Below, in pieces: positions 1 through 64,000 of a stretch of DNA of 64,000 nt (positions within the stretch are counted from its first letter, which is position 1; each line of letters opens with the position of its first letter). The position numbers were made by a program, and so were the translations under genes. Source of the DNA: Desulfobulbaceae bacterium (GTDB taxonomy: Bacteria; Desulfobacterota; Desulfobulbia; Desulfobulbales; SURF-16); assembly GCA_002868945.1 (NCBI GenBank), contig PKTX01000006.1:46963-110962 (forward strand), read 5' to 3'. The notes beneath the pieces are model-generated. The model was not told where the DNA came from, made no database searches, and worked only from the letters and a program-made list of their open reading frames with translations.

Positions 1-99
1 ATATATGCCTGCACCCCAAGGGCACTTCTTTCAGGGCGCGCTTATTTTTCTCGCAGTCCTTGATCTCGTACGAAATGACCTATTTCTGGACAGACACTA
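1..99. mobile_element. MITE-like element, family B (cut by window edge)
   Basis: This is the right part of a short inverted-repeat element. It ends in CTATTTCTGGACAGACACTA, the family B terminal repeat also seen at 36.5 kb and 41.0 kb. The interior (cacttctttcagggcgcgct, then a CGCAGTCCTTGAT module) is shared with the elements at 12.9, 36.4 and 40.9 kb. The left end lies outside the window. No transposase is encoded. Confidence 0.6.
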
Positions 100-111
100 A
101 CCAGATTTTTT

Positions 112-1113
112 TTATGATGGGGGTGCGGGTCGTGCCCGGAGGCCGGGGCATACCAGGCGGTTGCGGCCCCGGTGTTTGGCCTCGAACAGGGCGCGTTCTG
201 CCTGGCTGGTCAGGTCATGCACAGTGGTGCCGGCTTTGGGGGTCAGGGAGGCAATGCCGCAGCTCAGGGTGAGCCATGGGCTGACCGCTGAGTGCGGGTG
301 GGGAATCTGGCGTGCTGCCAGGGCCCGCCTGAGCCGCTCCGCCACGGCGCAGCCGCCTTCGGCAGGCGTTTCGGTGAGAATAATGGCAAATTGATCACCA
401 CTGTAGCGCGCCGCCAGGTCGGCCGGTCTTTTGATGGTGGCGGCCAGAATGGTTGCCACCCTTTGCAGGCATGCATCACCCTGTTCACGGCCCTGCCGGC
501 TGTTATAGGCCTTGAAGAAGTCGAGGTCGGCCAGGCAGAGGGTGATGGGGTGCTGGTCACGGCGGCATCGCCGCCACTCCTGGTCGAGGAATTCATCAAA
601 AAAAAGGCGATTGGCCAGGCCGGTAAGGTCGTCATGCCGCCTTGAGTGTTGCAGGCGCATGGCAGCCGTATCGAGTTGCCGGTGTAAGCTTTGGTTGCGG
701 GCTATTTCCGCCTGACGGGCCAGGGCGCACTGAATGCGGGCCCGCAGCTCCACCGGATGGACCGGTTTGCGGAGAACATCCATGGCCCCTTGCGGCAGAC
801 CGGCCTGCAGGGCGGCATGGTTGAGATCGCTTACCAGCAGGATGATGGGGATAGTGGCTGATGCCGCCTTGCCGGCCAGGTGCGGCCAGGCACCATCATG
901 CGGCTGCTGGTCAAGCAGGTTCAGGTCAACGAGGAGAAGTTCAGGCGCGGCCGTCCCCTCCTGCAGGTGGCCTGGGATCAGCGTGCTCGCTTCGGCCAGG
1001 GAGGCGGCCTGCTGGATAGCACCATGGCCGCACTCCTGTAACAGGGCGGCAAGGCGCCTTCTGCTCTCGTCCATTTTGTCGATAATAAGAATGGTCTTGT
1101 CTTGGGTGTCCAT
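112..1113 (-). CDS. Response regulator with degenerate GGDEF domain
   Basis: A cytoplasmic protein of about 333 aa. An N-terminal receiver-like domain (roughly residues 5-125; ILIID start, LLVDLNLLD around the phospho-acceptor Asp) is joined by a short helical linker to a GGDEF domain that begins at DDLTGLANR. The catalytic signature reads SGDQF instead of GGDEF, while an RxxD inhibitory-site motif (RPAD) is kept five residues upstream. It may therefore bind c-di-GMP rather than make it; that is an inference. I chose the ATG at 1113 over the track's TTG twelve bases upstream; both have weak ribosome sites. It is the last gene of the minus-strand c-di-GMP block. Confidence 0.85.
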   Translation of the reverse strand: MDTQDKTILIIDKMDESRRRLAALLQECGHGAIQQAASLAEASTLIPGHLQEGTAAPELLLVDLNLLDQQPHDGAWPHLAGKAASATIPIILLVSDLNHAALQAGLPQGAMDVLRKPVHPVELRARIQCALARQAEIARNQSLHRQLDTAAMRLQHSRRHDDLTGLANRLFFDEFLDQEWRRCRRDQHPITLCLADLDFFKAYNSRQGREQGDACLQRVATILAATIKRPADLAARYSGDQFAIILTETPAEGGCAVAERLRRALAARQIPHPHSAVSPWLTLSCGIASLTPKAGTTVHDLTSQAERALFEAKHRGRNRLVCPGLRARPAPPS

Positions 1114-1368
1114 GGCGTCCGGCAACCGGGAGTGGCAGGAGGAAAACGAGGTTGTCCTGTTGTGCTGCTGGCCACATTGTTCCGTTTGCTGCCGATTTTT
1201 GCAAGGCTATTATGACGGGACGCCTTTTTGGAGCGGGCCGGCAGGGTGTGGTGCTGGTCTGGAAATGGTCAAGTGGGGGGCGGCTGCGATACGGCGCTCG
1301 GCAGGAGGGGGACAGGGTCTGGCTGGCATGCAGGGGCAGGAGTTCTGCCTCGCAGACCAGGTGGTGGA

Positions 1369-1740
1369 TCAGCTGAAGAGGGACTCTTTCGTGATGATGT
1401 GATGGAAGGTAATGATCTGCCGGAAGTTAAGGGCGTCAAAACGGATACAGGCGCGGCGCCGGCCCTTTTCCGCATGGCTCTCCGGGCTGGGCAGATCTAT
1501 CTTGGCGACAATGGTATAGGGGATATTTTCGATATAGAGGATAGTCCCTTGCATAAAAAAGATTTCCAGGGTGTCTGATCTCTTTATTGCCGTGTCGAGT
1601 TGTGCCGGGTAGTCAAAGGCCAGGCCGTCCATGCTGATATCATGGACCTGGCCCAGGCAGTTGTTGATGCTGACGAAAATGTCTTCAGCCACCCTGATGC
1701 GGGCCGAGAGGCGCCGCTCATTCATCTGTTTTGTTGTCAT
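1369..1740 (-). CDS. PilZ domain protein, probable c-di-GMP receptor
   Basis: A small single-domain PilZ protein of 123 aa. Both c-di-GMP-binding signatures are visible: RxxxR within RRLSARIR near the N-terminus and DxSxxG as DISMDG about 25 residues later. PilZ proteins bind c-di-GMP and pass the signal to partners. The track's longer ORF begins at 1881, but the ATG at 1740 has a GGGGAG ribosome site directly upstream and gives a compact PilZ start (MTTKQMNERR), so I use it. It lies between the split PilZ-AAA+ regulator and the REC-GGDEF gene, in the same orientation. Its target cannot be told from the sequence. Confidence 0.85.
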   Translation of the reverse strand: MTTKQMNERRLSARIRVAEDIFVSINNCLGQVHDISMDGLAFDYPAQLDTAIKRSDTLEIFFMQGTILYIENIPYTIVAKIDLPSPESHAEKGRRRACIRFDALNFRQIITFHHIITKESLFS

Positions 1741-1895
1741 GGCACTCCCCTGTGTCTGAATGTGCAGTGGAAAAAGATCTGCAGCCGGGGTGCAGGGCGC
1801 CTTGATCGCGATCTTGGCAGCAGGGCGTTGGCCGATTGTTAGACGTGAGGCGTTGTTGCCCCGCTTGCTGGGGGCGGCCACCGCCGGCCCGTGGT

Positions 1896-2834
1896 TCAGG
1901 CCACTTTTTCCTTCTTGCGAAGGCCCAAGAGTTCATAGCGTTCAATCTTGCGGCGCAGGGTATCCTTGGATATGCCCAGCTCCCGGCAGGTCTTCATGCG
2001 TTTCCAGTTGTTGCGTTTCAGGGCGTCAAAGATGGCCTGTTTTTCAATCTCTTCCAGGCAGAGCGGTTCATTGCAGGAGGGACTGACGTGGTCCGGCTCC
2101 TGTTGCCTGGTGTCATCCATGGTGGCGGGCAGGTGTTCCGGCTGAATCAGGCCGCCCTTGCAGAGGATAAAGGCATATTCGATGATGTTTTGCAGTTCGC
2201 GGATATTGCCGGGAAAATCATAGGCCATGAGGATACGCAGGGTGTCATCCGCCAGGCCGCTGATCGACATGTTTTTTTCCGCATTTAATTTTTCAATGAA
2301 GTGATTGGCCAGCAGCGGCACATCATGGATACGATCGCGCAGAGAGGGCACCTCCAGCTTGACCACGTTAAGGCGGTAGAAGAGATCCTCCCGAAAGTGG
2401 CCGGCATGCATCAACTCCTCCAGATTACAATTGGTGGCAGCCAGGATGCGAATATCGGCCTGGACCGAGTCGTTGGAGCCCAGCGGCTCGTAGAGTCTGG
2501 TCTCCAGGACGCGCAGGAGTTTGACCTGCATGGCCAGGGATATTTCACCGATCTCGTCAAGGAAGAGGGTGCCGCCCTCTGCCGCGGCAATGCGGCCGAG
2601 TCGATCGGCCTTGGCGTCGGTGAAGGCGCCGGCCTTGCAACCGAAGAGCTCCGACTCCAGGAGGGTGTCGGGCAAGGCGCCGCAGTTCACCGTCACCAAG
2701 GGACCATCGGCTCGATTGCTGAGACGATGCAGGGCCTTGGCCAGGACCTCCTTGCCGGTGCCTGACTCGCCCAGGATGAGGACATTGCTGTCGCTTTTGG
2801 CAATTCGGGGCAGAATGTCAAAGATACGGTTCAT
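1896..2834 (-). CDS. Sigma-54 enhancer-binding protein, AAA+/Fis-HTH half (downstream of an in-frame stop)
   Basis: The C-terminal part of a bacterial enhancer-binding protein. It has an AAA+ ATPase with Walker A GESGTGKE, Walker B TLFLDEIGE, an arginine-finger region (FREDLFYRLN) and a C-terminal Fis-type HTH (CRELGISKDTLRRKI). The loop that contacts sigma-54 reads GAFTDA rather than GAFTGA, a variant I recall from other PAS-type regulators. The reading frame is continuous with the PilZ-PAS-PAS ORF upstream (2925-4043) apart from one TAG codon. The ATG at 2834 has no visible ribosome site and skips the usual linker, so independent translation looks doubtful. Probably a fragment of a 715-aa protein. 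Confidence 0.8.
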   Translation of the reverse strand: MNRIFDILPRIAKSDSNVLILGESGTGKEVLAKALHRLSNRADGPLVTVNCGALPDTLLESELFGCKAGAFTDAKADRLGRIAAAEGGTLFLDEIGEISLAMQVKLLRVLETRLYEPLGSNDSVQADIRILAATNCNLEELMHAGHFREDLFYRLNVVKLEVPSLRDRIHDVPLLANHFIEKLNAEKNMSISGLADDTLRILMAYDFPGNIRELQNIIEYAFILCKGGLIQPEHLPATMDDTRQQEPDHVSPSCNEPLCLEEIEKQAIFDALKRNNWKRMKTCRELGISKDTLRRKIERYELLGLRKKEKVA

Positions 2835-2924
2835 GGCCGGGCTGTTGCTGCGGATATCACCTATCTGCGTCTGCTTACTGCGGCCATACTGCTCAATCTT
2901 GCTTGGCCGTAAGTCGCGGAAGGT

Positions 2925-2927
2925 CTA
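2925..2927 (-). other. In-frame amber codon splitting the PilZ-PAS-AAA+ gene
   Basis: ORFs 4043-2925 and 2834-1896 lie in one frame (716 codons including the final stop). Reading through the TAG gives MGGV-stop-TFRDLRPSKIEQYG, a normal PAS-to-AAA linker. A single CAG-to-TAG change explains it. TAG ends several neighbouring genes (for example those ending at 28585, 29502, 38335 and 39479), so general TAG recoding is unlikely. Confidence 0.8.
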
Positions 2928-4043
2928 CACGCCGCCCATGAGATTGCCCTGGTTGTCATAGAGGGGCGCGGCCGAGATACTCACCGGAACCTGTTCACCA
3001 TCGGCATTACGAATCTGGATGTTGCGGTTGCAGTCTGGTTGGCCGCAGCTGATGCTGGCGGCAATGGCGCAATTCTTGCCGCAGATGCTGCTGTGAAAGA
3101 TATCGCTGCAATAACTGCCGATGGCCTTGGCCCGGGAGACACCGGTGATCTTCTCCGCCGCCCTGTTAAAGGAGGTGATTCGCCAGTTGGTATCGACACT
3201 GAAGATGCCGTCCGCGACATTGTCCAGGATAACGGCCCGGCCCAGCAGGGATTTAACCTCCCGGAAGACCTGAACGCCACCAATGACGTTGCCCTCTTTA
3301 TCGATAAGGGGGGTGGCGCTGATGGTGGCGCCGATGCGATTGCCCTTGGCATGGGTAATGAAGACAGAGCGATTCTCCACCGCTCTCTTGGTGTTCAGGC
3401 TTTCCGCCAGCACACACCCCTCGCCGCAGGCATTGGATTGAAAGACTTCATGGCAGTGGCGCCCCAGGGCGTCCTCGCGCTTCCAGCCGGTAAGTTCTGC
3501 GGCCGCCTTGTTAAAGCTGGTGATGCGCCAGTCGGTGTCCACGCAAAAGACCCCATCCACCATGGCATCGAGAATAAACTGTGAGGGGATTTCCTGGAAA
3601 ACGGCAGGGGTGAGTTTTTCCGTCAGGGTCTGAATGGGCACGGGCCAGTCGATGTCCCGGTTAAAGGCGATGCCGTACGTTTTCTTGTTGGCGCAGCTAC
3701 CGTTTTTGGCCCAGCAGACATTGCCGTGCACAAAGTGGGTCCCTTCGGCATAGTCCCTGATATGCAGGCCCATTTCATCTTCGGGCCACAATTCCACATG
3801 CATATTGGGTTCAAGGGGGGCATCGGTGATGATCTGCATGCCCTTGGTGTGGATATCCCAACTTTCAGCGGCGTATGAGAGGTTTTGCGACCTCTCGCGC
3901 AACCGGAATTTGAGATGCAGGGGCATTCTCCGCTGGTCTCGGCGTTCGTCTGGATTCTTCAGCGCTCTTCTCCTTACTTGTGCGGGCGGCGAAGCCTGCC
4001 CTGGTTGAGAAAAGGTGCATTCCCATCCTGCCTGCACACTCAT
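2925..4043 (-). CDS. PilZ-PAS-PAS sensory half of an interrupted enhancer-binding protein
   Basis: This is the N-terminal half of the regulator whose AAA+ domain follows in the same frame. A PilZ-like domain (about residues 30-130; ERRDQRRM, then DIHTKG where DxSxxG would be expected, so its c-di-GMP binding is uncertain) precedes two PAS domains. Each PAS carries a Cys-rich stretch (CHEVFQSNACGEGC and CSDIFHSSICGKNC) typical of PAS-sigma-54 regulators and possibly redox- or metal-sensing. The ORF ends at a TAG after NLMGGV, exactly where the first PAS reads GGVQVFRE, so Gln is the expected residue. The start is uncertain: the ATG at 4043 lies in the loop of a 16-bp inverted repeat and has no clear ribosome site. 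Confidence 0.75.
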   Translation of the reverse strand: MSVQAGWECTFSQPGQASPPAQVRRRALKNPDERRDQRRMPLHLKFRLRERSQNLSYAAESWDIHTKGMQIITDAPLEPNMHVELWPEDEMGLHIRDYAEGTHFVHGNVCWAKNGSCANKKTYGIAFNRDIDWPVPIQTLTEKLTPAVFQEIPSQFILDAMVDGVFCVDTDWRITSFNKAAAELTGWKREDALGRHCHEVFQSNACGEGCVLAESLNTKRAVENRSVFITHAKGNRIGATISATPLIDKEGNVIGGVQVFREVKSLLGRAVILDNVADGIFSVDTNWRITSFNRAAEKITGVSRAKAIGSYCSDIFHSSICGKNCAIAASISCGQPDCNRNIQIRNADGEQVPVSISAAPLYDNQGNLMGGV

Positions 4044-4076
4044 GGGGGAGAGAAGGGCCAGCAGGATGGGAATGCA
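4016..4076. repeat. 16-bp perfect inverted repeat around a predicted start codon
   Basis: The arms tgcattcccatcctgc (4016-4031) and gcaggatgggaatgca (4061-4076) are perfectly complementary with a 29-nt loop. The only ATG start of the PilZ-PAS ORF (4043, minus strand) lies in the loop. A hairpin in the mRNA could control translation initiation, or the true start may lie further downstream. Confidence 0.6.
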
Positions 4077-4141
4077 GAAACACCTATATTAAAACCAACT
4101 TGGAAGCTTTTCTGCCTGAACGTACGGATGGACGGAGCCGC

Positions 4142-4501
4142 TTAGCCGTTAAGACGGCGACTGCCCAGGAGCCGGTGTTCCAAACCCTGCCGGTCTATGA
4201 ATGTTTTCCAGTACGTCTCATATTTTATGTCGGTTTGGTAGGTGCCGACATAAAGGGGCATACCGCCCAATTCTTTTATCTTTGCCGCCAGTTTGCACCA
4301 GCTACTGTGGCCTATCTTGCCGGGGTCGGTGTAGAGGGGATGGCCGTGCCAGGCATCGTTGACACCACGACAGGCAGGACATTGACCGCTGCCGATGGAC
4401 CATTCCTTGGCGCGCAGTGCGGCCAGGCGAGCTGCGGCCGATGCCGATGCGCTGTGGGGCTCTTCTCGATACGTGTCGGGCAATCCGTGATCCTGGTTCA
4501 T
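4142..4501 (-). CDS. Small hypothetical protein with a CPAC motif
   Basis: A soluble protein of about 119 aa that I do not recognise. The ATG at 4501 is preceded by a strong purine-rich ribosome site (GGAGAAGGGAGGG), which favours it over the track's longer ORF. The N-terminal third is Ala/Ser-rich. The middle has CPACRGVNDAWHG followed by a single Cys (SSWCKLAAKIKELGG), and the C-terminus is rich in Tyr and Arg. The three Cys and nearby His could bind metal, but no family is evident. It lies between the histidine kinase and the split regulator, in the same orientation. Confidence 0.55.
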   Translation of the reverse strand: MNQDHGLPDTYREEPHSASASAAARLAALRAKEWSIGSGQCPACRGVNDAWHGHPLYTDPGKIGHSSWCKLAAKIKELGGMPLYVGTYQTDIKYETYWKTFIDRQGLEHRLLGSRRLNG

Positions 4502-4855
4502 TGATACCCTCCCTTCTCCTGTTGCAGCTGCACATGCAGAGCTCTTTGTCTGGGGTGCAATGGCAGGGGTGGCTTCTTTTGCATCGCCACCCTGATCTCT
4601 GCTGCTGGGTCGTGCTCTCTCAACTACAAAGTGATATAGCAAGAGGCATACCGAAGCATAAGGACGCATGCTGATCCATCCAATAACGATGTATTTTCAA
4701 GGGGAAAGAGTTTTGTGCCGCTTTTTGTCGGTAGGGGGGCGGGAGAGGAATTCGCCCGGCGGCCTTGGCCACTGACCATTTCCTGGCGAGGTAAGGGGTC
4801 AAGAGCTGAGGGTGTGGTGTTTTGCCCCACCCCCACGTCAGGGCAGGGCAATCTC
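4502..4855. other. Intergenic stretch, no feature recognised
   Basis: About 350 bases between the small CPAC protein and the histidine kinase gene. No convincing ORF, terminator, promoter or repeat was seen. Confidence 0.4.
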
Positions 4856-6796
4856 TCAGGCAGGGCTGAGGTGGGGGGAGGTGATGGGAATGGTTATGGT
4901 GAAAAGGGCGCCGCCCTCTGCGTGATTGCAACCGGTGACACTGCCGCCGTGATACTCGACAATCTTACGGACATTGGCCAGGCCGAGTCCTGTGCCGCCC
5001 GGCCGGCTGGTCATGAAGGGCTGAAAGAGGCGATGACTCTTGCTGCTGTCCAGGCCGGGGCCGCAGTCGCGCACCTCGATAATGGCCTGATCATGGGCGG
5101 AGATGGTGGAGCTGAGGCGGCTTGCTATGGCAATGGTGCTCTCCTCCGGCGACCATTGAATGGCGTTGAGCACAAGATTGGTCAGGGCCCGGATCATCAG
5201 TTCCCGGTCGATCTCAAGCAGGGTATCGCCCAGATTGTCATGGACCTTGATGGTGATCTTCTTTTCATCTCTGGGCCGGGCTATGGCATTAAAGGTGGCT
5301 TCAACAAGGGCGCTGAAGCTTGTGGGGCGGATCTGCAGGGTGAGCGGCCGACCATAGTTCAGGAGGTCGTTGAGCATATTCTCCAGCCGCCTGGACTGCT
5401 CCTGGGCAATGGTCGCCAGTTCGTGGAAGGCCGGGTTGGCGTCGCCAAGCTCCTGCTGAATGGTTTTTATGTTCATGTTGATGGAGGAGAGGGGATTGCG
5501 CATTTCGTGGGCAATGCTGGAGGTCAATTCGCCGATGCGGGCCAGGGAGGCAGTCTGGGCCAGGGCCCGTTCAATTTCGTTTTTGCGCAGCACCTGTTCG
5601 GTCTTTTTGCGTTCAGTGATATCGTTGGCCACGCAGATCAGGGCGTTGATACTGTTGTCGGCGTTGCGCATCACGGATCCGGAAAACAGTACGGGGATCT
5701 GGACACCATCCTTTTTCAGGAGGCAGATTTCCAGATTGGCGACATCCTCGCCTTTGCGCAGGGGGGCAAGGGCCTTGTCCTGAAAGAGGGGGCGCATCTC
5801 TTCGCAGACCAGTTCGGTGATGCGTAGCCCCAGAAGCTGGTCTTCGGACCGCTCAAGCAGGGAGGCGGTTTTGGCGTTGACCTTGGAGAGTTGCAGATTG
5901 GGGGTGAGCACCATGAGGGAGCCCGACATATTTTTGATGATGCTGTCAACATAATCGCGGGAGACCATGGTCTCCTTAAGTTCCTGGGTCATTTCCCAGA
6001 AGGAGAGGGCCAGGTTGTTGATTTCGTCCTTGTCGCTTCCCAGCGGCGGGCGGTAGACCTCTGCGTTTTTGGCAAAGAGTCGAACCATATTCTGGATACG
6101 GGCCAGGGGCTCGATGAGTTGTCGGCTGGCAAAACCGTGGCTGATCAGAATGGCGGTGATAAGAACCACCACGAAGAGCACACCGAGGAAGAGGGTGTTG
6201 ACCTGGGCATTACGCCGCTGCTCCTCAAGCTCGTTTTCCACCTTGTCGGTGAAGTATTGCGCCAAATGGCGCAGGTCCGTCAGGATGTCGGTCTGCATGC
6301 TGCCCAGTTGCTGGACCTTTTTTTGCAGGGCGATGGAGGTCTCAATGGCCTGGGTGCTCAGATAGACCTCGGCGGCAAGGCTGGAGAAGTCGTTATACTG
6401 TGCCATGAGGGCACTGATTTTGTCGGTCTCCTGTCTGAAGACCGAGGCGTCTTTGGCTATTTCGGACATCTCTTCAAAAAGCTCAATAATCCGACTGCTG
6501 AGGCGATTGCCTTGCACGGCCTGGTCGGCCTCGCCTGTGAGAAAGGCGTTCTCATATTTTTCGATCTGATCTTTATAGGCCTGCAGAGCCTGGTCGCTGA
6601 GCAGGGCCAGGGGCATCTCCACCTTTTGCAGGTGGTTGAGGCGGGCGGCCTGCCGGCTGTTGGAGTAAAAGCTGGAGAGCGTGGCGATGAAATAACCCAC
6701 CAGGGCGATGAGCACACAGGTCCACACCTTGCTGCGAATACTGCCGCTGCGAAACAGGCCGGCGATTGTTTTATGGGTCTCTTTCTTGTCAGCCAT
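4856..6796 (-). CDS. Membrane sensor histidine kinase (sensor-HAMP-PAS-HisKA-HATPase)
   Basis: A sensor kinase of about 646 aa. TM1 lies near residues 24-41 (CVLIALVGYFIA), followed by a helical periplasmic domain, TM2 near 190-210 (LGVLFVVVLITAILI), HAMP, a PAS domain, an H-box (SSIAHEMRNPLSS) and an ATPase domain with N box (NLVLNAIQWSP), DCGPGL and GTGLGLA. All residues needed for autophosphorylation are present. The ATG at 6796 overlaps the upstream diguanylate cyclase stop as ATGGCTGA, implying translational coupling; the track's longer start lies deep inside that gene. The N-terminal half is clearly homologous to the upstream cyclase, so the two arose by duplication with different output domains. 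A cognate regulator is not certain; the NtrC-type protein at 13.6 kb is one candidate. Confidence 0.9.
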   Translation of the reverse strand: MADKKETHKTIAGLFRSGSIRSKVWTCVLIALVGYFIATLSSFYSNSRQAARLNHLQKVEMPLALLSDQALQAYKDQIEKYENAFLTGEADQAVQGNRLSSRIIELFEEMSEIAKDASVFRQETDKISALMAQYNDFSSLAAEVYLSTQAIETSIALQKKVQQLGSMQTDILTDLRHLAQYFTDKVENELEEQRRNAQVNTLFLGVLFVVVLITAILISHGFASRQLIEPLARIQNMVRLFAKNAEVYRPPLGSDKDEINNLALSFWEMTQELKETMVSRDYVDSIIKNMSGSLMVLTPNLQLSKVNAKTASLLERSEDQLLGLRITELVCEEMRPLFQDKALAPLRKGEDVANLEICLLKKDGVQIPVLFSGSVMRNADNSINALICVANDITERKKTEQVLRKNEIERALAQTASLARIGELTSSIAHEMRNPLSSINMNIKTIQQELGDANPAFHELATIAQEQSRRLENMLNDLLNYGRPLTLQIRPTSFSALVEATFNAIARPRDEKKITIKVHDNLGDTLLEIDRELMIRALTNLVLNAIQWSPEESTIAIASRLSSTISAHDQAIIEVRDCGPGLDSSKSHRLFQPFMTSRPGGTGLGLANVRKIVEYHGGSVTGCNHAEGGALFTITIPITSPHLSPA

Positions 6797-8492
6797 TGGA
6801 TGGGGGGCCGGATTTCCTGTTGGGCGGTTCATAGAGGCAATAGGTTTTGCGGCCGCGGTTCTTGGCAAGATACATAGCCTGGTCGGCCCTGTTGATCAGC
6901 TGTTCGCCGACGCTGCCGTGGTCCGGGAACAGGGTAATGCCGATACTGACCCCCAGGTGGCAGGAGATAGAACCGAAGGTGTAGGGCACGGCCAGGCGTT
7001 CAATGATCTTTTCGGCGATCTTGACGGCATCCTCGGCGCAATGGAGGGTGTTGAGGATGACGGTGAATTCGTCACCACCCATGCGGGCCACGGTATCACC
7101 GGCCCTTACCAGGTTGTGCAGGCGCGCGGCGACGTTTTTGAGGACAAGGTCGCCGATGTCATGGCCCAGGTTATCGTTAATCGGTTTGAATTTGTCAAGG
7201 TCGAGAAAGAGCAGGGCAAACTTGTTGCCCGTGCGTCGCGCCTCGTGGATGGCCAGTTCCAGGCGATCAAAAAAGAGGTGGCGGTTCGCCAGGCCGGTGA
7301 GGGCGTCGTGCAGGGCCATCTGTTTGAGCTTCATCTCGGAATTCTTCAGCTCGGTGATGTCGTTGAGGACACAGACCAGGCCCATGACCTCGCCGGCCTC
7401 GTTATCCATCACCGAGCCGGAAAAATGGGCCGGAAAAATGCGCTCGTCCTTGGTGCGGCAGTTGACCTCAATATTGCGCATGGGCCATTGCGCCAACTGC
7501 TTTAAATTGGCAAGCGGCGCCTCTTTGCCGTCGGCAAAAAGCAGACGGCATTCCCGGTCGAGGAGTTCATTTTCCTCATAGCCGAAAAGTTCACAGGTCT
7601 GCTGATTAATCTTTTGAATGACGCCCTGCGGGCTGAGAACCACCAAGGCGCCCGACATGTTGCGGATGATGTTGTCCACATATTTTTTTGATACGGTGGT
7701 GGTCGTGAGGTCTTTGGTCATCTCGTAGAAGGCCGCAGCCAGCAGGCCCACCTCGTCCGAGGAGCCGTTGCCCTGCGGTTCAATAACCTCCTTGGCCACG
7801 GCAAAGCGTTTGATGTTTTTCTTGATGGCACTCAGCGGCGTAATCAGCAGCCGATCCGCGACCTTGTCGATAATGATCGCAGCGCAGAGCAGCACAATAA
7901 TAAAGAGGACGCCGAGAAAAAAGGTGGTGTGCAGGGCGCGGGTTTTGTTTCTCTGGATCTCTTCGATAAAGCTGGTGGAGAGATTCTTGTCCAGGGTGGT
8001 GAAGCGTTCCAGCAGATCGCGTTGAAGGCGCCCATGTTGCTGAATCTCTTTTTGCAGCTTCGGGGTCAGTTCAATGGCCTCATCGGCCCACGTTTCAATG
8101 GAGCGCGCCATTTTGAGATAGGCAAGGTAGTCCGCTTCCAACTTGTTGATCACCGCAATTTTCAGGGGAATCTGGGGGTTGCTCCGGGCGATCTCCTTGA
8201 CCTGGGTGAACTTGTCGAGCAAAACTTCGTTCAAGGCATCTACCTCATGGGCCAGCTCCTCTTCTCCGGTGAGAAAGGCATCCTCATGCCGGTCTATCTG
8301 GGTCTTAAAGGTGTGGAGCATGTCCGAACCCAGCGAAGCCACGGGAAACCAGGTCTCTTCCAGGTGGGAGAGGCGATCATACTGATCCATGTTGGAGTAG
8401 AAACTGGCAACCGTGGCAATAAAATAGCCGGCCAGTGACACGCACACGCAGAGCCAGATCTTGGTGCGAATACTTCCCCATCTCTTTTTCAG
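6789..8492 (-). CDS. Membrane diguanylate cyclase (sensor-HAMP-PAS-GGDEF), CTG start
   Basis: Predicted to make c-di-GMP from two GTP at the inner membrane. The order is TM1 (SLAGYFIATVASF), helical periplasmic sensor, TM2 (LGVLFIIVLLCAAIII), HAMP, PAS, then GGDEF with an intact MGGDEF site and an RxxD inhibitory site (RAGD) five residues upstream. The track starts at a GTG inside TM1. The in-frame CTG at 8492 has GGAGGT seven bases upstream, overlaps the previous stop as CTGA and restores an N-terminus (KKRWGSIRTKIW) that matches the paralogous kinase. There is no ATG, GTG or TTG between it and an upstream in-frame stop. Confidence 0.88.
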   Translation of the reverse strand: MKKRWGSIRTKIWLCVCVSLAGYFIATVASFYSNMDQYDRLSHLEETWFPVASLGSDMLHTFKTQIDRHEDAFLTGEEELAHEVDALNEVLLDKFTQVKEIARSNPQIPLKIAVINKLEADYLAYLKMARSIETWADEAIELTPKLQKEIQQHGRLQRDLLERFTTLDKNLSTSFIEEIQRNKTRALHTTFFLGVLFIIVLLCAAIIIDKVADRLLITPLSAIKKNIKRFAVAKEVIEPQGNGSSDEVGLLAAAFYEMTKDLTTTTVSKKYVDNIIRNMSGALVVLSPQGVIQKINQQTCELFGYEENELLDRECRLLFADGKEAPLANLKQLAQWPMRNIEVNCRTKDERIFPAHFSGSVMDNEAGEVMGLVCVLNDITELKNSEMKLKQMALHDALTGLANRHLFFDRLELAIHEARRTGNKFALLFLDLDKFKPINDNLGHDIGDLVLKNVAARLHNLVRAGDTVARMGGDEFTVILNTLHCAEDAVKIAEKIIERLAVPYTFGSISCHLGVSIGITLFPDHGSVGEQLINRADQAMYLAKNRGRKTYCLYEPPNRKSGPPSNG

Positions 8493-8932
8493 GGTATTAC
8501 CTCCATTTTGCGGACCTGTTTGTCAAAGGATTCCGCATCGATATAACTTATCGTGTTTTTGTGCAGGCTGACATATGATTTTACCGCTTCGTCATCCTTG
8601 ACGGCAAGGGGAAGCATGCTGGCGCCGCTGTAGAGGATTTTTTTCCAGTAGACGGAGAGTTGGGCCGGTGATTTCTGCAGCATGGTACGAGTGAAGGATT
8701 CATGGATGTCGTCGTTTTTGTTCATGATCAGGGTGATGGGGGAGCCGTCCGGCCAGAAACGTTCCTTGCCCAGGAAGATGTTCCTGACCTGGGCGGCCGG
8801 CATCTGCTTCACCGGGTTGTCCTTGTGGACCACAATGATAAACTCCGCCTCGGCACAGGCCGGTCTCCCCTGGCAGAGGAGGAGTGCCGACAGTACAGCG
8901 GCAAGGAGGTATGTGATTCGTGAAGGACGCAA
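8489..8932 (-). CDS. Small periplasmic PstS-like solute-binding protein
   Basis: An exported protein of about 147 aa resembling the phosphate-binding-like (PBP-like) superfamily. It has a signal peptide (LLAAVLSALLLCQGRPACA), then FIIVVHKDNPVKQM and RNIFLGKERFWPDG, typical of short one-lobe family members, and it ends with ISYIDAESFDKQVRKMEVIP. No permease genes are nearby, so transport is unlikely. Its coupling to the membrane cyclase (4-base overlap CTGA) and kinase suggests a periplasmic ligand or redox input to those sensors, which is an inference. The start appears to be TTG at 8932, with CAGG upstream and no ATG in frame. Confidence 0.75.
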   Translation of the reverse strand: MRPSRITYLLAAVLSALLLCQGRPACAEAEFIIVVHKDNPVKQMPAAQVRNIFLGKERFWPDGSPITLIMNKNDDIHESFTRTMLQKSPAQLSVYWKKILYSGASMLPLAVKDDEAVKSYVSLHKNTISYIDAESFDKQVRKMEVIP

Positions 8933-8956
8933 ATTTTTGCCTGGGATTTGGAGGGA

Positions 8957-10267
8957 TTAACGGTTGTCCGTGCTCTTTTCCGGGGGGGCGGCCTCTTTTT
9001 TGGACGGCATTCCCTTGGTGCCGCCGAAAACCGGATAGCTGACACTGAAGTCGCTCTCCAGGATCTGGATCCGGTTGTTAAACAAGTCGGCGACCAGCAG
9101 CCGGCCCTGGCGATCAACGGCAACGGCCGTGGGAAAGTTGAACCAGAGCGGCCCGGTGCCGCGGCCGCCGAATTCAAAAATAAGGCGCCCGGCCATATCG
9201 AAAATCAAGATGGTATGGCGCATGTAGTCGACGATGTAGATGCATTTTTTCTGTTCGTCCAGGGCAATGCCGCGCGGTCGGCTCATCTTGCCGGAGGAGC
9301 CGCCTTTCTGGCCGAAGGAGAAGAGGAAGTTTTCCCCGGGGCCATAGACATAGACCTTGCTGGTTTCTTCGCTGAGCAGAAAGATGCGGCCGTCGCTGTC
9401 AATGGCCAGATCGCGCAGCAGGACAGGCTGCAGGCCTTTGTCCTTCTCCTGGTCACGGGGGATGGCCCGACCTGATTTGGGCCGCAACTCGGCCGGCAGG
9501 CCCGGCGGTGCAGCTGAAGAGTCGGGCGCCGCAGTCTCCGGCGGCTCTTCCTTTTGGCCTTCCTGCATGCGGCTGAGGCGGTCGCGTCTCTCCCGGGAGC
9601 TTGCCGGTATCTCTATGTCGTCCCGGTAGAGCTTGTCCACAGGACGCAGCCAGTGGGAAAAATTGCCCTGGCTGTCGAGCACCAGGGCACCGCGGCTCTG
9701 ATTGCCGAGCAGATAGATATTGCCGTTTATGCCCACCTTGCCGTTAATGACCGAGAAGTTCTCAGCGCCTGGCATGCCTGCGAAGGTTATCTCTTTTTCC
9801 GGCAGGAAGGCACCGTTCAGGATGGTCAAACGACTGGGTTTATCCGCCGAGTTGTTCTGGCCGATGAGCACCCGGCCCTTGCGCGGGTCAAAGAAGAGGC
9901 ATTGCGGGTTGCCGATGTCGCGGCCGGCCCCCAGCACCAGATGGGGGAAGAAATCAGGGCCGTAGATGAGAATATTACCGCGGCCGCCGTTAATCACGTA
10001 GATCTCGCCGGTGTCTTTTTCGGTGGTGATGTTGACGGGAAAGCGCAGGGTTTTGCCCTGGTCGTCCCGGTCAAGGATGGTGACCAGACGCATGACCTGG
10101 CCCGGCGATTCCTTGGGAGGTGTTTCCGGGCCGATATCCGTGGCCGTGGCCGGCCGGACCGCCAGGCAGACGAGCAGCAGGGCGGATAACAGTGTCTGCC
10201 GGCCGCAGCTCTTTTGCGGCGGGCAGATGGCCCGGTGCTTGTTTCTGTTACGTTCTGAAAAAATCAT
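8957..10267 (-). CDS. Exported NHL-repeat beta-propeller protein
   Basis: About 436 aa. The ATG at 10267 lies 4 bases after the decahaem cytochrome stop; the track's longer ORF is out-of-frame cytochrome sequence. A signal anchor (LLSALLLVCLAVRPATA) precedes repeated NHL blades with the pattern xxGxIYVxD, such as GEIYVINGGRGN, KKCIYIVDYMRH and GRLLVADLFNNRIQIL, so a six-bladed propeller is expected. A Pro/Ala/Glu-rich insert (PPETAAPDSSAAPPG) interrupts the middle. NHL proteins are common partners in multihaem cytochrome clusters and may act as scaffolds. It precedes the PstS-like gene by 24 bases, so the two blocks may be cotranscribed. A second propeller of this type is at 28.6 kb. Confidence 0.82.
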   Translation of the reverse strand: MIFSERNRNKHRAICPPQKSCGRQTLLSALLLVCLAVRPATATDIGPETPPKESPGQVMRLVTILDRDDQGKTLRFPVNITTEKDTGEIYVINGGRGNILIYGPDFFPHLVLGAGRDIGNPQCLFFDPRKGRVLIGQNNSADKPSRLTILNGAFLPEKEITFAGMPGAENFSVINGKVGINGNIYLLGNQSRGALVLDSQGNFSHWLRPVDKLYRDDIEIPASSRERRDRLSRMQEGQKEEPPETAAPDSSAAPPGLPAELRPKSGRAIPRDQEKDKGLQPVLLRDLAIDSDGRIFLLSEETSKVYVYGPGENFLFSFGQKGGSSGKMSRPRGIALDEQKKCIYIVDYMRHTILIFDMAGRLIFEFGGRGTGPLWFNFPTAVAVDRQGRLLVADLFNNRIQILESDFSVSYPVFGGTKGMPSKKEAAPPEKSTDNR

Positions 10268-10271
10268 TTTC

Positions 10272-11642
10272 TTAGTAGTGGCACTGGCTGCAGACCTGGC
10301 CGCCCAGGATATCGCCGATGAGCAGGAATTTATAATCTGAGCCATGGGGGTTATGGCAGCTCGTGCAGGCAAAGGATCTTTCCGGACGGCGCGGATCCTT
10401 GACGCCCTGCACCGGATGGCCGCCCACCGGATGCCCCTTTTCCACGCCCTGAAAGGAGATGTGACAACCCACGCAGAGTTCGTTGATCGGTTTATGGAGT
10501 TGAAAGCGGTTGTCGGCGGCATGCGGGTTGTGGCAGGCCGTGCAGCCGCCGCCCTTGATAATGCCGTGGATATAATAGGTGGAGCTGTCTTCGGCCAACA
10601 GGTCTTTTTTGTCGGTATGGCAGGCCACACACAGCTCATCCTGCCCCTTGGCCCAGAGCTGGGAGCGGTTCTGGTCGGCATGGGGGTTGTGGCAGACCGT
10701 GCAGTCGCCCGTGCCCACCGGCCCGTGGATATGGTCCATCTTCAACCAGGCTTTTTTGTTGACATGACACTGGAAGCAGCTTGATTCCACCTTGCCCTCC
10801 GGGATGGCGATGCGCTGCGGGTCCGGCGTTGTCTGGTGGCAGGAGCGACACTGCAGGGTGGCTGCCGGGCTGTGTTTCCAGCTCTCGGCGATGATATTTT
10901 TGTGGCAGGTAAAGCAGAGCTGCTGCGGATTGCCGGCAATGGGGGGTGCTTCCGGGAGCGGTTTTTCGTAATGACATTCGCTGCAGGCGTCGGGCAGTAA
11001 GGCCTGGCGGTGGAAGAGAAAGACTCCCTTTTCGTCGAAATTGACGTTGAGCAGGGAGCGCAGCGGCCGGTATTTCAGGATTATATCCTTATTGGTTGGG
11101 ATGAGCTCAAGGATGTTCTTGCCCGGCGTCAACGGCAGACGAAAGTGCAGGTAGTATTCACCTGACTTGGACTGGTGGACACCCTGCGGTGAAAAGAGGA
11201 GATCGTCCTTGCGGATCCTGGTGCGGCTGATGCTGTCATTGGCTTGATGCCGCACAATAAGATGGGTGGTGGGATGGCGGGCATAGATGGTCGCCTCAGG
11301 CGGGGGGGTCAGAATCTCGGCCGCGGCCCAAACCTGCTCCACCAAGAGCAGGAGGCTGAGTCCGACAGCCGCGCCAACCATAACGGCCCGTTGAAAAACT
11401 CCTGCGCTCGAAGGCCTCTCTTTGTTCGCTATCTGCTGATGCGGTGACAAAATTCGGTTCAGGGAAGCAAGTTTGCAGGACTCCGAAATGCCCCTGAACC
11501 CATGTGAGCGCTGCTTTTTTGCCTTATTTTTCCTGGCCTCAGCCGCGCTCGCTGCCTTTTTTAACGGGCTGATAAGGAGTGTCGGATGATCAGACAAGAG
11601 GGGCGGATATGTTTCAGGGAGACGATGCGGCATACGGTTCAT
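10272..11642 (-). CDS. Decahaem c-type cytochrome with a MITE inserted in its signal-peptide region
   Basis: A secreted or periplasmic cytochrome with ten CxxCH motifs (CSECH, CFTCH, CRSCH, CFQCH, CTVCH, CVACH, CTACH, CVGCH, CTSCH, CSQCH), most followed by NPH as in doubled-CXXCH proteins. A beta-rich domain of about 110 aa (ILTPPPEATIYARH onward) precedes the haems, as in the 16-haem protein at 17 kb. The start at 11642 has AAGGT six bases upstream and gives MNRMPHRLPETYPPLL. A 192-bp family C element follows after TLL and is read in frame for 64 codons before the hydrophobic stretch MVGAAVGLSLLLL. Without it the N-terminus would be one continuous signal peptide. The internal ATG at 11382 lacks a ribosome site. 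Confidence 0.85.
   Translation of the reverse strand: MNRMPHRLPETYPPLLSDHPTLLISPLKKAASAAEARKNKAKKQRSHGFRGISESCKLASLNRILSPHQQIANKERPSSAGVFQRAVMVGAAVGLSLLLLVEQVWAAAEILTPPPEATIYARHPTTHLIVRHQANDSISRTRIRKDDLLFSPQGVHQSKSGEYYLHFRLPLTPGKNILELIPTNKDIILKYRPLRSLLNVNFDEKGVFLFHRQALLPDACSECHYEKPLPEAPPIAGNPQQLCFTCHKNIIAESWKHSPAATLQCRSCHQTTPDPQRIAIPEGKVESSCFQCHVNKKAWLKMDHIHGPVGTGDCTVCHNPHADQNRSQLWAKGQDELCVACHTDKKDLLAEDSSTYYIHGIIKGGGCTACHNPHAADNRFQLHKPINELCVGCHISFQGVEKGHPVGGHPVQGVKDPRRPERSFACTSCHNPHGSDYKFLLIGDILGGQVCSQCHY
11381..11574. mobile_element. MITE-like element, family C, inserted in frame in the decahaem cytochrome gene
   Basis: The terminal inverted repeats are GCCCGTTGAAAAACT on the left and AACGGGCTGATA on the right, flanked by TA dinucleotides (11381-11382 and 11573-11574). 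From TA to TA is 192 bp, divisible by three. The family also occurs at 49.5 kb and, as a remnant, at 43.5 kb. The interior is open in the cytochrome frame (KKAASAAEARKNKAKKQ). No transposase is encoded. Confidence 0.8.
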
Positions 11643-11732
11643 GGGAAGACCTTGATCTATGTAGTGAGGGAGCAATGTCCGGACCTTGACCGGAAAAGGA
11701 CCGATAAATGCCTCGCAGGTTGTGCGGTGCGG

Positions 11733-12770
11733 TTATTCGTCAAAATTGCTGCGGCGCAGCAGGAGGTCGTAGGACTTGCGGTATTCCTGGGCGGCCAATA
11801 GGTGGTTTTCCTGCATTTCATAAAGGGTGGCGAGGGCATAGTGCAGTTCGGGACTGCGGCTGTTGCGAAAGAGCATGGCCTGCAGGTCCTCAATGGCCAG
11901 CTCCACCTCGCCCTCATGGGCCGTGACCTGGGCGGCGCATATCTCGCCGCGCAGGGAGTCGGGGTCAAGCTCAAGGCCGCTGTCCAGGTTGTGGCGGGCC
12001 TCAACCATCTTGCCCTGTTGAAAGTAGAGACAGCCTAGCTCCACATGGGCCTCGGCCAATTTCGGGTTGCTCTCAAGGGCGGCCAGCAGTTCGCGTTCGG
12101 CCGCCTCAAGCTGGCCCTTGTGAATCAGCACCTCTGCCATGTTCATGTGACGGTTACCCTCCTTTTCCGTGGCCGGCTTATCCACCATCACCGGGTTGAG
12201 TTCCGCCTCCACCTGCTCTCTGGTTTTCTCGCCCAGCAGAATTTCCACCTCCCCCTTGAGGGTGGCGGTCATCTTTTTACTGTAGCCCATGCCGGCAACA
12301 GTAACGCCCTCCTTGTCCAACAGCAGAACCGAGGGCATGATATAAATGCCCAGCTCGCCGTAGGCCTGGTGGTTGAAGTCCAAATAGACCGGCAGAGTGA
12401 GACCGGCGGCCTCTGTGACCTCGGCAATGGTGGTGTCAGAGTCGCCCTGGGCATTGATCACCCGGACGGCGATATTTTTTTCATTTAAAAAGGGCAGCAG
12501 TTCTTCTATTTCGCTGAGCGCGGTGATGGCTCTTTTTTTCTTGGCCGCCAGATCGCCTCCCCAAAAGACCAGGATGGCCGGGGAGCCCTTCAGGTCATGG
12601 AGACGGATTTTGCTGTTGTCGGCCGGGTTGAGCAGAGTGGCGTCCGGAATGGCATCTCCCACTGCCAGGCTGCGAAAGGGGAATGATTCCGCCACTCCGG
12701 AGGAGAGAAAGATGTAGAGGGAAAAGACAAGGGTAAGGAGAACTATTTTACATAATATACGGGTGTGCAT
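11733..12770 (-). CDS. Exported thioredoxin-fold (TlpA/AhpC-like) protein with C-terminal TPRs, no redox cysteines
   Basis: 345 aa. A signal anchor (IVLLTLVFSLYIFLSSGVA) leads into a TlpA/redoxin-like domain: VGDAIPDATLLNP, LKGSPAILVFWGGDLAAKK, and the cis-Pro region GIYIMPSVLLLDKEG. The usual WCxxC is replaced by WGGDL, so classical disulfide chemistry is not expected. Residues from about 210 carry TPR helices (AEVLIHKGQLEAAERELLAA, LAEAHVELGCLYFQQGK). It heads the minus-strand cytochrome unit, 90 bases before the decahaem gene, and may act as an adaptor in cytochrome maturation or complex assembly; that role is inferred from position. An AGAGGA ribosome site precedes the ATG. Confidence 0.8.
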   Translation of the reverse strand: MHTRILCKIVLLTLVFSLYIFLSSGVAESFPFRSLAVGDAIPDATLLNPADNSKIRLHDLKGSPAILVFWGGDLAAKKKRAITALSEIEELLPFLNEKNIAVRVINAQGDSDTTIAEVTEAAGLTLPVYLDFNHQAYGELGIYIMPSVLLLDKEGVTVAGMGYSKKMTATLKGEVEILLGEKTREQVEAELNPVMVDKPATEKEGNRHMNMAEVLIHKGQLEAAERELLAALESNPKLAEAHVELGCLYFQQGKMVEARHNLDSGLELDPDSLRGEICAAQVTAHEGEVELAIEDLQAMLFRNSRSPELHYALATLYEMQENHLLAAQEYRKSYDLLLRRSNFDE

Positions 12771-12880
12771 GTTGTTTTTCCTCTGGCCTGGCGACTAGTT
12801 TCGGTGACATTGTTTCCGTGCGCGTTTTCTACTTCGATTGGCTGCTACGGCGTTAACTTACGGTGGCGGCGATTTCGTTA

Positions 12881-13098
12881 GGCCATCTTGGGTAATTGCT
12901 CTTTCGGAGTCTCGCAGGCTCGCTTACCTGGCCGATTATTTTCGTTGCTACGAAAATAAAAACCCTCACATATGTTCGATATGTTGCACCCCAGGGGCAC
13001 TTCTTTCAGGGCGTGCTTCTTTTTTCGCACTCCTTGATGTCGAACCGATACGTGAGCCTGCGAGACTCCGAAATGAGCTATTTCCGGACAGATACCTG
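12881..13098. mobile_element. Chimeric MITE-like element (family A left end, family B right end)
   Basis: The left end GGCCATCTTGGGTAATTGC matches the family A terminal repeat. The right end CTATTTCCGGACAGATACC matches family B. The middle carries the family A GTAGCGACGAAAATAAAA-like module next to the family B CACTTCTTTCAGGGCGTGC module. Short internal inverted segments (GAGTCTCGCAGGCTCGC and GAGCCTGCGAGACTC) form a further hairpin. It lies between the divergent thioredoxin-TPR and NtrC-type genes. Confidence 0.6.
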
Positions 13099-13575
13099 CC
13101 GGACACCATACCTTTTTTTGCCGGTGGCGCCCAGGTTCGCTTTTACCCTTATCACGATATTAAATTAGCGGCATAAAGGCAAATGGCGGCCACGACGACA
13201 CGCCGAAGAGAGGAGCGATAACCGCGCAAGGCGGCGGAGGGGTGCGCATCGTGGCAGGCGGCTGTGCAGCCAAGCTCGGCCCACGACAAAAAGCGCGGAG
13301 GAATAAACGAGGAGGAGGGGTGGAACATGATTTGCATAACAAAACTGAATGGGGAGGGATGCCATTCTTCCAAACTCATTACCTGATCCTGCTTCCTGCT
13401 GTCAAATGGAAAGTGGAGTGTAACTTGCTGAGATGGAGTTTTTTCTGTCCTCTGCTGATGCCGGTCGGCTGCCGTTGTTGACCGGACCGGCAAGTTTCTG
13501 TACAGTTAAAAAAAATAATCATTCAGGCGATATGCCGCCTGAGCGGGCTTAAATGGATAAGGGAGTTAGGGGTTT
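13099..13575. other. Leader of the sigma-54 regulator gene, no gene recognised
   Basis: About 480 bases with no convincing gene. The small ORFs in the track here overlap on both strands without ribosome sites or recognisable products. The region must hold the promoter of the regulator at 13576; no sigma-54 or clear sigma-70 match was seen. Confidence 0.4.
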
Positions 13576-14928
13576 ATGAAAATTCTGATTGTTGATGATG
13601 ATCAGGCACTGTGTCGTTCTCTGCAGGTGCCCTTGGGGCTCAAGGGGCACGAGGTGCATATGGCTCTTTCAGGCCAGGAAGGCATTGCAGAGGCGGCGGA
13701 ATTTCGGCCCCAGGTGGTTTTTCTTGATATTAACCTGCCGGATCAGAGCGGCCTGGAGACCCTTCCCGGCATTCTCGAATTGCCCTGTGAGCCCACCGTG
13801 GTCATCATGACCGGCGAGTCTGATAATCTGATCGCTGTGCAGGCCATGCGCAGCGGCGCCTTTGACTATCTGCGCAAGCCGCTGGAGATCGATGATATCT
13901 ACACTATGCTGGCCAGGGTGGCGTCCCATCGCGGCCATGAGGCCGACCTGGCGACGGCATGTGCTGCTTCCGGTAGCCAGGGCGCCCAGTCAAGCATGGT
14001 GGGTACCCACCCTGACATAATTGACCTGCATAAGAAGATCGGCCTGCTGTCGCGCAGCAAGGTCACCGTGCTTATTCAGGGGGAGAGCGGCACCGGCAAG
14101 GAGCTTGCCGCCCGCATTCTCCACGATGCCCGTGATCCCGACAAGCCCTTTGTTGACATCAATTGCTCGGCAGTTGTCGCCACCCTGCTGGAGTCGGAGT
14201 TTTTCGGCCATGAAAAGGGGGCCTTTACCGGGGCGGATCGCCTCAAAATAGGCAAGCTGGAGTATGCCGGGGAAGGCACGGTCTTTTTCGACGAAATCGG
14301 TGATATGCCCCTGGGGCTGCAGGGTAAAATATTGCGCGTCCTGCAGGAAGGCGAGTTTGTTCGGGTGGGCGGCCTGGAGAGCATTCCCTTTCGGGCCCGT
14401 TTTGTCTCCGCCACCCATTGGGACCTGGAAAAACTGGTGCAGGAGGGCAAGTTCAGAAAAGACCTCTTCTACCGGATCGCGGTTTCTACTCTCTACCTGC
14501 CGCCGCTGCGGGAGCGGCGCCAGGATATTCCGTTGCTGGTGGATGTGCTGCTCAAGAAGATTGCCCGGCAGCTGCAATGTCCCTTGCCGTCCATTAGCGA
14601 GGAGGCTATGCAGAAGCTGATGAGCCATGCCTGGCCCGGCAATGTCCGGGAGCTGGAAAACGTTTTGACCCGCTCCGTGGCTCTGGCCACCGACAGTGTG
14701 CTCACCGCGGCTGAAGTTTGCCTGGAGCAGTCGCACCGCGACCATGCCGGACCGGTGCAGGAGGCGCCGGTTACCCTGGCAGAGGCGGAAAAGCGTCATG
14801 TTGAGCTCACCCTCAACCAACTCCAGTGGAATATCACCAAAACCGCCAAACAGCTGGCGGTTTCCCCCACCACCCTGCGCAAGAAGATTGCCGACTATAA
14901 CATCGTCAATCCCTGTCGGCAGGGCTAA
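13576..14928 (+). CDS. NtrC-type sigma-54 response regulator
   Basis: 450 aa in the classic order: receiver (IVDDD; phospho-acceptor D51 in FLDINLPD; K in LRKPLE), AAA+ ATPase (GESGTGKE, GAFTGA, TVFFDEIGD, R-finger region FRKDLFYR) and Fis-type HTH (TKTAKQLAVSPTTLRKKI). All residues needed for phosphorylation and sigma-54 contact are present. It should activate RNA polymerase-sigma-54 from remote enhancers. Two palindromic sites start five bases after its stop codon, and a sigma-54-type promoter precedes the OmcS-like gene downstream, so it is the best candidate regulator of the cytochrome locus (inference). No kinase gene is adjacent. AGTTAGGGG lies upstream of the ATG. Confidence 0.92.
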   Translation: MKILIVDDDQALCRSLQVPLGLKGHEVHMALSGQEGIAEAAEFRPQVVFLDINLPDQSGLETLPGILELPCEPTVVIMTGESDNLIAVQAMRSGAFDYLRKPLEIDDIYTMLARVASHRGHEADLATACAASGSQGAQSSMVGTHPDIIDLHKKIGLLSRSKVTVLIQGESGTGKELAARILHDARDPDKPFVDINCSAVVATLLESEFFGHEKGAFTGADRLKIGKLEYAGEGTVFFDEIGDMPLGLQGKILRVLQEGEFVRVGGLESIPFRARFVSATHWDLEKLVQEGKFRKDLFYRIAVSTLYLPPLRERRQDIPLLVDVLLKKIARQLQCPLPSISEEAMQKLMSHAWPGNVRELENVLTRSVALATDSVLTAAEVCLEQSHRDHAGPVQEAPVTLAEAEKRHVELTLNQLQWNITKTAKQLAVSPTTLRKKIADYNIVNPCRQG

Positions 14929-14932
14929 TTTT

Positions 14933-14968
14933 GGCCAGTTTCTGGCTGGCAGTGGCCAGAAACTGATT
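14933..14968. promoter_or_regulatory. Paired palindromic sites, probable enhancer (UAS) of the OmcS-like gene
   Basis: GGCCAGTTTCTGGCT (14933-14947) and GGCCAGAAACTGATT (14954-14968) are two copies of a GGCCAG-N3-CTGGCC palindrome, with centres 21 bp apart (two helical turns). The same paired arrangement occurs at 43211-43247 upstream of the dodecahaem cytochrome. This is the usual layout for dimers of enhancer-binding proteins. Confidence 0.65.
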
Positions 14969-15272
14969 AATTTCCACAGCGCCCCCTTTTCTTAATGGCA
15001 AAGCGTCGCAGTGGGCTGAAGAGCCTCAAAAAAAGCGGAATTTGCGGGATATTTCCAGAAGATATGCAGGTTTGGTCCTGCCTGACATGTTGATGTGTCT
15101 GCGAGATGGGTCGACAGGGGTGGTTTCGGTTCGATTCTGGCCCGGCTGCTCAACAGTTTCTGGCGCGGCAAATTGTCGCATCCGACACCGCTTTGCGGAG
15201 AGGTTGCGAGTTAATGTCTTGGGGCACTAAGGTTTGCCGGTTTTTTTCGGCGGAACGGCTCGTTGTTTTGGG

Positions 15273-15290
15273 TGCGGCATGGTATTTGCT
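15273..15290 (+). promoter_or_regulatory. Candidate sigma-54 promoter of the OmcS-like cytochrome gene
   Basis: TGCGGCATGGTATTTGCT has GG and GC separated by exactly 10 bases, as in the -24/-12 consensus TGGCAC-N5-TTGCT. It lies about 175 bases before the start codon and about 300 bases after the paired palindromes. A nearby alternative (GGCACTAAGGTTTGC at 15226) has 11-base spacing and was not chosen. Confidence 0.5.
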
Positions 15291-15465
15291 GTATAATATG
15301 GGCAGGAGTTGAGCGTTCCGCCTTCCCGGCAAGAGTGATGGGGCGGTCGGCTGCGGGAGGGAGCAGACGGCTGGTGCGATGCGGAGACAACGTGAGAGAG
15401 AGGGGTGCTTGTTTGAAGCAGCCAGTGCAGTGCAAGGAATAATGAGATTACAGGGAGGATTTATC

Positions 15466-16578
15466 ATGAAAAAAAATGTATCAAGACATATGCTGACGGC
15501 CATTGTGGCCCTCAGCGCTGCCGTGGCCCTGCCGAGCCTGGCCATGGCCAAGGTGAGCGGTGCCTGCGGTGACTGCCACACCATGCATAACAGCCAGGAT
15601 GGCGCGGCCATGGCCAGTACCGGTGTTTTTGGCACCAGCACGCCTGCCGATGACAGCGCCAATGGCGCCCTGCTGCGCTATGGCTGTGTTGGTTGCCATA
15701 CCGGTGATAACTCCGGCGGCGATGTGCCCTTTGTGCTGGCCAGCACAGCGCCGACCTATGGCACGAACACCCTGGCCGGTGGTAACTTTTATTGGGTTAC
15801 GACTACCGATAATACCGGTCACAACGTCTTGGATGTGGCCAATGGAGATGGTGCGCTTGGGGACACTCCTCCAGGCGGCGCGGCCCTGACAAGTCAGCTG
15901 ACCTGTGCCGGCACCATGGGCTGTCACGGTGACCGCAGCGAGGAAGATCAGTTCGGCGCCGTGGCCGGCGGCCATCATGGCCCTGGTAATGCGGCCACCA
16001 ACGGCTATGTGTCCGGATCCGGCACTGATATGTCGGATGCCTTCCGCATGCTGGCCGGTATCGAGGGGATCGAGGATGCCGACTGGGAATATACGGCCGA
16101 CGTTGCTACCGGTGACCACAATCTCTACAAGGGTGCCTCGCGAACTGATGAGACGGATGACGCCACCACCATCAGTTCCCTCTGTGCCCAGTGTCATGGC
16201 GAGTTTCATAACGGCGTGGGCAATGTCAGTAGCGCCACCTTCGGTTCTCCCTGGGTGCGCCACCCCACGGATTTTGATATGAGCGCCCTGGCCACCACCT
16301 CCGAGTATGCCGGATATACCGACTACAGCCTGGAGGCACCTGTGGCCGTTGACACCATGGATGGCTCAACGGATCTTACCGCTATCAATCATGCCGGTGG
16401 CCTGGGGGATGCGGCCAAGACAGGCGACTCCATTGTTACCTGTGTCTCCTGTCATCGGGCCCATGGCTCTCCTTATGCCGATCTGCTGCGTTGGGACTAC
16501 AGCACCATGGATGCCCATAACGGTACCACCGGTAATACCGGTTGTTTCAACTGTCATACCACCAAGGATGATGCATAA
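15466..16578 (+). CDS. OmcS-like hexahaem extracellular cytochrome (nanowire-type)
   Basis: 370 aa with a clear Sec signal (AALPSLAMA-like, cleaved before KVSGACGDCH). There are six haem sites in order: CGDCH, CVGCH, CAGTMGCH (C-x4-CH), CAQCH, CVSCH and CFNCH. Landmarks match what I recall of Geobacter OmcS, whose subunits polymerise into filaments: first haem followed by TMHNS, GGNFYWV with GHNV, FRML, RHPTDF, and CVSCHRAHGS with a C-terminal last haem. The third site is the expanded C-x4-CH, unlike the CxxCH of OmcS. Start at the ATG after AGGGAGG; the track's upstream extension lacks a signal. A terminator-like hairpin follows. Filament formation is inferred from family resemblance. Confidence 0.83.
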   Translation: MKKNVSRHMLTAIVALSAAVALPSLAMAKVSGACGDCHTMHNSQDGAAMASTGVFGTSTPADDSANGALLRYGCVGCHTGDNSGGDVPFVLASTAPTYGTNTLAGGNFYWVTTTDNTGHNVLDVANGDGALGDTPPGGAALTSQLTCAGTMGCHGDRSEEDQFGAVAGGHHGPGNAATNGYVSGSGTDMSDAFRMLAGIEGIEDADWEYTADVATGDHNLYKGASRTDETDDATTISSLCAQCHGEFHNGVGNVSSATFGSPWVRHPTDFDMSALATTSEYAGYTDYSLEAPVAVDTMDGSTDLTAINHAGGLGDAAKTGDSIVTCVSCHRAHGSPYADLLRWDYSTMDAHNGTTGNTGCFNCHTTKDDA

Positions 16579-16615
16579 GCGTCAGGCGGCGTGACAGCGT
16601 CTTGTTGTGCAGAAC

Positions 16616-16657
16616 ACACCGCATTGGCTCCCGATTTCGGGCCGATGCGGTGTTTTG
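16616..16657 (+). terminator. Terminator-like hairpin after the OmcS-like gene
   Basis: CACCGCATTGGC and GCCGATGCGGTG form a stem around a short loop (itself with a CCCGA/TCGGG hairpin), followed by TTTT. It could end most transcripts after the hexahaem gene and let some continue into the operon. Confidence 0.6.
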
Positions 16658-16835
16658 CTGTAGGCTGTATTTTGTTGACAGGAGGTCTGGTCGGGTCGTA
16701 CTCTTATGGGCTGTGGTCGGCCGAGCCTGATCTCGTATTTCGGCAGAGCAGCGAGTGCCAGTCAGGGTCGCTGTCCTGCCGAGTTTCGAGGTTGTAGCAG
16801 AAGTCTACGTCACACATATTTATGTTTTTTTATAC

Positions 16836-17001
16836 ATGATGGACTCGCAAAAAGTCCATAGTACCGCTAAAGATGGCTAAGTAAAAAGTTTGATATGCAA
16901 GGCATGGTGGTGTCGCGAAAGCGGAAGCATGCATGTGTTATGTTGAGCATTTCGCGATCCCGCCATAACGCAGCAGATCAGACTTTTTGCGACGCCATCA
17001 T
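16836..17001. mobile_element. MITE-like element, family D
   Basis: The terminal repeats ATGATGGACTCGCAAAAAG and its imperfect complement at 16981-17001 (GACTTTTTGCGACGCCATCAT) enclose about 125 bp. An interior hairpin module (TTTCGCGATCCCGCC) is visible. No ORF. It lies between the OmcS-like gene and the 16-haem gene, ending about 30 bases before the latter. Confidence 0.7.
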
Positions 17002-17033
17002 ATCATGGGGGAGATATGTTGGGAGGAGAGACG

Positions 17034-18773
17034 TTGAAGGAAAAAAGTCAAGCTGTGGGCCGCCTAGTCCGCCTGGTGCCGATATTGCTGGCCCTGTTGT
17101 CCATGATGGGCTGTATGGGGTCGGCTGAGCCCAGCCTGGCGTCGTCGTCTGACGTCATTAACGTTGTGTCGCCGCCGAACAACGTCTGGGTCACCGGTGA
17201 GAAGCTTTATCTGGCCGGTGTCGTCACGGACGCCGGCCTGACGGAGCTGAAGATATCCGGTGTCTCCAACGATGCCCGCAAGAATATGATCAAGGTGGAC
17301 AATAAGGCCTTTGGCGTCATGCTGAGCTTGTCGAAGGGCAAGAACACCATTCGTCTGACCGCCGGCGCCCAGCAGCAGCAACTGACGCTCTACTACCTGC
17401 CGGAAAAGGATCTGCGCAAGGGAGCCTCCCCTCCCAAGGGTTATAAACGTTTTTATGTTCACAAGAACCCCTCTGCCCTTGATTGCAAGGAGTGTCATCG
17501 AGTGCGGCGGGGTGCCTATGATTTCAAACGCAACGTGCCGGCCCGGGCCAACTGCACCACCGGCTGTCATACCGACATGGGCAAAAGCGCCCATGTCCAT
17601 GGCCCGGTGGGCGCCGGGGTCTGCATCTCCTGTCATAATCCCCATGGCTCCTACAATCCCATGTCACTGGCCCGCACCGGCAAGGAGATGTGTGTCGTCT
17701 GTCATCAGGCCAAGATCGAGGAATTTGACGATGCCGTGGTCCATACCCCGGTAGAGGAGGGCTGTGTCTCCTGTCACAATCCCCACGAATCTGCCATGCG
17801 CTTTCAACTGCGCGGCAATGGCGCCAGTGTCAGCAGTCTCTGTTTTAACTGTCATGAGGCGGCAATCTTTACCAAGAGTCATCGTCATGGTCCGGTGGGG
17901 GCGGGTGACTGTATTGCCTGCCATACACCCCATGCCGGCAAACATGAGAGTCTCCTCATCGCCGCGCCGGACAAGGGCGAGGTCTGTTTTCAGTGCCATA
18001 AGGATCGGCAGCAGGAGTTTACCATGCGGCATGTCCATGCCCCGGTGCAGGATAATTGCAACAAGTGCCATGATCCCCACAGCTCCGAGGCCCGTTTTCA
18101 GCTGCACAAGGAGGGCAGCCAGCTCTGTGCCGACTGTCATGAACAGATGAGTCCGGAGCTCTATAAGACCATCAAGACCTCCAAGTATAAGCATCAGCCG
18201 GTGGATGAGGGGCGCTGTACGGATTGCCATCGGGCCCATTCCTCAGACGTCAAATCCATGCTGAAAAAGGATACCGAGCAGCTCTGCTTTACCTGCCACG
18301 ATGAGCTGGCCGATCACGTGGCCGGCAGTGATTTCCGGCACGGCCCCGTACAGACCGGTGATTGCATGGCCTGTCATGATGTGCATGGCTCTAATAACAG
18401 CCGTATCCTCAGCAAATATTTCCCGGAGGAATTCTATAAAGAGTATCGGCCCGAGAACTATGAACTCTGCTTTGGTTGTCACAACAAGGATATTGCCAAG
18501 AAGAAATTCACCAAGACCCTCACCAATTTTCGGGACGGCGAATACAACCTGCACTACTTCCATGTCAACATGAAGAAGGGCCGTAACTGTGTGGCCTGCC
18601 ATGATCCCCATGCCAGCACCCAGACCAAACATATCCGTACCGAGGTCCCCTTCGGTGCCTGGTCGTATCCTATTTCCATTACCAAGACGACCAATGGCGC
18701 CACCTGTGTGGTGGGCTGTCATGCCCCGAAGACCTATGACAGGAAGAGACCACAGATCAAGCCAAGCAGGTAG
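17034..18773 (+). CDS. 16-haem c-type cytochrome, probable lipoprotein
   Basis: About 579 aa. A hydrophobic signal ends in LLSMMGCMG, so Cys lipidation is possible though the lipobox is imperfect. A beta-sandwich domain (VINVVSPPNNVWVTGEKLYL onward, about 110 aa) precedes a dense haem region with 14 CxxCH and two C-x3-CH (CTTGCH, CVVGCH) motifs. Repeats of the form VHGPVGAGxCxxCHNPH mark the doubled-CXXCH family. It probably forms a periplasmic or surface haem wire between inner-membrane donors and the surface. I prefer the TTG at 17034, which has GGAGGAG five bases upstream; the track's ATG at 17016 has too short a spacing. It is followed after 79 bases by the beta-barrel gene. Confidence 0.85.
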   Translation: MKEKSQAVGRLVRLVPILLALLSMMGCMGSAEPSLASSSDVINVVSPPNNVWVTGEKLYLAGVVTDAGLTELKISGVSNDARKNMIKVDNKAFGVMLSLSKGKNTIRLTAGAQQQQLTLYYLPEKDLRKGASPPKGYKRFYVHKNPSALDCKECHRVRRGAYDFKRNVPARANCTTGCHTDMGKSAHVHGPVGAGVCISCHNPHGSYNPMSLARTGKEMCVVCHQAKIEEFDDAVVHTPVEEGCVSCHNPHESAMRFQLRGNGASVSSLCFNCHEAAIFTKSHRHGPVGAGDCIACHTPHAGKHESLLIAAPDKGEVCFQCHKDRQQEFTMRHVHAPVQDNCNKCHDPHSSEARFQLHKEGSQLCADCHEQMSPELYKTIKTSKYKHQPVDEGRCTDCHRAHSSDVKSMLKKDTEQLCFTCHDELADHVAGSDFRHGPVQTGDCMACHDVHGSNNSRILSKYFPEEFYKEYRPENYELCFGCHNKDIAKKKFTKTLTNFRDGEYNLHYFHVNMKKGRNCVACHDPHASTQTKHIRTEVPFGAWSYPISITKTTNGATCVVGCHAPKTYDRKRPQIKPSR

Positions 18774-18852
18774 CGGAGAGGGGAGCCGGTTTGTGTAGCA
18801 GGTTGTAGCGGCCTGGCCCGAAAAAATCGTGACGGAAGGGAAGAACAGGGAG

Positions 18853-20922
18853 ATGCAGGAAAGAAGAAAGTCTCGCTGTCTTATTTGTCTGCCACTTCTT
18901 TTTTGGGCCTTGATCAGCGCCGTGCCGGGCCATGCCGGCCAGGACCTGACGGCCAACTGGAGCCATGGTGACGGCAAGGATGAGGTGGCCACGGATGACT
19001 ACTTCATAACCTACACCCTTGACCTGAAACAGGAGGTCACCGAAGCCATGTCCCTGCACGAGGCACTCCGTTACAGCACGAGCTGGCGTGAGGAGCGTGA
19101 CAGCCAGAGCCTTGATCCCAGTCTGCGCTTTGCCGTGACCAATGATCTCTTTCTCTTTGAACTCTTTGGGGCGGCCAGCCGGCAGCGCAACTCCGAGAGT
19201 GCCGATCAGAAACGGGCCAACTGGGAGGCCTCCTGGACCAGTGCTTGGCAGAAGCGCTTCTGGCCCACCCTGCGGGCTACTTATGGCGAGGATTGGCAGG
19301 AAGATGACAATTCTCCTAAGATCACGGATAAAGAGACAAAAAACGAGACTGTTGCCCTGGAGTGGGATCTGGAGCTGTTGAAGGCCTATTATAACTACAG
19401 CCGAAGCCGTTTTTTCGACAATGCCGGTGATCGTCAGAATGAGAATACCAACAATTTTGCCAAGCTGGAGGCCGCTCACACCTTCTGGCAGAACCGTCTT
19501 AATCTCGGCTTTTCCCACCAATACTCCGAAACACGCGATATCTCCACCACCAACCTTGTCGGCACGGCAACATCTGCCCTGGTCAAACAGGGGCTGGCCC
19601 AGGTCCTCCATGGTTTGGATTCCACCCCTCTCACCACCACCTCCGGCGAACTGACCTCGGAGGCCGCCCTGCATGACGGCGATCTGGAGACCGCCTCGGC
19701 CCTGGTCACCAACGGCATTGATACGCCGCCCCATACCGTGGCCGTTAAGGTGGATTTCAAGAAGATTGACAGGCTCTATCTCTATAGTCTGGATGATGAG
19801 GCGGCGGCAGCCGCCGGTTTCACCTTTGCCTTTTATACCAGTGATAACGGCACGGATTGGCAGCTGCAGACCACCTCCCTGCCTTTTACCTATAACAGCA
19901 CGGAGAAACGGTTTGAGTTTGTCGTGCCCGGCACCGCCTCCCAGTGGCTCAAGCTGGTTGTCACCAGCAGCCCCCTGGCCACGGTTGAGTTCAGTGAAAT
20001 CGAGGCATATCAACTTGTGACAGGCATCAATGAGGCGGAATTGACCTCGACCTCGTCAAGCATGATTACGGATGTCAATGTTGGGGCGCGGCTCACTGAA
20101 GCTCTTTTTATGACTTATAACCTCTCGTTCGAGGATGGCGAGTATGGTTCCGGTGTCGATTATGACCGCTTCAGCCAGGCCGGCCAGTTGCGTTGGCAGG
20201 CCATGACCGACCTCTCCGCCAGTTTGGCTGTTAATGAGTCGAAATCTCGTAATGGTGATGCAGATCAGTCCACCACCCGTTCCTATTCCATAAATATGAA
20301 TAGTGTTCCCCTGGAAACCGTCGACGTCAATATGGGTATGAGCAGGTCGGAGAATTATCGAGGCGGGGATCGTCAGTCGGTGAGCCATATTGTCGGCCTC
20401 TATACCACGGCAGCCCTTTATCCGGATCTCGACGGCAGTTTGGATGTGAATTACAGTCACAAGAAAGATGATGAGACAGAGCTGACCAGCAAGAATTATC
20501 ATACGGTCTTGAGCCTGACCGCCCGGCTGGTGCCGGGATTGACCGCTGATTTGACCACCGATTACCAGCACAGCCTCGGTGATGAAGGCGCAGAGAGTAC
20601 CGGCGCCAATCTCAGTCTCAACTGGCGGAGCAGTGAGATGCTTTCCATTAATATGTCGGCCAACAAGCAGTGGCAGGGCAGTGAAAGCCAGAGCGAAGGG
20701 GCGGCATTGTCGCTCTCCCTTGCCCCCACCGCCACCACCCAGTTTTCGCTGAGTTATAACTATGCCATGACAGAGGAACGGATCAACAGATATGCCGCTT
20801 TTGGCAGTTGGTCCCTGGGCCCCCATTTTACCCTGCAGGGTACCGGCAGCTATGCCGAAAGCCAGGGCATGGAGGAGTGGCGCATTCAGTCGCAACTGGT
20901 GGCCAGATTTTCGGTGATGTAG
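18853..20922 (+). CDS. Outer-membrane beta-barrel protein with discoidin-like insert
   Basis: 689 aa. A signal peptide (LPLLFWALISAVPGHA) is followed by many alternating polar/hydrophobic strands with aromatic girdles (YFITYTLDLKQEV, LFLFELFGAA, KAYYNYSRSRF), typical of a beta-barrel. Around residues 235-385 lies a soluble domain that looks like F5/8 type C (discoidin-like): AALHDGDLETA, TVAVKVDFKKIDRLYLYS, FYTSDNGTDWQLQ, WLKLVVTSS and VEFSEIEAYQL. The strands then resume to the C-terminus (ARFSVM, not the usual terminal Phe). Position after the 16-haem gene suggests the barrel of a porin-cytochrome conduit or an export pore; this is inference. ATG 18853 has GAAGGGA upstream; the track start is a GTG without a ribosome site. 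Confidence 0.75.
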   Translation: MQERRKSRCLICLPLLFWALISAVPGHAGQDLTANWSHGDGKDEVATDDYFITYTLDLKQEVTEAMSLHEALRYSTSWREERDSQSLDPSLRFAVTNDLFLFELFGAASRQRNSESADQKRANWEASWTSAWQKRFWPTLRATYGEDWQEDDNSPKITDKETKNETVALEWDLELLKAYYNYSRSRFFDNAGDRQNENTNNFAKLEAAHTFWQNRLNLGFSHQYSETRDISTTNLVGTATSALVKQGLAQVLHGLDSTPLTTTSGELTSEAALHDGDLETASALVTNGIDTPPHTVAVKVDFKKIDRLYLYSLDDEAAAAAGFTFAFYTSDNGTDWQLQTTSLPFTYNSTEKRFEFVVPGTASQWLKLVVTSSPLATVEFSEIEAYQLVTGINEAELTSTSSSMITDVNVGARLTEALFMTYNLSFEDGEYGSGVDYDRFSQAGQLRWQAMTDLSASLAVNESKSRNGDADQSTTRSYSINMNSVPLETVDVNMGMSRSENYRGGDRQSVSHIVGLYTTAALYPDLDGSLDVNYSHKKDDETELTSKNYHTVLSLTARLVPGLTADLTTDYQHSLGDEGAESTGANLSLNWRSSEMLSINMSANKQWQGSESQSEGAALSLSLAPTATTQFSLSYNYAMTEERINRYAAFGSWSLGPHFTLQGTGSYAESQGMEEWRIQSQLVARFSVM

Positions 20923-21080
20923 CTCCTGTGCAGCGCGGTGGGGAAAAATAGATTACCACGGAGTTTCAGCCGGTTTGACTACCATGACAGCCTGTTGTTT
21001 ATTCGAGGTGATTGGCAGGAGCTCACCCCTGTGAGCGATGAACACTAATGGATATCTTGAAGAATGAGGCGTACATACCT

Positions 21081-21650
21081 ATGAAGAGGATAGTGGTACT
21101 GTTGCTGCTGCTGGCCATGGTCACCGGCGGCTGCGCCCGGCGGGGCGGCCTGGAGAGCTTCAGCCGGGAGAATATCGATATCGGTTTTGTCAGGACCATT
21201 GCTGTCCTGCCTTTACAAAATAACAGCAACGATGAGTATGCCCCGGAACGGGTGCGCAATATCACCATGACCCAGGTGCTGGGTCGCGGTATATTTGATG
21301 TGGTGGACAAGGGGGTGGTGGATAGTCTCCTGCACGAGGAGGCTATTGACCCGGGCAAACCGCTGGACCGCCAGGCCCTGCGTCGTCTCGGCCAGCGTCT
21401 CAACGTGCAGGCGGTGATGCTCGGCACCATTGATCTGGCCGATGAGGGGCGCAAGGGCTCGGTGGTCTATCCCCTGCTCTCCGTGACCATGCGTCTGCTG
21501 GAGGTGGAAAGCGGTCTGGTCATATGGCAGGCCAGCGCCAGCGCCAGCGGTGATTCGATCTGGCGGCGCCTCTTTGGTCTGGCGGCGGTGGGCCGCTTTG
21601 AATTGACCCTTGGTCTGGTGGATAAAATGCTGGCCACCATTCCGCAATAA
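21081..21650 (+). CDS. CsgG/LpoB-like outer-membrane lipoprotein 1
   Basis: About 189 aa. The signal ends at a lipobox (VTGGCARR), so it should be a lipoprotein. The mature part has RTIAVLPLQNNSND, RVRNITMTQVLGRGIFDVVDKG and LNVQAVMLGTIDLADEG, the pattern of the CsgG/LpoB/GNA1162-like fold (nucleotide-binding-like alpha/beta domain found in envelope assembly lipoproteins). CsgG itself forms the curli export pore; whether this relative forms pores is unknown. It is the first of three such genes in a row between the barrel and the isomerase. Start chosen at MKRIVVLLLLL rather than the upstream ATG because of the compact signal peptide. Confidence 0.65.
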   Translation: MKRIVVLLLLLAMVTGGCARRGGLESFSRENIDIGFVRTIAVLPLQNNSNDEYAPERVRNITMTQVLGRGIFDVVDKGVVDSLLHEEAIDPGKPLDRQALRRLGQRLNVQAVMLGTIDLADEGRKGSVVYPLLSVTMRLLEVESGLVIWQASASASGDSIWRRLFGLAAVGRFELTLGLVDKMLATIPQ

Positions 21651-21654
21651 TGAA

Positions 21655-21756
21655 GGCCATCTTGAATAATTGCTATTTCGGAGTCTCGCAGGCTCGCTTA
21701 CCGGCCCGATTTTTTCGGCGCTACGAAAATAAAATATCTAATTATTCAAGATACCC
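21655..21756. mobile_element. MITE-like element, family A (102 bp)
   Basis: GGCCATCTTGAATAATTGC at the left and the complement of GGGTATCTTGAATAATTAG at the right, with the GTAGCGCCGAAAAAATCG-type interior. It starts four bases after the stop of the first CsgG-like gene and ends 15 bases before the next start codon. Confidence 0.8.
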
Positions 21757-21771
21757 TGAAGTGAGACGTTC

Positions 21772-23304
21772 ATGCCTCGACGCTTTAGCTGCATAGTGCT
21801 CCTGGTGGCGGCGACACTCTTGCTGGTGTCGCCGGCAGTGCACAGTCGCCAGTCCCGCATTGCCGTGCTGCCCATGGAAGACTTGAGCAGAGGAGGCAAC
21901 GGCCTTAATTATGGGGTGACGCAACTGGTCAGGGACAATTTGGCGAGCCGGGATCTGGCCGTGCTGGGGCGGGATGAGGTGCTGGCCTTTATGGTGAAAA
22001 ACAGGGTGCGCTGGTTGGGCCATCTCGGCTCCCGCTATATCCGGCGTCTGCATGATGATCTGGGGGTCGACTATGCCCTGCTGGGCTCGGTGAACCAGCG
22101 ACGCGACACGAAACCCTATGTTCTGGGATTAACCCTGCAACTGATCCGTACCGAGGATGCGCGCCTGGTCTGGGCCCACAGTGTGGAGCTGTGTGATGCC
22201 GATGAGATAGGCCTGCTGGGGTTGGCCGGCTCACAGGATCTGCAGGAGATGGAACGATTGGTGGTGGGTAAGGCCCTGCAGGGGCTGGCCGCTGACCTCC
22301 GGCAGTATGGTGGCCCCCTGGATATCCAGGAAGGGGTGGAGTCCGTTTTCCTGGGGCCGGAGATTGTCAGGCCCGGCGAGGAGGTCTCCTGCCGCATCAC
22401 GTTGAGCCTGTCGGCCAGCCAGCTTTATAACACCACGGTCTCTGTGTTTGTGGACGAGCGGATTGTTGAGGCCCGCTACAGCAGTGTTGACAACAGTTTT
22501 CAGGCCGTCTGGAACGCGGCCCCTGCGGATGGCCACTATCCGGTGCAGGTGGCCATCAGTCGGCCCGGTCAGCTGGATAAAGAGGTTCTGGTGGGTGGCT
22601 ATCAAGTGGATGGTCTGGCCCCGAGCTTGGCCCTGCAGGTCAAGGGCCAGGAACTCAACGGTGTTGTTGTTCTCCGGAAAAAGATCGATATGATTCCCCT
22701 GCTTAAAAATCCGGAACCAATCAGCCGCTGGCGGATGAGTGTGCGGGATGAAGAGGGCCTTGTCGTCATGGGCGATGATGGCCGCGCTGGTCTGCCTGGC
22801 CGCTTCTCCTGGTGGGGGCAGGCCAAAAGCGGTGCCTTGGTGCCTGATGGCTTTTATACCATTGAGCTGGAGGTGTGGGACCGGGTCGGCAACAAGGGGG
22901 CAGCCCGCCAGACTATTCAGGTGATCCGTCAGGAGCCGGAGATGCAGGTGGCCTTGAACGAGCAGGATGACAAGGTGGTGGTTCATCTCAACTATGCCGG
23001 CCAGATTCCTTTGGACTACTGGCGCCTGGAGATTCGTGACAAAGAGGGGGGGCTTATTTCCGAAAGTAGCGGTACCGAAGCCCCCGAGGGGCTGGAGCTC
23101 GCTTTGGCAGCCATGCCGTCCGGCAAGATAAGCTATCATCTCTATGCCCAGGATATGCTCGGCAACCGGCTGTTGCGGCAGGTTGATGCCATGGTCCCCT
23201 TGGCAGGCGAAGCGTCTGATGAAGGCGGCGATTTCCTGGCCGAAGCCGTGGCGGAGGAGCGCAGTAAAGTAATGGCGCGACAGGTATGGACCGAAGATTT
23301 TTAG
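21772..23304 (+). CDS. CsgG-like domain protein 2 with Ig/FlgD-like domains
   Basis: 510 aa. A Sec signal (IVLLVAATLLLVSPAVHS) precedes a CsgG-like domain (SRIAVLPMEDLSRGG, NYGVTQLVRDNLASRDLAVLG, VDYALLGSVNQRRD). From about residue 195 come beta-sandwich domains resembling FlgD/Ig-like modules (VRPGEEVSCRITLSLSAS, GFYTIELEVWDRVGNKG, DYWRLEIRDKEGG, ISYHLYAQDMLGNRL). No lipobox Cys is evident, so it is probably periplasmic or outer-membrane associated. It overlaps the next gene by 19 bases, a sign of translational coupling. Role in cytochrome or barrel assembly is inferred from the neighbours. Confidence 0.6.
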   Translation: MPRRFSCIVLLVAATLLLVSPAVHSRQSRIAVLPMEDLSRGGNGLNYGVTQLVRDNLASRDLAVLGRDEVLAFMVKNRVRWLGHLGSRYIRRLHDDLGVDYALLGSVNQRRDTKPYVLGLTLQLIRTEDARLVWAHSVELCDADEIGLLGLAGSQDLQEMERLVVGKALQGLAADLRQYGGPLDIQEGVESVFLGPEIVRPGEEVSCRITLSLSASQLYNTTVSVFVDERIVEARYSSVDNSFQAVWNAAPADGHYPVQVAISRPGQLDKEVLVGGYQVDGLAPSLALQVKGQELNGVVVLRKKIDMIPLLKNPEPISRWRMSVRDEEGLVVMGDDGRAGLPGRFSWWGQAKSGALVPDGFYTIELEVWDRVGNKGAARQTIQVIRQEPEMQVALNEQDDKVVVHLNYAGQIPLDYWRLEIRDKEGGLISESSGTEAPEGLELALAAMPSGKISYHLYAQDMLGNRLLRQVDAMVPLAGEASDEGGDFLAEAVAEERSKVMARQVWTEDF

Positions 23305-23888
23305 GCCTGTTGATCATGGTCGGGGTCACGGTCCTTTTTCTCGGGGGCTGTACCGCCTCGCGACCCTACCTTCAGGCCTATACGGCACAGGTGCCGGTAC
23401 AGGCCTGTAGCGTGGCGGTTTTGCCGGTTGTTAATCAGAGTGATTATGATCAGGGCGGCACCATTCTCCACCGTTTATTACTCAGTGCCCTGATAAATGA
23501 ACGCCCTTGGCGTCTGGCCCTTGAGGGGGATGTTCGCAAGATTTATCGCGAGTTGCATGTGCGGCCCTGGCAGCAGGCCAGCCCTGATCAGTTAAGGGTG
23601 CTCGGTTCACGGTTGGAGGTTGATCTGCTTATCGGGGGTAAAATTATAACAATGGAGGAGCAGATAAAGGGTGGCAAATTCAACCCACGTCTGAAAATTG
23701 AACTGCAGGTATATGACGGCGCAGACGGCACCCTGCTCTGGTCCACATATCACAGTAGAAAAGGCACGGATTATCGAAAATTAATGCATTTTGGCCTGAG
23801 CAACACGATTAGTGAGCTGGGCAAAAAGATGTTGAAGGAAATTCTGATATTATGGAAAGAAGAAGGTTTGTTGGCATGTCCCGAGTGA
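23286..23888 (+). CDS. CsgG/LpoB-like lipoprotein 3
   Basis: 200 aa. The signal ends in LFLGGCTAS (lipobox LGGC). The mature part, ACSVAVLPVVNQSDYDQGG, LHRLLLSALINERPW and LEVDLLIGGKIITMEEQ, resembles the first CsgG-like lipoprotein. It overlaps the upstream CsgG-like gene by 19 bases and the downstream isomerase by 13 bases, so the three products are probably made together. The function is unknown; the fold assignment rests on motif pattern only. Confidence 0.6.
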   Translation: MDRRFLGLLIMVGVTVLFLGGCTASRPYLQAYTAQVPVQACSVAVLPVVNQSDYDQGGTILHRLLLSALINERPWRLALEGDVRKIYRELHVRPWQQASPDQLRVLGSRLEVDLLIGGKIITMEEQIKGGKFNPRLKIELQVYDGADGTLLWSTYHSRKGTDYRKLMHFGLSNTISELGKKMLKEILILWKEEGLLACPE

Positions 23889-25507
23889 TATGGATGCTTG
23901 TTTCTCTGCTGTTGTGGGGAGGCATGAACCAGGAGGCCCATGCCTGGTTCTGGGATAAAGATGTCCTGGTCACCATCAACGGCACAAAGTTTACCGAGCA
24001 GGACTACCGGGACTGGTGGCGCAGCTGGCAGGAAGAAGATATGGCGGTGCCCGACTCCCTTGATGAGTTTGTCAACTGGCAGCTCTTGGCCCAGGAAGGA
24101 TTGCGGCTGCAACTGGACACCGAGCCGAGCTTCAGGCGCAAGGTGGAAACCTTTGTCAAGGTCCGCTCCTTGATGATGCTCAAGAATGAGGAGGTGGACG
24201 CCAAGGTAAATCCGAGTCATGAGCAACTGTGGGCCATGTATGAAGAGCAATACTGTCCGCGCTGGCAGATTGCCGTGTTTTTCTTTGCCACTGAAGAGCA
24301 GGCCCAGACCCAGGCCGCCGCTCTGCAGCAGGGAGAGATCAGCACCGAGGAGCTCAGGGAGCTTGGCCATGGCGAGGGTGGTCCCCTTTTTTATGAAGCA
24401 AAATGGCTGCGCGTCCCCCAGATAACAGAGGAGTGGTTTGCGGCGGTGAAGGGGCAGCAGCCCGGCCATATCACGACGCCGCAACCCATGGGCAACTATT
24501 TTATTATTCTGCATTTCATGGCGGAAAAGGGGCCGGACAAGGAAGATTTCGCTTCTGTGGAAAAATCCATTACCGCCAAGGTGAAGGATCGGCTCAGTGC
24601 CGACCGTACCGCGGCCCTGGTGGAAAAATTAAAGGAAAAATACCAGGTGGAGGTGGATGAGGAATTTCTGGCGGAAATCGACGAGACCCCCCTGGAGATG
24701 GAACGTGCCGAAAAACCGGTGATAACAACCAATGCGGGTGAGATAAGCGCTGGTGCCGTGCAGGCCATGATGGCCAAGGAACGTCAATTTCGCAAGCAAT
24801 ACAAGTTCGCAGCCGAGGATCCTGATCGGCTCAAAGAGAGGGTGGTGGCCAATATGCTCTCCCAGACCCTGATTTCCTGGGAGGCCATGGACCGCCATTA
24901 TGAAAAACGGCCGCCCTTTGCCGCGGTCTATGATTTTTATCGGAAGCACCGCCTTACCAAGGAGATTGAAAAGCGCTATATTAAACCGCAGGCCACTGTG
25001 GCTGAGGCTGAGGCCAAGGCCTATTATGAGGCACACCAAGATGAATTTTCTCATCCGGAGATGGTCAGCTATGTTCTGGTGGAGGCCGAGGAAAATCTGG
25101 TCAAGAGGATGCGGCGTGAAATAGCCGATGGCGCTGATTTCTTCAAGGTGGTGGACAAGCATTTCCCCGGCGGTCTGCCGGTGCAACAGATGCCGGTCAA
25201 CCATCTCGACCCGGCCCTCAGCGCGCCGCTTCTGGCTCTCAGCAAGGGAGAGGTAAGCATGCCTTTTACCATGAACAACAATGCCGCCATGGTCAGACTG
25301 GTGACCCGCAGGGCTGCCATGCCGTTGCCCTTTCCGCAGGTCAAGGCTGAGATTATCAAGAAGCTCGGCGACGAAAAGTTTACAGCCGGCCGTCGGGAAT
25401 TTCTTGATTTACTCAAGGAGAGATCCGTCATTACGGTGAATGAAAAAGTTTGGAACAGGCTACACAAGGAGCTCACACAACAACATGAATCCACGGACAC
25501 CCATTAA
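23876..25507 (+). CDS. SurA/PpiC-like periplasmic peptidyl-prolyl isomerase
   Basis: About 543 aa. A signal peptide (VIWMLVSLLLWGGMNQEAHA) precedes a SurA/PrsA-like layout: an N-terminal helical chaperone part (VLVTINGTKFTEQDY, LDEFVNWQLLAQEGLRL), a first parvulin-like domain (HEQLWAMYEEQY, GHGEGGPLFYEAKW) and a second (EAKAYYEAHQDEFSHPEM, LSKGEVSMPFTMNNNAAMVRL). Such proteins fold or escort exported proteins in the periplasm. From memory, a prolyl isomerase gene also occurs in other OmcE/OmcS-type nanowire clusters, which makes a role in cytochrome assembly plausible. Start at the ATG after AGAAGG; overlaps both neighbours. Confidence 0.78.
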   Translation: MSRVIWMLVSLLLWGGMNQEAHAWFWDKDVLVTINGTKFTEQDYRDWWRSWQEEDMAVPDSLDEFVNWQLLAQEGLRLQLDTEPSFRRKVETFVKVRSLMMLKNEEVDAKVNPSHEQLWAMYEEQYCPRWQIAVFFFATEEQAQTQAAALQQGEISTEELRELGHGEGGPLFYEAKWLRVPQITEEWFAAVKGQQPGHITTPQPMGNYFIILHFMAEKGPDKEDFASVEKSITAKVKDRLSADRTAALVEKLKEKYQVEVDEEFLAEIDETPLEMERAEKPVITTNAGEISAGAVQAMMAKERQFRKQYKFAAEDPDRLKERVVANMLSQTLISWEAMDRHYEKRPPFAAVYDFYRKHRLTKEIEKRYIKPQATVAEAEAKAYYEAHQDEFSHPEMVSYVLVEAEENLVKRMRREIADGADFFKVVDKHFPGGLPVQQMPVNHLDPALSAPLLALSKGEVSMPFTMNNNAAMVRLVTRRAAMPLPFPQVKAEIIKKLGDEKFTAGRREFLDLLKERSVITVNEKVWNRLHKELTQQHESTDTH

Positions 25508-27419
25508 GTTTATTCTTCTGCTGGTCCTGGCCGGCGCCCTGCTCTCCTGCGTAAAGGAGCAGCCGCAGCAGGCTCGGCGCAAGGGTTGCCAGGACTGCCA
25601 TGCGGAGATGGCCACTGCCCTGCAGCAGGGCAAGGTGCATAAGCCGGTGGCTGACAATGCCTGCGGCGCCTGTCATTTGCCGCATGGCGTCCTCGGCGGC
25701 ATCTTTCTGCGCCAGGAGCCGCCGGGCCTTTGTTATCGCTGTCATCGTCAGCTGGCAACGGCAGCGGCGGATGTCTCTGTTCATGAACCGGTGCGGCAGG
25801 GGCGCTGCGGGAAGTGTCATGCCAGCCATAACGCTCCCGAAGAGTATCTCTTGCAGGAGAAGGTTAACCAGTCGTGTTATGGCTGCCATGACCGGCGACT
25901 CTTTACGCGCCGGAATGTCCACCCGCCTCTTCAGGATGGGTGCACCTCCTGTCACAATCCCCACCATGCCGGGCAGGACAAGCTCCTGGTCAAGGAGGCG
26001 GATAGTCTCTGCCTGGAGTGTCATGAGAGTGGCGCGGCAACCTTTAAAGAGGCCCATTTCGGCTACCAGGCCGGCAGCGGTTGCGTGGGTTGTCATACCC
26101 CCCACAGCTCCGCAGGGCCTGGCCTGTTAAAGGCGGATACCCACATGCCCATGGCGCAGGGTAACTGTACATCCTGCCATGCGGAAGATGATACGGGTCT
26201 GCTCGTGGTGCCGGACAAGCCTGACACACTCTGCGTCTCGTGCCATGAGCAGGTGGTTGACCAGTCGGCAGGACGTCACCAACCGGTGATGGATGGATCG
26301 TGCCGCAGCTGTCATGCCCCGCATGCCAGTGAGGAGCGCCACCTGCTGGCCATGGCCCCGGAGGAGCTCTGCCTGCAATGCCATAGTGACGAACATGCCG
26401 CCGCGATGCGCAGCAGTCATGAGCCCTTTGACAAGGGGCAGTGTCTTGCCTGTCATACCGGCCATGGCAAAAAGGAGAATAACACCCTGAGCGCCGAGCC
26501 GGCCCTCTTGTGTGGCCAGTGCCATGCCCCTGAGCAGTATGGCCGGGGAGAGTTCAGTCATGCCCCGGCAAATAGCGGCGAATGCCTCACCTGCCATGCA
26601 CCGCACAACTCCAAAGAGAAGCGACTGCTTGTCGACCGCGACGGTGATATCTGTGTGGGATGTCATCAGGAAACAGCGGAAGAGCTTACCATGTTCAGTC
26701 TGCATATGCCCTTTGCCGCCGGCGAGTGCAGCCGCTGCCATGCGCCACACCAGGGCGAGCGGGCCGACCGCCTGCTGGCACCGCCGGAAGAAGGCCGGCT
26801 CTGCCTCGATTGTCATAAGGAGAGCCGCCTGGAACAGAAAAAGGAGCATGGCCATCTGCCCTTTGTCGAGGGAAGTTGCCAAAGCTGTCATGAACCGCAT
26901 GCCAGCAATACCTCGTTCATCCTCAAGCAGCCGGCCGGCGCCCTTTGTCTTTCCTGTCATCCTGATGTCAATGCGGTGGCGGCAGCCGACCATGTCCATG
27001 CCCCTGTTGCGGCAGGGAACTGCGGCGTCTGCCATATCGGCCACGGCTCCGGTAACAACAATCTGCTTATGAAGGATAAGCCGGATCTCTGTCTCACCTG
27101 TCACCCGGATATTGCTCGGTATTGGCAGGATGGCGTGGCCCATGCCCCGGCCCGTGAGGATTGTGGACTCTGCCATCAAGCCCATGGCGGCGAGCATGCC
27201 CGTTTGCTTGTCATGGATGCCACACAGCTCTGCTTTTCCTGCCATGAAAAAAATGGCCGCTTCAACAATGTCCACCAGGGCATTGAGCCACCGGGCTCAT
27301 CGTGTCTCACCTGCCATGACCCGCATGGCGGGGCGGATAAAGGCCTCCTTTATCCGGTTCACCATACGCCGTTTGACAAGGGGGGCTGCATGGCCTGTCA
27401 TAGGGAGGAGAGCACATGA
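25485..27419 (+). CDS. 26-haem c-type cytochrome lipoprotein
   Basis: 644 aa with 26 CxxCH motifs, about one haem per 25 residues. The signal peptide ends at a lipobox (LLSCVKE), so it should be membrane-anchored. The body is an array of doubled-CXXCH units of the form H-x-P-x(5,7)-C-x2-CH-x-PH ... LC-x2-CH (for example HMPMAQGNCTSCH, LCVSCH; HEPFDKGQCLACHTGH, LCGQCH). There is no other domain, so it is in effect a haem wire, likely lining the periplasm or outer surface. It overlaps the isomerase gene by 23 bases and the next cytochrome by ATGA. The start is the ATG of MNPRTPIKF, with AAGGAG 13 bases upstream; the longer track start lacks a signal peptide. Confidence 0.88.
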   Translation: MNPRTPIKFILLLVLAGALLSCVKEQPQQARRKGCQDCHAEMATALQQGKVHKPVADNACGACHLPHGVLGGIFLRQEPPGLCYRCHRQLATAAADVSVHEPVRQGRCGKCHASHNAPEEYLLQEKVNQSCYGCHDRRLFTRRNVHPPLQDGCTSCHNPHHAGQDKLLVKEADSLCLECHESGAATFKEAHFGYQAGSGCVGCHTPHSSAGPGLLKADTHMPMAQGNCTSCHAEDDTGLLVVPDKPDTLCVSCHEQVVDQSAGRHQPVMDGSCRSCHAPHASEERHLLAMAPEELCLQCHSDEHAAAMRSSHEPFDKGQCLACHTGHGKKENNTLSAEPALLCGQCHAPEQYGRGEFSHAPANSGECLTCHAPHNSKEKRLLVDRDGDICVGCHQETAEELTMFSLHMPFAAGECSRCHAPHQGERADRLLAPPEEGRLCLDCHKESRLEQKKEHGHLPFVEGSCQSCHEPHASNTSFILKQPAGALCLSCHPDVNAVAAADHVHAPVAAGNCGVCHIGHGSGNNNLLMKDKPDLCLTCHPDIARYWQDGVAHAPAREDCGLCHQAHGGEHARLLVMDATQLCFSCHEKNGRFNNVHQGIEPPGSSCLTCHDPHGGADKGLLYPVHHTPFDKGGCMACHREEST

Positions 27420-28585
27420 AGATTCGCATAGGCATACTCACCCTGATCATTCTGCTCGGTGCCGGTGGTGTGGTGACGGCAGCCCCGGGCAAGACCTGTA
27501 TCAGCTGCCATCCGCAAGAGGATTTCACCGGCAAGATCGTCCATAAACCCGTGGCCCGCGGTCAGTGCAGTCAGTGTCATAATCCCCATGTGGCCAAGTA
27601 TGACAACCTGTTGAGCCACCAGGGCGGCGCACTTTGCTACTCCTGCCATGGCGAGGCCCGCGCCGCCTTCAGCGAGGGGGTTCAGCATCAACCCGTAAAA
27701 GAGGGGAGGTGTCTGACCTGTCACAGCGCCCATGTCTCGGCGGAAAAGGGTTTATTGCGGGGGCCTGTGGCCGACAGCTGCTTCAGTTGCCATGAGGATC
27801 TGGCGGCCAGGCAGTATAAGGTCAAACACAAGCCCTTTGCCGAGGGTGACTGTACTGCATGTCATCAGCCCCATCATGCCGATAATTTCCAACTCTTAAA
27901 GAATGATGGCGACCAGCTCTGCCTGGAGTGTCATAGCCGTCCTGCCTCCCTGGCCGGCCATCGTGGCTTTCCGGACGAAATCGGCCAGTGCCTTTCCTGT
28001 CATAATCCCCATGGCAGCGCCGGCAAGGGCTTGATGCGTGCCGCGCTGCATGCGCCTTTTGCCGAGGGGTGTACGGCCTGCCATGGAAAGGATTCCGCAA
28101 CAGGCATAGACCTCTGCCTCGGTTGTCATGCCGAAGTGGGCGAGCAGATGCGTGCTCCCCACTCCCATATGCTGGCCGGTGAAGGGGCCTGCGTGGCTTG
28201 CCACAGCCCCCATGCCGCCGATGTGGACGGTTTGCTGAAGGCCCCCTATGAACAGCTCTGCCGTTCCTGTCACGAGGCCACCATTGAGCGTAATCGGCGC
28301 AGCCTCCACCCCCATCCGGAGACTGAGAAGTGTACGGATTGCCATGCGCCGCATGGCTCGCCGCGTCTGGTCATGCTCAATGCGGATGGCAATGCCGTTT
28401 GTTCTCGCTGTCATGAGACCCAGGGGAAATTCAGCCATCCGGTGGGCAGTGAGGTGATTGATCACCGTACAGGTCAGGCCATGGATTGTCTGACCTGTCA
28501 CGATCCCATGGGCACCGAGTATCGCTATCACCTGAAACTAAGCGGCAAAAAGGCATTATGCGTCCAGTGCCACCGCAGCTATTAG
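27416..28585 (+). CDS. 16-haem periplasmic c-type cytochrome
   Basis: 389 aa. A Sec signal (LTLIILLGAGGVVTAAP) is followed by 16 CxxCH motifs in the same doubled-CXXCH pattern as the preceding 26-haem protein (VHKPVARGQCSQCHNPH, HAPFAEGCTACH, LCVQCHRSY at the end). It has no lipobox and is probably soluble in the periplasm. Start and upstream stop overlap as ATGA, so translation is coupled. The similarity in repeat pattern suggests that it and the 26-haem protein come from one amplified ancestor. Confidence 0.87.
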   Translation: MKIRIGILTLIILLGAGGVVTAAPGKTCISCHPQEDFTGKIVHKPVARGQCSQCHNPHVAKYDNLLSHQGGALCYSCHGEARAAFSEGVQHQPVKEGRCLTCHSAHVSAEKGLLRGPVADSCFSCHEDLAARQYKVKHKPFAEGDCTACHQPHHADNFQLLKNDGDQLCLECHSRPASLAGHRGFPDEIGQCLSCHNPHGSAGKGLMRAALHAPFAEGCTACHGKDSATGIDLCLGCHAEVGEQMRAPHSHMLAGEGACVACHSPHAADVDGLLKAPYEQLCRSCHEATIERNRRSLHPHPETEKCTDCHAPHGSPRLVMLNADGNAVCSRCHETQGKFSHPVGSEVIDHRTGQAMDCLTCHDPMGTEYRYHLKLSGKKALCVQCHRSY

Positions 28586-28593
28586 AGGAAGAA

Positions 28594-29502
28594 ATGGATA
28601 CTATCCGCTCCGTTAAAGCAGCCCCCCTGATGCCGATATGGCTTGTGGTCCTTGTTGCGACGATGATCTTTGCCGGGCAAGTTCCGGCCGCCGCTGCATC
28701 GGGGCCATGGAAATTGGCCTTCAGCCTCAACCATGAGAGTATCAACAGTGCCCTGCCCACCGCTCTTTATGTGGATGGTGACAAGGAGCGCTACTATATG
28801 GTGGACAGTGCCGGTGGCCAGCTCGTTTCCTTTGATAAAGAGGGGGCCTTTTTAACCGCCTTTCAGCCGGATGAGGGCCTGGACCGGCCCTTTGACCTGG
28901 TCAGGTTGAGTGAGGCGGTCTTGGTTGTCGCGGAAAAAGGGCCGAACAGCCTGACCGTCATTGATTTTGCCGGGCAGGAGACCAAACGGCTGCAGGTGAA
29001 AGATCAGGGGCGGCCGCTTATGGTGGACAGGCTGGAGATCGGCAACAACGGCCGCCTCTATGCCTTGGACCGTGCCAGTGGCCGAATCTACCGCCTCACC
29101 GACTCCTTTACCGTTGCGCAGCGCTTTGATCTGCCGGAAGAAAAGGAGGCCCTTGTCGATTTCAAGGTGGTTGGTGAGCAGATTTGGGCCCTGGGACAAC
29201 AGAAGAAGCGCCTTTACGTCTATCATGAAAACGGCCGGCTCAGCAAGCGTCTCGACGTAGCCGATCTGGTGGTCTTTCCCGTTTCTCTGGCTGTTGATGA
29301 GGCCGGTCTTATCTATATTCTTGATCGGCACCAGGGTACGGTGGTGGTCTTGGATCGCAAGGCCAAGTTCAAATATCGCTTTCTCGGCAAGGGGCATGGC
29401 CCCGGCCATCTTTATTACCCCATGGAGATTCGTTTTGATCCCTGGGGTCGTCTCTGTGTTGTTGATGAGGGCAATGGCCGGGTGCAGATCTTCCGGCGCT
29501 AG
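28594..29502 (+). CDS. Exported NHL/six-bladed beta-propeller protein
   Basis: 302 aa. A signal peptide (LVVLVATMIFAGQVPAAAAS) is followed by propeller blades (YYMVDSAGGQLVSFDKEGAF, GRLYALDRASGRIYRL, LIYILDRHQGTVVVLDRK, GRLCVVDEGNGRVQIF). The ATG at 28594 has GAGGAAG just upstream and begins 8 bases after the previous stop; the track's upstream start lies inside the cytochrome gene. It precedes the second OmcS-like gene by 8 bases. Geobacter omcS also has an NHL-repeat gene nearby, as far as I recall, so a shared role in nanowire biogenesis or docking is plausible. Confidence 0.82.
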   Translation: MDTIRSVKAAPLMPIWLVVLVATMIFAGQVPAAAASGPWKLAFSLNHESINSALPTALYVDGDKERYYMVDSAGGQLVSFDKEGAFLTAFQPDEGLDRPFDLVRLSEAVLVVAEKGPNSLTVIDFAGQETKRLQVKDQGRPLMVDRLEIGNNGRLYALDRASGRIYRLTDSFTVAQRFDLPEEKEALVDFKVVGEQIWALGQQKKRLYVYHENGRLSKRLDVADLVVFPVSLAVDEAGLIYILDRHQGTVVVLDRKAKFKYRFLGKGHGPGHLYYPMEIRFDPWGRLCVVDEGNGRVQIFRR

Positions 29503-29510
29503 GTGAGGAT

Positions 29511-30602
29511 ATGGTCTTAACAAGAGCTGCATGTATATGTCTGGTTGGGCTGCTGCTGGCCATGACCTGGCCGGCCTGGGCCAAGGTCAGCGGCCCCTGT
29601 GTCAATTGCCATACCATGCACAACAGCCAGGCCGGCAGTCCCATGGCCTATACCGTAAGCAGCGGTGTTACGACCTATACTTCCACACCCAACAAGGGGT
29701 TGCTCAACACCGATTGTGTCGGCTGCCACCAGGGCAGCAACAGTGGCGGTCCAGTGCCCTATGTCCTGGACGTCAGCCAACCTACATACGGGGCCACCGG
29801 CACCGAGGGCGACACCCTGGCCGGTGGCAACTTTTACTGGGTCAGCCAGGGGAATGACCGGGCCGGCCATAATGTTGCCGGGCTGGCCGGGAGTGACGTT
29901 GCGCACGGCAACCTGCCGCCCGGCTCCACTGACTCGGCACCCTTATCCCAGCTCACCTGCGCCGGCACCTACGGCTGCCATGGCGCGTCGACGGAGATTG
30001 ATGCCACCGTGGCACTGCTGGGCAGCCATCACGCCAATGACATGACTGCCTGGAACGACGGCAGCACGGTGGCCAAAAGCTATCGCTTTCTCGATGGTGT
30101 CCAGGGTTTGGAGGACAGCGATTACGAGTACCGGCCCACCAGCAGCGCCCACAATAAATATTATGGCGCAGATCGAACCGGGGAGACAGAGAGCAGTGGC
30201 ACCATAAGCAGCCACTGCGGTCGTTGTCATAATGATTTTCATAATGGCGTTGGCGAGATTTCCGAGGGCGTCTTCAGCAACAATGTCTGGCTGCGTCATC
30301 CCACTGATTTTGATATGAGTAATGCCGCCGGCTCCGAGTACGCCGCCTACAACGATTATCAGGGGGTGGGCACTCCCTATAGTGTCATTTCACCGGTGGC
30401 CACGGCCGATACCACCACAACCCTGAACCAGGCGGTGTATCAGCAGGCCGATGATGCCATTGTCATGTGTCTCTCCTGCCACCGGGCGCACGGCTCGCCC
30501 TATGACGGTATCTTGCGTTGGAACTACAAGAACTGGCCGTGTGAAAATGAAGGAACAGATTGTTTTAACGGGTGCGCCATATGTCATACGACCAAGGATT
30601 AA
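29511..30602 (+). CDS. Second OmcS-like hexahaem extracellular cytochrome
   Basis: 363 aa, paralogous to the gene at 15466. The signal (LVGLLLAMTWPAWA) is cleaved before KVSGPCVNCHTMHNSQ. Six haem sites in the same order and spacing: CVNCH, CVGCH, CAGTYGCH (C-x4-CH), CGRCH, CLSCH and CAICH. Shared landmarks are GGNFYWV, GHNV, RHPTDFDMS, CLSCHRAHGSPYDGILRW and CHTTKD at the C-terminus. Two versions of the same filament-type subunit in one locus may build different wires or a mixed one. It has a GGTGAGG ribosome site and overlaps the next gene. Confidence 0.83.
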   Translation: MVLTRAACICLVGLLLAMTWPAWAKVSGPCVNCHTMHNSQAGSPMAYTVSSGVTTYTSTPNKGLLNTDCVGCHQGSNSGGPVPYVLDVSQPTYGATGTEGDTLAGGNFYWVSQGNDRAGHNVAGLAGSDVAHGNLPPGSTDSAPLSQLTCAGTYGCHGASTEIDATVALLGSHHANDMTAWNDGSTVAKSYRFLDGVQGLEDSDYEYRPTSSAHNKYYGADRTGETESSGTISSHCGRCHNDFHNGVGEISEGVFSNNVWLRHPTDFDMSNAAGSEYAAYNDYQGVGTPYSVISPVATADTTTTLNQAVYQQADDAIVMCLSCHRAHGSPYDGILRWNYKNWPCENEGTDCFNGCAICHTTKD

Positions 30603-31933
30603 CCATACTTTGTTGCTGTCTGGTGATGAGCAGTGCCGTGGTTGTTATAGCGCCGCCTGTTCAGGCCGCCAGCTATCGTGATTCGGCTCACGGCTCCGCT
30701 GTTGACAGACCGGCCATGAGCGGTTACGCCATCGGTAACTGCGCTCACTGTCACGAGATGCATGCCAGCCTGGCCGGTGTCGAGCCGGAGCCTTCCGGCG
30801 GTTCCCCCCACCCCTACACAGTCTTTGCCGATAATTTCACCAGTGGCGCTACAGCCGGTTCCTATCTGGTGACTGATAATTTCTGCTTCTACTGTCACGG
30901 TGAAGGATTCGAAGTGGTGCAGGCCGTGGCCAATGCTGATTACAGCACCACTTTCGGCGGCGGATCGCTTGGCACCCTGCCGCAGTCCATTCTTGCCGCC
31001 TTTAATCAGACCTCCTACCATAACCTAGGTGATATCCAAACTTTTATGACCACCGGCGATGGGGCGGCCATGTCCTCCTGGTACACATCCTCTTCCAATC
31101 CCTGCAACGCCTGTCATAATCCCCACCTGGCCAAGAAAAACTTTGGAAGTAGTTCAGTTTTCAGTGCACCATTGGCCAGCGCCATCTCCAAGCCCGGCGA
31201 CCACTTCAATCTGTGGGGCGGGAGTGAGACCATGGCCGCCTATAGCGGCTATGAACCGCCCTATGCCGATAGGACCAGCGAGGCCAGGGAACCGGATGGG
31301 ACAGTGGTGGCGGCCGGCGGCGACGGTTCCGGCCAGGCGGCTAAGACGCCTGACTACATCGGCTTTTGCACCGATTGTCACAATACCACCAATACCATCG
31401 AAAGCTCCACCCTGCCCCCCACTCTGCGCCCCATTGATTGGTCCAGCAGCGGTGACAAGCATGGTGGCTTGAGCCGCGACGTCGGCATTGATATCCGCGA
31501 GCCCTTTGCCTCGGCCCAGGCAGGCACGACAAATTTTGTCCTCTCCTGTCTCGATTGCCATGAACCGCACGGCGCAAGCAATATCATGCTCTTGCGCAGC
31601 CGGGTCAATGGCGAGGATATGGGGCTGCGCGAGGTCTCCACCACCAATGACATGGGTGCCCTGTGTCAGCGGTGCCACAAGGATGATGCGGCTGCGGGGT
31701 ATGGTTCTGCCGATCAGTGGCGTTATATTCATCATGAATCCAGCGACGCACCTTATCCCGGGCCACCTAATTTTTGCAAAGGTTGCCATAATACGACTGC
31801 CGGTTATGCAACACCTGTAGCCGGGGCAAGTCAGCCCAGAATCCACTGTGGCCAGTGTCACTTTCACAACAGTGATGACAGCTGGATGCTCGGTGTCAGA
31901 AGCGAAGAATACACCGGCCGTACAACCTTTTAG
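30581..31933 (+). CDS. Octahaem exported c-type cytochrome
   Basis: 450 aa. A signal (LTILCCCLVMSSAVVVIAPPVQA) is followed by eight CxxCH motifs (CAHCH, CFYCH, CNACH, CTDCH, CLDCH, CQRCH, CKGCH, CGQCH) separated by long non-haem loops rich in Ser, Gly and Thr. Haem spacing is far looser than in the doubled-CXXCH proteins and resembles secreted outer-surface cytochromes. OmcZ is also octahaem, but I see no specific sequence match to it. It overlaps the second OmcS-like gene by 22 bases and probably works with it. ATG 30581 chosen; the track uses a GTG nine bases upstream. Confidence 0.8.
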   Translation: MSYDQGLTILCCCLVMSSAVVVIAPPVQAASYRDSAHGSAVDRPAMSGYAIGNCAHCHEMHASLAGVEPEPSGGSPHPYTVFADNFTSGATAGSYLVTDNFCFYCHGEGFEVVQAVANADYSTTFGGGSLGTLPQSILAAFNQTSYHNLGDIQTFMTTGDGAAMSSWYTSSSNPCNACHNPHLAKKNFGSSSVFSAPLASAISKPGDHFNLWGGSETMAAYSGYEPPYADRTSEAREPDGTVVAAGGDGSGQAAKTPDYIGFCTDCHNTTNTIESSTLPPTLRPIDWSSSGDKHGGLSRDVGIDIREPFASAQAGTTNFVLSCLDCHEPHGASNIMLLRSRVNGEDMGLREVSTTNDMGALCQRCHKDDAAAGYGSADQWRYIHHESSDAPYPGPPNFCKGCHNTTAGYATPVAGASQPRIHCGQCHFHNSDDSWMLGVRSEEYTGRTTF

Positions 31934-31960
31934 AAATCTCCGGACAAAGAGCGGGGGCGC

Positions 31961-33430
31961 TTGAAAAAGATGAAAAAGAGGATTGTTGGCACAGGGCCGG
32001 GCAGCATAGGGCAGCGGCGGATTGTTCTGATCTGCCTGCTGGCGGCTGCCCTGTTTTCTTTGCAGGGATGTGTGGCCGGCCAGAAGACCACCTCGGCCCT
32101 GCTGGTGGCGCCGCAGCCGCTGGCCGAGCATGAGGGCTTGCTCACTATCTTTGTGCAGTTGGCCGGGCAAGAGGGCGGTGAGGCCTGGCTTGAAGTTTCC
32201 AGCGTGGAGTTGGTGGGGGAGGCAGCAGTCGTGGCCCTGGCCGGCGGCAACAGGGCGTTGGCCGCAGCCGAGATCGGCGACGGCCAGCGTTTTGTCGCCC
32301 GCGGGCCGGTACCGGCCGGCCGTTATGACTTTCTGCGCCTCACCCTTGATAAGGCGGCCCTGCAGCGTGACGGCAAAAAGATTCTGCTTACCCTTGAGCA
32401 GCCGATTGTCGACCTGCCCCTGCCGGGTGATTTCCAGATGGAGGCCGGCGATAGCCGCACCCTGATTATCTCCTGGGACGATGAAGCCTCATTGGTCAAC
32501 GAGGCCCACTTCAGCGCCCGCATGGCGCTTCTCAGCCCTCGCCGACCGCTGTTGGCTGATCTGGCCTATGTCAGTTGTCCTGATATCGACACCCTCTATC
32601 TGCTCAGTACGGACCGCAATCGGGTTTCCGGCTCCCTGGCCATCAAGGGGCGGCCCACGTACATGGCCTATGCTCCGCAGAGAAAGAGACTCTACGTCCT
32701 TTCCGAAGAGCAGTCCACCATCACCGTGGTGGAGACGGCCACCAGCCGCATTGTTGATCGCTTCAAGATTCCCATGACCGTGGCGCCCTCTTTTTTCATG
32801 AGCCCGGACGGTAACCGCGGTTATATCCTTGATGGCGGCGGCAACTATCTGACCCTGATGGATCTCAACCAGGGTGCCATGATCCAGCGGCAGCGGCTCG
32901 GTTATCAACCCCGCCATCTGATCTGGCACGCAGCGGGCCGCCAGCTTATTCTCTCCTCCGGCCTGGACCAGAAGATCTATTTCCTTGATGCCGAGACCCT
33001 GGCCACCCGGGATGTTCTGCCCGTGGGCAGCAGCCCTGACGGCCTTTTGGTGGATGATGATTATCTTTTTGTGGCCGAGCAGAGTGCCAATAGTCTCAGC
33101 ATTTTTGACTTGGACCGCGGTCAGGAGGTCAAGCGGTTGCAGGTGGGCCTGTGGCCTCGTCGCATCTTGAAAAATAACAATACCCTTTATGTCAGCAATT
33201 ATCGGAGCAGTTCCGTTTCCCTGGTGCTGGTCAGGCAGCAACGCGTGGCACGCACCATTGCCGTGGCTGATGGCCCCCTGGAGATGGTCTCGGCAAACCA
33301 CAGCAAGTGGATCTATGTTGCCGGGCGGCAGGGCGGTGCGATTACAGTGATCGACCAGACATCCAACCGGCCGGCCGCTCTTATTGAGCTGGCTGCCAAA
33401 CCGGCTGATCTTCTGGTTGTGCAAGAGTGA
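31961..33430 (+). CDS. YVTN-type beta-propeller lipoprotein
   Basis: 489 aa. The signal ends in FSLQGCVAG (lipobox LQGC). After an N-terminal beta domain of about 180 aa come repeated propeller blades with the YVTN-like pattern (RLYVLSEEQSTITVVETATSRIV, RGYILDGGGNYLTLMDL, DYLFVAEQSANSLSIFDLD, NTLYVSNYRSSSVSLV). Such lipoproteins are frequent in cytochrome clusters and may scaffold surface complexes. The start is TTG 31961 or ATG 31970; neither has a strong ribosome site. It follows the octahaem gene by 27 bases. Confidence 0.78.
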   Translation: MKKMKKRIVGTGPGSIGQRRIVLICLLAAALFSLQGCVAGQKTTSALLVAPQPLAEHEGLLTIFVQLAGQEGGEAWLEVSSVELVGEAAVVALAGGNRALAAAEIGDGQRFVARGPVPAGRYDFLRLTLDKAALQRDGKKILLTLEQPIVDLPLPGDFQMEAGDSRTLIISWDDEASLVNEAHFSARMALLSPRRPLLADLAYVSCPDIDTLYLLSTDRNRVSGSLAIKGRPTYMAYAPQRKRLYVLSEEQSTITVVETATSRIVDRFKIPMTVAPSFFMSPDGNRGYILDGGGNYLTLMDLNQGAMIQRQRLGYQPRHLIWHAAGRQLILSSGLDQKIYFLDAETLATRDVLPVGSSPDGLLVDDDYLFVAEQSANSLSIFDLDRGQEVKRLQVGLWPRRILKNNNTLYVSNYRSSSVSLVLVRQQRVARTIAVADGPLEMVSANHSKWIYVAGRQGGAITVIDQTSNRPAALIELAAKPADLLVVQE

Positions 33431-33451
33431 TTCGGCAATGGATTTTTTTAT

Positions 33452-34669
33452 ATGAACAGAGTGTCCATCTTGAAATTTATCTTTTTGCCGCTGTTGGTCG
33501 GCTCGCTTTGCGGTCTGCTGCTCACCGGGACGCCACATCTCAGCCTGGCCGGTCCAGAGGATGACAGCGGCCAGTGCTGTACCTGCCACAGTGAGGTGTG
33601 CCGGGAGAGCGCCGGCCGGCTTTATGTGCATGCCCCGGTAGCGGAAAAACGGTGTGTGGTCTGTCACGGCAGGAGCAGGAGCAGTGAGGAGGCCGGGGTA
33701 AGGCCGGTGGCCTATGCGGCCGGCCAAGAAGATGTGCAAGAGGATGACGAGATTGATTGGTTTACCAAGGATTGCCGGGAACGAACCACGCATTGGTTTA
33801 AGTTGCCCGGCAATGCGGCCGGCCGGAGCTTGATCTTTATGGCGCGGGCCAATGGCAGGAAGATACTGGCCCGGCAGATTGTCCTGCCGGAGCTGGCTCA
33901 GGTTGAGCCCCTGCCCATGGCGGAGGGTGATCCGACCATTTTTGATGTGCGGGTTATGGAGGTGAAAAGAGGAGTTTTTCTCAGCGCCCGCATTGCCTGG
34001 AAGACGGATCGGCTCACCGATGCCCGGCTTCTTTACGGGGTGGATGAACTTGATTCCAGCACCGCGGTTGTTCAGCACCTGGCCACCCGGCATGAGATCA
34101 CCATAACCGGGCTGCAGGCCAAGCAGACCTATCAGGTGGTGGCTCTCGGTCGTGATGTCCTGGGCAATGAGGCCCGCTCTGCGCCGTTGCTCCTCTCCAC
34201 CGCCAAGGCCTTCAGGGAGCCGGAGTTCAGCGCGCCTCACTTTTCCGGGGAGGAGCTTGAGGTTGACACAGCCTATTACCGGCATGACGAGCGTCTTTTT
34301 GCCCGTTTTTCGACAAATTACCCGGTGGCCATACGCCTGGGTCGCCATGGCAATGGTCAGCCTTTTGGGAAGAATAGCGACAGGGAGGAGAAACGCATCC
34401 CCGTGGGCCACCCGCAGCTCGCCGATCCCTACACGTTGGCCATAACCGTCTGTGTGGAATGCCATCCCCAGGCCAAGGGAGTACAGTCGCATCCGGTGGA
34501 TGTCGGTCCCAAGGCGGACATGACTATCCCGGCTGATTATTCCACCATGCCAGATGGCCGGTTAAGCTGCATGTCCTGCCATCAGGCCCACGCCTCTGAC
34601 CACGAGTATCGCTTGACCCGCGCCCGACGGAAGGATCTCTGTCTGGGTTGTCATCGTAATTTCGGCTGA
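33452..34669 (+). CDS. Pentahaem c-type cytochrome with a fibronectin-III-like insert
   Basis: 405 aa. A signal/TM segment (LKFIFLPLLVGSLCGLLLTG) is followed by two haem motifs (CCTCH, CVVCH). A non-haem middle of about 250 aa includes a fibronectin-III-like domain (VFLSARIAWKTDRLTDARLLYG, HEITITGLQAKQTYQVVALGRD). Three more haems close the protein (CVECH, CMSCH, CLGCH). This split layout, haems at both ends with a beta-sandwich between, could bridge two partners. The ribosome site is weak. It precedes the HAMP protein by 20 bases and appears to belong to the same operon. Confidence 0.8.
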   Translation: MNRVSILKFIFLPLLVGSLCGLLLTGTPHLSLAGPEDDSGQCCTCHSEVCRESAGRLYVHAPVAEKRCVVCHGRSRSSEEAGVRPVAYAAGQEDVQEDDEIDWFTKDCRERTTHWFKLPGNAAGRSLIFMARANGRKILARQIVLPELAQVEPLPMAEGDPTIFDVRVMEVKRGVFLSARIAWKTDRLTDARLLYGVDELDSSTAVVQHLATRHEITITGLQAKQTYQVVALGRDVLGNEARSAPLLLSTAKAFREPEFSAPHFSGEELEVDTAYYRHDERLFARFSTNYPVAIRLGRHGNGQPFGKNSDREEKRIPVGHPQLADPYTLAITVCVECHPQAKGVQSHPVDVGPKADMTIPADYSTMPDGRLSCMSCHQAHASDHEYRLTRARRKDLCLGCHRNFG

Positions 34670-34689
34670 GGCCGATCAGGATTGATACT

Positions 34690-35208
34690 ATGCAAGAGAA
34701 CAAAAGAAAGAAGTTGAATATGGCGATAAAAAAACAATTTCAGCGTTGGTTGCTGGTGCGTATCGCCGGGACGGTGATGCTTGCGGCCGGGACCGCAGCC
34801 GTGATCCTCTATTTTTATTCCCGGCAAGAACTGGGCGCCTCTTTTTATACGGCCCATATCACGGTGCGACGGGTCAGTGACCTCCTCCTGCCGGTGATTC
34901 TGGCCGGGGCCGGCGTCAGCCTGCTGAGCGGCCTGCTGCTTGCCCTTTTTCTGCCGCAGAAGATAGCCGGCCCCCTTTACCATATTGAAAACGACCTGCG
35001 TCTGGTGGGCCGCGGCGACCTCACCGTCAAGATTGTCCTGCGTCAGTGTGATACCCTGCAGGATTTTGCCGGCGTGGTCAATGATGCCGTGGGCCAGTTG
35101 CGACACAGTGTCGAGGAGGTGCAGCAGGGCCTGCGCGACCTTGATCAGAGTGGTCTGTCCGCCGCCCAGAGGGAGGCATTGCAACGTCTCTACGAGATCA
35201 GGGTCTGA
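34690..35208 (+). CDS. Two-TM HAMP domain protein without an output domain
   Basis: 172 aa. TM1 (IAGTVMLAAGTAAVILYFY), a short periplasmic loop of about 25 aa, TM2 (LLLPVILAGAGVSLLSGLLLALFL), then a HAMP domain (PQKIAGPLYHIENDLRLVGRGDL) and a short coiled coil. There is no kinase, methyl-accepting or GGDEF domain after it. It could be a membrane anchor, a truncated receptor or a partner of another signalling protein. It closes the plus-strand cytochrome operon and converges with the MarR gene 27 bases away. Confidence 0.75.
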   Translation: MQENKRKKLNMAIKKQFQRWLLVRIAGTVMLAAGTAAVILYFYSRQELGASFYTAHITVRRVSDLLLPVILAGAGVSLLSGLLLALFLPQKIAGPLYHIENDLRLVGRGDLTVKIVLRQCDTLQDFAGVVNDAVGQLRHSVEEVQQGLRDLDQSGLSAAQREALQRLYEIRV

Positions 35209-35234
35209 TGGTAATGGCCTTCCTGGGTCTCGAC

Positions 35235-35654
35235 TCAGATCTGCAGGTTCATTTTGGTGAGAATGGCGGCCAGATAACTGCTCTCCCGGGCACTCAGCTG
35301 TGAGGTGAGGTCCTGGGTGAGTTTGATGTGCAGCCGGTGGTGTTCCTCGAAAAGTTCATGGCCCCTTGCGGTCAGGTGAACCAGCACTGAACGGCGATCC
35401 TCCTCGTCTTTTTCCCGTTCAACCACGCCCTGTCTGGTCAGGCCGTCCACCATCACCGTGATGGTGCCGGTGGTAAGCCCCATCTGCTCGGCCAGTTCCT
35501 TCATGCGCAACTTGCCGGCCTGACCGATCACCTCGATGGCATGCATCTGGGTGGGTGACAGGCCCGATTCCTTTACCACCTCCTGTTCCCAGGAGGAAAT
35601 CTTGTCGTAAAATTCAATGATCAGTTGGCTGAGATATTCCAGTTTCGCGTCCAT
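35235..35654 (-). CDS. MarR family transcriptional regulator
   Basis: 139 aa winged-helix repressor. The HTH region SPTQMHAIEVIGQAGKLRM, ELAEQMGLTTGTITVMVDGL and the wing with REKDEEDRRSVLVHLT are typical of MarR (DxRS/R signature). The ATG at 35654 is used; the track's longer start is in the transporter gene. It lies 23 bases after the NicO-like transporter gene in the same direction, so it may control that transporter in response to metal or another ligand. The ligand is not readable from sequence. Confidence 0.88.
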   Translation of the reverse strand: MDAKLEYLSQLIIEFYDKISSWEQEVVKESGLSPTQMHAIEVIGQAGKLRMKELAEQMGLTTGTITVMVDGLTRQGVVEREKDEEDRRSVLVHLTARGHELFEEHHRLHIKLTQDLTSQLSARESSYLAAILTKMNLQI

Positions 35655-35677
35655 TTTTTTTAGTTCCGTAAAGGGGT

Positions 35678-36358
35678 TCAGGCCAGATGCGGGACCAGGG
35701 AGATGGTGGCAAAAAGCAAGGTGATGACACCGGCGCCACACATTATGACGCTTTCCGCCCACGGTTGCCTCAGCCGGTGGAGTAGACCGGTGACCTTGAA
35801 AATGGCATAGATCACGGCAGCCACGGCCATGGCCGTGGTCAGGGCGTAGGCGGCAAAGACCAGGGTCGCCTTGACGATATTGCCTGAATCAATGGCATAG
35901 CCATACATGATGGCCACGGTGGGACAGGGAATAATCATATTGACAAACCCGACGCTGAACAGGGCCACGGCAGTAACCCGTTCTTTTTTGATCCATCCGG
36001 GCTGGTGGTCATGATGCTCATGCTGGTCGTGATCATGGCTGTGCAGGATGGTCGGCCTGATAGTCAGAAGCAGACCGATACCGACCAAGGCCAGGCCGGT
36101 GCCGATCTCCACCCACCACTGCATATTGGTGGGGATGAGCTGGGAAATGGCGCCCAGGCTGGCGCCCAGGACAATGCAGGCCACGGCCGTTCCCAGCAGA
36201 AAGGCCATTGTCAGGTAACTGACCTCTTTGGCATCCTTTTTGCCGGCCACAAAGGGGGCCAGCACCAACCAGGAGTGGCCGCAGGGGTTGATGCCGTGGA
36301 TGAGCCCCAGCACCAGGCTTGACTGCATGGCCATCCAGAAAAAAGAGTCATATTCCAT
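35678..36358 (-). CDS. NicO/UreH-like membrane transporter, probable metal efflux
   Basis: 226 aa with about six membrane segments. The N-terminal LGLIHGINPCGHSWL and a later FSVGFVNMIIPCPTVAI match the NicO/UreH-like (TauE-related) family. A His/Asp-rich cytoplasmic loop (HSHDHDQHEHHDH) suggests Ni, Co or Zn binding, as in RcnA-type exporters. Efflux of nickel or cobalt is the best guess; sulfite export is possible but less supported given the His loop. It forms a unit with the downstream MarR gene. Confidence 0.75.
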   Translation of the reverse strand: MEYDSFFWMAMQSSLVLGLIHGINPCGHSWLVLAPFVAGKKDAKEVSYLTMAFLLGTAVACIVLGASLGAISQLIPTNMQWWVEIGTGLALVGIGLLLTIRPTILHSHDHDQHEHHDHQPGWIKKERVTAVALFSVGFVNMIIPCPTVAIMYGYAIDSGNIVKATLVFAAYALTTAMAVAAVIYAIFKVTGLLHRLRQPWAESVIMCGAGVITLLFATISLVPHLA

Positions 36359-36419
36359 TATGGTGTTCTCCTTGATCTCTCTGGTACCGGCGCGTAGCCG
36401 AATCCGTAGAGATTATCCT

Positions 36420-36508
36420 GTGCCACACGGGTACTTCTTGCAGGGCGTGCTTATTTTTTTTCGCACTCCTTGATCTCCATCGAAATGATCCGTTCTGGGC
36501 AGACACTA
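36420..36508. mobile_element. MITE-like element, family B (partial)
   Basis: It carries the family B interior (TACTTCTTGCAGGGCGTGC, CGCACTCCTTGATCTC) and right terminal repeat (CGTTCTGGGCAGACACTA). The left terminal repeat is not recognisable, so it is truncated or diverged. Confidence 0.5.
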
Positions 36509-36849
36509 TCTTGTCTGCCTTGCCCCAAGGCGGGCTCACTCCCTGCCGGTCAGGGGCATCCCGCATCAGGGCCCTTCCTCCGCGACCTTACACGTTTTTA
36601 CAGCCTTCTTCGGCCACAGTCTGGCGTGGAATGCCTTTCTCCCCGTGTGGTTTCTCTTTTTTTGTTCAGCGAGGCGCGGCAACGCTCCTGACCTGATTCC
36701 TCCGGTGCGACAACGGCATACCCTATTCAGGGGCTGAGATCTTGTAAGATAGCCAATATTGTTTGACAGTCAAGCTAAAAAAGGTCGCCACCTAAAGCGC
36801 TCCAATCAACAAGCATCTTGCCGCCCTTGTTGCTCTTGATTCAATGGTG
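36509..36849. other. Intergenic stretch upstream of the porin, no gene
   Basis: No supported ORF, hairpin or palindromic enhancer site was found. It may hold the activator site for the sigma-54 promoter just downstream, but no repeat of the GGCCAG type is present. Confidence 0.35.
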
Positions 36850-36867
36850 GTGGCATGTCCCTTGCGT
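36850..36867 (+). promoter_or_regulatory. Sigma-54 promoter of the porin gene
   Basis: GTGGCATGTCCCTTGCGT matches the -24/-12 consensus closely, with GG and GC separated by 10 bases and TTGC intact. It lies about 120 bases before the porin start codon. Confidence 0.65.
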
Positions 36868-36988
36868 TTGGTAAAAAAGTTCGTCTTGCCTAAAAAAACC
36901 TTGACCCGCAAAATACATCGGTGTATTAGCGCTAAGTAAAGAATTTAGGCAGCACTAACTTTTATTTTTTAATGCAAGGAGATGTGTG

Positions 36989-38335
36989 ATGAAGAAAATG
37001 GCTGTGTTGTTGGCTGGTCTGACTCTGGCGGCCTCCCCTGTGGCGGCAAACGAGTATGATGACCGCTTGTCCTCCCTGGAGGCCATGGTGGAAAAATTAA
37101 CGGGTTCCATTGTCGAGAGGGATAGAACCATTGATCAGTTGCAACAATCCCTGCGGCGTCTGGACGCCTCTGAGCAAACAACACCGGCGGCGGCCCGGCA
37201 GGAGGCGGTGGTGGTGAGCAAGGATGAGGTGCGCCGGATAGTGGCCGAGTTCAACGACAAAAGTCCAGAACCGGATTTTTTGTCAAGGTTCTCTTTTGGC
37301 GGCTACGGTGAAATCCATGCCAATATCGCCGAAGGCGATGATGCGGGCGGCGATTCAAACGACCAGCTTGATATCCACAGGTTTGTCACCTATGTTGGCT
37401 ATGATTTTGCCGATTGGCTGAAGTTTACCTCTGAAATCGAGATTGAGCATGCCATGGTTTCCTCAGGCGACGGCGGCGAACTGGAGCTTGAGCAGGCCTA
37501 TCTCGATTTTCTGCTCAGTGACTACGCCAATATCAGGGTGGGCAGGACGCTGGTGCCGGTGGGGTATCTCAACCAACACCATGAACCCACCACCTTTAAC
37601 GGCGTGGAGCGGCCAAACTTCTACAAGTATGTTGTGCCCACGACCTGGTGGTCGGACGGGATCGGTCTTTTCGGCGCCCTTGGTGATATCACCTATCAAC
37701 TCGCCTATCTTGGCGGCATGGACGGTTCCGGGGTGAGCAGCTCCGGTATCCGTGGTGGTCGGCTCAAGGAGAGGCCCAGTCTCAACGACCCTGCCTATGC
37801 CCTGCGTCTTGATTATACGCCCTTTGCCAGTCGTGATCTTACGCTTCGCTTGGGGACTTCCCTTTACTATTCCGGGCTTGATAATGGCAACAAGGGCAAC
37901 GATCCCGGCGTAGAGGCGGATCTGGCCATCTATGAGGCGGATTTCAGCTTCAGCTATGGCGATCTTGACCTGGTGGGGGCCATGGCCTGGGAGCGGATCG
38001 ATGGTGCCGAGAGTTTGGCGGCCGGTGTGGCTGAGGAGATCTTCGGTTATTATCTGGAGGCAGGCTATCATGTCATGCCGTCCGCCTGGCAGACCGGCAA
38101 GTTGGCCAATGCCGACGCCGTGTTCTTCGTCCGCTATGATGAGTATGACACCCAGGCGAACATGCCCACGGGCCAACTCGCTGATGCCGCGCAAGATAGG
38201 CGTGATTTGACCCTGGGTGTTTCTTTCTGGCCAACCACCAATGTGGTGGTCAAGGCTGACTATCAGATCCTCAGGTCTGATGCCGACGAAGACCCGGACA
38301 ATACCATCAATTTCGGTATTGGCTGGCAGTTCTAG
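36989..38335 (+). CDS. Outer-membrane porin with N-terminal coiled coil
   Basis: About 448 aa. A signal peptide (AVLLAGLTLAASPVAA) is followed by a coiled coil (DDRLSSLEAMVEKLTGSI ... IDQLQQSLRRLD) and then a beta-barrel with phosphate-selective/DcaP-type porin features (FSFGGYGEIHANIAEGDD, LDIHRFVTYVGYDFADWLKF, ELEQAYLDFLLSDYANIRVGR, VPVGYLNQHHEP). It ends in FGIGWQF with the terminal Phe used by the Bam machinery. The substrate is unknown. The ATG at 36989 has GGAG upstream. A sigma-54 promoter lies upstream and a monohaem lipoprotein gene starts 8 bases downstream. Confidence 0.85.
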   Translation: MKKMAVLLAGLTLAASPVAANEYDDRLSSLEAMVEKLTGSIVERDRTIDQLQQSLRRLDASEQTTPAAARQEAVVVSKDEVRRIVAEFNDKSPEPDFLSRFSFGGYGEIHANIAEGDDAGGDSNDQLDIHRFVTYVGYDFADWLKFTSEIEIEHAMVSSGDGGELELEQAYLDFLLSDYANIRVGRTLVPVGYLNQHHEPTTFNGVERPNFYKYVVPTTWWSDGIGLFGALGDITYQLAYLGGMDGSGVSSSGIRGGRLKERPSLNDPAYALRLDYTPFASRDLTLRLGTSLYYSGLDNGNKGNDPGVEADLAIYEADFSFSYGDLDLVGAMAWERIDGAESLAAGVAEEIFGYYLEAGYHVMPSAWQTGKLANADAVFFVRYDEYDTQANMPTGQLADAAQDRRDLTLGVSFWPTTNVVVKADYQILRSDADEDPDNTINFGIGWQF

Positions 38336-38343
38336 GGGGAGCA

Positions 38344-38607
38344 ATGAAGAAATATGTATTGCTCTTGCTGGTTATGGCTTCCGGGGGCTGCGTTTTCAGC
38401 CCCCCGGGGGACGCTGGTTCTCGCCTGGGGCGCCACTATTTTTTACGCGAATGCGCCCGGTGCCACGCCCTGATCTATCCGGAGGAACGCACTGCCGACC
38501 AGTGGCGGCATGTTTTGTTGCGCAAAAAAAACAAGCTCTCCCTGACCGGCGACCAGCTCACCAAGCTTGAAAAATATCTCATCGGCAATTCTCGCTCTCG
38601 GCGCTAA
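38344..38607 (+). CDS. Small monohaem cytochrome c lipoprotein
   Basis: 87 aa. Lipobox MASGGCVF, one CARCH haem motif about 22 residues into the mature chain, and a conserved-looking tail (RTADQWRHVLLRKKNKLSL, LEKYLIG). No Met ligand position is obvious. Its 8-base spacing from the porin (GGGGAG ribosome site) suggests it works at the outer membrane with that barrel. Confidence 0.75.
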   Translation: MKKYVLLLLVMASGGCVFSPPGDAGSRLGRHYFLRECARCHALIYPEERTADQWRHVLLRKKNKLSLTGDQLTKLEKYLIGNSRSRR

Positions 38608-38708
38608 TGTAAAAAGCAAGGCGAGGGGCCTGGTTTTTTTCGTCAGATGGGTTATATGGATGGGGTATTTATCCCCGGGCAATGTGCCTGGTTTCGAGTA
38701 TCAGCTTC

Positions 38709-38748
38709 GCCTCGCCGCCCAAGGGCCATGGCCCTTGGGCGGCGAGGC
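38709..38748. repeat. 40-bp perfect palindrome without loop
   Basis: Twenty bases on each side of position 38728/38729 are exactly complementary (core CCCAAGGGCCATGGCCCTTGGG). There is no T-run on either side. It lies between the monohaem lipoprotein and the Fe-S scaffold gene and may act as a strong mRNA hairpin, cruciform or protein-binding site. Confidence 0.85.
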
Positions 38749-38786
38749 CAGAGCCTTGCAACGTAAAATCCATTATGGAGTAAACC

Positions 38787-39479
38787 ATGATCTATTCTTC
38801 CGAAGTCGAAGAAATGTGCTGCGTGGCCAAGGGGCCGCGGAACGGCCCCTCGCCCATCCCCCAGGAGGGGGGCTGGACGCAGGTCAAGGAGATTAGTGAT
38901 GTCAGTGGTCTGACCCACGGCATAGGTTGGTGCGCCCCCCATCAGGGTGGCTGTAAGCTCACCCTGAATATCAAGAACGGCATCATTCAGGAGGCCCTCA
39001 TCGAGACGGTGGGCTGTACCGGCATGACCCACTCGGCGGCCATGGCTTCCGAGATTCTGCCCGGCAAGACCATTCTTGAGGCCTTAAACAGCGACCTGGT
39101 CTGCGATGCCATCAACGTGGCCATGCGGGAGCTCTTCCAGCAAATCGTCTATGGCCGCAGTCAGTCCGCCTTTTCCGAGGGAGGCCTGCCCATCGGCGCC
39201 GGCCTGGAGGATCTCGGCAAGGGGCTGCGTTCAGTCACCGGTTCCATGTATGGCACGGCGCGCAAGGGCCCCCGCTATCTGGAGATGGCCGAGGGCTATG
39301 TTCTGGAGCTGGGCCTGGACGCACATGACGAGATTATCGGCTATAAATTCGTCCACCTCGGCCTGATGATGGATGCCGTCAAAAAGGGCATTGACGCCAA
39401 CCAGGCCCTGCAGGATGCCACCGGTACCTACGGTCGCTTCGACGAGGCCGTCAAAACCATTGATCCCCGCAAGGAATAG
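38787..39479 (+). CDS. NifU-like iron-sulfur scaffold protein of the GGGtGRT pair
   Basis: 230 aa. Three Cys-containing signatures of a NifU/IscU-like scaffold are visible (GWCAPHQGGCKL, ETVGCTGMTHS, SDLVCDAINVAM), which could hold an Fe-S cluster. This protein type is usually encoded beside a GGGtGRT protein, as here (18 bases downstream). The exact target is not known. A GGAG ribosome site precedes the ATG. The 40-bp palindrome lies about 40 bases before the start. Confidence 0.8.
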   Translation: MIYSSEVEEMCCVAKGPRNGPSPIPQEGGWTQVKEISDVSGLTHGIGWCAPHQGGCKLTLNIKNGIIQEALIETVGCTGMTHSAAMASEILPGKTILEALNSDLVCDAINVAMRELFQQIVYGRSQSAFSEGGLPIGAGLEDLGKGLRSVTGSMYGTARKGPRYLEMAEGYVLELGLDAHDEIIGYKFVHLGLMMDAVKKGIDANQALQDATGTYGRFDEAVKTIDPRKE

Positions 39480-39496
39480 GCACTGAGGAGAAGAGC

Positions 39497-40492
39497 ATGT
39501 CACTATTTGAAGGATATGAGAGAAGGATCGATCAGATTACACCGGTGCTGGACCAGTACGGGATCGGCTCCCTGGAGGAGGCCCGCGCCATCTGCGAGGA
39601 GTATGGCGTGGATGTCTATACCCTGGTCAAGGAGATTCAGCCCATTTGTTTTGAAAACGCCTGCTGGGCCTATATAGTCGGCGCCGCCATCGCCATTAAA
39701 AAGAAGCTCACCGTGGCCTCCGATATTGCCGCCGCCCTTGGTGAGGGTTTGCAGAGTTTCTGCATCCCCGGTTCGGTGGCCGCTGATCGCAAGGTGGGGC
39801 TGGGGCACGGCAATCTGGCGGCCATGCTGTTGCGCGACGAGACCAGGTGCTTTGCCTTTTTGGCCGGGCACGAATCCTTTGCCGCGGCCGAGGGTGCCAT
39901 TGGTATTGCCAAGAGCGCCAACCGGGTGCGGCAGGAGCCCCTCAAGGTTATCTTGAATGGCCTGGGCAAGGACGCGGCCCACATCATCGCCCGCATCAAC
40001 GGCTTTACCCATGTCAAGACCGCCTTTGATTACAGCACGGGCGAGGTGCGCATTGTCGAGGAGACCGTGTATTCCGAAGGTGATCGCGGCAAGGTCCGCT
40101 GCTACGGCGCCGATGATGTCCGCGAGGGCGTTGCCATCAACCACCTGGAGGGTGTTGATGTCTCCATCACCGGCAACTCCACCAACCCCACCCGTTTTCA
40201 GCATCCGGTGGCCGGCACCTATAAGAAGGAGTGCGTTCAGCAGGGTAAGAAGTATTTTTCCGTGGCCTCGGGTGGCGGTACCGGCCGTACCCTGCATCCG
40301 GACAACATGGCCGCCGGTCCTGCCTCCTACGGCATGACCGACACCATGGGGCGCATGCATTCCGATGCCCAGTTTGCCGGCTCTTCCTCGGTACCGGCCC
40401 ACGTGGAGATGATGGGCCTGATCGGTATGGGCAACAACCCCATGGTTGGTGCCACTGTAGCGGTAAGCGTTGCCCTGGAGCAGGCCGCCTGA
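39497..40492 (+). CDS. GGGtGRT protein
   Basis: 331 aa. The family is named for its motif, present here as ASGGGTGRTLHPDN. Other features are LGHGNLAAMLLRDE, FLAGHESFAAAEGAIGIAKSA and a C-terminal glycine-rich part (MMGLIGMGNNPMVGATVAVSVALEQ). The biochemical role is uncharacterised; it appears tied to the upstream Fe-S scaffold. A GAGGAG ribosome site precedes the ATG, and a terminator follows. Confidence 0.85.
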   Translation: MSLFEGYERRIDQITPVLDQYGIGSLEEARAICEEYGVDVYTLVKEIQPICFENACWAYIVGAAIAIKKKLTVASDIAAALGEGLQSFCIPGSVAADRKVGLGHGNLAAMLLRDETRCFAFLAGHESFAAAEGAIGIAKSANRVRQEPLKVILNGLGKDAAHIIARINGFTHVKTAFDYSTGEVRIVEETVYSEGDRGKVRCYGADDVREGVAINHLEGVDVSITGNSTNPTRFQHPVAGTYKKECVQQGKKYFSVASGGGTGRTLHPDNMAAGPASYGMTDTMGRMHSDAQFAGSSSVPAHVEMMGLIGMGNNPMVGATVAVSVALEQAA

Positions 40493-40522
40493 CCTGTCTG
40501 CCTCCCTCTTCTGTAGAGTAAA

Positions 40523-40561
40523 GCGGCATCATCCGTCTCCCGGGTGGTGCCGCTTTTTTTG
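40523..40561 (+). terminator. Rho-independent terminator after the GGGtGRT gene
   Basis: GCGGCATCATC and GGTGGTGCCGC pair (with G-U wobbles) around a 9-base loop, followed by T7. It ends the scaffold/GGGtGRT transcript. Confidence 0.8.
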
Positions 40562-40860
40562 TTGTGAGCAGGCCGTTGTGCAGGTGCCGCCCCGCTGGTT
40601 GGTTCTATGGATTGCGCACGGCCAATTCCGGGAAAATGAAGACCGAGGCATATGGTGTTCATGACGGGTCTGTGAGGCATGCTTGTCAGACCGGCGACTT
40701 GCCGGACAAGAGAGCTCCATGATCGGGCCGCAGCTGGTAATTGTAACTATTTGATATTGTTTTTGATCGCTTTTTTTGCTGGTATTTATTGCGGTATGAG
40801 GCTATGGTTCACGACTTTTTTGCAAGGAGTTGCGCGGATTTATTATGCGCCTTGCTTCGA

Positions 40861-41005
40861 AGGTGCCTGTCCAGAAATGGCCCTTTCACCCGATCTCGGC
40901 GTCATGCTCAAAAAATAATGCTCGGAATATCGTATATATGCCTGCGCTTATTTTTCTCGCAGTCCTTGATCTCGGACGAAAAGGACTATTTCTGGACAGA
41001 CACTA
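40861..41005. mobile_element. MITE-like element, family B (complete)
   Basis: The left end GGTGCCTGTCCAGAAATGG and right end CTATTTCTGGACAGACACTA are imperfect inverted repeats. The interior has the CGCAGTCCTTGATCTC module. The 300 bases between the terminator and this element hold nothing recognisable. Confidence 0.65.
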
Positions 41006-41144
41006 GAAAGTATGTTGGGGGCGGGCCGGTTTTTCTTCCCACTGCTCGGTGATGGATGAGCCAGGAAAGCGGGCCTTTTTGTATGTGAACATGTTGCACG
41101 TTGGTCGGACCTTTTGCACGGGGCGGCCACAACCTTTCCGAAAC

Positions 41145-41477
41145 ATGAAAAAATTATGTCTTGAGAGTGCCAAGCGTAAATATACGCAACAACGGCACGA
41201 GGGAACGTATCACTCTCTCTGGTACAGAGAGGGATGGCGGGCCGAATGGCAGCGATTTACCACTGCGGACGGTCAAAACAAATTCACCTTTAAGGAGATG
41301 CCGGCCCATCGGCGTAGATTGGCCATCCGTATGGCCAATCTTGATAAGCATCAGGTGGCGGATGTCTCCGAGGGAGAGCAGGATTTCTCCCTGGCGGCCG
41401 AGGCTGTTGACACGCCTGAAAGGCAGAGGAATACGGTTATTCGTCGGAAATCAGGTAAGGGTATCTTGAATAATTAG
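41145..41477 (+). CDS. Small basic hypothetical protein ending in a MITE
   Basis: About 110 aa from MKKLCLESAKRKYTQQ. It is rich in Arg, Lys and Glu (RREGWRAEWQRF-like, PAHRRRLAIRMANLDKHQ), and I recognise no family. The last residues (GILNN) and stop codon come from the family A element that begins at 41459, so the original C-terminus has been replaced or the ORF is fortuitous. No clear ribosome site precedes the ATG. Confidence 0.3.
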   Translation: MKKLCLESAKRKYTQQRHEGTYHSLWYREGWRAEWQRFTTADGQNKFTFKEMPAHRRRLAIRMANLDKHQVADVSEGEQDFSLAAEAVDTPERQRNTVIRRKSGKGILNN

Positions 41478-41561
41478 ATATTTTATTTTCGTAGCGACGA
41501 AAAAAATCGAGCAGGTAAACGAGCCTGCGAGACTCCCAAAAAGCAATTATTCAAGATGGCC
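41459..41561. mobile_element. MITE-like element, family A (103 bp)
   Basis: GGGTATCTTGAATAATTAG at the left and the complement of GGCCATCTTGAATAATTGC at the right, with TTTTCGTAGCGACGAAAAAA inside. It is nearly the reverse complement of the 102-bp copy at 21655. Confidence 0.8.
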
Positions 41562-41664
41562 GTAAGCAATAGGCCTGCCGCTTTCATGGTTCCCTTGTAA
41601 AAGAGGCCGGAGCCGCCGCGACAGGTCTCCTGCTAAAGCGGCTTGGCTGCCTGTCCAGAACGGA

Positions 41665-42051
41665 TCATGGGGCATCCAGCCACTGGCCAATAGCCGGTTC
41701 CAGATAAAGAGTGTCAAGCAGCGCCGTGGCCCAGTTTTCTCCCTGCTCGTTGAGCCGCCGCACCAATCGCACCGCCATAACCTGTACTGCCGGCAGGTCG
41801 CTCCAGACAACTGTTTCCAGAAAACGCCAGTAGAGCGGGTTAAGCTCACCACAGGCCAGTTCGTCCTGACATTGGCCACAGATCATGATGGTATGCTCCA
41901 GCTCCGGTCGGGGTGGCAGCGGGGGGACTTCGTGGGGTGCCAGGGCTCTGCCGCCCTTGCCGCACAATTCGCAATGGGCGTGCGAGCGGCGGACAAGATC
42001 CTTGCCCAGCTGGGCGAGGTCATCCGGACGGGCCCGATAATGGTGTGCCAT
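41665..42051 (-). CDS. PhnA-like zinc-ribbon protein
   Basis: 128 aa. The N-terminal zinc-ribbon CELCGKGG ... HEVPPLPP ... IMICGQCQDEL matches the PhnA N-terminal pattern (CxxC plus CxxC around EVPP). The rest is helical and not specific. PhnA-family proteins are annotated with phosphonate metabolism in E. coli, but no phn genes are near, so the function is open. AGGAGA precedes the ATG. Confidence 0.75.
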   Translation of the reverse strand: MAHHYRARPDDLAQLGKDLVRRSHAHCELCGKGGRALAPHEVPPLPPRPELEHTIMICGQCQDELACGELNPLYWRFLETVVWSDLPAVQVMAVRLVRRLNEQGENWATALLDTLYLEPAIGQWLDAP

Positions 42052-42155
42052 GGTGTCTCCTGCGCAGACATGACCTTTTTTTGATCTTGCCGCTTATAGT
42101 ATGCTGTTGCGCCGGGGAAAGCCACGTTTCTTCTTTGCCTGGTCACACAAAAAGA

Positions 42156-42194
42156 AAGGACTCCAGCCCCATGGGGCGTTGGAGTCCTTTTTTT
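42156..42194. terminator. Bidirectional terminator between the dodecahaem and PhnA-like genes
   Basis: AAAGGACTCCA and TGGAGTCCTTT form an 11-bp stem with GCCCCATGGGGC inside and a T7 run after it on the plus strand; A-rich sequence on the other side gives U-runs on the minus strand too. It ends the minus-strand cytochrome transcript. Confidence 0.8.
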
Positions 42195-42219
42195 GGTAAC
42201 GGCAGTGCTGCCGGTGTAA

Positions 42220-43014
42220 CTACTTGTTCAGATCATGGGCAATGCCATGGCACTGGCCGCATTGAGGGAAGTTTTTGTGCATAACCTCGGGATGCGGTTC
42301 ACCGTGACAGGTGGAGCATTGCGGGATCATTTTGTGCGTCTCCTGGTGACAGGTGGCGCAGGTCAGTTTGGCATGTCGGGCCGGGTTGTCCTGCAGCTGC
42401 CTGAGGACATCACCATGACAGGCGGCACACTGCGAGGAGGGCACGTCGTTGGGATAGGCGACTTGGCGCGGCATATGCGCCTTGTGGCAGGTCAGACAAT
42501 CCTGCTGTTGCATATCCTTGCTGTGCGGGGAGTGACAATGCATGCAGTAGGGAATCATGCCGTGCTGGCTGCGATGACAGGTGGAACAGCTCACCTGGGT
42601 ATGTTTGCTTTCATACTGCTGAAGCTGGGCCATCTGGTCGGTGTGGCAGGTCAGGCAGGGCTCGGTGATGTTTTCGCCGATGCTGATAACCAGAGGCGTA
42701 TGAGGATTGTCGTGGCAGGAGAGGCAGTTGGTCAGCTCAAAATGGGCCGTGCCTTCATGGCAGTTGCTGCAGCTAGGGATAATGTCGCTGTCAGTGGGGG
42801 GATGGCCGTCGTGACATTCGATACAGGTCACCTCGGTTCTATGAGCCTCGCCGCTGCTGGCAATATCGCTGGGGGCCTTATCATGGCACTTGATACAGTC
42901 ATCCGGGGTCAGGGCGGCGCCATGGGCGGTGACGACACTGGCCAGCAGGGTCAGCAAGAAAGGGCCGGCCATGAGGCGACCAAGACGTTGTAGACGGTGA
43001 TAGAGATGCTTCAT
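42220..43014 (-). CDS. Dodecahaem periplasmic c-type cytochrome
   Basis: 264 aa with 12 CxxCH motifs (CIKCH, CIECH, CSNCH, CLSCH, CLTCH, CSTCH, CMHCH, CLTCH, CAACH, CATCH, CSTCH, CGQCH), about one per 22 residues. A Sec signal (PFLLTLLASVVTAHGA) is present and no lipobox. The extra His residues between motifs (QHGM, ETHKM, EPHPEVMH) fit bis-His ligation. It probably carries electrons across the periplasm to the outer-membrane complexes. GGGGAG precedes the ATG. Paired enhancer palindromes and a partial sigma-54 promoter lie upstream, as for the OmcS-like gene. Confidence 0.88.
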   Translation of the reverse strand: MKHLYHRLQRLGRLMAGPFLLTLLASVVTAHGAALTPDDCIKCHDKAPSDIASSGEAHRTEVTCIECHDGHPPTDSDIIPSCSNCHEGTAHFELTNCLSCHDNPHTPLVISIGENITEPCLTCHTDQMAQLQQYESKHTQVSCSTCHRSQHGMIPYCMHCHSPHSKDMQQQDCLTCHKAHMPRQVAYPNDVPSSQCAACHGDVLRQLQDNPARHAKLTCATCHQETHKMIPQCSTCHGEPHPEVMHKNFPQCGQCHGIAHDLNK

Positions 43015-43097
43015 TGTTCTCCCCTCTTTAGTTTAAGGAAAATATTTAGATATTTTAAAAATATAGACAACTGGTCTATGCGGCGCGTGGCTTTTTA

Positions 43098-43115
43098 TTA
43101 CACGTTTTGTGCCAG
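43098..43115 (-). promoter_or_regulatory. Possible sigma-54 promoter of the dodecahaem gene
   Basis: On the minus strand CTGGCACAAAACGTGTAA has a perfect TGGCAC -24 element, but the -12 element has GT where GC is expected. It lies about 85 bases before the start codon and about 100 bases from the paired palindromes, an ideal enhancer distance. Confidence 0.4.
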
Positions 43116-43210
43116 ATTATCGCCGTTCGCCAAGGGACTGCTATCGTCTTGAAAAAGGGTGCTATTTTTTTTTATGATGGGGCCGGCGGCCTGAGGCGGT
43201 TTTTTGTTTC

Positions 43211-43247
43211 GGCCAGAATCTGGCCTGGCCGTGGCCAGTTTCTGGCC
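43211..43247. promoter_or_regulatory. Paired palindromic sites, probable enhancer (UAS) of the dodecahaem gene
   Basis: GGCCAGAATCTGGCC (43211-43225) and GGCCAGTTTCTGGCC (43233-43247) are palindromes with centres 22 bp apart. They match the pair at 14933-14968. The shared sites point to one enhancer-binding protein acting on both cytochrome units. Confidence 0.65.
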
Positions 43248-43464
43248 AGGTCACTGTGGGCTAACAAGCTGCTTTGATTATGATAAATGGAGAGAGGGCC
43301 GGGCTGGGTTTGGTTTTTTGTGGTCGGCTTGGCGCTGCTGCACCTCATCTGCCGGCCGCTTCATGTAAGGTGGGGCACCTGTGCTCTGCGGGAAGAAAAG
43401 AGGCGGAGCACTCGCTACTTTCTCCTGTTCATCCGCCCTGATAATGTTTATGTTCAACTTTCCT

Positions 43465-43507
43465 TGCCTCAGCTGCGTTCGCTACGTTTTTCAACGGACT
43501 GCTATGG
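43465..43507. mobile_element. Remnant of a family C MITE-like element
   Basis: CCTCAGCTGCGTTCGCTACG and TTTTTCAACGGACTGCTA match one end of the family C element at 49531-49779 (in reverse). The other end is not recognisable here. Confidence 0.5.
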
Positions 43508-43579
43508 GGCAGTTGTTGCGGGAAAAGGTTTTGGGCGACTGCGACGCCCTGTAAATGAATAGTGTTGATGAGGGTAGAT

Positions 43580-43789
43580 ATGGAAAAGGTCTGTTTGAAC
43601 TGTAAATTCTTCAAGGTTGACGATCTGCAATCCGGCGTTTGTCGCAAGATTAAAGGTAAGGAGGCGCCGCGCCCCATGCAGCGCCATGCCGATACCTGCG
43701 GCGACTGGCAGGATGCCGGCCAGCAATACTCCATCCGCAAGGGGTGGCTGCAGGCGCAGCACAAAAAAGAGGCCCTGCCGAAAAATTAG
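43580..43789 (+). CDS. Small Cys-containing conserved-type protein
   Basis: 69 aa. CLNCKFFKVDD, GVCRKI and DTCGDW give four Cys in a CxxC-x(11)-C-x(18)-C layout that suggests a small zinc- or iron-binding protein. The ATG at 43580 follows GAGGG. I recall similar short CxxCxxF/CxDW proteins in other bacteria without known function. Nothing in the neighbours fixes its role. Confidence 0.6.
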   Translation: MEKVCLNCKFFKVDDLQSGVCRKIKGKEAPRPMQRHADTCGDWQDAGQQYSIRKGWLQAQHKKEALPKN

Positions 43790-44204
43790 CACGATCAGCC
43801 AAAAGGCCCGGGCCTTGTCGCCGTCCTCTTCTGTGTGGGGCGATTGGTATGGCTGTCGTGGAATTTCATGCCGAGCAGGTCTTTTTAAAATGGTAGGCTG
43901 TAGAATATGCTATGATATATTCGCCTTATGGCATGGGGGTGCTGCCCTGAAAATCGGTATGGCTATTCTTGCCTGGCAGACACGAGTTAGGCATTGCATT
44001 TTCGGCTGGAAGTCGTAAAAGAAAAAAGGCTTTATACTCCTTGCTCGGCTGGTGTGCGGCTGGGCATGGGTTGATCTCTTCGCCAACTGGAGAGCTGCCA
44101 TTGTCTCGCCGGCACGTGGCACAGGGCAGGGATGAAAAGAGGGTGGAGATCCGGCACCACCAGCTACGTGGCCCAGGTGTCGGCAGAAGGTGATTGAAGA
44201 GGAA
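43790..44204. other. Intergenic stretch, no feature recognised
   Basis: About 415 bases between the small Cys protein and the kinase gene. Only unsupported ORFs are present; no terminator or promoter could be singled out. Confidence 0.4.
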
Positions 44205-45188
44205 ATGGCAACATTTAAACCGGAAAAATATGGTAAATATCTCCTCCTGGATCGCATAGCCAGGGGTGGGATGGCAGAGCTATACCGGGGTAAGATCATC
44301 GGCGCCCAAGGTTTTGAAAAGATTGTTGCCATCAAGAAAATACTGCCCCACCTGACCGACCAGGAAGCCTTTGTCCGGGCCTTTATCGATGAGGCGCGGT
44401 TGGCCGCCTTCCTCCAGCATCCCAATATTGTCCAGATCTATGATTTCGGTGAAATGGGTGATACCTATTTCATCTCCATGGAATATCTTGCCGGCGTTGA
44501 TCTGAAGAGCGTCCTGAAGAAGTCACGGGAGCAGGCAAAACCCCTCAAACTGGCTCTCTCCCTCTTTTATATTCTGCCGCAGATCTGTTATGGCCTGCAA
44601 TATGCCCATAACCTCAAGGATTTTTCCGGTCGGCCCCTCAGCATCATCCACCGCGACCTGGGGCCGCAGAATATCTTTATTACCTACAGCGGTGAAATTA
44701 AGCTCATTGATTTCGGTATTGCCAAGGCCTCAAGCCACGACGCCACCACCTATGTCGGCTCCCTGAAGGGCAAACTGGCCTATATGTCGCCGGAGCAGGC
44801 CTCCGGCAAAGAGATAGATTATCGTTCCGATCTCTTTGCCCTGGGCATCCTGCTTTATGAATTGGCCACCGGTCAGCGTCTTTATACGGGGGAGTCTCAG
44901 ACCATTCTCGCCAAGGCCGGCAATGCCGATTTTATTCCGCCTGAACAGGTCAAACAGGGACTGCCGGCCAGTCTTTACACCATGATCAACAAGGCCCTTC
45001 ATAAGGATCCTGCCTTGCGCTATCAATCTGCCGAGCAGATGCGTCTTGATCTGGAGGCGTGTGCCCAGGAGTTGGCTGTTCGGGTGTCCCGCGGCCAGAT
45101 GGCCGCCTACATGCATGAACTTTTTCGGGAAGAGGCAGCCGCAGAGGAAAAGGCCTTAAAGGAGGCGGGCTTGGCGGTTATGCCGTAA
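44205..45188 (+). CDS. Hanks-type serine/threonine protein kinase
   Basis: 327 aa. It has the glycine loop (IARGGMAELYRG), catalytic Lys (VAIKKI), catalytic loop HRDLGPQN and the DFG motif (LIDFGIAK), followed by the activation segment and APE-like MSPEQASG, so it should be active. No TM helix or sensor domain is seen. The ATG at 44205 has AAGAGGAA upstream. A TPR protein with a membrane segment follows after 60 bases and may be a partner or substrate. Confidence 0.9.
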   Translation: MATFKPEKYGKYLLLDRIARGGMAELYRGKIIGAQGFEKIVAIKKILPHLTDQEAFVRAFIDEARLAAFLQHPNIVQIYDFGEMGDTYFISMEYLAGVDLKSVLKKSREQAKPLKLALSLFYILPQICYGLQYAHNLKDFSGRPLSIIHRDLGPQNIFITYSGEIKLIDFGIAKASSHDATTYVGSLKGKLAYMSPEQASGKEIDYRSDLFALGILLYELATGQRLYTGESQTILAKAGNADFIPPEQVKQGLPASLYTMINKALHKDPALRYQSAEQMRLDLEACAQELAVRVSRGQMAAYMHELFREEAAAEEKALKEAGLAVMP

Positions 45189-45248
45189 CCTGCCCCTGTC
45201 CGGAGTGCGGAGCCTGTCCCGGAGGCGATCAGTGCCGAGGACAAGACA

Positions 45249-46013
45249 GTGGTACTTGGCGCCGCGCCAGCTGATCGCGCCACCAGAAAAAAGGTGGTCG
45301 GCGCACTGCTCATCCTGGCCCTGGCTGCTGTGCTGCTTGATACGCCCCTCACCACGCCGATACGTCATAAGGCGCTGGGCCTGTTTGCTGCCGGCAAGGG
45401 ACGGTTGGCAGCCGTCAGCAGCTCGCTGCAGGCCCAATGGAGTGGAGATGGCAGTGACAATGGGATGCTACAGGAGGCGCAGGTCGCTGACGATCCCTAT
45501 CTGGAGGCGCTGCTTTTCTTCAGTCAGCTGCAGCAGAGCGACCCTGAGCGCTCCCAGGATATCGACCTGGAAAAACTCAACCGCCATGCCGCCTTTCTGG
45601 AAGAAAATTATCCCCAGGAGGCCCTGGTTCGCATAACCGCCCTGACCGAGCGCTATCCAAAGCTGGCCCCGCTCCATTTTTATATGGGCAAGCTCCATGC
45701 CGCCCGTTATGAGACACGGCAGGCCACTGCCGCCTATGAGCGTGCCTTGGAGCTTGATCCGGAATTTACCGATGCCTATTTTAATCTCGGGTATATCTAT
45801 GCCTCGGCCGGCAATTATCGTGAGGCGGAAAAGATGTATGCCCGGGTTGTTGCGCTGGCACCGGCCTATCTTGATGAGGCCCTTGTCAATCTTGCCGTTA
45901 CCCAGGAAAAACAGAACAAGATGGATGCCGGTATCCGCTCTTTGCAGAAGGCCCTGGATGTTAATCCCCGCAATCAGCTGGCGGCCAAGAAGTTGGAACA
46001 ATGGCGCCGGTAA
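45249..46013 (+). CDS. Membrane-anchored TPR protein
   Basis: 254 aa. One N-terminal membrane segment (VVGALLILALAAVLLDTPL) precedes a linker and TPR repeats from about residue 125 (ALVRITALTERYPKLAPLHF, TAAYERALELDPEFTDAYFN, EKMYARVVALAPAYLDEALV, SLQKALDVNPRNQLAAKKL). The start is GTG with GAGG eight bases upstream. It lies between the Ser/Thr kinase and a LysM lipoprotein and probably organises a membrane complex. Confidence 0.75.
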   Translation: MVLGAAPADRATRKKVVGALLILALAAVLLDTPLTTPIRHKALGLFAAGKGRLAAVSSSLQAQWSGDGSDNGMLQEAQVADDPYLEALLFFSQLQQSDPERSQDIDLEKLNRHAAFLEENYPQEALVRITALTERYPKLAPLHFYMGKLHAARYETRQATAAYERALELDPEFTDAYFNLGYIYASAGNYREAEKMYARVVALAPAYLDEALVNLAVTQEKQNKMDAGIRSLQKALDVNPRNQLAAKKLEQWRR

Positions 46014-46097
46014 GCCACATTATCTTCTTGTTGCGGCCGCTCCAGACCTGAAGGCAGGCATGCCTAGGGAATTATGCCACCATGAGGCACGTATTCA

Positions 46098-46631
46098 ATG
46101 ACCACCATGTCCCATAAGCAGGAGAATAAGGTGAAGCGCCTTGCCGTGCTCTGGCCCTGTTTCCTCTGCATTCTTGTTTTGGCAGGCTGTCAAACCAGCC
46201 GCCCGGTTGACAGGTGGCAACCGGTGCAGAACCAGCAGGCGACGTTGGTCCACACCATTACCTGGGAGAAGGAGAACCTGGCGCTCATCGCCAGATGGTA
46301 TACAGGTGCGCAAGAAAACTGGCAGGAAATCGCCAACGCCAATCCTGATATAATTGCCGGGCAGCTCAGACCCGGAGATCGTATCTTTATTCCACCCCGT
46401 CTTATTGAGACGCGCGCCCCTCTGACCAAGGGCTTTGTTGATGAGTGGCTGCGCACTGCGGCACAGCGTGGCTCACCTGCGGCCGGGCAGGTGGACACGG
46501 CTGCCCCTCTTCTTGTTCCCGGTCTCCATAAGAGGCCACAGGACAGTGCGACGCCCGGCCGGCAGCCGGCCCCTCCCGACGTTGACGAGCCGGATGATGA
46601 AAATGATTTGGAGCTGTTTGGCCCCCGCTGA
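46098..46631 (+). CDS. LysM-type lipoprotein
   Basis: 177 aa. The signal ends in LVLAGCQTS (lipobox LAGC). A LysM-like domain follows (LVHTITWEKENLALIARWYTG, NWQEIANANPDI, LRPGDRIFIPPRL), a peptidoglycan-binding fold. The C-terminal third is Pro/Asp-rich and probably disordered (PPDVDEPDDENDLELFGPR). It likely sits in the outer membrane facing peptidoglycan, in the group of the kinase and TPR genes. Confidence 0.78.
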   Translation: MTTMSHKQENKVKRLAVLWPCFLCILVLAGCQTSRPVDRWQPVQNQQATLVHTITWEKENLALIARWYTGAQENWQEIANANPDIIAGQLRPGDRIFIPPRLIETRAPLTKGFVDEWLRTAAQRGSPAAGQVDTAAPLLVPGLHKRPQDSATPGRQPAPPDVDEPDDENDLELFGPR

Positions 46632-46734
46632 GCTTTTGTCGGGGCGAGCGGACCAAGGAAAGGTCGGAGCCGGCCGGCGGCAACAAGCCGGTGAGGGCTT
46701 TTATCATCAACTTTCTGCCGCTGTTTTCTCATGT

Positions 46735-46875
46735 GGATATCTTGAATAATTAGATATTTTGTTTGAGTTTGAGAAGCATAGAAAATAAAAACCGCAGCAT
46801 ATCGAGCATATGTGAGGATTTTTATTTTCGTAGCGACGAAAAAATCGAGCAAAATAGCAATTATTCAAGATGGCC
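46735..46875. mobile_element. MITE-like element, family A (141 bp)
   Basis: GGATATCTTGAATAATTAG at the left and the complement of GGCCATCTTGAATAATTGC at the right. The interior has the GTAGCGACGAAAAAATCGAG module plus an extra segment (TATCGAGCATATGTGAGG). It lies about 100 bases upstream of the pentapeptide-repeat gene. Confidence 0.8.
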
Positions 46876-46976
46876 ATGTTGTAATAGCTTTGTACGGCAC
46901 CGCCTTTTTTTGCCGCCTCACGCACTCGATCCGGAGATGGCAGGCCGGCCCCTCAAGGCGCAGGCTCTGCCATGGA

Positions 46977-48821
46977 ATGATTATGAAACCACATCCACCC
47001 CAGTTGGCCCTTTTTCTCTTCCGGTTGATGCTTGCCTGCACCCTTGCCGTTGCTGCGCCTGTATTGGCGGAATCCGAGAGCATGCGGACCAGTGATGTCG
47101 ATGAGATCCTGGCCACGACCCGCATTTTCCAGCAGAAGAATCTTAACAGGAAAAGCTTGCCCGGCTACGATTTCAGCCGCAGCCGCTTTGTCGGCTCCAG
47201 CCTGGAGCGGGCCCGCCTGGATGAGGCTCGTTTTGCCGGTGCCATTGTCCTGGATACGGATCTGAGTGCCTCCTCCCTGGTCGGTGTCGACTTGCGGGGG
47301 GCCAAGCTGGAAAAGGTCAGCCTTGCGGGCAGCGATCTGCGCCGGGCTCTTCTTAACCGCCTCTGTCTGGTGGATGGCAAGCTGGTCGGTGCCAATCTGG
47401 CCGAGGCCATTATGGCGGGAATTTTTGTCAACAGGGCCGATTTAAAACAGGTCAATCTGGCCGACAGTGATATGAGCAACGGCCTGTTGCAGGATGTCTC
47501 GCTCCAGCAGGCCAGGTTGAGCGGCGCTGATCTGCATGGTCTCGGCATGGACAATGTTCGCCTTGCCTCCACTGATTTCAACCAGGCCAATCTGGGCGGC
47601 GTCACCCTGCGCCGGGTGACGGTGGAGGATGAGGAGGCAGCCCCTACCAGCCTGGTGGAGGCAAACCTGAACCATGCCCTTGTTTTTGACAGTCGGTTGG
47701 CGGGGATTGCGGCCCGCAGCGCTTATTGCTATGGCCTCTATGCCAGGAATGTCAAGTTTGCCGGCGCGGATTTCAGTAACGCCACCCTTGATCAGGCCTT
47801 TCTGGCCGAGGTGGATATGTCCGGGGTGGACCTGCGATTTGCCTCCCTGGTTGATATCACATGCGATGCCGTAAAGTTTGTCGGTAGCCATTTTGGTGGG
47901 GCCGCGCTGCGAGGTGCTGATCTGCGTAATGTTGATATGACGGGGGCGTTGTTGCCTGATACCGACCTTGCGGATGTGGTCATGCTGGCGGTGCGCCTGG
48001 ATGGGGCCCGGATGACGGGGGCGCTCCTGGAGAATGCCCGGATTGCCGACTCCTCCATGGCGGAGGTTGTCATGAGCGGGGCCCGTTTGGCAGGGACACA
48101 GATCAGTCAGAGCAATCTTGACAAGGTCAAATGCCGGGATTGCCGACTGACCGGTGTCAATCTCAGCGACAGCAGCTTGTTGCAGGCGGATCTGCGCGGT
48201 GCTCAACTGGTTGACGGCAGCCTGGTACGGCTCAAGCTTGCCGGTGCCGATTTCAGCATGAGCCGCCTGACCGGCATGGATCTCCGCAGCTGCGATTTCA
48301 GCAAGGCCAATTTTCAGGGGGCCCATTTCACGGCAACCACCGTTACCGAGGTGGACTTGCGGGATGCGCGGCTGCAAGATGCGCGGCTGCAAGGCATGGA
48401 TCTCCGCAGTGTGACGCTGGCCGGTGCCGATTTGTCCGGCGCTGATCTGCGTGGCGCCAATCTGCAGGGTGTTGATCTGCAGGGAGCCAAACTTGACAAG
48501 GTGAATTTGGCCGGCGCCAACCTGGCCGCGGCCAATCTTAAGAAGGTCTCTCTGCAGGGGGCTGATCTTCGCGCTGCCGCTTTGCCTGGCGCCAATCTGG
48601 AGGGAGCGCTCTTGCTGGACGCCCGGCTCGACAGTGTCGACCTGCGCAAGGCTCGGTTGCGCGGCGTTGTTTTTCAAGGGGCCAGCCTTTTGGGTGCCGA
48701 TTTCCAAGGCGCGGATGTCAAAAACGCCGATTTCAGCGGGGCCATATTGACTAAGGTCAAGAATTTTAAAAAAGCGATCAATGTTGATGGCGCCAAGGGC
48801 TTGACCCCGGAAGGACGCTAG
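46977..48821 (+). CDS. Exported pentapeptide-repeat protein
   Basis: About 614 aa. A signal peptide (LALFLFRLMLACTLAVAAPVLA) precedes almost uninterrupted pentapeptide repeats A(D/N)LxG-type (LSGADLRGANLQGVDLQGAK) to residue 600. Such repeats fold into a four-sided right-handed beta-helix; export of a protein this large is less common. The track's longer N-terminus is MITE sequence. A substrate or partner cannot be inferred. Confidence 0.82.
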   Translation: MIMKPHPPQLALFLFRLMLACTLAVAAPVLAESESMRTSDVDEILATTRIFQQKNLNRKSLPGYDFSRSRFVGSSLERARLDEARFAGAIVLDTDLSASSLVGVDLRGAKLEKVSLAGSDLRRALLNRLCLVDGKLVGANLAEAIMAGIFVNRADLKQVNLADSDMSNGLLQDVSLQQARLSGADLHGLGMDNVRLASTDFNQANLGGVTLRRVTVEDEEAAPTSLVEANLNHALVFDSRLAGIAARSAYCYGLYARNVKFAGADFSNATLDQAFLAEVDMSGVDLRFASLVDITCDAVKFVGSHFGGAALRGADLRNVDMTGALLPDTDLADVVMLAVRLDGARMTGALLENARIADSSMAEVVMSGARLAGTQISQSNLDKVKCRDCRLTGVNLSDSSLLQADLRGAQLVDGSLVRLKLAGADFSMSRLTGMDLRSCDFSKANFQGAHFTATTVTEVDLRDARLQDARLQGMDLRSVTLAGADLSGADLRGANLQGVDLQGAKLDKVNLAGANLAAANLKKVSLQGADLRAAALPGANLEGALLLDARLDSVDLRKARLRGVVFQGASLLGADFQGADVKNADFSGAILTKVKNFKKAINVDGAKGLTPEGR

Positions 48822-48840
48822 GCTTGGGCGGCCACCCGTT

Positions 48841-49512
48841 TTATGTCGGCCGACTTCTTCCCTTGTTGAGGGCGGTCATTCTGGCAAGCAGGGTCCTGCG
48901 CCATGAGCTTGACAGACCGGCCAGGGCCACCAGCTTTTCCAGCTCGGGCAGATTATCTTTGTCGTGATAAAAGATGGTGTTGGCCATGCGGATGGTGACA
49001 TGGTGAGGGTCGGCCTGGAAAAGGGAGATGCGGCTGCCCGGCCCCACTTCGCCCTCTTCCACGACGCGACCATACCAGCCGCTGAAGCCGTGCTTGATGA
49101 CCAGTTTCACCAGATCGGCACGCTGGTGGCGGGCCGCCAGGGTGTGGCAGGGCCGTCTGGGTTGACTGATCTGCACCAGGGCGGAGCCAAGGTGATAGAT
49201 GTCGCCAATGGCAACAATGTCCTCAGAGAGGCCGGTTACCGTGATATTCTCACCAAAGGCGGCTGGGGGCATGGGGTGGCCCAGCAACCGGGCCCAGAAA
49301 TCATAGTGGTCATAGCTGTAAAAACAGACAGCCTTGTCAGGGCCGCCATGGTATTTTTTGTTGTGGACATCATCACCGTTAAAGCCCGTCCTGCCTAGGA
49401 AAAGGGGGCTGGTTACCGCTTCTTTGCCTATGCCGGTGATGATTTTCCGGCCGGCGAAGGTTTCTTCTTTGGGGCGGCCGATGTTGAGGCTCTGCACAGA
49501 TGCCGTTATCAT
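48841..49512 (-). CDS. MOSC domain protein (YiiM type)
   Basis: 223 aa, the usual YiiM length. Family features are present: FLGRTGFNGDDVHNKKYHGG, CFYSYDHYDFWARLLG, FGENITVTGL and the conserved Cys region QISQPRRPCHTLAARH. MOSC proteins are thought to bind molybdenum cofactor and, for YiiM, to reduce N-hydroxylated compounds. The ribosome site is weak. A family C MITE lies directly upstream. Confidence 0.88.
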   Translation of the reverse strand: MITASVQSLNIGRPKEETFAGRKIITGIGKEAVTSPLFLGRTGFNGDDVHNKKYHGGPDKAVCFYSYDHYDFWARLLGHPMPPAAFGENITVTGLSEDIVAIGDIYHLGSALVQISQPRRPCHTLAARHQRADLVKLVIKHGFSGWYGRVVEEGEVGPGSRISLFQADPHHVTIRMANTIFYHDKDNLPELEKLVALAGLSSSWRRTLLARMTALNKGRSRPT

Positions 49513-49530
49513 GGTTGAAGGTCTCTACTA

Positions 49531-49779
49531 TAGTAGCCCGTTGAAAAACGTAGCGAGCCCAGCTGAGGCTAGGAAAAATGAGGCAAAAAAATGCGCGCCC
49601 GCAGGAGGTAAGGGAGCCTACGACACTCCCGGTAGCCTTGGGGTGCAGTTTACATGGGGTTTAGGAGCATTTCGGAGTCTCGCTCCGCTCGCTTAGCTCA
49701 AGCCGAATTTTGACGACGCATCAGCAGATAGCGAACGAAGAGAGACCTTCGAGCGTAGTAGTTTTCCAACGGGCTGATA
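49531..49779. mobile_element. MITE-like element, family C (about 249 bp)
   Basis: The termini TAGTAGCCCGTTGAAAAACG and the complement of TATCAGCCCGTTGGAAAAC are flanked by TA, as in the copy at 11381. The interior contains GGAGTCTCGCTCCGCTCGC and ACGCATCAGCAGATAGCGAA, also found in the 11.4-kb copy in reverse. It lies between the divergent MOSC and protease genes, ending 28 bases before the protease start. Confidence 0.8.
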
Positions 49780-49806
49780 GGTTTTGTGAAAAAAACGTAG
49801 AATAAC

Positions 49807-51036
49807 ATGAAGAACGTTGTCCGGCCAATAGCCATTTTCCTCCTGCTGCTGCTCGCATCGCCGGCCTGGGGCCATAGAATATACCTGAAGAACGGCCAGG
49901 TGATCAGCACCCCGGAGTATTCCGTGCAGGAGGATGTGCTGATCTATCAAAATTATGGGGGCACCATTGCCATTCCCATGGATCTGGTGGAGCGCATTGC
50001 CCATGACAAACCAGGCTGGCAAGGGAGTCCGGCGGATACCGGCCGCCCTGAGGCGGCTCAGGAGGAGAGGGCCGGCAAGGAAATGGGCTCAGCGACACAG
50101 GTGGACGAACCCATTGATCCCAAGGATCTGCAGGCCCGTCTTGTCAGGCGGATGACCCCCCGGACGGCCGTTGAGAAGGCCAATCTGGCCACGGTTGCCA
50201 TTGAATCGGATATCGGCATGGGCGCCGGTTTTTTTATAAGCGATGACGGCTATATTATTACCAATAGGCACGTGGTCAGGGTCACGGAAGAGAGTCGGGC
50301 GCAAAGCTCCAAAAGAGTGGCCGAGGCTCGGGCTGCGCTGCGTGAGGCAGCGGCTTCTCTGCAAAACGAAAAGGAGCGGCTCGACAATGCCGAAAAACGG
50401 CAACGGCGCGACAAGGCCGCCTTGGCGCAGGCCGTTGCCAACAAGGCCGGTGCCGAACAGATCCGCGATATGCGCCAGACCATTAAGAGCAATGAGGAGT
50501 ATTTGCAGCTGTGGCGGCGTGCCCATAAAAAACGGCTGGCCGAACACCGGGCGGCCATGGACCAGGTGGCGAAGGCAGAGCAGGAGTATCAGGCCCTGCT
50601 GGAGGGTATGAAGAACCGCCGTTTTTACAAGGTCTATCTGGCGGATGAGACCAGCCTGAACGCCTATCTGGTTAAGATCAGCGATAGATATGACCTGGCT
50701 CTGCTGAAGGTGAGCGGCTATCGCACCCCCCATCTCCAGCATGTGCCGCCCTTTACCATTCCGCGCGGTACCACCCTTTATGCCATCGGCAATCCCATCG
50801 GTCTTCGCAATACAGTGACCTCCGGGGCCTTGTCCGCCTTTCGCGGCGGTTTTATCCAGACCAGTGCCGACATCAACCCCGGCAACAGCGGCGGGCCGCT
50901 GGTCACGGAGGAGGGCAAGGTTATTGGTGTCAATACCAAAAAAATGATAGCCCCGGGTGCCGAGGGCCTCGGTTTTGCCCTGGACATTCAGTACGTCTTT
51001 GATGAATTCGGTACCTTTTTTGGGGCCGAAGAATAG
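49807..51036 (+). CDS. Exported trypsin-like serine protease with a coiled-coil insert
   Basis: 409 aa. A signal peptide (IAIFLLLLLASPAWG) and a short beta-rich N-terminal domain precede an S1C-type protease domain. The triad is visible: NRHVV (His), DLALLK (Asp) and GNSGGP (Ser). About 120 residues of charged helix, probably a coiled coil (AALREAAASLQNEKERLDNA to AKAEQEYQALLEGM), are inserted between His and Asp. There is no PDZ domain after the protease, unlike DegP. No good ribosome site is seen; the family C MITE ends 28 bases upstream and may supply or disrupt the promoter. Confidence 0.82.
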   Translation: MKNVVRPIAIFLLLLLASPAWGHRIYLKNGQVISTPEYSVQEDVLIYQNYGGTIAIPMDLVERIAHDKPGWQGSPADTGRPEAAQEERAGKEMGSATQVDEPIDPKDLQARLVRRMTPRTAVEKANLATVAIESDIGMGAGFFISDDGYIITNRHVVRVTEESRAQSSKRVAEARAALREAAASLQNEKERLDNAEKRQRRDKAALAQAVANKAGAEQIRDMRQTIKSNEEYLQLWRRAHKKRLAEHRAAMDQVAKAEQEYQALLEGMKNRRFYKVYLADETSLNAYLVKISDRYDLALLKVSGYRTPHLQHVPPFTIPRGTTLYAIGNPIGLRNTVTSGALSAFRGGFIQTSADINPGNSGGPLVTEEGKVIGVNTKKMIAPGAEGLGFALDIQYVFDEFGTFFGAEE

Positions 51037-51135
51037 CCTTCTGAAGTGATCATGGAGGTTGGGCAGTAGGGCGGGGTGTCAGACCGCGCCATGCGCCAGA
51101 CGACAAAAATAAGGGCTGCAAGGGTGCCGGCCAGG

Positions 51136-51170
51136 ACAAGCAAAGGCGGCCAGAGGCCGCCTTTGCTTGT
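51136..51170. terminator. 16-bp stem-loop between the convergent protease and aconitase genes
   Basis: ACAAGCAAAGGCGGCC and its exact complement are separated by only AGA. There is no long T-run, but its position between convergent genes fits a bidirectional terminator. Confidence 0.65.
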
Positions 51171-51193
51171 GGAGTTATGGAACTGGCCGTCTC

Positions 51194-53467
51194 TTACGAC
51201 GCCGTGCGCATGAAATTGAGGGCCGAGCCCGCCTTGAACCAGTCGATCTGTTCACTGTTTAACGAGTGGTGCAGACTGATCTCCTCGCTACTGCCGTCTT
51301 TGTGATGCAGGATGGCGGTGATGGTGCTGCCCGGAGCCAGCCGACCGAGGCCGGTGATATCAATGACATCATCCTCCAGGATGCGTTCGTAATCGGCCTG
51401 GTCGGCAAAGGTCAGGGGCAGAATGCCCTGTTTTTTCAGATTGGTTTCATGGATACGGGCAAAGCTCCGGGTGATCACGACCCGGGCTCCCATGTGACGA
51501 GGGCTCATGGCGGCATGCTCCCGGGAAGAGCCTTCGCCGTAGTTGGTGTCACCCACCACCAGCCAGTTCTTGCCGGCCGCGGTATAGTCGCGGGCCACCT
51601 CATTGACCGGCTTGCTTTCGCCGCTGAGTTGGTTCTTGGTGGTGCCCACCTCCTCTGTGAAGGCGTTGACCGCGCCGGTGAGCATGTTGTCGGAGATGTT
51701 GTCGAGATGGCCGCGGAAGCGCAACCAGGGCCCGGCCGGCGAGATGTGGTCGGTGGTGCACTTGCCCTTGGCCTTGATGAGGAGCTGCAGGCCGGTGAAA
51801 TCCTTACCGTCCCAGGGGGCAAAAGGCGTGAGCAGGGCCAGGCGCTCAGAATTGGGGTCGACCAGGACCTCCAGGCCGGAGCGCTCGGCCGGCGGTGCCA
51901 GAAAGCCTTTTTCATCATGGATAAAGCCGGCGGCCGGCACTTCGGCGACCGGGCCGGGGCTTTCCAACAGAAAGGTGGAGCCGTCGGCAGCGGTAAGTTC
52001 CTCCTCATAGGGATTGCAATCCATTCTGGCCACGCAGGCATAGGCCATGGCTGTTTCCGGGCTGCCGATAAAGGCGCAGGTCTCCGGATTGCCGTCCGCC
52101 CTTTTCGGGAAGTTGCGGTTATAGGAGGTGACAATGGAGTTTTTGAAGCCGGTCTGGACATCCTCCCGCTGCCATTGGCCGATACAGGGCCCGCAGGCAT
52201 TGGTGAGAATGACGGCACCGATATCCTCCAGCTTTTGGAGGATGCCGTCCCGTTCAATGGTGGCCCGGACCTGCTCGGAGCCGGGGGAGATATAGAGCGG
52301 CACCTTGAGCTTGGCGCCCCTGTTGAGAAGCTGTTCGGCCATGGCGGCAATGCGGCCCATGTCCTCATAGGAGGAGTTGGTGCAGGAACCGATCAGGGCG
52401 GTGGTCATGTTGGTGGGCCAGCCGCCCTTGGCCATGTGCTGGGCCATCCTGGAGACCGGCGTGGCCAGATCGGGCGAGTGGGGGCCCACCAGGTGAGGTT
52501 CCAGTTCACTGAGGTTGATCTCGATGACCTGGTCGTAATACTCCTCGGCATTGGCTGCCACCTCCGGATCAGCGGTGAGCAGGTGGCTGTACTTTTCCGC
52601 CAGCTCTGCGGTTTCTGCCCGGCCGATGGCCTGCAGATAGGCGGCCATGCGCTGGTCATAGGGAAAGGTGGAGGTGGTGGCACCCAGCTCGGCACCCATG
52701 TTGCAGATGGTGGCCTTGCCGGTGCAGGAGATGGAGGCGGTACCCTCGCCGAAATATTCAATGACCCGGTTGGTACCACCTGAGCAGCTCAGGATGGCCA
52801 GCAGTTTGAGGATGACATCCTTGGGCGCGGTCCAGCCACTCAGGGCACCGGTGAGTTTGACGCCGATAATCTTGGGATGCAGGACCTCCCAGGGCAGACC
52901 CACCATGACATCCACGGCATCGGCGCCGCCGACGCCGCTGGCAAAACCGCCCAGACCGCCGGCATTGGGGGTGTGGGAGTCGGTGCCCAGCATCATCTGG
53001 CCGGGGAAGGCGTATTGTTCAAGCACCACCTGGTGGATGATGCCGGCCCCGGGCTGCCAGCAGCCGAAACCGTAGCGCTGCGAGGCTGAGGCCAGGAAGT
53101 CATAGACCTCCTTATTCTGGATGGTAGCGGTTTCAAGATCCTTTTTGGCGCCCTTGTGGGCCTGGATAAGATGATCGCAGTGAACGGTGACCGGCACGGC
53201 CGCCTCGTCCTTGTCGGCCAGCATGTATTGCAGGATGGCCATCTGGGCGGTGGCGTCCTGCAGGGCGATCCGGTCCGGTCTGGTCTTGATATAGGATGAT
53301 CCGGCCGTAAGTTCCGCGGTGGCCGGCTCGTCAAGGTGGCCGTAGAGCAGCTTTTCAGCATAGGTGAGCGGTCGGTTCAGGCGTTTACGGATAATGGCGA
53401 GGTTTTCCTCCATCTTTTTATAAACCCCTTCAACAAATGCCGGGGTGGAATCAACAGCTGAGCTCAT
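51194..53467 (-). CDS. acn: Aconitate hydratase, mitochondrial type
   Basis: 757 aa. It isomerises citrate and isocitrate using a [4Fe-4S] cluster. The start region (RKRLNRPLTYAEKLLYGHLD), the substrate region (TDSHTPNAGGLGG) and the cluster Cys (IGSCTNSS and ACGPCIGQW) match aconitase of the mitochondrial group, rather than E. coli AcnA or AcnB. AAGGAGA precedes the ATG. It is likely part of the TCA cycle that feeds electrons to the respiratory chain. Confidence 0.93.
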   Translation of the reverse strand: MSSAVDSTPAFVEGVYKKMEENLAIIRKRLNRPLTYAEKLLYGHLDEPATAELTAGSSYIKTRPDRIALQDATAQMAILQYMLADKDEAAVPVTVHCDHLIQAHKGAKKDLETATIQNKEVYDFLASASQRYGFGCWQPGAGIIHQVVLEQYAFPGQMMLGTDSHTPNAGGLGGFASGVGGADAVDVMVGLPWEVLHPKIIGVKLTGALSGWTAPKDVILKLLAILSCSGGTNRVIEYFGEGTASISCTGKATICNMGAELGATTSTFPYDQRMAAYLQAIGRAETAELAEKYSHLLTADPEVAANAEEYYDQVIEINLSELEPHLVGPHSPDLATPVSRMAQHMAKGGWPTNMTTALIGSCTNSSYEDMGRIAAMAEQLLNRGAKLKVPLYISPGSEQVRATIERDGILQKLEDIGAVILTNACGPCIGQWQREDVQTGFKNSIVTSYNRNFPKRADGNPETCAFIGSPETAMAYACVARMDCNPYEEELTAADGSTFLLESPGPVAEVPAAGFIHDEKGFLAPPAERSGLEVLVDPNSERLALLTPFAPWDGKDFTGLQLLIKAKGKCTTDHISPAGPWLRFRGHLDNISDNMLTGAVNAFTEEVGTTKNQLSGESKPVNEVARDYTAAGKNWLVVGDTNYGEGSSREHAAMSPRHMGARVVITRSFARIHETNLKKQGILPLTFADQADYERILEDDVIDITGLGRLAPGSTITAILHHKDGSSEEISLHHSLNSEQIDWFKAGSALNFMRTAS

Positions 53468-53683
53468 CTGATCTATTCTCCTTCATCTTGAAAAAGGGCA
53501 TTGCAGCCCCTTGGTTATGGTCTTAATTGCTGACGGCAAACGGTTTAATATTTCTGCATATGGCTGTAAAGCGCAGAATGCATTCGGCCCGCTGCAGAGG
53601 GCTGCAACCTGGGCCTCGTCTGTCGGGTGAATCGGTGCGGAGCGTTATCTTCCTCAAAAAAATCGAGCATGGACAGGCCCGGC

Positions 53684-55030
53684 TCAGCGGATTTTTTCAT
53701 AAAATTCCTTGAGGTCCTGTTGCAGGAATTTCTTGATTTTCTGCAGGTTGCGGCTGTGGGCGGCAAAGACCTGGCCAAGGCCGGCGCTGCGCAGGAGAGC
53801 CACCACATGGGGCTCCACCTTGTTCCAGAGATGGCGGCGGTAGTCGGTTTCCAGGGTGACGAGGCTTTTGGGTGCTGCCAACCGTTGTTTCAGGAGGCGC
53901 GGAAAGGTGATTCTGGTGAGCCAGATCCAGCAGCCCATGACCACCAGGGTGACGCCGGCCAGGGGAAAGGAGAGATGGGCCAGGCCCACCTCGCCCTGGA
54001 GCAGCGCCTCAAGCAGGCTTTGCTCGGGGAAGCCGAAGAGCAGCTTGCTGAGCAGGCCACTGAAGAAAAAGGCGAGAATCGCGGTTACCAGGGTCACCTT
54101 GCCGATATCAAGGATCTTGGTGCGCACCTGCTTGCTGAAGTTGACCATGGCCTCGCAGGTGAGCTGCAGCTCGTTGACCTGGCGGTCAATGTCTTGCAGG
54201 ATATGGAAGACCCTGAATTTAGGAGCGGTGAGAATCTTGTTCTTGAGCTGATCGCGCTCCTGGCTCCAGGGGGTGATATCAAGGCCGGGCCGGGGAGAAT
54301 CAGGGGCGCAGGTCAGAAAGATCTGGGGGATATCCTTGCGGCCCGTCATCTGCGACAGGTTCCAGCACAGGGCACCGTAAGAGCGTACCAGGTCGCTGGT
54401 GGAGTCGCATTCATCGATTCTGCTCATCACAAAGACCAAGCGGTCCTCGCCGGCGCTGGCCGGCAGGGTGTCGCGGATGGCGGTGTAGGTCTCCTTGATG
54501 GTGCCGGCCTTGAGCGGATCGAACATCAAGACCACCAGGTCGGCAAGTTTGGCCAGGCGGGAGATCACGGCCATGTAATCATAACCGCGGTCCTTTTCCG
54601 TTACCGAATCAAGCATGCCGGGACTGTCGATAATGGCCATGTCGCCGAGCAACGGTGTGGCAACCTTTTTCAGGTGCAGGTGGGAAATGAGCTGCTCGCA
54701 CTGATCCTTCAGGCCGGTAAAGGGCAGGTTATCGTCGTTGACCAGGGAGGAGCCGGGGATTTCCGTGCCCGCCTGTTCCGGGCCGTCGTGGGTGATGATG
54801 GTAAAGGAGTCATCCGTGGGGGCCTGGCCGGTGCGCTGGATCTCCTCACCGGTGAGCTCGTTGATCAGGGTGGACTTGCCGGAGGAGTAATTGCCGATCA
54901 ACAGAACCAGGGGTTTCCATTTGAGCAATGATTCCAGGTCGCTGAAATCGCGGTTATACTTGTCAAACAGGGGGAGCAGGGTATGGTGGATCCTGTTTTT
55001 CAGGAGGTTTTGCAGTTCTTTTTCATCCAT
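53684..55030 (-). CDS. Dynamin-like GTPase
   Basis: 448 aa. P-loop GNYSSGKS, switch region PTDDSFTI, DxxG as DSPG and a nucleotide-specificity region (VMSRIDECD) indicate a dynamin-superfamily GTPase. The C-terminal part has two close hydrophobic segments (ILAFFFSGLLSKLLFG and LAGVTLVVMGCWIWL) for membrane association. Bacterial relatives remodel or repair membranes. It is transcribed in the same direction as aconitase, 216 bases apart. Confidence 0.85.
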   Translation of the reverse strand: MDEKELQNLLKNRIHHTLLPLFDKYNRDFSDLESLLKWKPLVLLIGNYSSGKSTLINELTGEEIQRTGQAPTDDSFTIITHDGPEQAGTEIPGSSLVNDDNLPFTGLKDQCEQLISHLHLKKVATPLLGDMAIIDSPGMLDSVTEKDRGYDYMAVISRLAKLADLVVLMFDPLKAGTIKETYTAIRDTLPASAGEDRLVFVMSRIDECDSTSDLVRSYGALCWNLSQMTGRKDIPQIFLTCAPDSPRPGLDITPWSQERDQLKNKILTAPKFRVFHILQDIDRQVNELQLTCEAMVNFSKQVRTKILDIGKVTLVTAILAFFFSGLLSKLLFGFPEQSLLEALLQGEVGLAHLSFPLAGVTLVVMGCWIWLTRITFPRLLKQRLAAPKSLVTLETDYRRHLWNKVEPHVVALLRSAGLGQVFAAHSRNLQKIKKFLQQDLKEFYEKIR

Positions 55031-55594
55031 TGCTGGGCCTTTTTCTGTGCAGACGCGAGGGGCGGGGCCGGTAGCACCCCGGAGCCCGAAAGAGGAACAT
55101 ATAAAGCATACTTGTAACTATCCGGTAAAGGACAAAAAAGTTGGAAAATCCCGGACTGTACTTGTTCAGATGTGCCTCAGATTTGGACAAGCAGGCCGAC
55201 GAGCTGAAGCCTATCTCCGTGAGGAGGCCTGATCGTTCAAAGATGGGGTGCAACTGGACAGTTACGCATACTTTTTACCTTGAACATCCCTGTAAAACAA
55301 GAAATTTGATAGTCATTGCCACGGCGATTACCGGCATGCGGCGCAGATCTTGCCGCCAAAAGAGGGAGAGAAGAGCAGGGTATAAAGAAAAAGACGCAGC
55401 GGCAGAGAGACGCCTGGCCTGAAGAGGGGCTGTTCTTGCGGGCACATGGCCGGATGATGCTTGGCTGGCGCCGGGGAGGTGGTGTCTGGTTGGAAGTTTA
55501 CGTGCGGGGAGGGGCGTTGCGGCCGGCAGGGGTAATGGCGACGATGGTCTGCGCCAGGGATGGAAATTTATGGGGTGGTTGGCGCCAGCTCCAG
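55031..55594. other. Intergenic stretch, no gene supported
   Basis: About 560 bases. The ORFs here overlap without ribosome sites or recognisable products. No RNA gene or terminator was identified. Confidence 0.35.
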
Positions 55595-55924
55595 CTACAT
55601 TTCGGTGACAAGGCCGTCCAGGGCGTCAAAGATCCGCATCTCGTGGCGGCTTGGTTCGCACTCCGGGGTAAAGGAGTTGCGGCGCAGGGTGGCCTGGCAC
55701 ATGCGGCGGCAGGCACAGGTGTCGGTCTCGCCGAAATCTATCTTGTTGATGTAGGATTTGCCGCTCATCAACATGGCCAGGCTGACGGCGCCGGCATCCC
55801 AGGCTTCACCTTCAGCCAGGCGCAGGGCGTAGCCCTGTTCTTCTTCCAGGTCGGCAACAACAAAGGCCTGTTGGCGGGCCGCCATAAGCTGGCGCTTGAT
55901 TTTCTTGGTAGCTTTCTCCGGCAT
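55595..55924 (-). CDS. Small hypothetical protein
   Basis: 109 aa, not recognised. It begins with a basic helix (MPEKATKKIKRQLMAARQ) and has a Cys-rich patch (TDTCACRRMCQATL) and a later Cys (PECEPSRHEM). The ATG has GGGGGA upstream. The four Cys may bind a metal. It stands alone between two intergenic stretches. Confidence 0.55.
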   Translation of the reverse strand: MPEKATKKIKRQLMAARQQAFVVADLEEEQGYALRLAEGEAWDAGAVSLAMLMSGKSYINKIDFGETDTCACRRMCQATLRRNSFTPECEPSRHEMRIFDALDGLVTEM

Positions 55925-56289
55925 AACTTCCCCCTGATAACGTGTAAAGCCTGCTGGCGCTTGTCTGTGCTTTTATGGAAACGATCTCATTCCGGCCAGA
56001 TATAAACCATCTTAGCGAAGGGGCGCGCCGGGAAAAATGGGCAAAGTGTTTATTCTTGTTTAGGCCATTGTTTAGCCTGTTTAGGAGGGCGAGGGACGGC
56101 GGATAATTATTTCATTGCCGCTTTTTTTCTGGTACAACTGCATTCATCTTTTCATCTTATGAAATATCGGGATGTTCCAGGTTTTCATGCCCGCTGTCAT
56201 CATCATGCGGCCGCCTGTTGTCGGGCCACGACCTAACTAAATTCGGCGGCCCCAGGGCCGGCCCCCTTCTCTGGAAAGATCTGAAAAAA
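55925..56289. other. Intergenic stretch before lgt
   Basis: About 365 bases between divergent genes; it should hold their promoters. No clear sigma-54 or sigma-70 match was found. Confidence 0.4.
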
Positions 56290-57087
56290 ATGTTGTCCTA
56301 TCCGGAAATAGATCCTGTCCTGCTGCGCATCGGCCCTCTGGCCCTGCACTGGTACGGCTTGATGTACGTCCTGGGATTTTGCGCCACCTTTTTTCTGGTC
56401 CGTCGCCAGATTCGCCTGCACAACATCAAGGAGTTGGCCCCTGTTTTTGAGAATCTGAACATGGTGCTGCTCATCAGCCTGGTGGTGGGCGGTCGCATCG
56501 GCTACGTGCTCTTTTATAATTTTTCCTACTACCTGCGCCATCCTCTGGAAATCGTCAATACCCTGGCTGGCGGCATGAGCTTTCATGGCGCCTTGCTTGG
56601 TGTGTTGATCGGCGGTCTCTGGTACTGCCGTCGTCATCATCTTGATTTTTTGAAAATGGCTGATATCTATGTGGCCACTATTCCAGTTGGTCTCGGTCTG
56701 GGGCGGATCGGCAATTTTATTAACGGCGAGCTGTACGGTCGTGTCACGGATGTGCCCTGGGCCATGGTCTTCCCGGCTGGCGGCCCCTTGCCCCGCCATC
56801 CTTCCCAGCTCTACGAGGCCGCCCTTGAGGGTCTGCTGCTCTTTGTGTTGCTGGTCTGGATGGCCCGTCTCAAGAGAAAAAAAGGCTGGGGCCATGGTTC
56901 CGTTCTGGCCCTGTTTCTGGTTTACTATGGCATCCTGCGCTCTTTTGCGGAACTTTTTCGGGCCCCGGATAGCCATATAGGACTCATGGCCGGTTTTTTG
57001 AGCCGCGGCCAATTGTTGAGCAGTGTGATGATCGGCGGCGGCGCCTTGCTCTTTTGGTTCAGCCTGCAGCGGCGCCAGGCGGCATGA
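56290..57087 (+). CDS. lgt: Prolipoprotein diacylglyceryl transferase Lgt
   Basis: 265 aa. Lgt moves diacylglycerol from phosphatidylglycerol to the lipobox Cys of prolipoproteins. Family signatures are present: ALHWYGLMYVLGF, the HGALLG motif and GRIGNFINGELYGR, with about seven membrane helices. The track's longer start is out of the family pattern; ATG 56290 gives the usual MLSYPEIDPVLLRIGP start. It serves the many lipoproteins in this window. The M16 peptidase gene follows after 54 bases. Confidence 0.95.
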   Translation: MLSYPEIDPVLLRIGPLALHWYGLMYVLGFCATFFLVRRQIRLHNIKELAPVFENLNMVLLISLVVGGRIGYVLFYNFSYYLRHPLEIVNTLAGGMSFHGALLGVLIGGLWYCRRHHLDFLKMADIYVATIPVGLGLGRIGNFINGELYGRVTDVPWAMVFPAGGPLPRHPSQLYEAALEGLLLFVLLVWMARLKRKKGWGHGSVLALFLVYYGILRSFAELFRAPDSHIGLMAGFLSRGQLLSSVMIGGGALLFWFSLQRRQAA

Positions 57088-57141
57088 ACCGGCAGAAGAG
57101 ACCGGCCCTTTGACCACCAAACAGGTTGCAATGGACACGCT

Positions 57142-59802
57142 ATGAAAAATATTTTTGTTACTACCCTCTTCCTTGCAGTGATACTTATGACGACACATAC
57201 CCTGTACGCCACGGAACTGGCTCCCCATCTCCACAAGGATACCCTGGATAACGGTCTCACCGTTATGGTCAAGGAGATGCCGGGCAGTAAGGTCGCCACC
57301 GTGCAGATCTGGGTGAAGGCCGGCTCCATCTATGAAGAGGAGTCGGAGGCAGGCATCACCCACCTCATTGAACATATGATCTTCAAGGGCACCCCCAGCC
57401 GTGGTCCGGGCCAGCTGGCCGAGGAGATCGAGGGTTTGGGCGGCAGGATAAACGCCTATACCTCCTTTGAGCATACCGTTTACCATGCCACCCTGTCGGC
57501 CCGGCACTGGCAACAGGCCCTGGAGGTGCTGGCCGATTCGGTCCGGAACTCCCTCTTCGATGCCACAGAGCTGGAACGGGAGAAGAAGGTGGTGCTGGAA
57601 GAGATCGGTATGCGTAATGACCGACCCGGCACCATGCTTTTTCAGTCATTGATGGAAAACGCCTACACGGTTCATCCCTATCGCCTGCCCATTATCGGCA
57701 CGGTGGAGAGTGTCAGCGGCTTCAGCCGTGACGATATCCTGGCCTACATGGCCAAGCATTATAAGCCGGAAAACATGATGGTCCTGGTGGTGGGGGATGT
57801 CCGCTACGCCGAGGTGCGCAGCACGGTGAAAAATGTTCTGGGCGACATGGCCCGGGGCGACTATGTGCAGCCGCCATTGCCGGTGGAGCCGGAAAAGAAG
57901 GAGCCCGCCTTTTTTGCCCTGAGGCAGGATGTCGGTCAGAGCCATCTTGCCCTGGCCTTTCCGGGTACTGCTTTTGTTGATGCGGATACCGCCGTGCTCG
58001 ATGTGATCGCCTCCATCCTGGGCGAGGGTGAGACGTCGCGTCTCTATCATGAGTTGCGTGACAAGAAGCAGCTTGTTTATCGGGCCAACAGCGCCGCCTT
58101 TACCGCCAAATATCCGGGCCTGCTGCAGGTTACGGCAGTACTTGACGCCGCCAATATGGAGGCGGCCATGGAAGCGGCCCTGGCCGAGGTCTTTCTCCTC
58201 AAGTATCTGCCGGTCAGCGATGAGGAGCTGACCCGCGTCAAACGCAACCTGGAGGGGGACTTTGTCTTCAACCTGGAAACCGCCGAGGGCCAGGCCCGCA
58301 CCCTGGGTTCCTTTGAGTTCCTGACCGGCGACCCCACCAACACCCTCTACCTTGACCAGATCCGGTCGGTGACCAAGGAGGATATCCTGGCCGTGGCCAA
58401 CAAGTACTTCCGGCCCGAGGTGGTCACCGGCGGTTTTCTGGGGCCGCGCCAGGCCGGGCTCGATATTGATCAGGAGAGGTTTGCGCAGATTATCGAACGG
58501 GCGGAAGAGCGGGCCCGCCAGGGGGTGCCGGCATCCTATCTGCCCGACGCCTATCTCACCAATGTCCACCGTTTTACCCTGGCCAACGGTATGACCCTGG
58601 TGGTACGCGAGGATGCCGATGTGGAGACTGTTGCCATCCGGGCCATCTTTCCCGGTGGCCTGCGTTCTGAAACAGAGATGACCAACGGCGCCTTTGCCTT
58701 TATTGCCGATCTGCTGCCCAAAACCACCGAAGAGCTGTCGGCCCGGCAGCTGGCGGTCAAGGTTGCGGATATGGCCGGCAGCCTGTCAGGCTTTAACGGC
58801 AAGAACACCTTTGGTCTGAAGGGCGATTTCCTGGCCCGTTATTTTGAGCCGGCCCTGGCTCTGGTGCGTGATGTCCTTGTCACGCCGGGCTTTGACAAGG
58901 GCGAGGCGGAAAAGATCAGGCCGGAACTCCTGGCCCAGCTCAAGCATCAGGAAGACTCGCTGCCGGCCCTGGCCTTTCGTGAGTTTAACCGCATTCTCTT
59001 TCAGGGCCATCCTTACGGCCTCAACACTCTGGGCGCCGAGGGCTCCCTTGCCCGCCTCAAGGTGGATGACCTGCAGGCCATCTATCGGCAGCATGCCGTG
59101 CCGGACAAGATGGTGCTCACTGTTGCCGGGGCGGTGAAGGCCAAAGAGGTCAGGGAGCGTGTCGAGGAGCTTTTCGGCACCTGGCAGGGCCCGACCGACA
59201 GCCAGGCCCTGGCCGAAGAGAGCCTTTTGCCGCCCGACCCGCCGATTGAGCCCGAGATGTACTCCATCTCCCGCGACAAAGAGCAGGTCCATATCATTAT
59301 CGGTTTCCTGGGGACAACGCTGCATGATGATGATCGCTTTGCCCTGGAGATTCTCGATAATATCCTGAGCGGCCAGAGCGGTCGGCTTTTCACCGAGCTG
59401 CGCGACAAGAAGAGCCTGGCCTACAGTCTCTCCGCCTTTTCCCTGGTGGGACTCGATACCGGTTCCTTTGGCATCTATATCGGCACCAGTCCTGATAAGC
59501 GCGAGGAGGTGATCTCCTCGTTGTGGAAGGAGCTCTATCAGGTCATGGAGCAGGAGGTGACCGACAAGGAGCTGCAACGGGCCAAGAATGTCCTGATCTC
59601 AAACTATGAATTGCGCCTGCAGACCCATAGTCAGCAGGCCATGGAGATGGCCCTCAACGAGGTCTACAACCTGGGCCAGGACCATGGCAGCCGCTACATC
59701 AAGGAGATCAACAAGGTTGACAAGGCGCGCATCCAGGAGGTGGCCCGCAAGTATATCCAGCCGGAGCATTATGTTATGGTGACGGTCGGCGCTGAAAAGT
59801 AA
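57142..59802 (+). CDS. M16 family zinc peptidase, two-domain, exported
   Basis: 886 aa. A signal peptide (LFLAVILMTTHTLYA) is followed by an active M16 domain with inverted zinc motif HLIEH and a downstream Glu (KKVVLEEIGM), then an M16 C-terminal domain. A second, catalytically empty M16 unit starts near residue 470 (VHRFTLANGMTLVVRED). This is the usual pitrilysin-type clam shell for degrading peptides in the periplasm. It follows lgt and may share its transcript. Confidence 0.9.
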   Translation: MKNIFVTTLFLAVILMTTHTLYATELAPHLHKDTLDNGLTVMVKEMPGSKVATVQIWVKAGSIYEEESEAGITHLIEHMIFKGTPSRGPGQLAEEIEGLGGRINAYTSFEHTVYHATLSARHWQQALEVLADSVRNSLFDATELEREKKVVLEEIGMRNDRPGTMLFQSLMENAYTVHPYRLPIIGTVESVSGFSRDDILAYMAKHYKPENMMVLVVGDVRYAEVRSTVKNVLGDMARGDYVQPPLPVEPEKKEPAFFALRQDVGQSHLALAFPGTAFVDADTAVLDVIASILGEGETSRLYHELRDKKQLVYRANSAAFTAKYPGLLQVTAVLDAANMEAAMEAALAEVFLLKYLPVSDEELTRVKRNLEGDFVFNLETAEGQARTLGSFEFLTGDPTNTLYLDQIRSVTKEDILAVANKYFRPEVVTGGFLGPRQAGLDIDQERFAQIIERAEERARQGVPASYLPDAYLTNVHRFTLANGMTLVVREDADVETVAIRAIFPGGLRSETEMTNGAFAFIADLLPKTTEELSARQLAVKVADMAGSLSGFNGKNTFGLKGDFLARYFEPALALVRDVLVTPGFDKGEAEKIRPELLAQLKHQEDSLPALAFREFNRILFQGHPYGLNTLGAEGSLARLKVDDLQAIYRQHAVPDKMVLTVAGAVKAKEVRERVEELFGTWQGPTDSQALAEESLLPPDPPIEPEMYSISRDKEQVHIIIGFLGTTLHDDDRFALEILDNILSGQSGRLFTELRDKKSLAYSLSAFSLVGLDTGSFGIYIGTSPDKREEVISSLWKELYQVMEQEVTDKELQRAKNVLISNYELRLQTHSQQAMEMALNEVYNLGQDHGSRYIKEINKVDKARIQEVARKYIQPEHYVMVTVGAEK

Positions 59803-59871
59803 CCCAAAAAAACTACTGCGCTTGGAAATCCTGCGTTAAAAATCCACGCAAAATGCTCACTTACGTCTTAA

Positions 59872-60088
59872 GGGTGTCTTGAATAATTAGATATTTCGGA
59901 GTCTCGCTCCGCTCGCTTACCTGTTCGAGTTCAAGAAGCATAGAAAATAAAAAGCGCGCCCTGAAAGAGGTAAGGGAGCCTGCGACACTCCGGGTGCCCT
60001 TGGGGTGCAGCATGTTAATGATATGTGGGCATTTTTATTTTCGTAGCGACGATGAAATCGGGCAAAATGGCAATGATTCAAGATACCC
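59872..60088. mobile_element. MITE-like element, family A (217 bp, with internal module)
   Basis: GGGTGTCTTGAATAATTAG at the left and AATGATTCAAGATACCC at the right. Inside are the GTAGCGACGATGAAATCGGG module and a segment (CCTTGGGGTGCAGCATG) that is also found, in reverse, in the family B-type elements. It is the largest family A copy. Confidence 0.75.
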
Positions 60089-60111
60089 TTAAGGACTTGC
60101 AAGGCGGTTTC

Positions 60112-60148
60112 TCCCTCTCCCCCAGGTAAGAGGGTTTGGGTGAGGGGG
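60112..60148. repeat. CCCTCTCC / GGGTGAGGG palindromic repeat unit
   Basis: TCCCTCTCCCCCAGG followed by GTTTGGGTGAGGG resembles a palindromic unit scattered in many proteobacterial genomes. Only one copy is seen here. Confidence 0.35.
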
Positions 60149-60254
60149 CCGAAGGCCGGAGAAAGACAAATACGCAAGACGCCAACGTCTCACACAATGG
60201 TCTCACCGGACAACAGAGACTTGCGATAATATTTTTTAATGGGAATAAAACGAG

Positions 60255-60917
60255 ATGAACATGCTTGAGAAGATGATTGCGCCGTCCATTCTATCGGCCG
60301 ATTTTGCCCGATTGGGTGATGAGATAACCGATGTGGTGGCGGCAGGCGCCGATGTCATCCATGTGGATGTCATGGACGGCCACTTTGTCCCCAATATCAC
60401 TATCGGACCCCTGGTGGTGGATGCGGTGCGCAAGGTGACGGACAAACCCCTGGACGTACACCTGATGATCAGCGAGCCGGACAACTATATCGAGGCCTTT
60501 GCCCGAGCCGGTGCCGACTGGATCACCGTCCATGTCGAGACCTGCCCCCACCTGCATCGCACCATCCACATGATCAAGGATCTGGGCAAGAAGGCGGGCG
60601 CCGTGCTCAATCCGGCCACGCCGCTCACCAGCCTCGACTATATCCTGGAGGACCTGGACCTGGTCATGCTGATGAGCGTCAACCCCGGCTTTGGCGGCCA
60701 GTCCTTTATCCCCTCCACCCTGGACAAGGCCCGTACCTTGAAGGGGATGATCGACGCCAAGGGTCTGTCAGTGGGCATCGAGATCGACGGCGGCGTCAGT
60801 CCGGCCACCATCGAGGAGATATCCCGGGCCGGCGTCAATATCTTTGTGGCCGGCTCAGCCGTTTTTGGCGCCGCCGACTACCAGGAGGCTGTCACCACCC
60901 TGAAGTCCAGGTGGTAG
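60255..60917 (+). CDS. rpe: Ribulose-phosphate 3-epimerase
   Basis: 220 aa. It interconverts ribulose 5-phosphate and xylulose 5-phosphate. Conserved features are [14 protein letters not shown], the metal-binding [26 protein letters not shown] and the C-terminal IDGGV with VAGSAVFG. The TIM-barrel length is normal. A strong terminator follows. Confidence 0.96.
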
Positions 60918-60945
60918 ATCCGACCCTGCTTCCCCCCCCCGAGAC

Positions 60946-60988
60946 AAAAAAAGGGTTTGCGGCTTTTTAGGCGGCAAACCCTTTTTTT
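60946..60988. terminator. Rho-independent terminator after rpe
   Basis: AAAAAAAGGGTTTGC pairs with GCAAACCCTTTTTTT around a 13-base loop with a further GC pair. A and T runs on both sides make it potentially bidirectional. A C9 tract lies just upstream. Confidence 0.88.
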
Positions 60989-61010
60989 GTGTGCGAGGCA
61001 GCGGCGTTCT

Positions 61011-61040
61011 GAGAGAGGAGAGAGGAGAGAGGAGAGGAGT
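61011..61040 (+). repeat. Short GAGAGGA tandem repeat
   Basis: About four imperfect copies of GAGAGGA in a purine-rich tract. The surrounding 300 bases before mrr contain no gene. Such tracts can vary in length by slippage. Confidence 0.6.
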
Positions 61041-61304
61041 AAGAGGGCAGGTAATCGGCTGATTGCCCCGCCTGAGCTGCCACCCATCCAACATCGTGCG
61101 ACACCAAGATGGTGCTGCGCAAAACCATACCCTTAGCGGACCATAAAACAGCTGCTGAAGTTGAGGTGGAATTTGGCAAGGGTATCGGTTACCCTTACAG
61201 GCTGTTATGAAATGCCACAGCCCCAGCGGCTGCGCGAAGCAGCATGCCGTGCAGTAGCGCGGCGGACCATTCCGGCTTGTGAAATGAAAGAAGAGGAGTA
61301 CCCC

Positions 61305-62222
61305 TTGGCCGTACCTGATTTTCAAGCATTGATGTTACCGTTACTCAAATTCTCCGCTGACGGTGCAGAACATTCGATGCAGGGAGCTCGTGATGGGCTG
61401 GCTGGAATTATGGGCTTGTCCGAAGAAGATCTTCAGGAAAGGCTGCCGAGCGGTAGGCAAACCACATTTGCAAACCGTGTGGCATGGGCGAAGGTGTACC
61501 TGACCCAGGCTGGAGTTTTGGAATCGCCAAAACGAGGGAAATTCCATATTTCTGATCGTGGTCGCAGAATTCTTGCAGAAGGCCTGGAACGGATTGATAT
61601 CAAGTATTTGCAGAGGTTTGAAGAGTTTCGGGAGTTCCGGCAGGCAAGCAACAAGAACCGAACCGAAAAAGTAACCCACACTGGCGATGATGCAACATCA
61701 TCAACGACTCCCGAGGAAACATTAGAGCAGGCCTATCAGCAGCTACGAGATGAAGTGGCAAATGAACTGCTTCATCTCGTCAAAAGCAATACACCGGAAT
61801 TTTTTGAAAAATTGGTCGTGCATCTCATTGTTTCAATGGGTTATGGCGGTTCCGTCAAAGAGGCAGGTAAGGCTACTCGGAAAACCGCTGATGAGGGCAT
61901 TGATGGCGTTATCAAGGAAGATCGCCTCGGCTTGGATGCTATATACCTGCAGGCCAAGCGGTGGGAAGCTGTTGTTGGTCGGCCAGAGATACAAAAGTTT
62001 GTCGGTGCGCTTCATGGACAACGAGCCAAGAAGGGGGTGTTTATTACCACGAGCCGTTTTTCAAAAGAAGCGTTGGACTACGTTGGCCAAATTGATCCCA
62101 AGGTGGTGCTGATAGACGGCTCGGATCTTGTTCAGCTCATGATTGACCACAGTGTTGGTGTCAGTACTGCGGCGGTGTACGAAGTCAAAAAGGTGGATAC
62201 GGATTTCTTCATTGAAGATTAA
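61305..62222 (+). CDS. mrr: Mrr-type restriction endonuclease
   Basis: 305 aa, almost the length of E. coli Mrr. The N-terminal winged helix (AVPDFQALMLPLLK, FANRVAWAKVYL) and the C-terminal PD-(D/E)xK-type nuclease (DEGIDGVI, QAKRW, GVFITTSRF) match the family. Mrr cuts methylated foreign DNA. The start is the TTG at 61305, with AGAGGAG upstream; the track's ATG starts add a non-conserved N-terminus. No methyltransferase is adjacent. Confidence 0.9.
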   Translation: MAVPDFQALMLPLLKFSADGAEHSMQGARDGLAGIMGLSEEDLQERLPSGRQTTFANRVAWAKVYLTQAGVLESPKRGKFHISDRGRRILAEGLERIDIKYLQRFEEFREFRQASNKNRTEKVTHTGDDATSSTTPEETLEQAYQQLRDEVANELLHLVKSNTPEFFEKLVVHLIVSMGYGGSVKEAGKATRKTADEGIDGVIKEDRLGLDAIYLQAKRWEAVVGRPEIQKFVGALHGQRAKKGVFITTSRFSKEALDYVGQIDPKVVLIDGSDLVQLMIDHSVGVSTAAVYEVKKVDTDFFIED

Positions 62223-62426
62223 CCCAAATATCTATAACAAGCGCGAAAGATCAGGTCCGTTTTTTGACTTTTGCATCGAAAGAATATCAAAATGTCAAGC
62301 CTGACCCCTCCCCCGTAGTGGCGGTTGATGAGAATAAGTGGATCCCCGAGGGGCCAGGCTTTTGGTTTCTAAAAGAAACACTGTAGCCTCAACACAGTGA
62401 TACGATCAGAGCAGTGGCCAAAAAAA

Positions 62427-62463
62427 GAGGGATGGAGCACCGTGCTCCATCCCTCTTTTTTTT
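62427..62463. terminator. Bidirectional terminator between mrr and the C-terminal membrane protein gene
   Basis: GAGGGATGGAGCAC and GTGCTCCATCCCTC form a 14-bp perfect stem with hardly any loop. A run of A before and T after serves both strands. Confidence 0.9.
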
Positions 62464-64000
62464 AATCCTGGAAGGGCCAGGGGAAGTAGCGTCCCGCCAT
62501 GGGGGGATCATCTGCCACGTTGCCGTTTTCCCCGCGCCAGAGGGCGGTCTGGCGGCGGCTTATGGTCTTGAGGTGGATCTCCTTGCCCACCTCCTTGCCG
62601 GTATTGTCCACAACGGTCAGGGCCAGGGTGGGGCCGGCGGCGGCATCGGTGTAGAAGGAGGAGGGCATGGTAAAGGCCACCCGCGAACCTTCGTCATTCA
62701 TGGGGTAGAGGGCAATGGGCACCCCCGCCACCTGCTGCCAGCTGAATTGCAGGCTTTCCCTGGCCTCGTCGCGACTGGCCGAGGCGTCGATCACGACCTT
62801 TTGACCCACCAGGTAGCCGCCCTCGTTGAGCTGGGCAATGTTGATCTCCGGGGCCGGACTGCCCAGTGCGACATCAATGCGCACGGTCTGGGTGGTGGAA
62901 CGAAATCCCCCCTTTTTGAAGCGATAGCGAATAGTGGCGCTGTCCGCCTGATAGGGATCGGGCCGGAAGAGATGGCTGCCGGCGTCGCGGCGCTCCAGTT
63001 TGCCGTGCGTCCTGGCGTCGACAATCTCCACATGCACCTGCTGGGCTGCATAGGGTGAGTGGTTGGTCTCCTGCCAGAGTCGGGCCCAGTCAATGATGAC
63101 CGGCTCGGTGCTGACGGTGGCATACCTGGCGTCCGTGGCCCGGACCACGGGGGTGCGCGGCTGAAGGGATTTGCTGGGGCTGCTCTCCTCCTCTGCCTGT
63201 TCCTGTTGTGCCTCCTTGGCCAAGGTGGCCAGGTCCGGCCCCGTGATGGTGACCTGGGCCTTGTTGCTGGTGTCACTGCCGTCGCTGGCGGTAAACTCAA
63301 AGCGGTCTTGGCCGGGGAAGGTGCTGTCCGGCAGATAGGTGAGATGCGGTGCTGTGCCGGAGAGTCTGCCGTGGCTGGGCGGTGTGATAATCTCGTAGAT
63401 CAGGGGCTGGTCATCCTTGTCAAAGGCGGCAAGTTCAAGGGAGATTTCGGCGGCCTCGTCGCCCATTTCATAGGTGTTGTCTTCGCTGACCGGGGTGAAG
63501 TTTTCCGCTTCGGGGCGAGGTGTGGTCTGCTTAGTGGGCGCCTTGGCCTCAAAGGTGTCAGAGGTGGTGATCGCCTCATCCGTTCCTCCGGAGAAGAGGA
63601 AGAAGAGGCCGATGAGCAACAACAGGATAACGGCGCCGCCGATACCGGCCATGGTTGTCCTGTTCATCTCGGTGAGGGCTAGGGGCAGCACCAGGCCTTT
63701 TTTGCCGGCGCCCTCCTCTTCATCGCCGGTCACGGCCTCGACATCCGCGTCATCTTCCGCACCGGCCCGAGCCATGAAGGCATCGGCCTCGGCGCCGACG
63801 CTTTCGTCCGCATCCAGCTCAATGAATTCCTGGTCATCCTCACCGGTGCTCTCGCCCAGCATCTCGGCAAAGTCTATTTCTTCCGCCTCAAAGGGATCCT
63901 CTTCGTCGATATCGCTGTCCAGGTCGGCAAAGAGCTGATCCATTTCATCAAGTTCGCTGTCAAAGGCGGCACCGGCCTGTTCCTGCTCCTTTTCTTCCTC
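62462..64000 (-). CDS. Single-pass membrane protein with tandem Ig/cadherin-like domains (5' end outside the window)
   Basis: More than 500 aa; the frame stays open past the track's ATG at 63943 to the window edge, so the start is missing. The N-terminal cytoplasmic part is very acidic (DLDSDIDEEDPFEAEEIDF). One membrane helix (GIGGAVILLLLIGLFFLF) precedes extracytoplasmic beta domains: a cadherin/VCBS-like repeat (PSHGRLSGTAPHLTYLPD, GQDRFEFTASDGSDTS) and a PKD/Ig-like part (VVIDASASRDEARESLQFSWQQ). The function is unknown; a role in surface or cell-envelope organisation is a guess. Confidence 0.7.
   Translation of the reverse strand, partial: EEEKEQEQAGAAFDSELDEMDQLFADLDSDIDEEDPFEAEEIDFAEMLGESTGEDDQEFIELDADESVGAEADAFMARAGAEDDADVEAVTGDEEEGAGKKGLVLPLALTEMNRTTMAGIGGAVILLLLIGLFFLFSGGTDEAITTSDTFEAKAPTKQTTPRPEAENFTPVSEDNTYEMGDEAAEISLELAAFDKDDQPLIYEIITPPSHGRLSGTAPHLTYLPDSTFPGQDRFEFTASDGSDTSNKAQVTITGPDLATLAKEAQQEQAEEESSPSKSLQPRTPVVRATDARYATVSTEPVIIDWARLWQETNHSPYAAQQVHVEIVDARTHGKLERRDAGSHLFRPDPYQADSATIRYRFKKGGFRSTTQTVRIDVALGSPAPEINIAQLNEGGYLVGQKVVIDASASRDEARESLQFSWQQVAGVPIALYPMNDEGSRVAFTMPSSFYTDAAAGPTLALTVVDNTGKEVGKEIHLKTISRRQTALWRGENGNVADDPPMAGRYFPWPFQD

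Follow-up and report, generated by a model that had tools for sequence, protein, structure and literature searches.

The window analysed here, a 64,000-nucleotide stretch of the Desulfobulbaceae contig PKTX01000006.1, contains a cytochrome gene cluster that forms one long run on the + strand, from 15463 to 33430 (Table 1). Among named genomes, MAGs of the Desulfobulbaceae/Desulfurivibrionaceae are the closest to that of the window. Within it, three genes that we refer to as lpoA, csgGIg and lpoB are followed by the gene of a parvulin-type isomerase (PPIase), and these four are flanked by a barrel gene (18829-20922) on one side and by the genes of the 26- and 16-haem cytochromes on the other. 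A reading that was made from the sequence only had described the four as running into one another through overlaps. This is the case for csgGIg, lpoB and the PPIase gene, which overlap in turn by 19 bp and 37 bp, and the PPIase gene shares its 3' end with the cytochrome ORF that follows, but lpoA and csgGIg are 121 bp apart and most of this gap is taken up by a small inverted-repeat element. The start of lpoA is the ATG at 21081, with a further in-frame ATG at 21048. A scan of the window for -24/-12 promoters returned no more matches than would be expected by chance.

Table 1. Features of the cytochrome cluster, with window coordinates and the evidence for each
Feature	Position	Strand	Evidence and remarks
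OmcS-like cytochrome A	15463..16578	+	371 aa; 5 CXXCH + 1 CX5CH; locus head; candidate nanowire subunit
14-CXXCH multihaem lipoprotein	17016..18773	+	Pfam Paired_CXXCH 2e-79, haem count, synteny
Outer-membrane beta-barrel, OscE/OetI position	18829..20922	+	AlphaFold2 pLDDT 84; top PDB match MtrB 6r2q_B
lpoA, PelC/LpoB-like lipoprotein, OscF position	21081..21650	+	Pfam LpoB; PelC 5t11 4e-5; lipobox TGGC
MITE-like element in the lpoA-csgGIg gap	21659..21752	.	Terminal inverted repeats of 13 bp, ATCTTGAATAATT; no component of the machine
csgGIg, N-terminal half of split OscG	21772..23304	+	AlphaFold2, fold search, hhalign, fused homologues
lpoB, PelC/LpoB/FlgT-like lipoprotein, C-terminal half of split OscG	23286..23888	+	PelC 9h80 5e-6; fused-OscG alignment
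PPIase, SurA-like N-terminal region + Rotamase_2, OscH position	23852..25507	+	Pfam, PDB profile matches
26-haem cytochrome lipoprotein, OscI position	25440..27419	+	26 CXXCH + lipobox
16-haem cytochrome, OscJ position	27416..28585	+	16 CXXCH; conserved order
NHL-repeat six-bladed propeller, OscK position	28486..29502	+	Pfam NHL 2e-9; conserved order
OmcS-like cytochrome B, candidate nanowire subunit	29511..30602	+	363 aa; 5 CXXCH + 1 CX5CH; phmmer to OmcS 6ef8, E 6e-13
8-CXXCH cytochrome	30572..31933	+	Motif count + synteny
YVTN-type beta-propeller, OscD-like, placed downstream here	31961..33430	+	Synteny

Domains and folds of the encoded proteins

The sequence-only reading saw three CsgG-like proteins, two of them lipoproteins and one with Ig-like domains, beside a SurA-like isomerase, and most of this description was borne out. 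Lipoboxes were found in lpoA (TGGC) and lpoB (LGGC), and three Ig-like domains in csgGIg, which has a signal peptide without a lipobox. The isomerase matched Pfam Rotamase_2 (7e-20) and SurA_N_3 (5e-4), and its PDB profile matches were HP_0175, SurA and PrsA. In the case of lpoA, the score was at the Pfam LpoB cut-off (22.3 bits), and among the 16 members of its family LpoB was matched by 15, GNA1162-like by ten and CsgG by two (best CsgG 1e-4). The lpoB protein is more diverged, the Pfam matches of its family members being FlgT_M, LpoB and TolB_N, and FlgD_ig was the sole Pfam match of csgGIg on its own; Pfam CsgG was not matched by the window proteins themselves. The N-terminal domain of csgGIg was aligned with lpoA and lpoB by hhalign at probabilities of 97.9% and 97.8%, and lpoA with lpoB at 99.4%; at these values of 98-99% the three LpoB/PelC-like domains are mutually homologous.

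PelC was the best PDB profile match of both lipoproteins, the entry found with lpoB (9h80) being labelled as such and that found with lpoA (5t11) being PelC as well. The csgGIg profile matched an Ig-type adhesin first and then LpoB (4q6z, E 0.005). In its AlphaFold2 model (pLDDT 80), an LpoB/PelC-like domain at residues ~25-182 is followed by the three Ig-like domains (189-474); the strands of the former are just ~10 residues long, and no membrane hairpins were seen in the model. Judging from alignments only, lpoA and lpoB align to this domain without the insertion that is needed for the CsgG hairpin. The best 50 matches of the fold search with the csgGIg model were Ig/FnIII-type proteins only, because the three Ig domains dominate it, and the CsgG-like domain was therefore judged by profiles and secondary structure. 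No CsgG chain in the PDB was matched by any lpoA, csgGIg or lpoB profile. Membership of CsgG was rejected on account of this and of the missing hairpins, and so was an LpoB function, since lpoA scored 23.1 bits in TIGR02722 (the LpoB equivalog) against a cut-off of 110.55 and stands in the wrong context. A lack of any CsgG-like fold had been named beforehand as evidence against the idea of an export or assembly pathway; instead, profiles and hhalign placed a domain of the CsgG/LpoB/PelC superfamily in all three proteins, with PelC and LpoB as the closest relatives. From this profile evidence we regard the trio as members of the CsgG/LpoB/PelC/FlgT superfamily that are distinct from CsgG, and because CsgG is not the closest relative and no pore-forming hairpins were found, a CsgG-type channel is unsupported.

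The barrel model comprises ~28 strands. Its top PDB match was MtrB of MtrCAB (E 1.4e-11, TM 0.43-0.45), yet the identity is 7% and a beta-sandwich is inserted here at residues 248-380. OmcS-like cytochrome A gave no phmmer match to 6ef8 at E 0.01 and is 47-48% identical to the OmcS-like genes of relatives.

Correspondence with osc and Oet

In Geobacter sulfurreducens, the omcS-companion cluster, osc, is assigned a role in the folding and secretion of OmcS nanowires by two papers (PMC13194489; PMC12977616, citing Shen et al. 2025, Cell Chem Biol 32:239). The eight-gene block GSU2500-GSU2493, in which GSU2495 encodes a 26-haem protein, was tied to the maturation and secretion of these nanowires (PMC12977616). 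GSU2495, GSU2494 and GSU2501 are named OscI, OscJ and OscC, folding is assigned to OscH and secretion to OscE-G, and reportedly neither growth on anodes nor the reduction of Fe(III) oxide requires OmcS itself (PMC13194489). A genome of the Geobacter family (G466) has an OmcS with 73% identity to 6ef8, and its block runs propeller, barrel, lpoA-like, csgG-like, PPIase, 26-haem, 15/16-haem and NHL. Counting from the 26-haem gene gives the letters D to K, so the osc assignment is positional; the match relies on Geobacter-family relatives such as this one and on the two papers, which cite the primary one.

By position, we identify the block in the window as the osc cluster, alias Oet. All eight osc gene kinds (propeller, barrel, LpoB/PelC-like lipoprotein, CsgG-like protein, PPIase, 26-haem, 16-haem and NHL) are present beside OmcS-like cytochromes, and their order is kept save for the OscD-like propeller, which lies downstream, and for OscG, which is split into two genes, the first half bearing the three Ig-like domains. 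The window further differs in its additional 14- and 8-haem cytochromes and in its shorter OmcS-like proteins (~365 aa) with a CX5CH motif. Since the block corresponds to a published cluster, the earlier suggestion of an export or assembly pathway for the OmcS-like subunits seems sound but is not new, and its support comes from homology.

In SEEP-SRB1 bacteria, too, an operon has PPIase, 26-haem, 16-haem and propeller genes as its core (Skennerton et al. 2017, PMC5539420), and the same cluster was named Oet and described as a conduit by Murali et al. (2023, PMC10553843); the operon is reported in these sources from Desulfobulbia and other Desulfobacterota. The window shares this core, its propeller being six-bladed, together with a barrel and OmcS-like genes. 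However, in the accessible text of both papers the cluster is described as an electron conduit and the LpoB/PelC-like trio is not discussed. As in Oet, a barrel is encoded with multihaem cytochromes, here an MtrB-like barrel with 26- and 16-haem neighbours, for which the cytochrome location and the electron transfer are predictions.

In Geobacter-type loci, a single protein of ~350-505 aa lies between lpoA and the PPIase and consists of a csgGIg-type domain followed by an lpoB-type domain, and lpoB aligns with the C-terminal half of this fused OscG. In a tree of lpoA (OscF) from 49 loci, one branch parts the fused from the split loci (support 98/94). Another cluster of the window genome (L143, contig C76) is of the Geobacter type and includes two OmcS-like genes. 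We distinguish two osc subtypes, one with a fused OscG and one with a split OscG with Ig domains, which on this phylogeny are separate clades and both of which appear in the window genome. The kind of system was already known as osc and Oet. What is added here is the subtype whose OscG is split and bears Ig domains, and a genome that has this subtype as well as the fused one; neither was found described in the accessible osc and Oet literature, although Shen et al. (2025) may contain them. In other families, a 5-haem cytochrome lies between the split OscG genes, and no known filament relative of it was found in the PDB.

Gene order and co-occurrence with OmcS-like genes

The order lpoA, csgGIg, lpoB, PPIase was kept in 20 of the 20 loci that were fetched from the order of the host, and the barrel precedes this block in them wherever the contig extends that far. 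Gene order was also kept, allowing for contig ends, in 24 named loci and in distant families of the phylum, and many families have this arrangement next to OmcS-like genes. The 26-haem gene keeps the same place in all loci covered that far, and the 26- and 16-haem genes adjoin the trio wherever the locus was covered through. Because gene order is conserved, a chance arrangement is excluded.

Wide occurrence of these genes without OmcS-like cytochromes had likewise been named as evidence against the idea, and the two were instead found together. In 244 genomes of the class of Geobacter, OmcS relatives, counted to E 1e-30, were present in 47, an OscG homologue in 46 and both in 44 (Fisher 2e-42, a p-value that overstates independence because the genomes are related). 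Among 395 genomes of the phylum, a full-length csgGIg was found in 33, and 31 of the 33 have a clear OmcS-like gene; of the remaining two, G228 is 89% complete and G370 gave just one partial match. Under a strict OmcS threshold 25 of the 33 were positive, and a looser E-value, applied to the eight negatives only, added six clear matches and one partial match, which showed that the initial count of eight without OmcS was a threshold effect. Close relatives without csgGIg in the order of the host mostly had no OmcS-like genes. Two of the exceptions, G001 and G033, carry OmcS-like genes without csgGIg, and a Geobacter-type osc cluster is present in them. A weak OmcS-like match was seen in another genome without csgGIg (G011). 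As the OmcS-like and the conduit-like cytochromes share the block, co-occurrence cannot tell which of them the trio serves.

In Desulfurivibrio alkaliphilus respiring ferrihydrite, the OmcS homologue DA_402 was reported to be up >100-fold (PMC12545173). Both published DA_402 primers match the D. alkaliphilus locus L027, within the OmcS-like gene that immediately precedes the barrel and the trio, and DA_402 therefore heads a split-type osc locus; OmcS-like cytochrome A occupies the position of the DA_402 gene in that locus. For the osc genes, no expression was found reported in the accessible text of the same paper.

Proposed role and alternatives

We consider it likely that the module, a split-OscG form of osc, is dedicated to folding, exporting and assembling the adjoining OmcS-like cytochromes. 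The PPIase (OscH) would hold or fold the OmcS-like proteins in the periplasm, and lpoA (OscF), lpoB and the LpoB/PelC-like domain of csgGIg would surround the MtrB-like barrel (OscE) on the periplasmic side of the outer membrane, as PelC is placed under PelB. The OmcS-like subunits would then exit and polymerise at the surface, and the 26- and 16-haem cytochromes would wire the filament to the periplasm. We infer ring formation, the use of the barrel as the export path, this order of events and the function in this organism, and the PelC-like geometry, with the lipoproteins under the barrel, is suggested by just two things, superfamily and gene neighbourhood. The PelBC exopolysaccharide exporter (PMC12141448) resembles the locus in that lipoproteins of the same superfamily are encoded with an outer-membrane barrel and a polymer is exported. 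However, the PelB barrel has 16 strands and is joined to TPRs, and its cargo is a polysaccharide (PMC12141448), whereas the barrel here is ~28-stranded and MtrB-like and its cargo presumably a cytochrome. PelC, moreover, forms a dodecameric ring on PelB and belongs to the pel operon, whereas here the adjoining barrel resembles MtrB rather than PelB, and no pel genes were seen next to the trio.

Counted against the export model are the reported dispensability of OmcS (PMC13194489) and the occurrence of some OmcS-like paralogues that are solitary, apart from any osc gene (L148-L150). A further point against it is that MtrB, the best structural match of the barrel, is an electron conduit and not a protein exporter. 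Because of this likeness, and because the conduit cytochromes accompany the trio in the loci examined, conduit assembly is the main rival: the trio and the PPIase would be assembly factors for a porin-cytochrome conduit (OetABI-like), inserting the barrel and loading its cytochromes, and the OmcS-like genes would be clustered with them only through electron exchange with the conduit. We know of no MtrCAB-type conduit elsewhere that is made with such a lipoprotein set, which counts against this proposal. The shared SEEP-SRB1 core (PMC5539420) and the description of the cluster as the Oet conduit (PMC10553843) speak for it, but the folding and secretion of OmcS are the reported role of the osc genes (PMC13194489), and on balance we regard it as unlikely. 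The trio could also form its own CsgG-type pore, through which the OmcS-like subunits would leave independently of the adjacent barrel; this would agree with the common superfamily and with the Pfam CsgG matches in the lpoA family. In curli export, too, subunits leave the cell and then polymerise outside. Kinship to the curli channel is distant, however, and CsgG contributes two transmembrane beta-hairpins per subunit to its barrel, whereas here no PDB CsgG chain was matched, the csgGIg model has short strands and no hairpins, lpoA and lpoB have no hairpin insertion, and a separate, large barrel gene adjoins in the loci examined; such a pore is very improbable. It is scarcely credible that the trio activates peptidoglycan synthesis in the manner of LpoB, or consists of general envelope lipoproteins, and is in the cluster by coincidence. 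Although lpoA has LpoB as its top Pfam match and the csgGIg domain has it as its best related PDB match, lpoA stays far below the equivalog cut-off, both lipoproteins match PelC best among solved structures, and full-length csgGIg/OscG matches sit in the cytochrome cluster where their surroundings are known and co-occur with OmcS.

The favoured reading, export and assembly of OmcS-like subunits, bears on the exit route of cytochrome nanowires, which a 2025 review still terms speculative (PMC12307469). Literature joining OmcS with CsgG was not found, and that joining OmcS with PelC included no title on nanowire export. The locus connects the secretion genes known as osc in Geobacter with the Oet conduit that sulfate-reducing partners possess and with the iron-oxide-induced OmcS homologue of D. 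alkaliphilus, a connection that was not found in the accessible literature. It also offers structural hypotheses, namely that the lipoproteins are PelC-like, that the barrel is MtrB-like and that the halves of the split OscG work together. We would suggest, tentatively and as a possibility that we do not expect to hold in full, that one PelC-type/MtrB-like outer-membrane complex secretes the wire and later becomes its electron entry, with two ancient subtypes at work in the same cell and a separate set of OmcS-like subunits for each. The two subtypes in one genome would allow cargo specificity to be compared.

OmcS-like proteins and the DA_402 locus

In both OmcS-like proteins of the window (15463-16578 and 29511-30602), the third haem site is CX5CH rather than CXXCH, and this form was kept in 15 of the 16 sequences of set A5. 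In PMC12545173, the motif count of DA_402, the OmcS homologue of D. alkaliphilus, uses CX2-5CH. Both of the published DA_402 primers were matched at 13626-13709 of locus L027. This match indicates that genome G024 belongs to D. alkaliphilus or to a nearly identical organism, and that a split-type osc locus is headed by DA_402. Based on gene numbering only, DA_756 and DA_765 may bracket a second locus, L026.

Variation among osc clusters

The genome from which the window comes also carries a second, complete osc cluster (L143, contig C76:44000-63999), which is of the Geobacter type and has a fused OscG and two OmcS-like genes with six CXXCH each. In several other families (L073-L075, L077 and L078), the interval between csgGIg and lpoB holds a gene for a 5-CXXCH cytochrome, a possible alternative cargo. 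In G001, a genome of the same genus, a single ORF (L146:1388-4597; 1070 aa) has 42 CXXCH motifs, as many as the 26-haem and 16-haem proteins have together, which suggests that OscI and OscJ are naturally fused there.

Other features of the window

A small MITE-like element is present in four copies with 13-bp terminal inverted repeats, ATCTTGAATAATT, for which there were eight matches compared to 0.05 expected. The sigma-54 response regulator, which has an equivalent position in L023 and L026, is a candidate regulator of the osc cluster.

Coordinates of additional features in the window
Feature	Position	Remark
MITE-like copy	21659-21752	13-bp terminal inverted repeats; between lpoA and csgGIg; hairpin-forming
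MITE-like copy	41463-41557	13-bp terminal inverted repeats
MITE-like copy	46739-46871	13-bp terminal inverted repeats
MITE-like copy	59876-60084	13-bp terminal inverted repeats
Sigma-54 response regulator	13576-14928	upstream of OmcS-like gene
GGGtGRT protein	39497-40492	E 6e-194
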